A stretch of 38,644 bases of DNA from Acidobacteriota bacterium. Its GTDB lineage: Bacteria; Acidobacteriota; Terriglobia; Acidiferrales; UBA7541. Location: the NCBI GenBank assembly GCA_003223325.1, contig QHYS01000334.1, positions 1 to 38,644 of the forward strand, given 5' to 3'. Below, piece after piece: positions 1 to 38,644 of the stretch; the stretch's first letter is position 1; each line of letters opens with the position of its first letter. The notes under the pieces were generated by a model. The model made no database searches, was not told where the DNA came from, and worked only from the letters and a program-made list of their open reading frames with translations. The position numbers were made by a program, and so were the translations under genes.

Positions 1-1081
1 TATGATTGGCCAAGTCCGTGGCGAATTGGCTGAAGCAAACAAAATTGGCCTTGTTGATGTTCGTAAAGTACTGCAGCGGATCGTGGCGCACGAAGTAAGT
101 CCCGCTATTCACGGCACCGCATCCATTTCCAGTCTCCACGTAGTCCTTCCAGGTCTTGCCCGCCTGCTCCACCTCGAAGGCAATGTTGTCTGACGAGAGG
201 GGCATGCTGGACGGCGTCTGGCCGTCGTCATTGGTAAAGATTTGTCCGGCCGTGAAGGCCTCGTAGTTGACAATCGAAGGATGTGTGTCGGCCCAATATT
301 TGGTTGCCAGCCCGTACTGGTTGGCAAGAGAGGTCAAGTACGGCATATTGCTGCTGTTATAAGTGCTGCTATAGGCGCTGTTCTCTCCGATGACGATAAA
401 GACGTGCCCAAACTGCGGCATCTGCAGGGGCTGAGCCGGATTCACGGTGAGCGTGGCCGCATTGCTGGTCACGTTGCCCGCGATGTTACTGACCACCACG
501 GTGAACTGCGAGCCGTTATCCGCGGATGTGGTGGCCGGGGTGGTGTAGCTCGAGGACGTCGCTCCCAGAATGGTCGTGCCGCCTTTCATCCACCGGTAGC
601 TCAACGGTGCGGTACCCGACGCTACCACGGTGAACGTGGCCGTCTGCCCGACCGTGACCGTCTGGCTGGCCGGTTGGCTGGTGATCGAAGGCGCCACCGC
701 AGTGGCACTGACCGTGAGCGTAGCTGCGTTGCTGGTCACGTGGCCCGCTGTGTTGCTGACCACCGCGGTGAACTGCGAACCGTTATCCGCGGACGTGGTG
801 GCCGGGGCCGTGTAGCTCGAGGACGTCCCCCCGCTGATGGCCGTCCCATTCTTCATCCACTGGTAGCTCAACGGTGCAGTGCCCGACGCTACCACGGTGA
901 ACGTAGCCGTCTGCCCGACCGTCACCATCTGGCTGGCCGGCTGAGTAGTGATCGAAGGCGCTACCGCAGCGGCACTGACCGTGGACGTGGCCGCATTGCT
1001 GCCCACTCCCCCCCCGCATCCAGCATTCTCAATCCCTACTGCAAGAGGCAAGACAAACAAAACCACGCCCAGACGATTCAT
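1..1081 (-). CDS. Ig-repeat secreted phosphoesterase (acid phosphatase family), 3' end outside window
   Basis: The minus strand is open from an ATG at 1081 through the left edge (360 residues visible). A hydrophobic N-terminus ends in a Cys at residue 22 (NAGC), a weak lipobox. Two nearly identical 89-residue Ig-like repeats follow (about 39-127 and 128-216), each with VTVGQTATFTVVASGTAPLS. From about residue 224 the protein matches the phosphoesterase family PF04185 (acid phosphatase and phospholipase C relatives): HVFIVIGENSAY, then MPYLTSLANQYGLAT and ADTHPSIVNYEAFTAGQ. The family usually hydrolyses phosphomonoesters or phosphodiesters outside the cytoplasm; the substrate here is unknown. 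An AGAGAGA element precedes the ATG. The usual 'ENHSY' reads 'ENSAY', so the metal-ligand Asn is kept but its neighbour differs. The C-terminal catalytic half is not visible. Confidence 0.85.
   Translation of the reverse strand, partial: MNRLGVVLFVLPLAVGIENAGCGGGVGSNAATSTVSAAAVAPSITTQPASQMVTVGQTATFTVVASGTAPLSYQWMKNGTAISGGTSSSYTAPATTSADNGSQFTAVVSNTAGHVTSNAATLTVSATAVAPSITSQPASQTVTVGQTATFTVVASGTAPLSYRWMKGGTTILGATSSSYTTPATTSADNGSQFTVVVSNIAGNVTSNAATLTVNPAQPLQMPQFGHVFIVIGENSAYSSTYNSSNMPYLTSLANQYGLATKYWADTHPSIVNYEAFTAGQIFTNDDGQTPSSMPLSSDNIAFEVEQAGKTWKDYVETGNGCGAVNSGTYFVRHDPLQYFTNINKANFVCFSQFATDLANH
434..967 (-). repeat. Two tandem 267-bp repeats encoding Ig-like domains
   Basis: The segments at 701-967 and 434-700 encode the same 89-residue module with only scattered substitutions. 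The phase is set by the sequence atcgaaggcg, found at 951 and again at 684, exactly 267 bases apart. They are in-frame protein repeats in the phosphoesterase gene. Confidence 0.85.
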
Positions 1082-1158
1082 GATCGCGTCTCTCTTTCTT
1101 TTAGAATGTGTTCCCGGCCGACAGCTTCTTAGGGAGGGAAAAGAGCAATTGACCGGAG

Positions 1159-1191
1159 AAAAACTTCAACGAGCCAGCCACTCTGGCTCGT
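1159..1191 (-). terminator. Putative intrinsic terminator
   Basis: A perfect 9-bp stem (ACGAGCCAG / CTGGCTCGT) with a 5-base loop spans 1169-1191. On the minus strand it is followed within a few bases by a run of five T (complement of 1159-1163). It would stop leftward transcripts, that is, those from the TonB receptor remnant at 1380-1530. The remainder of 1082-1607 shows no intact gene. Confidence 0.5.
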
Positions 1192-1379
1192 CTCCACCAG
1201 GGCTGAATTTCAGAGGATAGCTCAATTAAATCTCCGATGCCAAACTCGGGGGTGGATGAATGATTATGAAAACCCCTGGGTGAAAGATCGTGAAAATCCT
1301 CAGCAACTGTCTACCGGTCAGAGGGGCAACATTTGGCCTGCCCTTGCTTGCCCTCCAGTGGCCGATCTGACCGCGAGCC

Positions 1380-1530
1380 TCAGAAGATAAATCGCACGCT
1401 CAGCTGGAGCTGTCGTGCGGGTTCCGCGGCATTGGCCCGAACGGCGACGTGATTGTGCCAGCGTAATTCTGAAAATTGACGTGGTTCAAGCCGTTGAAAG
1501 CATCCAGGGCGACCTCTAAGTCCTCGAGGC
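1380..1530 (-). pseudogene. 3' end of a TonB-dependent (Oar-like) receptor gene
   Basis: Reading leftward, one frame gives DAFNGLNHVNFQNYAG followed by TITSPF. The next frame then gives AEPARQLQLSVRFIF and a stop at 1380. Together these match the last strands of an Oar-type outer-membrane barrel. The intact receptor in this window ends DVFNLLNHVNL, then SSPTFGQPY, then PARQLQVSMRYHF. A one-base frameshift separates the two halves. The rest of the barrel is missing here; another piece lies at 3289-3362 on the same strand, beyond an oppositely oriented kinase gene. I infer that an insertion or inversion broke an ancestral receptor gene. Confidence 0.6.
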
Positions 1531-1607
1531 CCTTCTGGGATCAACAAAAGTCCGGAACTTAAGCAACGCCACGACGATGCACATCGTCGGCGAGGTCCTG
1601 TGGGAAC

Positions 1608-2954
1608 ATGCAAAGTGGGGAAGACATCCAGAGGATGCTGCTCTCTCCGGCGGCGCGAAGAATGTTGCGCGATCAGGTGAGAGCACTGCTGGCTCCTAGG
1701 GCTGTGCTGGGGCGGTGTCACCTGAGGGACGTTATATTCAGGCCCGGGTGCAAGCTTACGGCCTATCTCGACGTTCTTGTGCGCGTCGGAACTACCCAGA
1801 GATATCGCGTTCGCCCCATCGCAGTCATCTGGGGATCGGCTACCGATGCAGATCGGGGCGGCGAGGGGGGCGATATCACGAAGCTGCAGGCCGAGGCGGT
1901 GCGCCGCGGCGTGGCAGCGCCATTCCTGCAACTGATGGCGGATTTTCCCGAGTGGAGCATGCATGTCTGGGTCTCCCCGCTGGACGCGCGATTCACCCAG
2001 CTTGTTCGTGTGTCGGATCCGCGGCGCGTGCGGGAGATGCTGGCGGACGCCTGCGCGTCGGGTCATGCAGGATCGGATCAGCGTCGAATCAGCGATTACA
2101 CGGTTACAGCAATCAGATATCGACCCGGCAAGCGGCACGTGCTGCGTTACGACCCTGTGGACCCGGCGAAGGGAGGAACGCTCTTTGCCAAGCTTTACAT
2201 CGGCGAAAACGGGGCCCGTGCCTTCCGCATGGCAAATCGGACGGCAGACTGGCTAGCGGAGTGCGGCGAGAGCGTGAATTGCCTGCGGCCGCTAGCCTAC
2301 GTGGGGGAGGATGCGGTTGTCCTTTACCCGCGAGTTTGCGGCACCCCTCTCTCCGGCGACCTGCCGTGCCCCTGCGACCGTCTCGCTCGTTGCTTGGAAC
2401 GAGTTGGCGCGGCTCTCCACACTTTGCACCGCCTGCCGGAAGCGGTTGCCGGCCCGCTCGAAGTTCGTAATTTTGTGACCGAGATTCAAGCGATCGCGTG
2501 GGCGAGTTCTCATATCCCCGCGCTGCTGCCGGAGGTGGGATCAGCGATTGAGGCGCTTCTCGACCGCGCGCGTGAATTGCACGCGCGCCTGCCCCAAGAG
2601 CAGCCTACCTTCACACACAGGGACTTCAAGTCCGAGCACGTGTGGGTTGGTCCTGGCGGGCTCACGCTGATCGATTTCGACCGCTCTCGCTTGGCCGACC
2701 CGGCACTCGACGTTGGGACGTTACTGGCCGATCTGCGATGGTGGTGCGCGACCTATGACCTGCCGGGACTGGCGCAAGCGCAGAAGCGTTTCCTCGCCGG
2801 GTACGTCCCCGGCGCGCCCAAAGAGCGCTTACTCCGTGCCCGTTTGTACCAGGCGATCAAGCTAGTCAAAATGACCGTCATTCGAGTGTGCACCCGTTTC
2901 AGCACGACTGGGCCTCCAGAACCTCGCACATGGTTGGCTGCGCTCAAGTTGTAA
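1608..2954 (+). CDS. APH-fold phosphotransferase (kinase-like), 3' end frameshifted
   Basis: Soluble 448-residue protein of the aminoglycoside phosphotransferase/choline kinase fold. The catalytic loop is THRDFKSEHVWV (His337, Asp339) and the metal-binding motif LIDFDRSRLADPALDVG follows about 25 residues later. The usual HGDxxxxN Asn is replaced by His. Upstream, an N-lobe motif YRPGKRHVLRYD (near 170) is preceded by a similar copy FRPGCKLTAYLD (near 43). It is clearly paralogous to the product of 10222-11688 over the full length. The last residues diverge because of a frameshift near 2888 (gagTGTGcacc). In the next frame, QHDWASRTSHMVGCAQVV matches the paralogue's HDWASRTAALVGRAQAV and stays open to a stop at 3073. 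The kinase core is complete, so it may be active; the phosphorylated substrate is unknown. Only a weak ribosome site precedes the ATG. Confidence 0.75.
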   Translation: MQSGEDIQRMLLSPAARRMLRDQVRALLAPRAVLGRCHLRDVIFRPGCKLTAYLDVLVRVGTTQRYRVRPIAVIWGSATDADRGGEGGDITKLQAEAVRRGVAAPFLQLMADFPEWSMHVWVSPLDARFTQLVRVSDPRRVREMLADACASGHAGSDQRRISDYTVTAIRYRPGKRHVLRYDPVDPAKGGTLFAKLYIGENGARAFRMANRTADWLAECGESVNCLRPLAYVGEDAVVLYPRVCGTPLSGDLPCPCDRLARCLERVGAALHTLHRLPEAVAGPLEVRNFVTEIQAIAWASSHIPALLPEVGSAIEALLDRARELHARLPQEQPTFTHRDFKSEHVWVGPGGLTLIDFDRSRLADPALDVGTLLADLRWWCATYDLPGLAQAQKRFLAGYVPGAPKERLLRARLYQAIKLVKMTVIRVCTRFSTTGPPEPRTWLAALKL

Positions 2955-3288
2955 TGAATAATCTTGAGCGTAGTCTCGGATTGCCGCGCGGCCATTCTCA
3001 GTGCACCCGTAGTTTTGACCCGGGCTCAGCCGGGAAGAGTAGGTACGTGACACCGAGCGAGCGGTATCCCTGATCCGCGCCCGTCTTCGGCACGACGGAG
3101 GCACCGGCACGCGCGGTACGAAATTGACTCTACGAGAAAGCCGCGGCTTCAGGGTCGAAAATCGTCCGCCTAAAGTATACGGCGTCCACTCCTCCACTGA
3201 AGTCTCGACCTCGCCGCTCCGAGCCGCTGGGTATATTAACTCTGGCCGATTTTCATGAGGTTTCGCGGGCCGAAGGCCCCTTTTTGAG

Positions 3289-3362
3289 CACCATGTTGAG
3301 GCGATGCCTGCGGTCGTAATCCGCGCGGCCCCATTCACCCCGCAAGTCGTTCAAGTCGTAGC
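3289..3362 (-). pseudogene. Internal fragment of a TonB-dependent receptor gene
   Basis: The minus strand encodes YDLNDLRGEWGRADYDRRHR followed by LNMV. This equals the periplasmic-loop signature of Oar-like receptors; the intact receptor in this window has DWGRSDHDRRQRFNMTF about 120 residues before its C-terminus. The match is also visible at the base level (gcctgcggtcgt). It then runs into unrelated sequence and a stop at 3253. The stretch 3074-3288 otherwise holds no gene I can support. With the 1380-1530 fragment it brackets the APH-fold gene on the opposite strand. Confidence 0.55.
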
Positions 3363-3371
3363 TATCGGCAG

Positions 3372-4481
3372 CTACCGGCAGGAAGAGATAACATACTGCT
3401 CGCGCTGTCCATCGTGCGAGATAGTGTGTACTGGGTCACGGTGGACTATGCCGGCAATGTTTCTAAGGCCTTCTTCGAGCATCAGCTCGGCCTGTTCGTG
3501 CCACCCTGCGGCCCTCGCCTGAATAGCTTTTGTCCGTCCCTTTAGCCAGAAAACAGCCTTGTAGAATGGCAGGTTGTGTGGAACGCGCGGATGACCGCCG
3601 GAGTCAAGGTAGGCCCTGAGAAACACCTCAGCGGCACCATCCAGGGCGCGGATGGAGCCGACGTCCTTTATCGCTAGCCGCTCCAGGCTGACAATAAATT
3701 TTGCGACGTCGCGCGCCGGGTGGGCGATGTCGTAAAGATCCCAATCAAAGACTATTGTGCGTCCCTTTGTGAGAACAATCTGATGTTCGCAATAGTCGCC
3801 GTGACCGGCGCACGTGAGACTAGCGTCGAAAGATAAGGCGACAGTCCTTAATCGTTCGAGCAGCTGTTCGGACTTCACAACCAAAGCGCTGTCTGCCCCG
3901 GTTATAAGGCGGCACTTACGTTCAGCACTGCTCAGGAATCTCTCGATCCCTGAGATTTGACCTGACGGTGGGGCTAGCTTCTGGAACCGGGCTAACCAAC
4001 GCCCGCATCGCTCAGCAGCCGCGGCACGCTGGCGGGCATCACCAAGTTTGAAAATCTCTTTCGCTGACGTGCCGTCCACCCTTTCCTGCAAAAGCAGACG
4101 CAAGGATGGAAGATAGGCGAGCGGCTGGGGGATCGCAAATTCTTCTTCCGGGCCAAAACCTGACCGACTCAGTCTCTCCATAACTTGATACACGTCTTGA
4201 TGGTCGGTGGCGTAGACTTTGCCGATCAGGCGATGCCACCCACCCGGAGTGCGGAGATCAATCTCCAAGGTACAATGAGGCTCCGGATGGAAGCACAGCA
4301 CTTGTATGCGAACGTCCTGGGGGAGGCCCCAGGCCCACTGGGAGGTGGGAAGGGCGGCAATTTGATTGACCAACTTAGTGCTATCAAGAGCGGTGACCGC
4401 CGGGGCCGAACCATCTGGATCACTACTCGCAGAGGGTGTGAAGAATGCAGAATCAACGGAGTTGTGGACCGGTTCTGACAT
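3372..4481 (-). CDS. APH-fold phosphotransferase, last gene of the glycoside operon
   Basis: 369-residue soluble protein. The APH catalytic loop AGHGDYCEHQIVL (His227, Asp229) is followed by the metal site TIVFDWDLYDIAHPARDVA (about 244-262). The Asn of the canonical HGDxxxxN loop is replaced by Gln, as happens in some sugar and maltose kinase relatives. The N-lobe carries HCTLEIDLRTPGG and the C-terminal helices contain LPFYKAVFWLKG. It is only distantly related to the two other kinases in this window. The start ATG has a strong AGGAGG eight bases upstream. It lies 77 bases after the GT4 gene (4559-5776) on the same strand, so co-transcription is likely. Inference: it phosphorylates a sugar, aminosugar or alcohol on the product of the surrounding glycosyltransferases. 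The acceptor cannot be read from sequence. Confidence 0.75.
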   Translation of the reverse strand: MSEPVHNSVDSAFFTPSASSDPDGSAPAVTALDSTKLVNQIAALPTSQWAWGLPQDVRIQVLCFHPEPHCTLEIDLRTPGGWHRLIGKVYATDHQDVYQVMERLSRSGFGPEEEFAIPQPLAYLPSLRLLLQERVDGTSAKEIFKLGDARQRAAAAERCGRWLARFQKLAPPSGQISGIERFLSSAERKCRLITGADSALVVKSEQLLERLRTVALSFDASLTCAGHGDYCEHQIVLTKGRTIVFDWDLYDIAHPARDVAKFIVSLERLAIKDVGSIRALDGAAEVFLRAYLDSGGHPRVPHNLPFYKAVFWLKGRTKAIQARAAGWHEQAELMLEEGLRNIAGIVHRDPVHTISHDGQREQYVISSCR

Positions 4482-4558
4482 GTTGCTCCCTCCTCGTGTG
4501 GCCGAGACGGATTGATTCGAGCGTTTGCCCTGCTCTAGTGTGGGTTTTTCGTGAGCAT

Positions 4559-5776
4559 CTACTGGGCGCGCAAGACGCTGCCTTTTGCAGCGGGAAGGGG
4601 ATACCTGATATTTGAGCCTTCCGATGAGCCAAGAAGTAATTGCTCAATCTGAGTTGCACGGAGCTCCATCGAAAAGGATCGCGCTACGAACGCAGCTGCT
4701 GCTCGGCCCATCTCGTCACAGAGACTCCTATCCTTTGCGAGTGCGAGCAGGTGACTTTGGAACTCGTCAAAATCCTTCGCGAGCAGACCGGTGCGGTCGG
4801 CTTCCATAGTTATTCGGCCCAAATCGGTATCCATGGTGACAACGGCACGACCGGCAGCCTGAGCCTCCAATAACGCCTGATACGGACGGTTGCTTTCCGC
4901 CTTCTCAGGGATGGCAAAGAAATCGCAGGCTGCGTAGTACCTACTTATCTCGCTATGCTCCACTTCACCAGCCAAGTGCACGCGTTCACCCAGGTTGAGC
5001 CTTGCAGCTTCGTTTTCTATTTGTCCGCGGCCATTACCATCGCCAACCAGCAGCAGGAGAGCATTTCGGGGAAGTGCTGCGAACGCACGTATTAGGTCGA
5101 GGACCGACTCAGCTTTTCCAGGTCGCGGATCATCCTTATGTTTTCGAAGCGAGAGGCGGCTGACGCATAGGATGATCGGCCCCTCCGTTTGTAACCCAAG
5201 CACGCGGCGCGCTTCCTCGCGGCTAGGCAGCCGCGTCCAGGTCTTTACGGCGAGCGGAAGGAAGCACATGCGTTCCTCGGGAACGCCCCAACCGCGGAGG
5301 TGCTGGATAGCACCCCCCAGCTCCCCCATAGTCCGAACCACAACAACCTTGTCTGCTCGTTTTAACGACTTCCGGAAGGCGAAAGTGTATAAGTCTCGCC
5401 AGGGTCTCGGCAACGCCTTGACTCTTTGCTCGCCTGATCCCTCGCATCCGAGGAGTATGTACCTTTGGGGATGCTGCCACCAGCCAAACAGGTCGGGATA
5501 CTGAACTGAGGAGGCGTAGACAAGCCATGCGTCTGGCGAGAATCTCTTTACCTCCCCGCGCACCAGAGCCGCTTCGGCAAGGAGACGACGCAGAGGAAGT
5601 CGGCCGCGCCAGAAGTCACGCACGTCCAATCGAGAAACAATTTTTACCTCATGGCCTAGGTCTCTGAGACCTGTCAACACGTTGGTAATGAACATTCCGC
5701 TTCCTGACGTGTGCTTTTCACCGCCAGGGCAGCTCTCAAGATAACTCGCGCGCGGAACATAGTAGGCGATTCGCAT
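4559..5776 (-). CDS. GT4-family glycosyltransferase
   Basis: 405-residue GT-B fold glycosyltransferase. The N-terminal domain opens MRIAYYVPRASY and contains SGMFITNVLTGLRDLGHEV, the acceptor-side region typical of GT4. The C-terminal nucleotide-sugar domain has ILCVSRLSLRKHKDD, LLLLVGDGNGRGQIE and the E-x7-E-like motif IPEKAESNRPYQALLEAQAA. It should transfer a sugar from a nucleotide donor to a lipid-linked or small-molecule acceptor at the cytoplasmic face. I chose the ATG at 5776 because AAAGGGAGA lies just upstream and the family fold begins there; the frame is open 30 codons further up. It lies 96 bases after the epimerase gene in the same direction. Confidence 0.85.
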   Translation of the reverse strand: MRIAYYVPRASYLESCPGGEKHTSGSGMFITNVLTGLRDLGHEVKIVSRLDVRDFWRGRLPLRRLLAEAALVRGEVKRFSPDAWLVYASSVQYPDLFGWWQHPQRYILLGCEGSGEQRVKALPRPWRDLYTFAFRKSLKRADKVVVVRTMGELGGAIQHLRGWGVPEERMCFLPLAVKTWTRLPSREEARRVLGLQTEGPIILCVSRLSLRKHKDDPRPGKAESVLDLIRAFAALPRNALLLLVGDGNGRGQIENEAARLNLGERVHLAGEVEHSEISRYYAACDFFAIPEKAESNRPYQALLEAQAAGRAVVTMDTDLGRITMEADRTGLLAKDFDEFQSHLLALAKDRSLCDEMGRAAAAFVARSFSMELRATQIEQLLLGSSEGSNIRYPLPAAKGSVLRAQ

Positions 5777-5872
5777 AGCGTCTCCCTTTCTTTTTATGCT
5801 TGAACACAGAAATCTGCACTTTGCCTCTTCAGGCGTTCTGCGGTCTCCTACCGAACTGCTAAGCACATGAAC

Positions 5873-6934
5873 TCACGACGCAAATCCTGAATCTAGCCGG
5901 ATACTCTTCGCAAGCTGTTCCCCGGGAGCGTCTGATGTGAGCTTCCACGCTGGTGCCCAGTTCCGGTACCACTCCACAAAATTTGTAAGTCCCTCCTCGA
6001 GCGATGTATACGGTCGATAGCCCAGCACACAGTTTGCTTTTGATGTATCGGCCCATGTCATTGGAGAATCTCCAGGCTGTGGGGGTCGCCATTCGCAGAT
6101 TGCCTTGCGTCCAGTTACGCTCTCCAGTAGCTCGATAAGTTCAGTGAGCTTAACCGGATGTGAATTGCCGAGATTGGAAACCTCAAAGGGAGCGAAGCCC
6201 GAGGGGAGCTTCAACTTATAATCGATACTAGCCAAGATTCCGGCCACAATATCATCAACATACGTATAGTCGCGGGCGGTGGAGCCATCTCCGAAAATGG
6301 GCAGGGGCTTGCCTGCCTCGATCAACGCTGTGAACTTACGGATGGCGAGGTCTGGACGTTGCCTCGGACCGTAGACGGTGAAGAAGCGCAGACAAATTAC
6401 CTGTAGTCCGAACAGATGAGCATATGTGTGGGCCAACATCTCACCGGCCAGCTTGGTGGCCGCATACGGGGAGAGCGGCCGCAATTCCCCTTGCTTTTCG
6501 GAAAAGGGCACAGGACTCATTCCGCCATAAACCGAACTGGATGAACCGAAGATGAACTTATGCACGTGGAACCGGCGGCAGAGTTCTAGCACGTTCAAGG
6601 TGCCTGCTACGTTTACTTGCTCGTACAATTGGGGCTGCTGGATGGAGGGGCGCACACCCACACATGCGGCCAGGTGAATTACCACCTCAGGTTGATGGAG
6701 TGCCATGATCTGAGATAGCTGCAGCATGTCGCAAATATCGACAGCATAAAACTCATAGTTGCCGACGCGACTAATGGCTTCCAAATTGGCTTTCTTCAAA
6801 CTGGTATCATAGAAAGAGTCAAGATTATCCACGATTGCTAAACGAAAGCCCCGGCGCAGCAAGGCTTCCGCGAGATGCGATCCAATGAATCCAGCTCCGC
6901 CGGTCAGCAGCACGCTCTGTCGTTGGTCACTCAT
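5873..6934 (-). CDS. NAD-dependent nucleotide-sugar epimerase (UDP-glucuronate 4-epimerase-like)
   Basis: 353-residue extended short-chain dehydrogenase. The Rossmann motif TGGAGFIGSH sits at 11-20, the serine motif SSSSVYG at 131-137 and the catalytic YAATK at 157-161. The segment RFFTVYGPRQRPDLAIRKFT is characteristic of UDP-glucuronate/UDP-galacturonate epimerases, although 4,6-dehydratase relatives share it. It should supply an epimerised UDP-sugar donor for the neighbouring glycosyltransferases. The ATG at 6934 has a G-rich ribosome site (AGAGGGGGGA) and lies 31 bases after the TonB receptor stop; the frame is open 32 codons further up but that stretch is receptor sequence. The hexuronate specificity is inferred from family wording only. 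Confidence 0.85.
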   Translation of the reverse strand: MSDQRQSVLLTGGAGFIGSHLAEALLRRGFRLAIVDNLDSFYDTSLKKANLEAISRVGNYEFYAVDICDMLQLSQIMALHQPEVVIHLAACVGVRPSIQQPQLYEQVNVAGTLNVLELCRRFHVHKFIFGSSSSVYGGMSPVPFSEKQGELRPLSPYAATKLAGEMLAHTYAHLFGLQVICLRFFTVYGPRQRPDLAIRKFTALIEAGKPLPIFGDGSTARDYTYVDDIVAGILASIDYKLKLPSGFAPFEVSNLGNSHPVKLTELIELLESVTGRKAICEWRPPQPGDSPMTWADTSKANCVLGYRPYTSLEEGLTNFVEWYRNWAPAWKLTSDAPGEQLAKSIRLDSGFAS

Positions 6935-6965
6935 CGTGGTTCCCCCCTCTACATTCGTTGAGATT

Positions 6966-9317
6966 TCAGAAGTGGTAACGCATGGAAACCTGGAGCTGGC
7001 GAGCGGGGTAAGCGGTATAGGGTTGGCCAAATGTCGGCGAGGAGATTACACCATCGTATTTGTCCAAGTTCACGTGGTTGAGAAGGTTGAAAACGTCCCA
7101 CGAGACATCAAGGAAGCGGGCATGCTCTTTTTGCCTAATCCGCCAGCGTTTCGAGAGACGCAGGTCCACGTCCGTGTAGCCCCCGGCGCGCCCGGCATTG
7201 CGTGAAACGCCAGGGGGCCGGTCGTTAAAGACGGTATCGTGATCCTCATCGTTTCCCGTGGTGATGTTGTAGGGCAGACCCGACCATGCATTGAAGATCC
7301 CCGACACCCGGAAACCGAAGCGCAATGGATAGAGGAAAGTCATATTGAATCGCTGCCTGCGGTCGTGATCCGAGCGGCCCCAGTCGCTGCTCGGGTCGTA
7401 ATTATTGGCCGGCGTGAAAAGGAAGCCACTCGTGTCGTCAAAAGTGCGGGAAAGCACATATTGGGCCATGATATTCAATTTGCGCAGCTCGCCCTTAAAG
7501 GCAATGGCTAGGCTATTGCTGTGCGAGTTTCCGGATGCCTCGAATTGATTGATACTGACAAAATTGGGGTTAGGGGGGGTGGTAGTCCCGGGGAGCGGGG
7601 CATTGAGGTTGCGCGAGCGGTAGAGGTCCACACCGCGCACCGTGGAGAGTTCCAATGTAAGAAAATTCTGGCGGCGTCCGACTTTGTGCTCAATCTCGAA
7701 ACTGTCCTGCATCATATACGGGAAGCGGATACGCGGATCAATCCGCATGATGCTGGGTATAGCCGCAGCCGTCGGCGGGTTGCCAGGCAGGAACGGTTGG
7801 GGATAGGACGGGCAGGATTGAGGGCAGGACAGCACGATTTCGTGAATGGCTATGCCATCGTCAAGAAGGCTGTCTTGCTCCATGAGGTACGGCTGCCGGT
7901 CGTAGAAAATTCCGAAGCCTCCGCGGAACACGGTGTTGGCGCCTCCAGGCGAATAGGCAAAAGCCAAACGGGGAGCAAAGTTCTTGTAGTAGGAAACGTT
8001 AGATTGGAACTCATGGCGCAAGCCCAGCATGAGGGAAAAGTTCGGCTGCAAGCGCATCTCATCCTGAAAGAAGGAAAAAACTTCGTGCTGCTGGAAGTGA
8101 ACGGCGGGATTGCCGAAATTCATCGTGAACTCTGAGGGTTGGGCAGGAGTGTTCTGGAAATCCGCCAACTGGGAAAAAATGAATGTACCGCCGAAATTTG
8201 AACGGTCTTCGGAGAACAAGTACCTCAGTTTGGCTCCCCCACCGAACTGGAAATTGTGCCGGCCGTGAAAGACAGAAGCCACGTCTTGCATGTCGACTAG
8301 GTTTTCAATCAGATTGTGGTTCGTTTGGGCGCCGCCGAAATTGGAGGCGCCCAGGATGAGTACGGCATCCTCGTTGGAGATGCTGGTCGTGCTCTGGCGC
8401 TCCTGTTTGTAGGTGAAACGCACCTGGTTTTGAAAATTGGAGGAAGGTGTTGCTGTTTCGAGGACCTTGACTTCATTTTCGTGGTCGAAGAAGTTCGTCG
8501 CGCGGTCTGGAAGATCGAGCCCGCCAATGCCTTGGTTCTCTAGCTTCTCGTTCTTGAATTTGTAGAGAAGAGATATTTTGTGAGCGGGGCTCAAGTGGCT
8601 GTCGATTCTGCCGAACAAGTAGGACCTGTACTCAGGAACCCTGACGTTCTCTATAAACGCTCCTGCTGGCGTGGTTACGTTGTTTACAAGGATCCCCGCT
8701 GGTGTAGTTGCGTCCACTACCGCACTGTTGTTAAAGAAATGTAAGCGTCCCGCGAGGAAGAAGGTCGTCTGCTTGGCAAGCGGGCCATCCAATTCCGCCT
8801 CGCCGATTTCGCGTTGCTGAAGCGGCCGCGCGAGCGCCAGCGCATTACGGGCATCAAGAGCAGAATTACGGAACAGGGCGGTCACGTCGCCCCGGTAACG
8901 GCGGTGAGCGCCTTGTCTGGTGGTGACTTGCAGCCGCCCCTTGCCGGGCCGGCCGAATTCGCCCGAATACGGATTCTCGTCCACCGTAACACTTTTCACG
9001 CTCGAGGCAGGCAGATCGAGGGAGCTAGTCTCCACCCCATCCACAATGATCGTCGGTCCGCTAGCGCCGACAACGGCCGGGTTAAGAAACAAAGAGGGAA
9101 CGGTCAATGGGTTGTCGTCTTTCGCTGGCAAATTCATAACCGCTTGCTGGTTGAATTGAACCTGGTTGCGATTCTCTTCTGCGAGGGGGATGGCTTGTCC
9201 ACTAACAATCACCTTCTCAGAAACCTGCGCAATTTTGAGCTTCACCCGAATGTCGGCTATCGGTCCAGAGCCGACAGCGATGGGCCTTTCCACCGGCTCG
9301 AAACCGGCAACGTTCAC
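6966..9317 (-). CDS. TonB-dependent receptor, Oar-like outer-membrane barrel
   Basis: 783 residues from the first possible start (GTG). The N-terminal end of a carboxypeptidase-regulatory-like domain (NVAGFEPVERPI) leads into a plug region (NPYSGEFGRPGKGRLQVTT) and a long barrel. The barrel has typical strands and the loop DWGRSDHDRRQRFNMTF; it ends PARQLQVSMRYHF with the C-terminal Phe needed for outer-membrane insertion. Such receptors bind and import large ligands, often glycans, using TonB energy. The frame continues upstream of the GTG with more of the regulatory-like domain (TTTTDEEGDFEFSKVPPG), although no start codon is available there. The GTG start is therefore probably false, and the gene was probably one frame with the AMIN gene. 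No separate signal peptide is present in this frame, which supports that reading. Confidence 0.85.
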   Translation of the reverse strand: MNVAGFEPVERPIAVGSGPIADIRVKLKIAQVSEKVIVSGQAIPLAEENRNQVQFNQQAVMNLPAKDDNPLTVPSLFLNPAVVGASGPTIIVDGVETSSLDLPASSVKSVTVDENPYSGEFGRPGKGRLQVTTRQGAHRRYRGDVTALFRNSALDARNALALARPLQQREIGEAELDGPLAKQTTFFLAGRLHFFNNSAVVDATTPAGILVNNVTTPAGAFIENVRVPEYRSYLFGRIDSHLSPAHKISLLYKFKNEKLENQGIGGLDLPDRATNFFDHENEVKVLETATPSSNFQNQVRFTYKQERQSTTSISNEDAVLILGASNFGGAQTNHNLIENLVDMQDVASVFHGRHNFQFGGGAKLRYLFSEDRSNFGGTFIFSQLADFQNTPAQPSEFTMNFGNPAVHFQQHEVFSFFQDEMRLQPNFSLMLGLRHEFQSNVSYYKNFAPRLAFAYSPGGANTVFRGGFGIFYDRQPYLMEQDSLLDDGIAIHEIVLSCPQSCPSYPQPFLPGNPPTAAAIPSIMRIDPRIRFPYMMQDSFEIEHKVGRRQNFLTLELSTVRGVDLYRSRNLNAPLPGTTTPPNPNFVSINQFEASGNSHSNSLAIAFKGELRKLNIMAQYVLSRTFDDTSGFLFTPANNYDPSSDWGRSDHDRRQRFNMTFLYPLRFGFRVSGIFNAWSGLPYNITTGNDEDHDTVFNDRPPGVSRNAGRAGGYTDVDLRLSKRWRIRQKEHARFLDVSWDVFNLLNHVNLDKYDGVISSPTFGQPYTAYPARQLQVSMRYHF

Positions 9318-10225
9318 GCGCAGGACATAGTCTCCCGGAGGGACTTTCGAAAATTCAAAGTCACCCTCCTCGTCCGTTGTCGTGGTAAGGGGCTGCCCAC
9401 CGGTCGCCGCACAGGCGCCGTGCCTTGAGCACTCGTTGCTAGCGTCGGTTTTGCGGCGGGCACGGGGCCCATGCCATCGGCCATTGTCTTCAGCGCTGGA
9501 GATGGCGGAACCGCAGTCACCGTGGCGACTCGAAACGAAATGGGCATGGGCAACAGGGAAGGCGAGGCCTTCGCTGAGAGAGGCAGCGGACCCACGGCAG
9601 GACTTGGCGGGGTTTCTAGGTGTGCTGTCTTTGCTGTTGAAGCCGCAGGTGCTGCAGCCCCAGGCGCCAAACCTGTGGCGTCCGCGCTCGCTTTGGGCGC
9701 CGAATTTGCGGCCGCAGCCGCGCTATCGGCCGGCCCGTATAGGTCGACCACCAGGCGACCGGGATCGGCGAGTTCAAAGACGGAATAATCCTTCACCTTG
9801 GTCACATCCAGCACCACGACCACCGCCGAGCGGTCTTGTGCCACCCGTAGCGCCTTCAAGTAGCTGCCGGAAGGAATGTCGATCGGTTGGTGCAGGAGTT
9901 CATTGCTCAACCTGGCGTTTTCGATATCGAGATAGATGCGATCCGGATCTTGGATGCGGGCGGCCTGATATTTGGCCCGGCCTCCGAGTTCGACGGTAAT
10001 TCGGGTGTAGTTGTCCGCGTTCGTGATGCGCACGCGGCTCACTTCAACGTCTTGCGCAAGCGCAGTTCCACCCGCCGCGGCGCGGCGGGAAGAAGAATCT
10101 GGGGTCCTCAAGGCGGGTTGGTTTTGCGCCTGTCGGGGTGGAGGGCCTTGCTGTACCCCGGCAGGCGCGCCAATCGAAAATACGGCCATCAGGAGGATGG
10201 GTACGCAGAAGTATCTTAAGATCAT
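9314..10225 (-). CDS. AMIN-domain exported protein, probably the N-terminus of the TonB receptor
   Basis: 303 residues. A signal peptide (MILRYFCVPILLMAVFSIG) is followed by an AMIN domain (about 58-160) with VEVSRVRITNADNYTRITVE and DPDRIYLDIENARL. An Ala/Pro-rich linker follows. AMIN domains bind peptidoglycan or outer-membrane partners, as in PilQ and AmiC. The last 40 residues (RRPVGSPLPRQRTRRVTLNF) look like out-of-frame reading of the receptor's regulatory-like domain. The stop overlaps the receptor's GTG as GTGA. A one-base change near 9405-9420 would fuse the two into a receptor of about 1080 residues, a normal size for Acidobacteriota. The start ATG overlaps the kinase gene stop as ATGA. 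Confidence 0.75.
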   Translation of the reverse strand: MILRYFCVPILLMAVFSIGAPAGVQQGPPPRQAQNQPALRTPDSSSRRAAAGGTALAQDVEVSRVRITNADNYTRITVELGGRAKYQAARIQDPDRIYLDIENARLSNELLHQPIDIPSGSYLKALRVAQDRSAVVVVLDVTKVKDYSVFELADPGRLVVDLYGPADSAAAAANSAPKASADATGLAPGAAAPAASTAKTAHLETPPSPAVGPLPLSAKASPSLLPMPISFRVATVTAVPPSPALKTMADGMGPVPAAKPTLATSAQGTAPVRRPVGSPLPRQRTRRVTLNFRKSLRETMSCA

Positions 10226-10242
10226 TGTAGTTCTCTGCTTTC
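10220..10242 (-). repeat. Gene-junction repeat, copy 1 (kinase to AMIN)
   Basis: The 23 bases here differ at one position from those at 14321-14343. On the minus strand each copy encodes the C-terminal residues ESRELQ, the stop TGA, and the overlapping ATGA start of the next gene. An AGAGAA element five bases before the ATG may serve as ribosome site for coupled translation. The proteins ending here (APH kinase) and at 14323 (ABC exporter) are unrelated. Confidence 0.75.
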
Positions 10243-11688
10243 TTCAGGGATAGTGGTCGCAGAGGTATAACGAGGCATAACGAGGGCAAATTGAAGATCG
10301 TTTAGCACGGCCTGGGCGCGTCCAACCAGCGCGGCCGTACGGGACGCCCAATCGTGCTCGAAGAGCTGGACCCGGCGAACCGCACATTTGACCAACTCCA
10401 TCGCCTCGTATAGACGGGCGCGAATCAAGCGCTCTTTCGGCACACCGGGGGCGTACCCCGCGAGGAAGCTCTCGTGCATTTGTTCCAGCCCGGCCTGATC
10501 ATAGGCGGGGTGCGAGAACTGGCAATCGGCCAGGAAACACCCCACATCGAGCGCCGGATCGGCCAAGTGAGAGGTATCGAAATCGATCAACGTGAGCCGG
10601 CCAGGGGCAACCCAAATGTGTTCGGATTTGAGATCCCCGTGGGTGAAGGTCGGGGGCTCCTGGGGGAGTCGCTCGTGCAGTTCTTGGGCGCGATCAAGTA
10701 GAGCCCCGATCGCCGACCCTACCTGGGGTAACAGTGCGGGGATATGACCGCTCTTCTTGGCAATCAACCGAATCTCAGCAGCAAAATCATGAGGGGGGCC
10801 GAGGGGGCCGACAAGCTCCAGGGGCATCTGATGCAAACTGCAGAGGGCCTCGCCGGTGCGCTTTAACCACGGTGCGACGCTGCCGATAGAGCGCTCGGCG
10901 TAGTAGTCGGACAGGGGTCTGCCCACAACTCGCGGATAAAGAACCACCGCGTCCTCAACCACGTGGGCAAGCGGCCGCAAGCAGCTCGCGTTGTTTCCAT
11001 GCTCTGCCAGCCAGTCCGCCGCCTTGCTCGCCACACGAAAGGCGCGTGCCGCGTCTTCCCGGCGAAAGGCGCGCGCCCCGTCTTCGACGATGTAAAGCTT
11101 GGCGAATACCGTTTCGTCCCCCGGGTCTAGTGGGTCATAGCGCAGCACGTGGCCCTTACCAGGGCGGTATTTAAAAGAGGTAACCGCATACTCGCTGAGC
11201 TGATCCAATGCTGCAACCCCCGTGTTCGCGAGGAGAACGCGCACGTGCTGCGGATCCGACAAGCGGACCAGCTGGGTGAATCGTGCGTCTAGCGGTGACA
11301 CCCAGACCCTCATGGTCCACTCGGAAAAATCTGCCATGAGTTGCCGGAATGGTGCCGCCACGCCACGGCCTACCGCCTCGGCCTGTACGGCAAGAGCGAC
11401 TGTTTCTTCGTGCCCATCTTCGTGTGTATTTGCTCCCCAGGTTACAGCGAAAGGGCGAACGTCATCTTCGTGGCGGCTCTCTGTATTCACAAACGCGTCG
11501 TAATAGGCAGTGATCCTGCGGCCAGGCTTGAATCGCACCTCCCTTAGACGACACGGCCCCACGCGAGCCCCGGCGGGGAGAAGTGCTCTCAGCCGATCCG
11601 CTAACACCTGCTGGGCCGTCGGGGAGAGCAAGAGCCATCGGATACCATTCGACTTGGCGCGTCCCGAGAGCACTTCCCCGATGTTCAT
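10222..11688 (-). CDS. APH-fold phosphotransferase with duplicated N-lobe motif
   Basis: 488-residue soluble kinase-fold protein. The catalytic loop is THGDLKSEHIWV (His350, Asp352) and the metal site LIDFDTSHLADPALDVG follows. The usual loop Asn is His. The nucleotide-side motif YRPGKGHVLRYD (about 172) is preceded by a similar FKPGRRITAYYD (about 53), so the first 150 residues look like a second, degenerate N-lobe. Family members phosphorylate aminoglycosides, sugars, choline or amino alcohols; this one's acceptor is unknown. I chose ATG 11688 because AAAGAGG lies upstream; the frame is open 11 codons further. It sits 39 bases after a GT4 gene and overlaps the AMIN gene start by four bases. 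A 27-bp tandem duplication near residue 200-217 repeats ARAFR. Confidence 0.8.
   Translation of the reverse strand: MNIGEVLSGRAKSNGIRWLLLSPTAQQVLADRLRALLPAGARVGPCRLREVRFKPGRRITAYYDAFVNTESRHEDDVRPFAVTWGANTHEDGHEETVALAVQAEAVGRGVAAPFRQLMADFSEWTMRVWVSPLDARFTQLVRLSDPQHVRVLLANTGVAALDQLSEYAVTSFKYRPGKGHVLRYDPLDPGDETVFAKLYIVEDGARAFRREDAARAFRVASKAADWLAEHGNNASCLRPLAHVVEDAVVLYPRVVGRPLSDYYAERSIGSVAPWLKRTGEALCSLHQMPLELVGPLGPPHDFAAEIRLIAKKSGHIPALLPQVGSAIGALLDRAQELHERLPQEPPTFTHGDLKSEHIWVAPGRLTLIDFDTSHLADPALDVGCFLADCQFSHPAYDQAGLEQMHESFLAGYAPGVPKERLIRARLYEAMELVKCAVRRVQLFEHDWASRTAALVGRAQAVLNDLQFALVMPRYTSATTIPEESRELQ
11036..11089 (-). repeat. 27-bp tandem duplication inside the kinase gene
   Basis: Two adjacent copies begin cgaaaggcgcg at 11036 and 11063 and continue with ccgtcttc. 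They keep the frame and give GARAFRREDAARAFR. The paralogue at 1608-2954 has only one copy (GARAFRMANR), so the duplication is recent. Confidence 0.75.
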
Positions 11689-11727
11689 TCTCGACCTCTT
11701 TCGACTAATGATAGAAGGCACGGAAAG

Positions 11728-13023
11728 CTAATTCTGAGCGTGCCAACTGCCGAACCTTATTCCGCGCCGCGGCCAGGCGCCATTTCGTTTGATTAGTGGC
11801 TCAACTCGATCGATGACCGTAGTCGCATTTTGGGTCCACGTGCGCCCCGAGCAGGCAGCATTTGCGTTTCGCCCTAGTTCCTTACACAGCGCTGGGTTGT
11901 CCCGGAGCCGCCGGATACAGCCGACCAGATCCGCCAGGTTACCCGGCTCAAATAACAGGCCCGTAACTCCATCAACGACGACTTCTGCTATTTGTCCCAC
12001 TCGGCTGGCAACCACCGCCCGACCCGCAGCCATGTATTCGAAGAGCTTCAGCGGAGAAAAGTAGAAATCGTCCAGACGGGGGTAAGGAGCAACGGCAATA
12101 TCCATTGCCGCCAAATAATGGGGTACGTCTTCGTGAGCTAGTGCCCCGGCGAACGTTACTGCGTGCAGTAACTCCGCCTTCTGAACTTCCTGCTCAAATT
12201 GAGAGCGTAACGGCCCCTCTCCCACGAGGAGTAGGTGGGTCGAGGGGTCAGCCCGGTGCAGGTCCCGAAACGCGGAGAGCAGCAAGTCCACGCCGTGCCA
12301 GCGTTTGAAAGTACCAACAAAGCCGATGACAAAGCGCCCCTCAAGGTTAAAACGTTGCCTCACCTGCGAGCCGTCCAGGCCTATATGGAACAAGTCCGTA
12401 TTAACAGCATTGGGCAGAACGTGAATAAGCTCAGGCTTTACCTTCGATCTTCGCAATTGGCTGTGCAGTGATTCCGAAACTGGGATCACCAGGCACGCCT
12501 TTCTCCAGATCACTCCTTCGACCCAACGTGCCAGCGGAGGGCAGGTCACACCCGCTCTGTAGTGCTGCTGTTCGTAGGCGAAGGGCGCGTTCACTTCGAG
12601 GACAAGTGGAATCGAGCGTTTTTTGGCCAGGCAAAGGCCCGCCACGGCCCAGAGACTGTAACGCTCATAAATGAAATCTGGATTCAGTTGCTCGGCAGCC
12701 CACATTGCCGCCCTGAAGAACGTTAGATTATGCAGGACCCGAACTACATCGGGGTTGCGACGAGGAGTCCGGCCGAGTGCACGGTTGGCGGTTCTTAAAA
12801 CCTGGGCCAGTGCGCGATTCCACAGAGAGAGGGGTGCCGGACAAATTGTGGCATGCAGGTTGTCTTCGAGAACTTGCTTACAGCTCGGCAGACTACAAGC
12901 GACGATAACAACTTTGTGACCGAGATCAGCGAGAGCGCGAGCGAAAGACCGGATATGAATGGCCGCGCCGCTTTTCCCAGCCACATCGATACCTGGATCG
13001 TTACACAGATAGAGAATCTTCAT
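11728..13023 (-). CDS. GT4-family glycosyltransferase
   Basis: 431-residue GT-B enzyme. The acceptor domain opens MKILYLCNDPGIDVAGKSGA, with an Arg/His-rich RSFARALADLGHKV helix. The donor domain contains FVIGFVGTFKRWHGVDLLL, HLLLVGEGPLRSQFE and the nucleotide-sugar motif FSPLKLFEYMAAGRAVVAS (an E-x7-E variant). Likely role: transfer of one sugar in assembly of the operon's glycan at the cytoplasmic membrane. The ATG at 13023 has an AGGGG ribosome site located inside the previous gene, whose stop lies 23 bases downstream, so translation is coupled. Donor and acceptor are unknown. Confidence 0.87.
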   Translation of the reverse strand: MKILYLCNDPGIDVAGKSGAAIHIRSFARALADLGHKVVIVACSLPSCKQVLEDNLHATICPAPLSLWNRALAQVLRTANRALGRTPRRNPDVVRVLHNLTFFRAAMWAAEQLNPDFIYERYSLWAVAGLCLAKKRSIPLVLEVNAPFAYEQQHYRAGVTCPPLARWVEGVIWRKACLVIPVSESLHSQLRRSKVKPELIHVLPNAVNTDLFHIGLDGSQVRQRFNLEGRFVIGFVGTFKRWHGVDLLLSAFRDLHRADPSTHLLLVGEGPLRSQFEQEVQKAELLHAVTFAGALAHEDVPHYLAAMDIAVAPYPRLDDFYFSPLKLFEYMAAGRAVVASRVGQIAEVVVDGVTGLLFEPGNLADLVGCIRRLRDNPALCKELGRNANAACSGRTWTQNATTVIDRVEPLIKRNGAWPRRGIRFGSWHAQN

Positions 13024-14326
13024 TTGCCCCTACCTGCTGGAAGAGAGACAGTAATTGTGCAGAGCTCTTTTCGATTGAGAAGCAAGTCTCAATCTTCACC
13101 CGGGCAGCAAGAGCTAGTCGTTCGCGCAACTCTGGCGAGGTGAGAAGCCTGTCCAGTGCATCGGCAAGACTCGCAGGGTTGTTCGGGGGGAGCAGCAGAC
13201 CTTCAACTTCCGAGTTGATCACTTCTGGAATACCCGAAATGTGGGTGGCCACGACGGGTACGCCACTAGCCATCGCCTCCAGCAACACATTGGGAATGCC
13301 GTCGCGGTCGCCATCGGCGGTAACAACACAGGGAAGTACAAAAAGGCAAGCCCTCTGGTAAACACGGCAGAGCTTGTCGTGGGGCATGGGGCCCAGCAGT
13401 TTTACTCGGTCATTCAAACCCAGCCGTTTCACCTGGACTTGCAAGCTCTGCCGCAGAGGGCCGTCCCCGACGATCTCGACTTGGAAGCGACGGCCGCGCT
13501 GCCGAAGAACGTCAGCAGCCAAGATGAGGTCGCCCAGCCCCTTCTTCTCGACGAGCCTAGCTACCGACAGAATCACAGGTGGCTCTGAACTAAGAGCCCG
13601 TGGGGAGCAAAAGTTAAACTGGGACAGATCAAGCCCATGATAAATACAGTGTAGTTTGCCATTACTAGCGGGGCCGATCTGAGTTAACAGATACCGTCGG
13701 TTGTACTCCGTGCAGGTGACCACGGCTTGGGCAGTCTGGACCTCGGCTCGGAGAAGCTCGGGCGGTGTTTTCACGTAAATATCTTTGGCGTGGGCTGTGA
13801 AGCTATAGGGAATCCCCGTGAGATAATGAGCAAACATCGTGACGAACGTCGGGTCGTGGGCAAAGTGTGCGTGCAGATGAGTCACTGGCTCCCGGAAGAG
13901 CATCTCTGCCAAATAAGTCGCTTGGAAGAAGCATCGGAGGACGCCCAATCGACGGTAGCGCAATGCTCTAAGTATGGCTTGCCAGAAGCGGACAGGCCGC
14001 TCCAGGAATAAATGGATACTAGCAAGCCCAATCGCCTTCCAGTTGCGCTGAATCGAGAGGCAGGTCACCGGCGCATGTACCTTCGTCACTTTGGCGTGGG
14101 CGGCCTTATCTTCCAGGTCCTTCGTGGTAAAAATCTGCAAGCAGGCCCCTAGGCGCTCGATGCCAATCACTTCGTTCAGGATAAAAGTCTCCGACAACCG
14201 CGGCCACGCGCTTACTACATATCCCACCTTTGGATTTCCATTAGGTCGCGGGTCCACGCAATCTCTATTCGACAAACTGAGAGACATATCCGACCAAATC
14301 GTCCCGCCTCGCAGGGCATAGATCAT
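13001..14326 (-). CDS. GT4-family glycosyltransferase
   Basis: 441-residue GT-B enzyme related to colanic-acid type transferases. The acceptor half has PKVGYVVSAWPRLSETFILN and HLHAHFAHDPTFVTMFAHYL. The donor half has ILSVARLVEKKGLGDLI, VEIVGDGPLRQSLQ and DGIPNVLLEAMASGVPVVAT, which holds the catalytic acidic pair. The annotated ATG at 14326 overlaps the exporter stop as ATGA. The family fold begins only near residue 33, and an internal ATG at 14287 is an alternative, so the first 13 residues could be a by-product of the repeated junction. It overlaps the next GT4 gene by 23 bases. Confidence 0.87.
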   Translation of the reverse strand: MIYALRGGTIWSDMSLSLSNRDCVDPRPNGNPKVGYVVSAWPRLSETFILNEVIGIERLGACLQIFTTKDLEDKAAHAKVTKVHAPVTCLSIQRNWKAIGLASIHLFLERPVRFWQAILRALRYRRLGVLRCFFQATYLAEMLFREPVTHLHAHFAHDPTFVTMFAHYLTGIPYSFTAHAKDIYVKTPPELLRAEVQTAQAVVTCTEYNRRYLLTQIGPASNGKLHCIYHGLDLSQFNFCSPRALSSEPPVILSVARLVEKKGLGDLILAADVLRQRGRRFQVEIVGDGPLRQSLQVQVKRLGLNDRVKLLGPMPHDKLCRVYQRACLFVLPCVVTADGDRDGIPNVLLEAMASGVPVVATHISGIPEVINSEVEGLLLPPNNPASLADALDRLLTSPELRERLALAARVKIETCFSIEKSSAQLLSLFQQVGANEDSLSV

Positions 14327-14343
14327 TGTAGTTCTCGGCTTTC
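14321..14343 (-). repeat. Gene-junction repeat, copy 2 (ABC exporter to GT4)
   Basis: Same 23-base element as at 10220-10242 with one mismatch (G for T at the 17th base). It encodes ESRELQ, a stop, and an overlapping ATGA start. The upstream flanks of the two copies are unrelated, so only the junction itself is shared. Confidence 0.75.
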
Positions 14344-16242
14344 GCCAGAGGTAATGAGGACAGGGGACTTGTACGGAGAAACCTGAAGTTGATGAAGATG
14401 AGCGTACCGGCCCTTGCGAGCGAGCAGCTCTTCATGGCTGCCTTCCTCGACGATGCGCGCGCCGTCGAGGACGATAATGCGATCTGCAAGGCGCACTGTG
14501 CTGAGACGGTGTGCGATGACGAGCGTGGTGCGTCCGGCCGCCGCGTGCTCAAGCGCGTTCATGACAGTGCGCTCGGCGTTGGCATCCAGACCACTGGTGG
14601 GCTCGTCGAGAATCAAAACGGGCGTGTTGCGCAACACGGCGCGAGCGATAGCAATGCGCTGCTTCTGCCCGCCGGATAAAGTGATTCCCCTCTCTCCCAC
14701 CGTGGTGTCGTATCCCTGCGGAAGCCGGCGAATGAACTCGTCCGCGTTTGCCGTTGCGGCGGCGGCACAGATTTCTTCGTCGCTTGCGTCGGTTCGGCCG
14801 AATGCGATGTTGTCCCGGATGGTACCGCTCAAAAGCAACGAGTCCTGAAGGACCAAACTGATCTGCTCGCGGAGCGAGCGAAGGGAATAGTTCCGAATGT
14901 CCTCCCCGTCCATCAGGACCGCGCCCGCGCCAGGGTCGTAGAAGCGAGGAACTAAGCTCACCAGCGTGCTCTTCCCCGCCCCGGTGGCTCCGACAATCGC
15001 CAGTTTCTGTCCCGGCGCGATGCGAAGGTTGATATGAGAGAGAACTATTACCCCTGGCTCGTACTCAAATGACACGTCCCGAAACTCGATGGCGCCCTTG
15101 AATTGTGGGGCCCGCCGGGCACGCTTGCCGTCCCTGACCTCACTCCGATGCCGCAAAACCTCGACGATTCGCTCGGCGGCTATACTGGCCTTGGTGAAGG
15201 TATTCGCCGAACGCGAAATGGCCTTCATGGGACTGTAGAAGCCATTGACGTAGGCGAAGAAAATGATCACGTCCCCGGTTGTGAGCCGCCCGTCAAGAAC
15301 GCTCTTGGCCCCGTACCACATCACCATGGTCAGCCCTATGGCCGACAAAAAATCCACTACGGACGCGATCCGCGCCTGGTACCGCACGCTCTCCAAGAGC
15401 GCGTGAAGGCCGCTTTCGCTTTGCACATGGAAGCGCTCGTCGAGCTGGTCCTCTTGCGCCAGCCCCTGTACGATGCGAATGGAGGCCAGCGTTTCCTGGG
15501 CGAGTGAAGCCAGGAGTCCTGTGCTGGCGCGAGCTTTGCGATTCGCGCGCTTGATGAGGCGTTTGTTACGATAAACGATCCAGAACATCAGCGGGGCGAC
15601 CGAGAGAGTAGCGAGAGCGAACCTCCAGTTGAGCCAGAACATCAGGAGAGCCATGCTGACCAGCAACAGCGTGTTGCTGCCGAAAGTGATGATGCCGGTG
15701 ACGATAAAGTCTTGAATCGACTGAATGTCAGAAGTCAACCGGTTGGTCAGGTCGCCTGTCTTTTGGGTGTCGTGGAAACGCAGGGACAGACGTTGCATGT
15801 GAGCGAACAGGTCCCGCCGCAGCTCAAAGACAAAGCGCTGGCCGACGTTACCTAGAAGGCGTGTATAGCAGTAAGCGGTTAGACCGGTGATGACCGCAAT
15901 GAGGAGTACCGCCGCGCAAGAGCCGTACAGGATTTGCATCTTCGTGAATGGCGCGTTGTCCAGCCATGTGTGGATCAGAGGCACGCGGCTTGGTTTATGC
16001 GAAAGCACGCGATCGATCACCACTTTGAGAGGCCAAGGACGCATGACGGCGAGCGCGGCGTCCAGAACCATGGTCAGAAGCGCAAGTAAGATCTTTCTCC
16101 AGTGCGCAAGGAAAAGAGGCAGGATGTAGAGAATGCTTCCTTTTTCGCTCCTGTCAAAGTTGAACTGGCTAACCATCTCTTCGGTGTTCGCTCCTTCTAA
16201 AACGACTGTGCGGACTTTCGAGCCTGGTTGCCCGGTCTGCAC
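14323..16242 (-). CDS. ABC exporter, fused permease and ATPase (MsbA/ABCB type)
   Basis: 639 residues. Six predicted membrane helices fill about 40-330. A nucleotide-binding domain follows with Walker A GATGAGKST (about 416), the signature LSGGQKQR (about 525), Walker B VLILDEPTSGLD and the switch His in LVIAHRLSTVRLAD. As a half-transporter it should act as a homodimer, exporting a lipid-linked or glycosylated compound across the inner membrane. The order exporter, GT4, GT4, kinase suggests that the exported cargo is the product of the neighbouring enzymes. ATG 16242 is used because no other start is clearly better; an internal ATG at 16176 (MVSQFNFDRSEKG) is plausible. The C-terminus ends in the repeated ESRELQ. 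Confidence 0.92.
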   Translation of the reverse strand: MQTGQPGSKVRTVVLEGANTEEMVSQFNFDRSEKGSILYILPLFLAHWRKILLALLTMVLDAALAVMRPWPLKVVIDRVLSHKPSRVPLIHTWLDNAPFTKMQILYGSCAAVLLIAVITGLTAYCYTRLLGNVGQRFVFELRRDLFAHMQRLSLRFHDTQKTGDLTNRLTSDIQSIQDFIVTGIITFGSNTLLLVSMALLMFWLNWRFALATLSVAPLMFWIVYRNKRLIKRANRKARASTGLLASLAQETLASIRIVQGLAQEDQLDERFHVQSESGLHALLESVRYQARIASVVDFLSAIGLTMVMWYGAKSVLDGRLTTGDVIIFFAYVNGFYSPMKAISRSANTFTKASIAAERIVEVLRHRSEVRDGKRARRAPQFKGAIEFRDVSFEYEPGVIVLSHINLRIAPGQKLAIVGATGAGKSTLVSLVPRFYDPGAGAVLMDGEDIRNYSLRSLREQISLVLQDSLLLSGTIRDNIAFGRTDASDEEICAAAATANADEFIRRLPQGYDTTVGERGITLSGGQKQRIAIARAVLRNTPVLILDEPTSGLDANAERTVMNALEHAAAGRTTLVIAHRLSTVRLADRIIVLDGARIVEEGSHEELLARKGRYAHLHQLQVSPYKSPVLITSGESRELQ

Positions 16243-16622
16243 GGCATTACACCATGTCGGTGAACGAACAGACAGTTGTGCGTCAACTCGATGTGGCTTC
16301 CCAAGCGGCTACGCAATAGCGGAGTCAATGCTGGGAAAAAGTGCTCCGGGCGATGGAGCAGAGCTAATCCCGGCAGAGCAGGGTCGTCAGGGACAGCGGC
16401 AGGCCCGCCCGGAGTGCCTGTCCCCACCGCATAAAAATCGCTTGAGGTTCGTCGAACTACTTGTATCGTTTCGCTTGCCACAATTTGAACTCTCGCAATC
16501 ATCAAACACAGCCTTTCGGGTGTGCTTCCCAGGGGCCACCCAGATCGCCTTGGGCGGGGCTGGGATTGATTGCATCCTTCGCAAAGACGACGGCACGACG
16601 AGCCGTGGCAGCATCTTCGTGT

Positions 16623-16760
16623 TCACTGCTCCAGAACTCGAATCCCTTCATCCAGCATCGTCGCAACTCTCTTCTCCCTCCGGCGAACCTGATGGTTGAA
16701 CGCGCAGTGTTTGGACACCTTCAAGCGTGTAATAGCTCTGTAAAAGGGAAGCCACGTGCT
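16623..16760 (-). pseudogene. C-terminal fossil of an APH-fold phosphotransferase
   Basis: The minus strand reads STWLPFYRAITRLKVSKH, then REKRVATMLDEGIRVLEQ and a stop at 16623. This matches the C-terminal helices of the kinase at 3372-4481 (LPFYKAVFWLKG, then AELMLEEGLRNIAG). A stop codon lies immediately upstream in frame, so only the tail of the gene survives. It sits directly after the glycosyltransferase stop at 16767. The rest of the gap, 16243-16622, shows no gene I can support. Confidence 0.45.
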
Positions 16761-16766
16761 AACTAA

Positions 16767-18017
16767 CTAACTATGTAGCCGACACTCGATCTGGCTTTGC
16801 ACGGGATAGTAATCTCTGGAGGCGAGGAGTTCGGCCAAGCGAGCGGCCGCGGTCCTTCCTCCATTTGTATGGATTGCTGGGTCATCCGACGCATGATCCC
16901 TCCGCTGCAAGTTTTCCATCAGTTTGGCGGCCATCGTTTTCGGAGACAGGTCCGAGGGATAGATCACGTCCGCTAGGCCGCGCTGGTTAAACAGGCGGGC
17001 CCGCATCTGTTGCTCGGCGCTCGGGCCAGACCGCGGCACGACGAGAGCCTTACTCTTTAGCTGCAAGACCTGGCACAACGAGTTGTAGCCCGCCATGGTG
17101 ACAACCAGATGCGCCGCATTCAGGTAGCTCAGGGAGTCTTCCACGTGCGTCAGCACGCGCACCCTCAGACCTTTCGCTTCTTCACGCAGCCGTTCACGCT
17201 GTTCGTTATCCATCAGTGGCCCGCTGATAAAAATCGCCTCCACACCTGCATGCGGCCCGAGCAACCTCAAGGCCTTCATGCATATTTGCATCATGGGATA
17301 GGCGTCAACCCCGCCGCCTCCGGTTACTACGATGAGGCGGTCCTCGACTTGGAGCTCTTTGCGCATCTGCCCCTTGCTTTTGTAGGGCTCGTTTGCGCAC
17401 ACGTATCCGCAATAATGGACCATTGGCGCAAACTTTTCTTCGAGCCCGTAGCAGGAACTAGTGTCAAACACCTCTCGGCAGCCGTAGATGAAAATTTCGT
17501 CATAGTACCTGCGAATTGCTTGGTAAGCTCCTTCGCGTTCCCACAACGTACGTGTGACTTCCGGCCGATCCAGAATGTCCCTCAGACCCAGGACGATTAC
17601 GGGTGCATGATCGCTTCGTTTCAGCGTGTCAAGCAAAGGGAGTAACTCTCCCCAGATTCCCACTGGCACATGGTCGACGAGCAACAACTGCGGGCGAAAC
17701 ACGCTAGCCACCTCCTGGATAGTGGCGGCGCGTAGTGCCTTAGTCTTGTCGAGTCCGATGCGCAACCGCAACGGTTGCCACACTCCAGTGTCGCGTTTGA
17801 TGACGGAAGGGAGTTTGATGAAGTCCACTCCGGGTGGCAACTTGAAGACCGCTCCGGTGGGGCATCCAATCAACATCAAGACGCTGGATTCAGAGACTTC
17901 GCGCGCAAGGTGAGATGCGATCGTGGTGTTTCTTCTCAAATGCCCCAGCCCGAAGCCGTCATGAGAATAGGTCATGATGCATGTCGATGAATCGCCCTTT
18001 GTAATTGAGTCACTCAT
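16767..18017 (-). CDS. MurG-like glycosyltransferase (COG4671/GT28 type), first gene of the operon
   Basis: 416-residue GT-B protein. The N-terminal motif MTYSHDGFGLGHLRRNTTIA is typical of the COG4671 predicted glycosyltransferases. The C-terminal half has IVVTGGGGVDAYP, EAIFISGPLMDNEQRERL and the MurG-like acceptor/donor switch VVTMAGYNSLCQVLQLKSKALVVPR. The start at 18017 is fixed by an AGGAGG seven to eight bases upstream; the open frame extends 30 more codons but lacks such a site. It is the first gene of the leftward cluster, with a gap of about 520 bases before the ABC exporter, where a kinase fossil lies. Donor sugar unknown. Confidence 0.85.
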   Translation of the reverse strand: MSDSITKGDSSTCIMTYSHDGFGLGHLRRNTTIASHLAREVSESSVLMLIGCPTGAVFKLPPGVDFIKLPSVIKRDTGVWQPLRLRIGLDKTKALRAATIQEVASVFRPQLLLVDHVPVGIWGELLPLLDTLKRSDHAPVIVLGLRDILDRPEVTRTLWEREGAYQAIRRYYDEIFIYGCREVFDTSSCYGLEEKFAPMVHYCGYVCANEPYKSKGQMRKELQVEDRLIVVTGGGGVDAYPMMQICMKALRLLGPHAGVEAIFISGPLMDNEQRERLREEAKGLRVRVLTHVEDSLSYLNAAHLVVTMAGYNSLCQVLQLKSKALVVPRSGPSAEQQMRARLFNQRGLADVIYPSDLSPKTMAAKLMENLQRRDHASDDPAIHTNGGRTAAARLAELLASRDYYPVQSQIECRLHS

Positions 18018-18310
18018 TTGTGGTCCTCCTCGGGGACCTAGCAGACGCGCAGCAGAAGGTCCTCTTCGAATCAACACCATGGAGCAGGGCAAAATCCCGT
18101 CATGCAAAGATTCGCGGCCGGATCGCCGTACGAAGCTGAGGGAAGTGTGGCAGCTTGCTCCTCGGCCGAATCTTGCCCAAGGTCAATCGACCGTCCGATC
18201 TCCCTCCGCATTAAAACCACGTAACAATTACTTTAAAGTTGATTACAAACAATCCGGTGTTTCACCGCATCGAAACGCGCAAAGACCCTAAAGAAAAACC
18301 AGCACAGGAT

Positions 18311-18664
18311 TCATCGGGAGCCACGTATTGGAATTCCGAAGATAAATCCGGGGTGTTGGGCGAGGCCTTGAAGTAAGGTCGCACGAATCTTCACCGACCT
18401 CGCATCAAACCTCACCCTGCTCAAGCTCGACGCGCGCACCTCGATCTCAACGCCGGCCTCCTTATAACTGGCACCGTGTTCGATGTAAGGAAGCGAACGC
18501 GATTGCCAAGCACCCATTTCCAGAACGCGCGATCCAACGGGCAAATTTGATCGCCTTTCAGACCGCCTTGTGGTTTTGCGATCATGTCCACCGGAATTGC
18601 ATGGGGCCCGCAGTGTGAATCGAAACACGGGCTGCTTCATGAAGAATTCATGATCGAGTAACAT
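18311..18664 (-). other. Uncertain reading frame, possibly decayed coding sequence
   Basis: A 117-codon minus frame (MLLDHEFFMKQPVFRF at its start) is open here but resembles nothing I know. A second minus frame over 18450-18610 reads MIAKPQGGLKGDQICPLD, then AFWKWVLGNRVRFLTSN, which looks more protein-like yet is interrupted. The stretch may be a frameshifted gene remnant. The interval 18018-18310 has AT-rich patches that could hold the operon promoter, but I see no convincing box pair. Confidence 0.25.
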
Positions 18665-18719
18665 GCGGTTAAGGAGGACGCAGAATAAAAAGTTGGCCTG
18701 AGAAAGTCCATGCCCAGTG

Positions 18720-18761
18720 CTGGGTAGCCCAGGATGGTTAACCCGGATCTGGGTAACCCAG
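18720..18761. promoter_or_regulatory. Tandem 13-bp palindromes, operator-like
   Basis: CTGGGTAGCCCAG at 18720-18732 and CTGGGTAACCCAG at 18749-18761 start 29 bases apart, and each is an inverted repeat (5-bp and 6-bp arms). Between them is GGTTAACC, also a palindrome. The sites are followed by similar GGATGGTTAA and GATGGCTTAA tails, so the unit is also a direct repeat. They lie between the PilZ gene and the region 2 operon. The binding protein is unknown. Confidence 0.45.
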
Positions 18762-18836
18762 ATGGCTTAATTCATTTGGCTTACACGTTGTGGCGTATGG
18801 AACCAACGCAGCAGGGTCGAAGGGCACGGAGGGTTG

Positions 18837-19184
18837 CTAAACGACAAACCGCAAACCAGCCCGAAATGGGTTTGCGCCGGAGCGTTTCTCCGTCCATCGC
18901 ACTTGCGCCAAAAAAGGGATACGGGCGGGAACCCCGGGCAGGCGAAGCTCGCAGCGGACTAGGTTGGAACTTTTCAGGGGCTGTTTGGCGCCAACACACA
19001 CACCCCCTGAGCTGATATTCTCGGTTTTGCCGTGCAGCACTCGCGCACTCAGGCGAGGCTTGCCGGCCGCGGAGAGTTGGTTTAGCTCCAACTGAGCGGT
19101 AAAGGGAAATCGCCCGTGCAGGCGCTTGGGCCGCGCTGTCCGTAACTTTATGGGTTCTGGGGAATGCCGACCTCGTTCCCGCAC
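18837..19184 (-). CDS. PilZ-domain protein
   Basis: 115-residue soluble protein made of one PilZ domain. The c-di-GMP binding signature is visible in two parts: RLHGR (RxxxR) near 21-25 and NISSGG (D/NxSxxG) near 57-62. The domain ends FRAGLRFVV as in family members. PilZ proteins bind cyclic di-GMP and often control polysaccharide synthesis or export. The start is a GTG at 19184 with only a weak AGAGAA ahead. It lies 76 bases after the LuxR-type gene in the same direction and upstream of the glycan operon, so a role in controlling that operon is an inference from position. Confidence 0.75.
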   Translation of the reverse strand: MRERGRHSPEPIKLRTARPKRLHGRFPFTAQLELNQLSAAGKPRLSARVLHGKTENISSGGVCVGAKQPLKSSNLVRCELRLPGVPARIPFLAQVRWTEKRSGANPFRAGLRFVV

Positions 19185-19260
19185 CGCTATTCTCTCGTTG
19201 ACTTAGCCCACGGATAGGCTACTGGGATGGCGTCCGCGGGCAAGAAAACATGACTCCGAT

Positions 19261-19881
19261 CTAGGTCTTAACGTGGATGAATTTGCTGATGATTCCTGAG
19301 CGCGAGGAAACCCCCATCTTCATCATCGCAAATCGGAGAAAGACTTTCACAGTGTCAGGGCTGATCGCCATTCGGGTGGCGATCTCTTTGTTAGTTAAAC
19401 CCTCAACCAGAAGCTGCACGGCCTCCCCCTCCCGCTGCGACAGGTGGTAGTTGTGGCAGATATTGAGAATGTCTGCAGCGGCTTGAGGACCACGCTCGAG
19501 GAGGAGCGCCCACGAGGATCCTTTCGAACCGTTTGAGTTGTCGCCCGGCAGCCACACGCCAAAAAACCGGCAGTGGTAGTGCCTACTTCCGGACACAAAC
19601 TCGTTGCAAACGGAGATGCTGCCGTTGGACCCTCCGTTTGCAACTATCGTGCGAACCTTCGAGGCCAGTTGTTCGGCGAAATCCTTCGCTTTCGTGCGCT
19701 TTTCTGGATGAAAGAGGATCTCGCTCGCCTGTGCGTTGACGTACAGCGGCTTGAGCGCAGCGTCAAGCAACAAAAATCCTGCGTCCGATCTGCTTGTCAA
19801 GGACGTGGTGTTTGAGCTGTCCCCGGCGGTGTCGGCTTCGCTGACTTGTTTGACCTTATTTGCTACCAGGGAAGAACGCAT
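19261..19881 (-). CDS. LuxR-family transcriptional regulator with PAS-like sensor half
   Basis: 206 residues from ATG 19881, chosen because GGAGA stands upstream. The N-terminal half contains DAGFLLLDAALKPLYVNAQA, a PAS-like pattern used for ligand or redox sensing. The C-terminal half (about 145-203) is a LuxR/NarL helix-turn-helix: LSQREGEAVQLLVEGLTNKE, then IATRMAISPDTVKVFLR. It has no receiver domain. The frame is open upstream to an ATG at 19992 that reads MRILVAAEPRP, resembling a response-regulator start, but the predicted -10 box overlaps that codon. With the downstream PilZ gene it forms a likely two-gene regulatory unit. Confidence 0.8.
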   Translation of the reverse strand: MRSSLVANKVKQVSEADTAGDSSNTTSLTSRSDAGFLLLDAALKPLYVNAQASEILFHPEKRTKAKDFAEQLASKVRTIVANGGSNGSISVCNEFVSGSRHYHCRFFGVWLPGDNSNGSKGSSWALLLERGPQAAADILNICHNYHLSQREGEAVQLLVEGLTNKEIATRMAISPDTVKVFLRFAMMKMGVSSRSGIISKFIHVKT

Positions 19882-19990
19882 CGTTTTTCTCCGAGCCCCG
19901 AGCCAGCTTCCCGAAGCACCCGAGTGGGACCGTAGTCCGCTTTCACAATGACGGGAAGTGGGCCGAGGCTCCGCCGCGACGAGAATTCTC

Positions 19991-20018
19991 ATTTAATCTA
20001 AGCGCCGTCTCCGGTCAA
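19991..20018 (-). promoter_or_regulatory. Putative sigma-70-type promoter of the LuxR gene
   Basis: On the minus strand TTGACC (20013-20018) and TTAAAT (19991-19996) are 16 bases apart, matching five and four of six consensus positions. It would give a leader of about 100 bases before ATG 19881. The interval 20019-20429 holds no gene that I can recognise. Confidence 0.4.
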
Positions 20019-20429
20019 TCATGTGAACACCTGAACGGTGCCCGGCATTTGTCCTGATTGCTGCGCATGCGGTAGGGTCGAGGACCGACGAGGTTGCTCC
20101 GTAGGTCCGGCCTATCCGTTGTTCCCCGTTTCCTCTGGGAGTTGTGCTACGCAAAAATTCCATCCCTTTCTTGATCCGACGGGAATACTGGATTTAGGCG
20201 TTTGGCTTCGCCTCGCCCAGAAGCGCGTAGCCCAGCGATTGCGGCCGCGAAATCTGGGGCTGAAGGCTGGAGCGCTATCCGATAGGCAATGAAATTCATT
20301 CTATAGAGCGCAATGAGACCTTATGATCCGCACCACAAACACCCAAGTAGGAGATTCAGGTCCATCTCAGTTGGTCTATGACCAGACAAAATAACCAGAA
20401 GTCGTCCACTGTCTCACAAGCGGGTGCAC

Positions 20430-20997
20430 CACTCCATCTTGTCAAATCAAGCACCTGATCGTCCTGATGCTCGAGAATCGTTCCTTCGATCATATGCTTG
20501 GATATTCCGGAATCGAGAACGTCGAAGGGGTTGGCGATAAACAGCTGTCCAATCAGGACAAAAGCGGGTCCGTTCATCACGTCGAATGCAATGCGGCTGC
20601 AGTCGCGGAGTTACGCGATCCCGGCCACGACTATGACGATGTCTACAGGCAAATGTTTTACCGACCCGAGGAGAAAGACAGGGGCGCCACTGAGCCGACG
20701 ATGCTGGGGGTTCGCTGAGTCCTACAGGAGTTACAGCGATGACCCGGGAAAGGTGTTGCAGTGGCGGCTTATACGATCACGTGCCACCGCCTGTGGCGAC
20801 CCAGCCGTGGCCTGGCGACGTCGCCAAAAACCAGCCCGATCCACCCTTGCCCCCTTTTCATTTCGACCGATACGGACATCCGCGTGCCGGCCGTGGTGGT
20901 CTCACCTTACACACCACACTGCGTGTGCAAAAATATTTTCGACCACACCTCCCTGATCGCGACGGCACGTAAACTGCTAACCCCGGACAAAGCATAA
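20430..20997 (+). pseudogene. Decayed phospholipase C-like phosphoesterase gene
   Basis: Three frames carry consecutive pieces of a PF04185 phosphoesterase. Piece one reads IKHLIVLMLENRSFDHMLGY, the metal-binding start of the family. Near 20708 a five-G run shifts the frame to FAESYRSYSDDPGKVLQ. About 200 residues normally found next are absent. The end resumes with GGLYDHVPPPVATQPWPGD and, after one more frameshift near 20880, IRVPAVVVSPYTP and IFDHTSLIATARKLL. The intact family enzymes are about 400-700 residues, secreted, and cleave phosphodiesters. The internal deletion shows real gene decay rather than sequencing error alone. The 3' end abuts the integrase remnant. Confidence 0.75.
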
Positions 20998-21054
20998 CGT
21001 TTCACGTCACCGGCTCGAAGAGCCTCAGCTGCCTCACCGCCGCGCTGTTTTAGT

Positions 21055-21351
21055 TCAGCAAAGAATGCGGTTGCCTGCGTATCTGTCAGTTTTGGTTTCA
21101 GACGCAGTCGGCGGCACATCTTTGACGATGGCTGCCGTCTCACCGCCGCCAACACTCCGACGCTTCAGAAATGCCTCAATGTCGGCCGTGTTGAAGATCA
21201 GCATGCCGTCGAATTTATAGGCTCGCAGCTTGCCAGCTTTCAGGTAGCGGTACACCGTGCGCTCGCTGATCGGCAGTGACTTCAGCACTTGAGCCAGTGT
21301 CACGAAGTTTGAAATTCCCTTGCTTGGATGGAGTGTTTTAACTCTTCGCAT
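21055..21351 (-). CDS. Excisionase-like helix-turn-helix protein
   Basis: 98-residue small DNA-binding protein of the HTH_17/excisionase type: VTLAQVLKSLPISERTVYRY, then LKAGKLRAYKF and FNTADIEAFLKRR. Such proteins direct the recombination direction of phage and integrative elements or act as small repressors. Its ATG lies directly beyond the recombinase stop. The C-terminus may be wrong: deleting one A at the AAAA run near 21090 would continue as LTDTQATAFFAELKQRGGEA, then EALRAGDVKRYALSG, ending near 20990 where the phosphoesterase remnant starts. Confidence 0.7.
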   Translation of the reverse strand: MRRVKTLHPSKGISNFVTLAQVLKSLPISERTVYRYLKAGKLRAYKFDGMLIFNTADIEAFLKRRSVGGGETAAIVKDVPPTASETKTDRYAGNRILC

Positions 21352-22591
21352 TTAGTCACCAATTCCGGCAAAAGCCTTTGCAGATTTTCCCTGGTATTCC
21401 TTCGTGCTCATTTCATCCGCAGCTAGATAACGCTGCGTGGTTGCAATATCCGCATGACCCAGCCAGATTCGCGCTTGCTCAATGCCGTAGGTCTTGGCAA
21501 TCAGGGTTCCGAATGTACGGCGAAAAGCATGCAGGCTGATCTTGCCCTCAAACTTTGCTGCTTTGGCGGCTCGACGCACGATCTTAATTAGGTGAAGATC
21601 AGGGTTTCCTCGCGATGTTGGGAAGATAAGGTCCGAATCCTTCGTCTGCATTCTCGCCTTCCTGCTCTTCATGATCTCCACAAATTTTGATCCAGGACGA
21701 TATCCTGCTCCCGGCTCTCACTATCTTTTGGTGTCCATCCGCGCTCATCCAGTCCATACCGGTTTGCAAATTCTGGCTTCGGGTGGACGTTGATGCTACC
21801 TGCCTTCAGGTCGATATCACTCCATTTCGCGTATGCAGTTTCTTCGTCTCGGAACCCTGTGTTGACCAGGAAATGAATCAGGTCTTTCTGATCCCGAGTA
21901 GCTTTGTTCAAAAGAAAGTTGATGACATCTTTGCTGTACTTCCACGGTCGGGTCTTAACTGGTTTCTTGATTTTACCCATCGGCATCGGAGCCTGGACAT
22001 TGAAGTGTCGTAAGAAACCCGACACGTACTGAACCCGATTACGGTTTGCGTGTTGTGGGTCTCCGCCTTTCTTCGTCCGTCTCAAATTCGTTTTCATCCA
22101 TGCCAGATAGTTCATGATATCTTGCTGGTCTACGTCATCAATGGAAGTCTTAGTTCGGGTATACAGAGCCACGAAGTCATCAATGGCGCTACGGTATTTG
22201 GCGATGGAAGTGGGCTTCAAGCCCAAGGTCACGAGATTGGTTTTGTACTCGTTGGCGCAGGCACGAATGTCTCTGCCTTCTTTGGCCACTGGTTTTGGTT
22301 CTGGCGGATTCAACGGCAAAAGACCCTTCTGAATGCGGGAGAAGTCCTGTTCAATTTGGGTGAACTGGGCGTAAGCTGCCACTGGGTCTTTTCCAAGCGG
22401 CTGAACTTACGTTTCCCATTCTCCGGGTAGCGAGCATAGAACCCGATGATGTCTTTCAAGCCAAAGGAGCGACCATCTGATTTACGCTGGACGGGCATAA
22501 GAATGGCACGCCGATAGATCGCAGCGGGTATTTGCGGAAAGGCTCCGGTGCCGTCATTCACACGGGCTAGTAAACTGACCTTGGCCTTCAT
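21352..22591 (-). pseudogene. Tyrosine recombinase (phage-type integrase), broken by two one-base shifts
   Basis: Three overlapping frames (22310-22591, 21669-22382, 21352-21681) together encode one integrase of about 413 residues. The middle frame has a SAM-like core-binding domain (TSIAKYRSAIDDFVALYTRT) and the catalytic Arg region NTGFRDEETAYAKWSDIDL. The last frame has HAFRRTFGT (HxxR), WLGHADIATTQRYL (His and Tyr). Both breaks lie in A-runs: GGAAAAGACCC near 22390 and ATCAAAATTTG near 21685. One extra A in each restores LEKDPVAAY and LDQKFVEIM. A sequencing homopolymer error is therefore as likely as decay. It cuts and joins DNA at an att site. The neighbouring excisionase-like gene supports a mobile-element origin. 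Confidence 0.8.
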
Positions 22592-22592
22592 A

Positions 22593-22607
22593 TGCCAGCA
22601 ACTGGCA
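22593..22607. promoter_or_regulatory. Perfect inverted repeat at the integrase start
   Basis: TGCCAG CAA CTGGCA, two 6-bp arms with a 3-base spacer, begins two bases before the integrase ATG (22591). It could be a repressor site or part of a recombination site. A second small hairpin (ACCGC/GCGGT) lies at about 22644-22660. Confidence 0.4.
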
Positions 22608-22630
22608 ACATGACTGGAAACAATAACGTT

Positions 22631-23524
22631 ATGCTCTATAAAAACCGCTATTCATGCGGTATTGTGATTACAGTGTGCGAAATGATAAAGTTCGAACACT
22701 CCGTTTTCGCCTTACCGTTTGCGCTCACCGGGGCGCTACTCGCCGCGCGTTATGGCGAAGGCCAAGCGTGGCCATCAGTGCGGCAGATCGTCTGGATTAT
22801 GGTGGCCATGGTGAGCGCGCGCTCCGCCGCCATGACCATGAACCGCATCGCCGACGTGAGCTACGATCGCGCGAATCCGCGCACCCGCAACCGAGCGCTG
22901 GCCACCGGCACTGTTTCCATCAGCTTCGCCTGGGCCTTCACGTTTGCGAGTGCCGTCGTGCTGATAATCGCGGCTTGGCGGCTGAATCGATTGGCGCTCG
23001 AGCTTTCGCCGGTGGCCTTGGCGGTCCTCTTTCTGTATTCCTATACCAAGCGTTTCACCATGTGGTCGCACCTCGTACTTGGATTCTGCCTGGGAATGTC
23101 GCCCGCCGCGGCATGGATTGCCATCGCCGGCGCGCTTGATCCCCGCATGCTGATTCTTTGCGCTGCGGTGACTCTCTGGGTGGGCGGCTTCGATGTGCTT
23201 TACGCCTGCCAGGACCTCGATTTCGACCGACGCGCCGGACTCTATTCGGTGCCTAAGCGCTTCGGCGTCACTCGAGCTCTTCTGATCGCCCGCGGTATGC
23301 ACGTGATCATGGTGGCGCTGCTCGCCTGGCTGGCGGCCAGCTTTCGCTTGCCGTGGCCCGCGTGGGCGGGAATTGCGGTTATCGCGGCGCTGCTCGCCTA
23401 CGAGCATTCGCTCGTCCACGCAGACGATCTGCGGCGCCTGAATGCTGCGTTTTTCGCGGTGAACGGTTATATTAGTCTGCTGTTCCTGCTGTTCTGGGGC
23501 GCTGCAGTGGCTGTCGCGCGCTGA
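22631..23524 (+). CDS. mqnP: UbiA-family prenyltransferase of menaquinone synthesis
   Basis: Membrane protein of about 297 residues with eight to nine hydrophobic helices. The two polyprenyl-diphosphate sites are NRIADVSYDRANPRTRNRAL (NxxxDxxxD) and the second Asp-rich loop YACQDLDFDRRAGLYSVP. MKFEHSVF-like wording (MIKFEHSVFALPFALTGALL) is typical of MqnP, which prenylates 1,4-dihydroxy-6-naphthoate in the futalosine pathway. The mqnE gene follows 91 bases later, supporting this choice over a general UbiA. The start is uncertain: ATG 22631 gives a family-like length, 22682 starts at MIKFEH, and the frame opens at 22592 next to the integrase ATG. The first 17 residues look unusual. Confidence 0.8.
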   Translation: MLYKNRYSCGIVITVCEMIKFEHSVFALPFALTGALLAARYGEGQAWPSVRQIVWIMVAMVSARSAAMTMNRIADVSYDRANPRTRNRALATGTVSISFAWAFTFASAVVLIIAAWRLNRLALELSPVALAVLFLYSYTKRFTMWSHLVLGFCLGMSPAAAWIAIAGALDPRMLILCAAVTLWVGGFDVLYACQDLDFDRRAGLYSVPKRFGVTRALLIARGMHVIMVALLAWLAASFRLPWPAWAGIAVIAALLAYEHSLVHADDLRRLNAAFFAVNGYISLLFLLFWGAAVAVAR

Positions 23525-23615
23525 TCGGATGGAATCAGCCGGTGCGACTGTTATCATTTCGAAGCGAAGAACCTCTCAGGATCTACGATGTCTTTAAGGC
23601 GATTGTGGTGAGTGC

Positions 23616-24794
23616 ATGAGCTTCTCGCAGCTTCCTGGAATGAAACCCTCGGCTCCCATAATCGATGACGCTCGCTTGGAGCCCATCGCCGCCAGAGTAC
23701 TGGCCGGCGAACGGCTCAGCTTCGAGGACGGAGTGGCGCTCTACCGCTCGCCCGATCTGCTGGCGCTGGGCTGGCTGGCAAATCACGTCCGCGAGAAACG
23801 CCATAGCGACGTTTGCTACTTCAACGTCAATCGGCACATCAATCCGACCAACGTTTGCATCGCGCACTGCAAGCTTTGCGCCTTTGGCCGCGGCCCGGAC
23901 GCGCCCGGAGCATATACGTTTGCCCTCGAAGAGATTTGGCAGCGCGCCGAACAAGGCCTGCGCGAAGGCGCAACCGAATTTCACTTGGTTGGCGGGCTTC
24001 ATCCCGATCTCCCCTTCGAATATTTTCTCGACCTCATCCGGGGCCTCAAGGAGCGCTGCCCCGGTGTGCACTTGAAGGCCTTCACCATGGTCGAGGTTGG
24101 CTACTTCGCGCGCATCTCCAAGCTCTCCATCCGCGATACGCTGTTCGCGCTCAAGGGTGCCGGCGTGGACTCACTTCCCGGCGGCGGTGCGGAGATTTTC
24201 AATCCTCGCGTGCGCAAAATTATTTGCGACCACAAGGTAAGCGGCCAGCAGTGGCTCAATATCGCCCGCACGGCGCACCAGATCGGCCTTCATTCCAACG
24301 CCACCATGCTCTACGGCCATATCGAAACCGATGAAGAGCGCGTCGAGCATTTGCTGGCTTTACGCGCTTTACAGGATGAGACCCGCGGCTTTGTGGCTTT
24401 CATTCCGCTGGCGTTTCACCCCGAGAACACCGGGCTTGCGCACTTACCCAAGCCGACCGGGTTCACCGATCTCAAGACCATGGCCATCTCGCGCTTGCTG
24501 CTCGATAATTTCGATCACATCAAGGCTTATTGGATCATGCTCACGCCGCGCGTGGCGCAAATTGCCCTGCGTTTCGGAGCCGATGACATCGATGGCACTG
24601 TCGTGGAAGAGAAGATTTATCACGATGCTGGCGCCACCACAGCGCAGTTCACACCGCGCGCCCAGCTCGAACGGCTGATCCGCGAAGCGGGCCGCGTGCC
24701 CGTGGAGCGCGATACGCTGTACCGCCCCATGGATCGCTCGAAGATGCCGCCGCCTGCGCCGCAGCCCGCCGCCAGCCTTTCCATCATCGTTTAA
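23616..24794 (+). CDS. mqnE: Aminofutalosine synthase (radical SAM)
   Basis: 392-residue cytoplasmic radical SAM enzyme. The iron-sulfur cluster motif CIAHCKLC (Cys81, Cys85, Cys88) follows NVNRHINPTNV. The remaining signatures are those of MqnE rather than MqnC: FHLVGGLHPDLPFEYF, LPGGGAEIFNPRVRKIICD, and RFGADDIDGTVVEEKIYHDA. It joins enolpyruvyl benzoate to S-adenosylmethionine to form aminofutalosine in menaquinone synthesis. It lies downstream of mqnP in the same direction. ATG 23616 has a weak ribosome site; ATG 23640 is an alternative. Confidence 0.9.
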   Translation: MSFSQLPGMKPSAPIIDDARLEPIAARVLAGERLSFEDGVALYRSPDLLALGWLANHVREKRHSDVCYFNVNRHINPTNVCIAHCKLCAFGRGPDAPGAYTFALEEIWQRAEQGLREGATEFHLVGGLHPDLPFEYFLDLIRGLKERCPGVHLKAFTMVEVGYFARISKLSIRDTLFALKGAGVDSLPGGGAEIFNPRVRKIICDHKVSGQQWLNIARTAHQIGLHSNATMLYGHIETDEERVEHLLALRALQDETRGFVAFIPLAFHPENTGLAHLPKPTGFTDLKTMAISRLLLDNFDHIKAYWIMLTPRVAQIALRFGADDIDGTVVEEKIYHDAGATTAQFTPRAQLERLIREAGRVPVERDTLYRPMDRSKMPPPAPQPAASLSIIV

Positions 24795-24830
24795 TCGGCA
24801 ACCGATATAACCGGCGTTTGCGGCCGCCAA

Positions 24831-26243
24831 TCAAACTGTCTCTCGGGCTGTTCCCTCGGCCCTTCGTTCATCCGAAGCTTCAACGGTTGGTGGGCTGCGG
24901 CGATTCAGAAGCGCTCCGCCGGCGAGCAGCGCGTAAAACGGGACATAGGTGAGCCACTGAAAATACGGATCGAAATGCCAGATGCCATCGATCTGATATT
25001 CGATGAGCACTTTGTAGGAAAGAAATTGCAGAATACTCAGGAGCAGCCAGGCGGGATTTGGGAAAAAGCAAAGTAGCGGAACAATCCAGGTGAAGTACCA
25101 CGAATACGTATTGGGCGCGAGCATCAGAATGGCGCCGATGATCAGAAACGCCGCCCTGAGCGGCTCGATTTTCCTCGCGGCGGCCCAGATCGCCAGACCG
25201 AGCACGACGCCCTCGCCGATTCCCGCGGCGATCTCCTGGTGTCCGGAAGACCACAGCAGTACGGCGTAGAGGCTGGGATTGTTGTCTTGCCAGATGGCCT
25301 GGTAACGAAAGAATATCTCCGGAAACTGCCTGAGCGCGGAACGATAAGGCCAAACGCACACAGCAGTGACCAGCGCCGCTCCGCCTAGCGCGAACCAGCC
25401 TCGAAGCTTTCGAGGCCATTGGGAAAGCCGCAATGCCAGGGGCAACAAAGTGATGGGAAAGAGCTTCGCCAATGCGCCTGCGGTCAGTGTGATGGCTGAC
25501 GCGACCGATTGCGTCGGGGTCAAATTCGGTGCTCCTGGCCGCTTTTTTATAATCGCCAGCGCAGCAACCATTGCCGCAATCGCCAGCGAGTCGTTATGCC
25601 CGCTGGCTGCGAATTCAACGATAACCAGCGGATTCCAAGCGTAGACAGCGAGCCGGAAATTCCCGTCGGCGTAGGATCGCAGCCACGTTGCCAGCAGCGC
25701 CAGCACAAGGAGGTCCGCCAAAACAAAAGGCAGTTTGAACGCCATTGTTCCGGGCAACAGGCGTGCTCCGAGCCGGAAGACGAGTTGCGACAGCGGAGGA
25801 TACATGGATGGAATTTCCGGTCCCGGCATGATGACCCAGCCTGGATCGCGCAGGTAGGCCAGCCGGGGATCGTTCGGCGCCAGGGCATACGGGTTCCAGC
25901 CCGCCTTCTGGACGCGGCCGTCCCAGCGATAACGTTGAATGTCGGTGGAAAGTGCGGGCGTGAGCGAGTAAAGTGTCAGGCGAAAAACCACCGCGCCGGC
26001 TACCACAATCCAAAGTGTCGGGCGGCTTTTTGAGGAGTGCTCGAGGACGTATAGCGCGATGAAATACACTATGCCGGCGGCCAAGGCCAGAGCGATCGTC
26101 TCGATGACCTCCACTTTCAAGTTGCCTAGGCGCGCCATCAGGGCGAAAAGGGTTTCCAGGACGAGTGCGCCGGCAATGGCTACGGAGGTTTGCGAAGCAA
26201 TAATCCGACGCAGCGCGTAAGAAGGCTGAGGGGCCTCAATCAT
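24831..26243 (-). CDS. GT-C membrane glycosyltransferase (polyprenol-phosphate sugar dependent)
   Basis: 470-residue protein with about 10-12 hydrophobic helices. The loop STDIQRYRWDGRVQKAGWNP followed by YALAPND is the acidic catalytic loop of polyprenyl-phosphate-dependent mannosyltransferases (GT87/MptB-like, DUF2029 group). SMYPPLSQLVF follows as in that family. It should transfer a hexose from polyprenyl phosphate to a periplasmic glycan or protein. ATG 26243 (MIEAPQPSYAL) begins just before the first helix; the frame is open to a GTG at 26309. It is divergent from the GT2 gene and converges with mqnE, 36 bases apart. Acceptor unknown. Confidence 0.75.
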   Translation of the reverse strand: MIEAPQPSYALRRIIASQTSVAIAGALVLETLFALMARLGNLKVEVIETIALALAAGIVYFIALYVLEHSSKSRPTLWIVVAGAVVFRLTLYSLTPALSTDIQRYRWDGRVQKAGWNPYALAPNDPRLAYLRDPGWVIMPGPEIPSMYPPLSQLVFRLGARLLPGTMAFKLPFVLADLLVLALLATWLRSYADGNFRLAVYAWNPLVIVEFAASGHNDSLAIAAMVAALAIIKKRPGAPNLTPTQSVASAITLTAGALAKLFPITLLPLALRLSQWPRKLRGWFALGGAALVTAVCVWPYRSALRQFPEIFFRYQAIWQDNNPSLYAVLLWSSGHQEIAAGIGEGVVLGLAIWAAARKIEPLRAAFLIIGAILMLAPNTYSWYFTWIVPLLCFFPNPAWLLLSILQFLSYKVLIEYQIDGIWHFDPYFQWLTYVPFYALLAGGALLNRRSPPTVEASDERRAEGTARETV

Positions 26244-26320
26244 CGATCGGGCCCGCCACATTCGCTGACAGGAGATTGGCCGAGAAGAGTTCCACGGGGA
26301 AGCGTTCACGTTGAGGAGGA

Positions 26321-27964
26321 ATGCAGGGCTTGTTCGGCGCTGATGTCATCTTGAGGATGGCGGCGGTCCAAGGCTGGCTGGGCTCTTGGTCACGGCTCAC
26401 TGATTCCCGCCGAGATCCGTTCAGCGGAATTTATCAGCTGAATGCTTTCGATTTGGCCATCGTGATCCCGTACTTCCTTGTCCTCGGGGTGCTCGCGGCG
26501 TACGGATTGCATCGCTATTGGTTAGTCTATTGCTACTCCAAGCACCGCGCCAACATCCCCGTTAAGCCCGCCGAACCGACCCTTTGGCCGAAGGTAACTA
26601 TACAGCTTCCCATCTATAACGAGCGCTATGTCGTTGAGCGCCTGGTCGAGGCCATTTCGCGTCTCGATTATCCGTCCGGTTTGCTCGAGGTCCAGCTGCT
26701 GGACGATTCCACCGACGAGACCCAGGAAGTCGCCCGAGGCTGCGTCGAGCGCTATCGCGCCCTCGGGCTCGAACTCGGCCGTCTGCACCGCGCCAATCGC
26801 GAAGGCTTTAAAGCGGGCGCCTTGGCCGAGGGTCTGAAGTCCGCGAGCGGGGAGTTCATCGCCATCTTCGATGCAGATTTTCAGCCGAGTCCCGATTTTC
26901 TGCGCCGCACGCTGCCCTATTTCAGCGATCCCAGGTTAGCCATGGTGCAGACACGCTGGACCTATCTCAACCGCGATTACTCCGCCCTTACCCAAGTCGA
27001 AAGCATCCTGCTCGACGGCCACTTCGTCATCGAACACGGCGCGCGGGCCCGTAGCGGGCGCTTCTTCAATTTCAACGGCACTGCCGGTGTTTGGCGGCGA
27101 AAAGCCATAGACGAGGCTGGCGGCTGGCACCACGACACCCTAACCGAAGACACCGATCTCTCCTATCGCGCCCAGCTTTGCGGCTGGCGATTTTTGTATT
27201 TGCAGGATATCGAGTGCCCCTCGGAATTGCCTGTGGAAATGAACGCCTTCAAGGCCCAGCAGGCGCGTTGGGCCAAGGGCCTAATGCAGACCGCCAAGAA
27301 AATTCTGCCCCGCGTGCTCCGCGCCGACCTACCCGCCGGCGTAAAGGCCGAAGCTTTCTTTCACCTGACGGCTAATATCAGCTACCCGCTGATGGTGATG
27401 CTCTCCACGCTCCTGCTACCGGCCATGATCGTTCGTTTTTATCAAGGCTGGGTGCAGATGCTGCTTATTGATCTGCCCCTGTTTCTGGCTTCGAGCTGCT
27501 CGATTTCCGGCTTCTATCTGACGGCACAGCGCGCTCTCTACCCCCAGTCCTGGACGCGAAGAATCATGTACCTGCCATTTGTCATGGCGGTCGGCATCGG
27601 TCTTTCCGTCCGCAATGCCAAAGCCGTGCTCGAAGCGATTTTCGGCGTGAGCTCTGAATTCGCGCGAACTCCCAAATACCGCATCGAAGGCCAATCCGGC
27701 ACCTGGCGCCACAAAGGCTACCGCAACCGCGCCGGCTGGATGCCCTACGTCGAAGTGGCTCTCGGCCTTTACTTCGCCGCCACGGTCTATTACTCCATTC
27801 AGAACGAAAACTATTTCACCGCGCCCTTCCTGCTGCTCTTTGTCTGGGGCTACCTGTACACCGGCGTGATGTCGCTCGGGCAAGTATGGCTTGAGCGTCT
27901 GCACATCGGCGTGCGCACGCCTGAAGAGATTCGCCCCGCCGCCTCCGGCGTCCCCGGTTTCTAG
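26321..27964 (+). CDS. Processive GT2 glycosyltransferase (cellulose synthase-like)
   Basis: 547 residues. One membrane helix at about 44-62 is followed by a GT-A catalytic domain: LDDSTDET (128-), DADFQPSP (184-), TEDTDLSYR (275-) and QQARW (313-317), the D, DxD, TED, QxxRW set of inverting processive synthases. Four or five C-terminal helices form the export channel region. Related enzymes make beta-linked glucans or glucomannan, but no PilZ domain or partner is fused here. The ATG at 26321 is only one or two bases after a strong AGGAGG, too close; TTG 26330 or ATG 26357 could be the true start. The gene is divergent from the GT-C gene. Confidence 0.82.
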   Translation: MQGLFGADVILRMAAVQGWLGSWSRLTDSRRDPFSGIYQLNAFDLAIVIPYFLVLGVLAAYGLHRYWLVYCYSKHRANIPVKPAEPTLWPKVTIQLPIYNERYVVERLVEAISRLDYPSGLLEVQLLDDSTDETQEVARGCVERYRALGLELGRLHRANREGFKAGALAEGLKSASGEFIAIFDADFQPSPDFLRRTLPYFSDPRLAMVQTRWTYLNRDYSALTQVESILLDGHFVIEHGARARSGRFFNFNGTAGVWRRKAIDEAGGWHHDTLTEDTDLSYRAQLCGWRFLYLQDIECPSELPVEMNAFKAQQARWAKGLMQTAKKILPRVLRADLPAGVKAEAFFHLTANISYPLMVMLSTLLLPAMIVRFYQGWVQMLLIDLPLFLASSCSISGFYLTAQRALYPQSWTRRIMYLPFVMAVGIGLSVRNAKAVLEAIFGVSSEFARTPKYRIEGQSGTWRHKGYRNRAGWMPYVEVALGLYFAATVYYSIQNENYFTAPFLLLFVWGYLYTGVMSLGQVWLERLHIGVRTPEEIRPAASGVPGF

Positions 27965-27988
27965 ATTCGTTCATGGGGAAAAAGGTCA

Positions 27989-28005
27989 AACGGGTACCGC
28001 CCGTT
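27989..28005. terminator. Possible bidirectional stem between convergent genes
   Basis: AACGGG TACCG CCCGTT forms a 6-bp stem between the GT2 stop and the toxin gene stop. A six-T run starts 14 bases later on the + strand (28019), further away than in a standard terminator. Confidence 0.25.
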
Positions 28006-28033
28006 CCGAGCTCCAAGCCTTTTTTAAGCTGCC

Positions 28034-28378
28034 CTACAACAACCCCAGAGCAACCTTCACCTGTTCTTGAATCCTGCCGAACGTACGGGGTGGCAACGCC
28101 CCGAGAGGCGGATAATGAAAGTAGGTCTTCTCCAGGGTTGTCACCTGATCACATTTGGCCCAGCCGTCATACTGCAATCCTCCCTCTCCCGCCGCCACCG
28201 GAACGCGCATACTGAATTCGCGATGCTGGGCCGTCGTCAAAGGAACGACGCAAACATCGAGAGCGAATTTATTGACAGAGTCCACGGAGACGACGACTGC
28301 CGGTCGAGGTTTGTCCATTTGCACTAGGTAGACCTCCCCACGTTTCGGATACCAACCGAGAGGCTTTTGAACACGCAT
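28034..28378 (-). CDS. MazF/PemK-family endoribonuclease toxin
   Basis: 114-residue protein with the PemK-like beta-barrel: YPKRGEVYLVQMDKPRPAVV, then VVPLTTAQHREFSMRVPV and AKCDQVTTLEKTYFHYP. The conserved Arg after the K-x-R-P motif and the Thr of PLTT match the RNA-cleaving site of MazF. It should cut single-stranded RNA at a short motif and stop growth when free of antitoxin. The ATG follows the antitoxin stop without a gap (TAAATG), so translation is coupled. I leave the symbol blank since subgroup names vary. Confidence 0.85.
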   Translation of the reverse strand: MRVQKPLGWYPKRGEVYLVQMDKPRPAVVVSVDSVNKFALDVCVVPLTTAQHREFSMRVPVAAGEGGLQYDGWAKCDQVTTLEKTYFHYPPLGALPPRTFGRIQEQVKVALGLL

Positions 28379-28630
28379 TTAATGTCTCGTGAGACTGCGG
28401 AGAGAGGCCCGCTGGAGGGCCCTTGTTTCGCGTCTCTCAGCCTTGCCGATATCCGAAAAGAAACTGGCTGCCTCTCGTTCGAGCCGCTCGTATTGCTCTT
28501 CGAGCATGGCGCGCCGAAGCAGCTCATTAACGCGCTGGCTGGCTGGCCGCTCACCCTTCGTGTTCACGATGTAGTCGCTGATCTCTCGTTCTATCGTGAA
28601 GCACTTTGCTATCCTAGTAGTTTTACTCAT
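28379..28630 (-). CDS. Antitoxin partner of the MazF-like toxin
   Basis: 83-residue protein with an N-terminal stretch (KTTRIAKCFTIEREISDYIV) like a ribbon-helix-helix DNA-binding unit. A charged helical C-terminus (LLRRAMLEEQYERLEREAAS) should wrap the toxin. Gene order, size and the abutting toxin gene support the call. No Shine-Dalgarno sequence precedes the ATG, and the predicted -10 box is about 20 bases upstream, so the mRNA may be nearly leaderless. Confidence 0.75.
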   Translation of the reverse strand: MSKTTRIAKCFTIEREISDYIVNTKGERPASQRVNELLRRAMLEEQYERLEREAASFFSDIGKAERRETRALQRASLRSLTRH

Positions 28631-28636
28631 ATGATT

Positions 28637-28656
28637 TATAATAGGTATCTATTATA
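28637..28656 (-). promoter_or_regulatory. Toxin-antitoxin operator overlapping the -10 box
   Basis: TATAATAG GTAT CTATTATA is a perfect inverted repeat with 8-bp arms and a 4-base spacer. On the minus strand TATAAT (28651-28656) is a consensus -10 element inside the repeat. Binding of the antitoxin here would block its own promoter. The interval 28657-28816 shows no gene. Confidence 0.65.
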
Positions 28657-28816
28657 CCAGATCGGCCACCGCCGCGAGTAGAAAGCCGGCCGTGACGTTC
28701 CGCGGAAAATCGCCTCATCTCACGACCCATCGCGTCGCCCCTATTGAAACGTCTTTGAAATCGTGGTCAAATCGGGCGCATCAATTCGGAGGTTTACCGG
28801 AAATCGGGAGGCTTTG

Positions 28817-29956
28817 ATGAGGAATCGCAAGGGGATCCTCCTCCTCACGTCGTTTGCCTTGCTTGGAGCGCTGGCGATTAGAGCTGCGCCACCGCAACGA
28901 GGGCAACCGCAAGGCCAACAAGAAGGCCAATCAGACGGAAAGAGCATGAATCGTGGCATTCCGTGGGCCTACGGCTTCGCTACACCCTTCCTCGCAGCAC
29001 CTGCACCAGGAACCGGGGGAGGCGCTGGAGGAAGAGGCGGCGCCGCAGCAGCCGCAGCGCCTGCACCGCCGGCCCCTGCTCCTGCTGCTGAACTGGAGGA
29101 TCGCGATGCGCCACGACACCTTCCGGGCGCCGCAGCAGCCTTCGCCCTAAAAGAGGTTGACAATAACTATGGCCCCGCCGACTGGTTTCCCCAGGATCAT
29201 CCCAAAATGCCGGAGATCGTGGCCCACGGCGACAAGGCAGCGATGGTAAACGCATGCGGCTTCTGCCACTACCCCAATGGCAAGGGCCGTCCCAATAACG
29301 CCGGACCCGCGGGCTTGCCCGCCGTGTACATCCTGCAGCAGCTCGACGATTTCAAGACCGGCGCAAGGACCAGTTGGGATAAAAGAAAGCGCAATACGGG
29401 TCAAATGATCGACATCGCTAGGGGCTTGACCCAGGAAGAGATACAGGCCGCTGCCGAATACTTTTCCTCCATGAAATGGACTCCCTGGATCAAAGTGATC
29501 GAGACCGACATGGTTCCCAAGACCCATTTCGTAGGAGGCGGTGGAGGCCTGTGTATGCCGCTGGCGGGGGCCGAAGCGGGAATGGAACCCCTCGGCGACC
29601 GCATCGTCGAAACGCCAGCAAGTCCAGAAGATACCGAGCCGATGCGTAATCCCCGGTCCGGCTTCATCGCCTACGTCCCGCCCGGCACGCTTAAGAAAGG
29701 CGAAGCGCTCGTGTTGCACGGCGGCCCCGGCAAGACCGTCGCCTGTGCCGCCTGTCACGGAGAGGGGCTGAAAGGCAACGGAGGCTTTCCTTCGTTGGCC
29801 GGGCGTTCTCCGAGCTATCTCGCGCGCCAGCTCTATGACTTCCAGCACTTCACGCGCGTCGGCCCGGGCGCGCAACTGATGCAACCCGTCGTCGAGAAGC
29901 TCAGCGAAGACGACATCCTGGCAATCGTCGCTTACGTCGCTTCGCTCCAGCCCTGA
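28817..29956 (+). CDS. Exported diheme cytochrome c
   Basis: 379 residues from ATG 28817, fixed by GGGAGG five bases upstream. A signal peptide (GILLLTSFALLGALAIRAA) leads to a Gly/Ala/Pro-rich low-complexity stretch (about 60-95). Two c-type heme sites follow: CGFCH (147-151) and CAACH (310-314). The second domain has the class I pattern CAACHGEGLKGNGGFPSLAG and LYDFQHFTRVGPG, with a likely distal Met in AQLMQPV. It should carry electrons in the periplasm. The partner enzyme is not adjacent; the GMC dehydrogenase at the right end of the window is a possible donor, as an inference only. Confidence 0.85.
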   Translation: MRNRKGILLLTSFALLGALAIRAAPPQRGQPQGQQEGQSDGKSMNRGIPWAYGFATPFLAAPAPGTGGGAGGRGGAAAAAAPAPPAPAPAAELEDRDAPRHLPGAAAAFALKEVDNNYGPADWFPQDHPKMPEIVAHGDKAAMVNACGFCHYPNGKGRPNNAGPAGLPAVYILQQLDDFKTGARTSWDKRKRNTGQMIDIARGLTQEEIQAAAEYFSSMKWTPWIKVIETDMVPKTHFVGGGGGLCMPLAGAEAGMEPLGDRIVETPASPEDTEPMRNPRSGFIAYVPPGTLKKGEALVLHGGPGKTVACAACHGEGLKGNGGFPSLAGRSPSYLARQLYDFQHFTRVGPGAQLMQPVVEKLSEDDILAIVAYVASLQP

Positions 29957-30066
29957 CAATCAGCGTCAGGACGACTCTGCTGAACGCCGCGTTAGATCAG
30001 AACGTTTGTCGTTCCTAACGCCACCGCACCAATCAAGGTACGGCCAGCGCGTCACCAAGCTCACAT

Positions 30067-30816
30067 TCAAATCTGTCCCAGTCCGCCGTCCACGTTAATC
30101 TCCACGCCGGTGATGAACGAAGCATCTTGCGAAGCCAAAAATGCTACGGCGCCTGCCACTTCCTCCGGCTGGCCGAACCGCTTCATCGGAACCTTCGCAA
30201 GCAGGCCCTTGGCGAATTCATCGATGGTTTCCTTTGACAGGCCAGTCCTCTCGATGATCGGTGTAACAATAGGGCCAGGCGCAACTGCGTTCACGCGAAT
30301 GCCGCGCCCTACCAGTTCCGCGGCCGCGGTTCTCGCCAGAGAGCGCAGCGCTGCTTTAGTCGCCGAATAGGCACTGGTCCAGACGCTGCCTGTGCTGTCG
30401 GCCACACTGGTATTCAGGATGATGGACGCGCCGTCATTCAGCAACGGCAGCGCTTTCTGAATCGTGAAGTACGCCCCTTTGATGTTGATGTCAAAATTCT
30501 CGTCGTATAGGCTTTCGGATGTCTCGGCAAGCGGCGCAAACTTCGCGACTCCAGCGTTCACGAACAACACATCAATTTTGCCCAGCTTCTTCGAAATCTC
30601 CACAAACAGCCTGTCTAAATCCGCGAGTTTGGAGACGTCCGCCTGAACGGCCAGCACGCCATTTCCGATCGTTCTCGCCGCCTCGTCTAGCGTTTTCTTG
30701 CTTCGGCCCGCGATGGCGACCCTCGCACCCTCTTCCTGCAGGCGTTTCGCCGTCGCCAGCCCGATGCCGCTATTTCCGCCCGTCACTACTGCTACCTTTC
30801 CTTCGAGTCTGTTCAT
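30067..30816 (-). CDS. Short-chain dehydrogenase/reductase
   Basis: 249-residue classical SDR. The cofactor motif TGGNSGIG is at 12-19, NAGV at 87-90, the catalytic Ser137 in NTSVADST, Tyr150 and Lys154 in YSATK. It ends with FITGVEINVDGGLGQI as usual. An Arg after the Gly-rich loop (AGRSKKT) suggests NADPH. The start ATG 30816 has AAGGAGGAGG upstream. The substrate is unknown; the divergent ArsR-family gene probably regulates it. Confidence 0.9.
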   Translation of the reverse strand: MNRLEGKVAVVTGGNSGIGLATAKRLQEEGARVAIAGRSKKTLDEAARTIGNGVLAVQADVSKLADLDRLFVEISKKLGKIDVLFVNAGVAKFAPLAETSESLYDENFDINIKGAYFTIQKALPLLNDGASIILNTSVADSTGSVWTSAYSATKAALRSLARTAAAELVGRGIRVNAVAPGPIVTPIIERTGLSKETIDEFAKGLLAKVPMKRFGQPEEVAGAVAFLASQDASFITGVEINVDGGLGQI

Positions 30817-30916
30817 GTCCTCCTCCTTGTCCGTTGAATGCTCTGGTTGGGACTCCCGTGGTAAACCCACGCCCAGTGCCACCCTGTGCCAGAAGGATGC
30901 CAGGCAGCTTCAATAC

Positions 30917-30932
30917 TTAGATAACTATCTAA
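30917..30932. promoter_or_regulatory. Inverted repeat between the SDR and ArsR genes
   Basis: TTAGAT AACT ATCTAA, 6-bp arms and a 4-base spacer, lies in the AT-rich middle of the divergent gap (30817-31091). It suits an ArsR-family operator in size and place. I infer it is bound by the product of 31092-31385. Confidence 0.5.
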
Positions 30933-31091
30933 ATATATGGTTGCCAGGTTCTTAGGAGATTTTTCCACAGGGATGCTTTTCTACCTTGCGTCGGGCCAAG
31001 TCGTCGGGCCCCGACTCGAGGCCGTCACGCCGCGAAGCTAGGCTTCTTTCTGGCGGTAGACGCGGTGACTGGTCTACACTTCAATAGGCCC

Positions 31092-31385
31092 ATGAACCGT
31101 CCCGAGGTCGAAAAAATATCCAAAGCACTGGCCGACCAAACTCGCCTCAGGATATTTGAGGCCATCTCTCAAACCAAGAACGTGACCTGCGGCGAGATCG
31201 TGTCCATGCGCGGCCTTACTCCCGCAACCGTCTCTCACCATCTCAGGATTCTGAGCGAAGCTGGTTTGATCGCTTGCCGCCGCCAGGGGCAGTTCGTCTA
31301 TAGCCAAGCTGTACCGGAAACCATCGCGGCGTACTTGCGGGCGCTTGCCAAAATCGCGCGAGCCAAGAAGTCACCCCGCCGCTGA
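31092..31385 (+). CDS. ArsR-family winged-helix repressor
   Basis: 97 residues. EKISKALADQTRLRIFEAIS is the standard ArsR opening, and the recognition region is LTPATVSHHLRILSEAGLIA followed by the wing CRRQGQFVYSQAV. There is a Cys in VTCGEI, but no CxC metal site, so the signal may not be a metal. I prefer the ATG at 31092 (MNRPEVEK), which starts the family domain; a GTG-type start at 31065 is possible. It faces away from the SDR gene. Confidence 0.85.
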   Translation: MNRPEVEKISKALADQTRLRIFEAISQTKNVTCGEIVSMRGLTPATVSHHLRILSEAGLIACRRQGQFVYSQAVPETIAAYLRALAKIARAKKSPRR

Positions 31386-31473
31386 CTCCGACGCAGCGTA
31401 GCGCCTTGAGCCTCGGCGGCTTTTGCGGGCCAACTGCAACTCTCACAGAATGAACATTTGCTAGGCTCCAATC

Positions 31474-32373
31474 GTGCTCGAAAGTACAGAGTTTGGTCAA
31501 AGAGAGGATCGCCGTGTACAGGTTGCCAATCCGTTCCTTGAGATTCTTGGCGCGGCAATGATTCTGATGAGCATCTTGCCGGCCCGCGCACAAGAGCCGG
31601 TCGTTCAAAGCTCCGATTTTAACCTCACGACCATCGACGGTGTCTCCATTCACGTTCATCAGAAAATCGGCGCCCACCCCAGCAAAGTTCCCGTGTTGCT
31701 GATTCACGGAACTTGGGGCGATGGCCGGACCTGGGATTTTCGGAATCGCAGTGTGATAGATCATCTGGCCGTGCATGGCTACGACGTCTACGCGCTCGAC
31801 CTTCGTGGCATGGGCCTGTCAGATCACCCCAGGAACTATTTCACCATCGACATTCTCAACCGGGTGAGCGACGCCGTAACGGTGGCGAGCTACATCGTCG
31901 CACACACGGGGCGCGCTCCGGTGGCGGTGGGCTGGAGCCAAGGTGGGGTCATCACAGGAATACTGGCCGCTTCTTATCCGCAGTTGGTTGCCGGTGTGGG
32001 ACTTTTCTCAGTCGCACCACACGGCTTCTCCGTGCCACCTCAATTCGTGCCTCTGCTACAGAGCATACTAGCGAGCGGAGTTGACCGCTTTCTGCCAATG
32101 CAAAGCGAGATCAACCAAGTAGTTTTTGGGACGGATCCCCTCACTGGCAAGTCGACGATGTCGCCTGATGCAGAAGCTACTTTCTATTCGATTTCCGAGG
32201 CGGATAGCGTGCAGGCTATAGGGGAGGAGGTAACTCCGGCTTTTTTTAACGCGGTCTTGGTCCCGGCCTGGCCGACGATACATGTCCCGGCTCTGGTGGT
32301 TGACGGCTCTCTAGACCCTCTAGTCGGTGAGCAGTGTTGGATCTCAAGCCTTAAACTCAGGCCGGAGCCTTGA
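31474..32373 (+). CDS. Alpha/beta hydrolase, exported, truncated at the C-terminus
   Basis: 299 residues. A hydrophobic segment FLEILGAAMILMSILPARAQ looks like a signal peptide, though 20 residues precede it. The fold has LLIHGTWGDGRTW (oxyanion loop), the nucleophile elbow GWSQGG (Ser155) and the acidic residue in VVDGSLDPLVGEQ. The catalytic His that normally follows by 25-30 residues is not there; the frame ends soon after the Asp. Neighbouring frames do not clearly restore it. The gene may be a truncated pseudogene. The start is weakly supported (GTG). Confidence 0.6.
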   Translation: MLESTEFGQREDRRVQVANPFLEILGAAMILMSILPARAQEPVVQSSDFNLTTIDGVSIHVHQKIGAHPSKVPVLLIHGTWGDGRTWDFRNRSVIDHLAVHGYDVYALDLRGMGLSDHPRNYFTIDILNRVSDAVTVASYIVAHTGRAPVAVGWSQGGVITGILAASYPQLVAGVGLFSVAPHGFSVPPQFVPLLQSILASGVDRFLPMQSEINQVVFGTDPLTGKSTMSPDAEATFYSISEADSVQAIGEEVTPAFFNAVLVPAWPTIHVPALVVDGSLDPLVGEQCWISSLKLRPEP

Positions 32374-32512
32374 TTGAAAAGACCGGCACGTTCGATGTCA
32401 CGGAATTAGGGCGAAGATAAGAACAACAGCCCACGAAACCCGTCGACCAACCTTAAAGGCACTAGCCAAAAGCGGCTCCTTCCAAACCCAAAAGAAAGGT
32501 TATATAGTTCGC

Positions 32513-32528
32513 CCAATTTCGAAATTGG
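32513..32528. promoter_or_regulatory. Perfect 16-bp palindrome next to a TATATA box
   Basis: CCAATTTCGAAATTGG reads the same on both strands. TTATATAG stands about ten bases upstream (near 32500) and could be a -10 box, placing the palindrome over the transcription start of the deacetylase/amidase pair. The regulator is unknown. Confidence 0.45.
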
Positions 32529-32538
32529 TGGGGAGCCA

Positions 32539-32625
32539 GTGTCAATTCGCACCGGCCAGCGCTTGGGCCCTTCTGAAATCCTCTCTGCCATTGGCGCAGG
32601 CGCGATGGGCGAGGGGTACCGCGCC
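32539..32625 (+). pseudogene. 5' fossil of a Ser/Thr protein kinase gene
   Basis: From GTG 32539 the frame reads VSIRTGQRLGPSEILSAIGA followed by GAMGEGYRA. This is the N-terminal glycine-rich ATP loop of Pkn-type kinases, whose usual form is RLGPYEIL..GxGGMGEVYRA. The first Tyr is Ser and GEV is GEG. The catalytic domain does not follow; sequence becomes that of the deacetylase leader. A GGGGAG ribosome-like site precedes it. It suggests that a kinase gene start, perhaps with its promoter, was captured here. Confidence 0.6.
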
Positions 32626-32656
32626 CAAGTATCTGGAAAGAAAAGGGGACAAGACA

Positions 32657-33727
32657 ATGAAGCGCCAAACTTCTTCGCCCAGAAAACAAGCCCTCTCTAA
32701 GCTCTCAGATGATCGCTGCCGCTCACGGCGGGAGGCTCTCGCTATGTTATCCGCGGTTGGAGCGGGCATGGTTCTGGCTCCCAGCGCATCCGTAGCCCAG
32801 AGTGCCAATAAAGTGAGAAACGGCGCTGTAGCGGAGAATGCAAGCGGCACGACCGTGCGTAGGCCCGAGCGGTATGAGGACTCGCTGATCTTTGAGCGAA
32901 AGCCTTTTGCGTGGCCTGGGGGCAAGACCCTGGCAGTGTGGGTTATCCCTAATGTTGAGGCCTGGAGCTACGACTCTGCGGTAGGGGTAACTACGTCTCC
33001 GAATGCGGGGAATACAGTGCCTGACGTGATTAACTATGCCTGGCGAGAATATGGGATGAGGGTTGGCCTATGGAGAATTGCGGACGTTTTGGACTCCGCA
33101 GGGGTCCGTGCCACTGTGGCTTTGAATTCATCAGTATGTGAAGTATTCCCCAAAGTAGTTGAAGAAATGAAGAAGCGGCATTGGGAATTTATGGGGCATG
33201 GGATTACGAACAGCCAGCTACTCTCTTCTTTATCCAGCGTGGATGAGGAAAAAAATGTGATTCAGACCGCCCTCCGCACAATTGAGCACGCGGTAGGCGA
33301 GCGGCCCAAAGGATGGCTGGGACCCGGGCTAGCCGAGACGTTTAATACACTCGATATTCTGGCTGAGGAAGGCGTTCGCTATGTGGGAGATTGGAACAAC
33401 GATGATCAGCCCTACCCCATGAAAGTACGAAGAGGAAAGCTATTCTCCCTTCCCTACTGCATGGAACTTAATGACATCGGGCTGCTCGCAAGGCATGGTT
33501 ATACGGGCGAGGAATATCTTAAAGCGGTCACAGATCAGTTCGAGACTCTTTATTCCGAAAGCCAGAAGCTTCCACGAGTGATGGGGATCCCGCTTCATCC
33601 TTTCCTGACCGGGCAGCCACTGCACATCAAATATTTTCAGCAAGCGATCGCTCATATGCAAAGACAGGATCGCGTCTGGTTCGCGACGGGCAATGAAATT
33701 GCCGAAGCCTACGAGCGTCTTCAGTAG
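32657..33727 (+). CDS. Polysaccharide deacetylase-family protein with Tat signal
   Basis: 356 residues. A twin-arginine signal CRSRREALAMLSAVGAG (Arg24-Arg25) ends near SVAQSA. The mature part is a NodB-homology domain of the PuuE/allantoinase-like type: LAVWVIPNVEAWSYD, VIPDV-like NTVPDVINYAWREYGMRVG, MGHGITNSQLLSSLS, GWLGPGLAETFNTLDIL and YVGDWNNDDQPY. Usual metal ligands are only partly visible, as in other atypical members. It likely hydrolyses a C-N bond (N-acetyl or amide). The ATG at 32657 has AAGGGG upstream. The amidase gene follows 90 bases later, so the two may act on one nitrogenous substrate. Confidence 0.8.
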   Translation: MKRQTSSPRKQALSKLSDDRCRSRREALAMLSAVGAGMVLAPSASVAQSANKVRNGAVAENASGTTVRRPERYEDSLIFERKPFAWPGGKTLAVWVIPNVEAWSYDSAVGVTTSPNAGNTVPDVINYAWREYGMRVGLWRIADVLDSAGVRATVALNSSVCEVFPKVVEEMKKRHWEFMGHGITNSQLLSSLSSVDEEKNVIQTALRTIEHAVGERPKGWLGPGLAETFNTLDILAEEGVRYVGDWNNDDQPYPMKVRRGKLFSLPYCMELNDIGLLARHGYTGEEYLKAVTDQFETLYSESQKLPRVMGIPLHPFLTGQPLHIKYFQQAIAHMQRQDRVWFATGNEIAEAYERLQ

Positions 33728-33817
33728 AGCAAGACGAGAGCCCGCAAAAACCTAACCAGGGGTCAACCAGACCATGGCCTGAAATCGGATTGCCGCGATC
33801 ATTGAGGAGACGCCGCC

Positions 33818-35428
33818 ATGAACAAGAAAAGAGTTCCACGACTTGCTTTGAGGCTCAAATCAATGCTCACGTTTGCTCCTATCTTGCTCGGACTGCTCTT
33901 TTTTGCGCCCAGTAAGAGCACGAGCCAGACCAAACCCTTCCATCTTCTGGAAGCGACAATAGAGGATATTCATAACGCCTACAGGTCAGGGCGACTCACC
34001 TCCCACCAATTGGTCCAACTTTATCTCAATCGCATCGAGGCTTATGACAAGAAGGGCCCCGGCCTCAATGCAATCATTACCATCAATCCCAAGGCTCTTG
34101 AAGAGGCGGACCGACTGGATGCCGCATTCAAAGCTTCCGGGTTTGTCGGTCCACTGCACGGCATTCCGGTGATCCTCAAGGATCAAATGGACGCCAAGGG
34201 CATGCCCACGACGCTCGGCTCGATCCTCTTCAAGGATTATTACCCGGACAGAGACGCTTACGTGACTGAGAAGCTGAGAAAAGCCGGAGCGATCATTCTG
34301 GCCAAGGGCACTCTAGGTGAGCTGGGCGGAGGCGACACGTTTGGGTCCCTATTTGGCTTTACGCGAAATCCGTATGCGTTGGATCGAACGCCGGGCGGGT
34401 CGTCAGGCGGACCGGCGGTGGGTCTCGCAGCAAACCTCTCGACCGTGGCGGTCGGAGAGGAGGGCTTTGCATCGATCCGCCGACCATCGACCTGGACCTC
34501 TCTGGTAGGGATGAGGCCGACTGCGGGCCTGGTCAGCCGAGGTGGCATGTATGACGGTGCGCCTCAGGTCAACGGTTCGCTCGGACCGATGGCCCGCACG
34601 GTAACAGATCTGGCTAGGCTGTTGGACGTTTTGGTGGGCTACGATCCGGAAGATGCCCTCACTGCTTTAGGCATCGGGCATGTTCCAGACACCTACCAAA
34701 AATTTCTCGATAAGAACGGTTTGAAAGGAGCGCGCATTGGCGTTTTGCGCGAGCCGATGGGCGTTGCGTCGCAGCCCGAATCGGAAGATTTCGCAAAAGT
34801 AACCACCGTTTTTGACAAAGCGGTTGGGGAATTGAAAGCTGCGGGAGCTTCGTTAGTTGATCCCGTCGTAATTCCGAGGCTCAAGGAGCTGCTCGCCAGG
34901 CGAGCGGTCGGCCCCACCGAACCGGACGATTCGTTCAAGGTGTTTTTCGGGAGGAGAGCCAAACCCCCGTTCAAGTCCCGTGCGGAAATGCTGCGCTCGC
35001 CTGACTTTGCCAAAGTCGTGCGATATGCTCAGGAACGCCTGCAGGCTTCCTCCGATGAATCGAAACACTATCAATACCTGATGGCCAGAGGCGAGCTCAT
35101 GCTCAATGTTCTGAAAGTCATGGCGGATAATAGGCTGGACGCCATCGTTTACAAATCGATCGAGCACCAGCCCACGCTCATCAAAGACGGCATAAACCCG
35201 CCTTACATCAACACAAAGGGCGCCCCGTATTTGAACACCTTTCTCGTGTTCGTTCCGGCGATCGCCGTCCCAGCCGGATTTACAAGCGACAACCTGCCCT
35301 CCGGTATCACCTTTATGGGAAGGCCGTACGACGAAGGAACCCTGATCAAGCTGGCCTATGCGTACGAGCAGGCGACCCACCATCGCAGGCCTCCTAGCAC
35401 CACATCTGCACTTCCAGGCGAGCCTTAG
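33818..35428 (+). CDS. Exported amidase-signature hydrolase
   Basis: 536 residues. A signal peptide (SMLTFAPILLGLLFFAPSKS) is followed by the amidase signature domain. The triad is visible as Lys121 in GIPVILKDQ, Ser195/196 in TPGGSSGGPAVG and Ser219 in GEEGFASIRRPS. It cleaves carboxylic amides. The GEEGFASIR wording is that of the secreted glutamyl-amidase-like branch rather than GatA, so it is not a tRNA amidotransferase. An AGGAGAC element precedes ATG 33818. It lies in the same direction as the deacetylase gene. Confidence 0.88.
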   Translation: MNKKRVPRLALRLKSMLTFAPILLGLLFFAPSKSTSQTKPFHLLEATIEDIHNAYRSGRLTSHQLVQLYLNRIEAYDKKGPGLNAIITINPKALEEADRLDAAFKASGFVGPLHGIPVILKDQMDAKGMPTTLGSILFKDYYPDRDAYVTEKLRKAGAIILAKGTLGELGGGDTFGSLFGFTRNPYALDRTPGGSSGGPAVGLAANLSTVAVGEEGFASIRRPSTWTSLVGMRPTAGLVSRGGMYDGAPQVNGSLGPMARTVTDLARLLDVLVGYDPEDALTALGIGHVPDTYQKFLDKNGLKGARIGVLREPMGVASQPESEDFAKVTTVFDKAVGELKAAGASLVDPVVIPRLKELLARRAVGPTEPDDSFKVFFGRRAKPPFKSRAEMLRSPDFAKVVRYAQERLQASSDESKHYQYLMARGELMLNVLKVMADNRLDAIVYKSIEHQPTLIKDGINPPYINTKGAPYLNTFLVFVPAIAVPAGFTSDNLPSGITFMGRPYDEGTLIKLAYAYEQATHHRRPPSTTSALPGEP

Positions 35429-35807
35429 AATCCCGACAGGAACTTGTATTCGTCGGTCGGACACGAGCGTAATGGCGTGTTCTTCCACGGCAGACAATAA
35501 AGCGGAAGCTAATGATCAACGTCGCGTCTCCGCCCACCGGGGCCGAAACGCTCCCGACACGGCTTGGTTCCGGCGCATGGTGCAAATTGCGTTTGGAGTT
35601 CGGACGATCCCACGACCGGTCACCGGATCCGCCGCCGACTGTCCGTAGTCCAATAAAGGTACAGGCACGAAGATGGACCCAGGGGTCTACAGTCTCTCAC
35701 GTACTGCACAGGCAGACCTTTATTATAGGCGAACCGAGGCGAACCCCACGCCGGTCCGCACGCAGGCGGCCCATCCCTCTCAGCTAGGAGCACAATTGCC
35801 AGCGCGA

Positions 35808-35997
35808 ATCCTTATCCGTGGACGACAATTCCGTCGCCCGGAAGAGCGTTCGATCCTTTCTCAACTGGCACGACTTTCGGGTCTGCGGTGAGGCGCACGG
35901 ATTCGTGGCGAAATCCGCCGCCGGATCTGAACTCGTTCCGACACTAAATCGTGTCCTGGGCGATGAAGGACAGGCGAATCGAGCGCCAATGTTCTGA
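35808..35997 (+). pseudogene. Response-regulator receiver fossil 1
   Basis: ILI (35808-35816) followed, one base out of phase, by VDDNSVARKSVRSFLNWHDF and RVCGEA is the start of a receiver domain. It jumps directly to HGFVAKSAAGSELVPTLNRV, the end of the same domain with its conserved Lys. The middle, including the phosphoacceptor Asp, is deleted. The stop TGA at 35995 overlaps the ATG of the next fossil. The stretch 35429-35807 shows no gene; a small direct repeat ggcgaacc occurs near 35730. Confidence 0.6.
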
Positions 35998-36242
35998 TGC
36001 CGATACCAACAAAAATTCTCGTCGGGGATGATCGGCAATACGTGCGCTACACACTGCGCTCCTTGCTGGCGCAGCAGCGGCACTGGATGATTTATGAGGC
36101 CGTAGACGGCAAGGCCGCAGTGGAAAATGTACGAAAGATCAATGGGATCTCCGTCAGTGTGGCTGAGAAGGGAAAGCTGGCCTCGCCTACGTTTCGAAAA
36201 AAGTGCGGGCCTAATCCACGACCCTACGCCGCTACTTGGTGA
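35997..36242 (+). pseudogene. Response-regulator receiver fossil 2
   Basis: From ATG 35997: TKILVGDDRQYVRYTLRSLL, then AVDGKAAVENVRKI, a receiver-domain N-terminus in which one acidic residue is lost (GDD for ADD). After that the homologous sequence breaks off; another frame near 36181 reads GLAYVSKKV, resembling the conserved Lys region of the domain end. The phosphoacceptor Asp region is missing. It overlaps the 3' end of the GMC gene by 11 bases on the other strand. Confidence 0.55.
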
Positions 36243-37938
36243 TCGCCTTCCAGTTTTTGGTCAGATGGTCGGCCGTGCGCCACGCGAGCGCTTGGAGAGT
36301 CAGCGTAGGATTGCGGGCGCCGCTCGTCCCCATCACTGATGCTCCGAGAATACCCAGGTTCGGGGCCTCGTGCGAGAAACCCCATCGGTCGACGACGTTC
36401 GTTTCAGGATTATCCCCCATGCGCGTACCGCCGTAGGCATGCGTGGTTGGTCCCATCGAACCAATGGGGTTCTTAATTGTGGCGATAGCGCCAGCCGCTA
36501 GGTACCATTGCTCCATCTTCTCTTGGATGAAGGTGGCAAGCTTGCGTTCGTTGTCCTTGTAGTCAGCGGTGATCCGGCAGACCGGAAAGCCGAGGGGATC
36601 TTTTACCATCGGATCGAGGTCGAGAAAGTTATCTTCGTATGGCAGCGTCGTCTTTTGCAGGTAGGAAGTGTTCCAGCGGTCAGCGTTTTCTTTGACGAAC
36701 GCTTTCCATGCGGAACCCCACGCCGGCGCCCTGCCAAAAGTGGGCATGCTCGCAGCCGTAATCGGCCGCCGGTCGGAATAGACCCAGAGATTCCCCCCAC
36801 CGACGAAATCAAGTCCGGCATGGTCGAAGTTGTCATCCGCCCAGTTTTCGACCGCAACGCCCTGGGCCGGCAGGCCGTACCAGTTGTTCAAGTTCCACGG
36901 GAAAAGCGCGGTCACGCTCGCGGTCTGGTTGTGGCTGAAGTAGTGCTTCCCCACCTGGCCATGGGTGTTCGAGAGTCCGTTCGGATAGGGCTTCGACTTT
37001 GAGAGCAGCAGGAGCCGGACATTCTCGTAGACGTAACTCGCCAGGAGCACGACCTTGGCTGGCTGCAAGTACTCGGTGCCGTCGATCAGATAGTTCACGC
37101 CGCTCACACGGTCTTCGGCATCGACCTCGAGCGTAGTCACATGCGCCCGCGTAACCACTTTGAGGCGGCCTGTTGCCTCTGCCTTCGGGATCGTGGTGAC
37201 CGCCGTCGAACTCTTTGCGTCGACGTGGCAACCGCCGCGATTGCAAAAGCCGTGGTACATGCATCCGGAACGATTTTGGTACGGCTGTGAATTGATCGCG
37301 GCCGGTCCGGGAAACGGGTGCCAGCCGAGAGTCCGGGCGGCTGCCGCCATCAGATCGATGAATCCGGTGCTACGCAGTGGAGGCATCGGATATTCTCTCT
37401 GGCGTGGCCCTTCGAAGATGTTTCCCTGCGCGTCGATCTTGCCTTTGATATTCCCGGCCTTGCCAGACACACCTATCTCGTATTCCACCTTGTCGTAATA
37501 GGGTTCGAGCTCTTCCAACCCGAAGGGCCAATCTTCCACCGTCGAACCCATAGGGATTCGACCGCCTCCGTAGCGGCGCTTTGTCTCACTCACTACTTTG
37601 AAATCCCATGGATTTAGGCGCCAGCTCTGCCCCCAGTAATGGAGCGTGGTTCCGCCGACTGCATTCATCATTGGATGGATCGTTGGCCGTGGCGAGTAGG
37701 GCGCTGACGCGCTTGTCCGGTGCGTCGGAACCTCATGATTCGCTTTTTGCACCGCTTGAGGCCAGCCTCGGAAATTGTTCCGCAGCTCATCGGGCGCGAA
37801 ATCGCGCTTGGTAAGCCGGGTGCCCGCTTCTAGACCAATCACTTCGAGCCCGGCCTGCGCCAAAGGCAGAGCCGCCACGCCACCAGCGGCGCCGAGGCCG
37901 ACGACGACGACGTCAGTATCCTTCAGCCTAGTCGCCAT
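36232..37938 (-). CDS. GMC-family FAD oxidoreductase (gluconate/sugar dehydrogenase large subunit-like)
   Basis: 568-residue flavoprotein. The dinucleotide motif VVVVGLGAAGGVAALPLAQA is near the N-terminus, VGGTTLHYWGQSWRL follows at about 95-110, and the C-terminal GMC region has GGTRMGDNP and GILGASVMGTSGARNPTLTL with the catalytic His/Asn pair. Relatives oxidise gluconate, glucose or other sugars in the periplasm and pass electrons to a cytochrome. ATG 37938 has AAGGAG upstream and overlaps the small-subunit stop by 11 bases, so the two subunits are co-translated. No Tat or Sec signal is seen; the enzyme may ride out with its Tat-bearing partner. Confidence 0.88.
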   Translation of the reverse strand: MATRLKDTDVVVVGLGAAGGVAALPLAQAGLEVIGLEAGTRLTKRDFAPDELRNNFRGWPQAVQKANHEVPTHRTSASAPYSPRPTIHPMMNAVGGTTLHYWGQSWRLNPWDFKVVSETKRRYGGGRIPMGSTVEDWPFGLEELEPYYDKVEYEIGVSGKAGNIKGKIDAQGNIFEGPRQREYPMPPLRSTGFIDLMAAAARTLGWHPFPGPAAINSQPYQNRSGCMYHGFCNRGGCHVDAKSSTAVTTIPKAEATGRLKVVTRAHVTTLEVDAEDRVSGVNYLIDGTEYLQPAKVVLLASYVYENVRLLLLSKSKPYPNGLSNTHGQVGKHYFSHNQTASVTALFPWNLNNWYGLPAQGVAVENWADDNFDHAGLDFVGGGNLWVYSDRRPITAASMPTFGRAPAWGSAWKAFVKENADRWNTSYLQKTTLPYEDNFLDLDPMVKDPLGFPVCRITADYKDNERKLATFIQEKMEQWYLAAGAIATIKNPIGSMGPTTHAYGGTRMGDNPETNVVDRWGFSHEAPNLGILGASVMGTSGARNPTLTLQALAWRTADHLTKNWKAITK

Positions 37939-38644
37939 CAGGTTGGCTCCTTCGCCAGCTCGCTCGGGCGGAAATCTTCGTGAACATTTCGTAGTCATAC
38001 GCCGACTTGTGATTGGGAGCGATCTCGATACCCATGCGTTGCTGATCCGGGGAGGCCACAGTGCGAACGCCTGGGTAGCCCAGCAGATCCCATCCTACAA
38101 AGTTCGCGTTTCCTCCGTAGTAGGGGTCACAGAACATGCCCTGGAGGGTGTGATTTCGCACCAGCTCGAAGAAAGTGGCGGAGTTCGGGATGAAACCCGT
38201 GGCGGTGCCGCTCTCCATGGCGCTGAGCATCGCGTCCTGATCCTCCAGGGACAGTTTGGCGAATGACACTCCTTTTCTGCTCCGGGCATATTGTTCGACA
38301 GCGGCGAGGCCCGCGGCGTACGCCGGGCGTGAGGATGCCAGCACGCCACCCAGCGCGCGGTCGATGTAGTGGGCCGCCCGTGCCTCAGTGGCGCCCGGGC
38401 CGTTGGCGTCAGTCGGAATCAGGCGCGCAACAATGGCCTCGAGCGTATCGGATTCTGTCGCGCTCAAAGTCTCCAGCGGCTCTTTTGCTTGCAAGGCCGC
38501 TTGTGCCACCGCGTTGTCAGGCGGGCTCTTTGACGTGGTTGGTAAGGTTTCGGTAGAGCCCAGCGCCCCTGCAGGAGTCGCAGCTATCGCCGCACTTGCC
38601 AGACTCGCCCGAAGCAAATCCCGACGCGAGAACAGACGCTTACT
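37928..38644 (-). CDS. Gluconate 2-dehydrogenase subunit 3-like protein, start outside window
   Basis: 239 residues are visible; the frame is open through the right edge and begins SKRLFSRRDLLRASLASAAI, a twin-arginine signal. The mature part matches the small subunit of GMC-type dehydrogenases: LSATESDTLEAIVARLIPTD, then ATEARAAHYIDRAL and FFELVRNHTLQGMFCDPYYG. It exports and stabilises the flavin subunit encoded by the overlapping next gene. The true start lies just beyond the window; the TTG at 38617 is inside the Tat signal and is not the start. Confidence 0.85.
   Translation of the reverse strand, partial: SKRLFSRRDLLRASLASAAIAATPAGALGSTETLPTTSKSPPDNAVAQAALQAKEPLETLSATESDTLEAIVARLIPTDANGPGATEARAAHYIDRALGGVLASSRPAYAAGLAAVEQYARSRKGVSFAKLSLEDQDAMLSAMESGTATGFIPNSATFFELVRNHTLQGMFCDPYYGGNANFVGWDLLGYPGVRTVASPDQQRMGIEIAPNHKSAYDYEMFTKISARASWRRSQPDGD

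Follow-up and report, generated by a model that had tools for sequence, protein, structure and literature searches.

Kinases with an apparently doubled N-lobe in a probable glycan assembly and export cassette of an Acidobacteriota bacterium

Closest described systems

Enzymes of the kinase fold gain additional caps or insertions, and complete pseudokinase domains occur frequently; a literature search by titles and starts of abstracts found no published description of a duplication confined to the N-lobe. The 38,644 nt stretch of Acidobacteriota DNA analysed here (the window) encodes two kinases, P0001 and P0002 (kinase A), which appear to carry such a duplication, and a third kinase with one N-lobe, P0003 (kinase B). 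Two solved enzymes share features with these proteins. APH(2'')-Id (PDB 3n4v and others) resembles kinase A in its APH fold and in a His within the active-site loop; however, the similarity is weak (E 0.024 to profile A4), and the enzyme consists of about 300 residues and lacks the front domain. It is a resistance enzyme and is not part of a glycan cassette. Mycobacterial maltokinase (PDB 4u94, 4o7o) likewise has an APH-like fold and, as in kinase A, an extra domain precedes its N-lobe. According to the accessible part of its structural description (PMC4306142), this cap is a cystatin-like domain of 88 residues, which consists of a helix, three long strands and two short strands, and Mg is bound by a Gln, which resembles the Gln of P0003. 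Maltokinase differs in that its substrate is free maltose, and a blunt profile test did not link its cap to the front lobe of the window kinases.

The arrangement closest to the window is found on the E. coli plasmid p1RM9088 (L100), where a kinase with an apparently doubled N-lobe and a one-lobed kinase are likewise located in a GT28-GT4-GT4-ABC cassette. They are annotated as "aminoglycoside phosphotransferase family protein" and "phosphotransferase". The plasmid kinase A is only 16% identical to P0002, the loops contain Gln, and an alginate-export protein and a nucleotide sugar dehydrogenase replace the AMIN-domain protein, the barrel and the epimerase of the window. The best NCBIfam match of P0001, P0002 and P0003 is the class V lanthionine synthetase LxmK (NF038156); membership was rejected, as the scores of 30.2, 35.8 and 31.8 bits are far under the cut-off of 315, and no lanthipeptide gene was recognised in the cassette. 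The model for maltokinase and the TreS C-terminus (TIGR02457) was likewise rejected (P0003, 12.6 bits, cut-off 375.05; P0001 and P0002 not among the matches listed).

The kinases and their gene neighbourhood

A sequence-only reading had placed three APH-fold kinases in the window, and both their positions and their fold were confirmed (Table 1): all three proteins score above the Pfam APH (PF01636) cut-off of 23.2 bits. P0002 can alternatively start at an ATG at 11688, giving a protein of 488 aa, whose numbering is used below. P0001 and P0002 are 58% identical. The reading frame of P0002 is intact, whereas that of P0001 is lost near 2888, so that its C-terminal tail is missing; the part corresponding to the final ~40 residues in related proteins is encoded in another frame, and P0001 may be a damaged copy. 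The single N-lobe of P0003 was judged by eye.

Table 1. Kinase genes, putative front lobes and cassette genes in the window
Feature	Position	Strand	Details
P0001, kinase A copy with apparently doubled N-lobe	1608..2954	+	448 aa; HRDFKSEH loop; Pfam APH 88 bits
P0002, kinase A with apparently doubled N-lobe	10222..11721	-	GTG start, 499 aa; HGDLKSEH loop; Pfam APH 72.8 bits
P0003, kinase B, one N-lobe	3372..4481	-	369 aa; HGDYCEHQ loop; Pfam APH 55.8 bits
Putative front (pseudo) N-lobe of P0001	1638..2096	+	profile match, alignments A3/A5
Putative front (pseudo) N-lobe of P0002	11191..11640	-	profile match and residue column
GT4c, glycosyltransferase group 1	4559..5866	-	Pfam PF00534
NAD-dependent sugar epimerase/dehydratase	5873..7030	-	Pfam PF16363, PF01370; best NCBIfam galE, under its cut-off
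Outer-membrane beta-barrel protein	6966..9317	-	Pfam PF25183
AMIN-domain protein	9314..10225	-	Pfam PF11741
GT4b, glycosyltransferase	11728..13023	-	Pfam PF00534
GT4a, glycosyltransferase	13001..14326	-	Pfam PF00534
MsbA-like ABC exporter, single chain with membrane and ATPase domains	14323..16242	-	PF00664, PF00005; best NCBIfam MsbA, under its cut-off
GT28, MurG-like glycosyltransferase	16767..18107	-	Pfam PF04101; relatives on plasmids

The beta-3 Lys, the HxD Asp and the metal-binding Asp are present in P0001 and P0002 (FAKLY, HGD/HRD, DFD) as well as in P0003 (GKVY, HGD, DWD), and H350, D352, D369 and D371 are invariant in alignment A5. The catalytic unit of kinase A would thus be formed by the rear N-lobe and the C-lobe, with Lys197, Asp352, Asp369 and His357 in P0002, where His357 should bind Mg in place of the usual Asn. 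The Asn expected five residues after the HxD Asp is replaced by His, His and Gln in P0001, P0002 and P0003, respectively, as the sequence-only reading had stated. The pattern H[GR]DxKxEH did not arise in any of 20000 shuffles and is absent from P0003, and the His is retained in all 21 distinct loops. The view that this His is a peculiarity of the window kinases had to be given up, since APH(2'')-Id carries His at the same position (HNDFSSDH), maltokinase Gln and methylthioribose kinase Ser. The Asn is not a strict feature of the APH family, and the odd active-site histidine is ordinary.

Kinases A and B belong to a gene set whose probable role is the assembly and export of a sugar polymer. The cassette is kept in loci L041, L042, L047 and L049, and P0003 stays beside GT4c in L041, L047, L048 and L049. 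More distant cassettes are located on plasmids of E. coli, Paracoccus, Pseudorhodobacter and Candidatus Manganitrophus. The kinase A and B genes overlap in E. coli, and in two Rhodobacterales (Paracoccus and Pseudorhodobacter) both kinases are fused into a single polypeptide. Kinase B and GT4b were each found in 11 of 12 genomes with kinase A; in contrast, they were present in only two and one, respectively, of 18 relatives without kinase A, which were hand-picked and all belong to one family. Relatives of GT28 occur on four other plasmid stretches that contain no annotated kinase; the kinases are therefore not needed by every such module. Among the matches listed in a literature search, partly judged by title or start of the abstract, no published description of the cassette was found.

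Evidence for a doubled N-lobe

The N-lobe of P0001 and P0002 had been proposed to be doubled because of a repeated motif. In the spelling originally given, R/KPG-x(4)-A/R-Y-D, the motif matches none of the three kinases; the repetition itself holds in the form [RK]PG-x(6)-[YL]-D, which is found at residues 45 and 172 of P0001 and at residues 54 and 175 of P0002 and is absent from P0003. Two copies were obtained in none of 20000 shuffles of either protein, and at least one copy in 50 shuffles of P0001 and 34 of P0002.

Using hhalign and a set of 14 diverse relatives with both lobes, the front domains matched their own rear catalytic N-lobes with 95% (E 3.5e-8) and ten one-lobed kinases with 95.4% (E 1.7e-8). 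None of 150 column shuffles gave a match as good as that between front and rear N-lobe, and the front-lobe match failed in the reversed, C-lobe and column-shuffled controls. The front domain of the window family is linked to the rest via other front domains (93.2%, E 2.9e-7). Kinship of the two lobes thus stands for the wider set; it is not significant from P0001 and P0002 alone, for which 270 and 328 of 500 shuffles gave scores at least as good, or from 11 close relatives (best E 0.018), so that the 14-row set was needed. Most of the signal comes from the first hairpin, which alone reaches E 1.3e-6, compared with E 0.012-0.035 for the remainder.

The catalytic column holds a Lys in 13 of 14 rear lobes (Lys197 in alignment A5) but in none of the 14 front lobes, and P0002 has Val82 at this position. 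Because the catalytic Lys is missing, the front lobe is read as a pseudo-lobe, in agreement with the earlier suggestion. It is under purifying selection (median dN/dS 0.33, 55 pairs), and each of the three parts compared has a dN/dS well below 1. The N-lobe of P0001 and P0002 thus appears, from profiles and residues, to be doubled with a worn-down front copy.

Ten front domains had no match in Pfam, and a comparison with the sequences of solved structures gave a single chance match (E 0.33). A front-domain profile found only the window's own genome among 396 genomes of the phylum, with at most nine candidates scored per genome. With the L088 kinase as query, matches among 199 genomes were confined to the two that carry L087 and L088. 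No relative, and thus no phage link, was found when viral_contigs was scanned with P0002, A3 and A4.

Possible function and alternatives

Kinases A and B most likely act as a pair on sugars or glycans, with a pseudo-lobe that serves for docking or covers the substrate; the action on sugars or glycans is deduced from the gene context. P0001 and P0002 would belong to an uncharacterised group of small-molecule kinases with the APH fold and a duplicated N-lobe, the front copy becoming a pseudo-N-lobe through loss of the catalytic Lys, and kinase A would work together with the one-lobed kinase B in glycan assembly and export. Fold, residues, profile kinship of the lobes and cassette are the sequence basis of this explanation, to which, taken as a whole, we give an even chance. 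Both kinases may phosphorylate a sugar of the glycan while it is growing or linked to a lipid. The pseudo-lobe may dock a protein of the cassette, such as kinase B, or cover the acceptor site, the latter by analogy with a proposal for the unrelated-looking maltokinase cap. A bolder version is unlikely in our view: the dead lobe would be kept for docking, and A and B would form a two-kinase machine that phosphorylates the glycan at its hand-over to the exporter, with the pseudo-lobe coupling phosphorylation to export, in a widespread but undescribed architecture.

The front domain could instead be a maltokinase-type cystatin-like cap, the RPG hairpin being convergent or a chance likeness of two beta hairpins, which we regard as quite unlikely. 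Two AlphaFold models are poor (mean pLDDT 50.4 and 55.8); their order of helix-strand-strand-strand-helix is compatible with an N-lobe and also close to the element order in the available part of the cap description (PMC4306142). Foldseek with the poor model of the front domain gave a best E of 0.42, with four EGFR kinase rows at E 0.68-2.6 among the best 50. A second, weak structural search with a poor model listed cystatin-like folds and maltokinase caps (4u94 residues 2-91, Z 4.0; 5jy7, Z 3.6) among its best 50 rows, where Z below 8 is common; the absence of kinase N-lobes from these rows says little given the query. The cap reading is opposed by the profiles, as the front domain matched the maltokinase cap with only 0.2% (E 0.28) versus 95% for the rear N-lobe, although this test is blunt, since the rear lobe scored only 0.1% against maltokinase's own N-lobe. 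The maltokinase profiles were built from six of eight loci (L111 and L113 left out), and the cap alignment omits L112, which lacks most of the cap.

It is possible, if somewhat unlikely, that the kinases do not act on the glycan itself and make free sugar 1-phosphates, from which nucleotide sugars for the cassette would be synthesised. Maltokinase and glucosamine kinase, both with the APH fold, use free sugars, as far as the accessible parts of PMC4306142 and PMC6520443 show, and nucleotide sugars are supplied by the epimerase in the window and the dehydrogenase in E. coli; however, no nucleotidyltransferase was seen among the annotated cassette genes of the window and the E. coli plasmid, and paired kinases would require two such sugars, both points being weak either way. 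The lost frame of P0001, together with tandem, broken and internally deleted copies, which are common (e.g., L049), could indicate that the window copies are largely decaying or copy-number-variable repeats of little function; the intact P0002, the retained loop His and the low dN/dS values make this very unlikely. Aminoglycoside resistance, suggested by the APH fold and the His loop shared with APH(2'')-Id, is highly improbable: the kinase genes sit inside a glycan cassette, and P0002 reaches 13.2 bits with the APH(3') model NF033068 versus a cut-off of 205 (P0001 and P0003 are not among the matches listed).

If the preferred explanation of a duplicated N-lobe is true, kinase A would offer a natural pseudo-N-lobe, in which the change of an ATP-binding lobe into a docking or substrate-covering part could be studied. 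Furthermore, it suggests that glycan pathways, and not resistance, are the context of some plasmid-encoded kinases in E. coli, Paracoccus and Nitrospirota that are annotated as "aminoglycoside phosphotransferase".

Kinase genes and catalytic loops

The window encodes two copies of kinase A (P0001 and P0002), in which a front domain precedes a catalytic unit of rear N-lobe and C-lobe, and one kinase B (P0003) with a single N-lobe. All three reading frames lie where the sequence-only reading had placed them, and its assignment to the APH fold was borne out by 88, 72.8 and 55.8 bits for P0001, P0002 and P0003, respectively, against a Pfam APH cut-off of 23.2. The H(G/R)DxKSEH loop it described was recovered in both copies of kinase A, as was the Gln in the third kinase. 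The R/KPG-x(4)-A/R-Y-D motif matched none of the three kinases and has to be replaced by [RK]PG-x(6)-[YL]-D, which occurs at residues 45 and 172 of P0001 and 54 and 175 of P0002 (ATG numbering), and twice in none of 20000 shuffles of either protein.

P0001 and P0002 are 58% identical. P0001 drops out of frame near 2888, and the tail known from its relatives continues in a different frame; this loss is either genuine or an assembly error. A 27-nt tandem duplication at the C-helix start of P0002 extends the helix region (EDGARAFRR-EDAARAFR). It is common to many relatives, with L043 reading EDGARAFRREDGARAFR; P0001, the second L045 copy, L036 and copies from G015 have the single form.

The replacement of the loop Asn by His or Gln is ordinary. 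In alignments, APH(2'')-Id reads HNDFSSDH and PDB 9dk1 reads HCDLRFDQ; Mg in maltokinase is bound via Gln310 and Asp322 (PMC4306142), and methylthioribose kinase has Ser at this position (PMC4702295). The His was retained in all 21 distinct loops caught by a pattern that demands an initial His and a Trp after it; loops of other form would be missed.

Features in the window and in loci of other genomes
Feature	Locus	Position	Strand	Observation
P0001, kinase A	window	1608-2954	+	loop HRDFKSEH
P0002, kinase A	window	10222-11688 (ATG; frame to 11721)	-	loop HGDLKSEH
P0003, kinase B	window	3372-4481	-	loop HGDYCEHQ
27-nt duplication	window	11035-11085		in P0002
Direct repeat	window	434-1006		267 nt, about 2.1 copies, contig edge
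Sole long frame found at repeat	window	242-1132	+	no Pfam match
LuxR-type regulator, short integrase-like frame	window	21669-22382, 19261-19992		past GT28 end of cassette
Internally deleted kinase A	L049	7856-8539		first part of front domain and C-terminal part in one frame
Kinase-like frame	L009	from 2436		loop HGQFRPAH; adjoins one-lobed relative (HGDFHPDH)
Degenerate second kinase-like domain	L087	from 508		loop LKLHPDEI; in frame with doubled kinase
Glycan cassette, E. coli plasmid p1RM9088	L100	2584-12762		two APH-fold kinases

The front domain and the N-lobe

The claim of a second N-lobe holds for the family profile, but P0001 and P0002 alone do not stand out. With 11 close relatives, the comparison of front and rear was not significant (best E 0.018). 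The wider set added the distant phylum members L087 and L088 and plasmid kinases of E. coli, Paracoccus, Pseudorhodobacter and Candidatus Manganitrophus. In A5, the alignment of 14 doubled kinases, the front domain matched the rear N-lobe at 95% (E 3.5e-8, 74 columns in register) and at 92.7% (E 4.3e-7) in the opposite direction, while five controls (C-lobe or reversed profiles) all stayed at or below 0.4%. Ten one-lobed N-lobes outside A5, two of them taken from fused chains that also supply A5 members, were matched at 95.4% (E 1.7e-8), and in neither comparison did any of 150 column shuffles score as high. Leaving out the three proteobacterial members gave a match between the lobes of 83.7% (E 8.1e-6). 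Taken by itself, the stretch ending at the first hairpin gave 90.6% (E 1.3e-6); the part after it gave only E 0.012-0.035, with a short match on the expected strand pair.

The front domain of the window family matched the other front domains at 93.2% (E 2.9e-7); compared by itself with the rear lobes of the other kinases, it reached E 0.01, and with the one-lobed set E 0.0019. Of the pairwise lobe matches within single proteins, only those of the E. coli kinase (equalled by 0 of 500 shuffles) and one Manganitrophus kinase (2 of 500, aligned around beta-3) stood out, unlike those of P0002 (270 of 500) and P0001 (328 of 500). These profiles argue with good confidence for a doubled N-lobe in kinase A, the front domain being related to the rear one. 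Of the 14 rear lobes, 13 have the beta-3 Lys and that of the E. coli kinase has Arg; none of the 14 front lobes has this Lys, the residue there being Val, Ala, Thr or His. In two Manganitrophus kinases, a Lys lies one residue further along. The front-lobe hinge Asp (Asp134 of P0002) is invariant (14/14). Median dN/dS (simple count, 55 pairs) was 0.33 for the front lobe, 0.27 for the rear lobe and 0.22 for the C-lobe, which points to constraint on the front lobe too, a little weaker than on the other two parts.

The closest parallel to a front domain that would dock or cover is the maltokinase cap, which has been proposed as the anchoring point for TreS (PMC4306142). AlphaFold models from two runs were poor; the order helix, three strands, helix of the front domain is compatible with an N-lobe and partly with this cap, which also turned up in a weak second structural look (Z 4.0, from a poor model). 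The profile comparison with the cap found no match (0.2%), in a blunt test that likewise failed to pair the rear lobe with the N-lobe of maltokinase itself (0.1%).

Cassette and distribution

On the minus strand, the order is GT28, ABC exporter, GT4a, GT4b, P0002, AMIN, barrel, epimerase, GT4c and P0003. From ABC to kinase B, neighbouring genes overlap or lie at most 77 bases apart; GT28 is 524 bases away, and P0001 and kinase B stand tail to tail. The GT4a-to-kinase B block is repeated in L041 and L049 and partly in L042 and L047, with the exporter on the opposite strand in L041, L042 and L049. In L041, an extra kinase A copy of different loop type faces kinase B in the place of P0001. The regulator and integrase-like frames have Pfam matches below cut-off, and the minus strand of the direct repeat may encode a cut repeat protein.

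At E 1e-10, P0002 had matches in 6 of 61 near genomes, its own included; two of them, in G019 (one-lobed by eye) and G029, are weak and remote, at about 1e-11. At E 1e-20, 12 genomes among 399 from the class had a match, own counted and at most three candidates scored per genome. Kinase B (E 1e-40) and GT4b (E 1e-100) each occur in 11 of 12 genomes with kinase A, compared with 2 and 1 of 18 relatives without kinase A; the Fisher values (1.5e-5 and 2.5e-6) are too optimistic because of kinship among the genomes and because all of the 18, which were hand-picked, belong to one family. Ten named loci come from metagenome assemblies whose sample names refer to soil depth; nine carry the label Acidobacteria and one the label Gammaproteobacteria. 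Kinase A has several copies per genome, some of them head to tail (three on one G015 contig, two plus a fragment on another; two in G365), and broken or internally deleted copies also occur. The L009 frame, with Gln replacing the catalytic Asp, is possibly a dead partner, judging from its loop.

E. coli relatives occur in 18 of 5426 complete genomes, plasmid-borne in all, in the order GT28, GT4, GT4, ABC, kinase A, kinase B, alginate-export protein, nucleotide sugar dehydrogenase. Kinases A and B share one frame in Paracoccus and Pseudorhodobacter. The Manganitrophus plasmid cassettes (L101, L102, L104) also carry a heparinase II/III-type protein, and L101 and L104 additionally radical SAM and histidine phosphatase genes. 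Records of the E. coli, Paracoccus and Manganitrophus relatives hold general names only, and the literature searches made for the p1RM9088 cassette returned no paper describing it. Incomplete gene tables list no kinase for four further plasmid stretches that hold a GT28 relative; the kinases thus seem to have been added to a broader glycan module.

Proposed role of the kinases

Sequence comparison establishes APH-fold kinases with predicted catalytic residues in the rear unit and a conserved cassette. The kinases are reasonably likely to act in the glycan pathway; any exact step is far less certain. Kinases A and B would act jointly on a sugar, which most likely belongs to the glycan that is exported or to its lipid-linked precursor, or they may instead form a free sugar phosphate. 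A literature search at title and abstract level brought up no description of a duplicated N-lobe in kinases of this type. The doubled kinases show a known fold in a new architecture, whose front pseudo-lobe would dock a partner or cover the acceptor.
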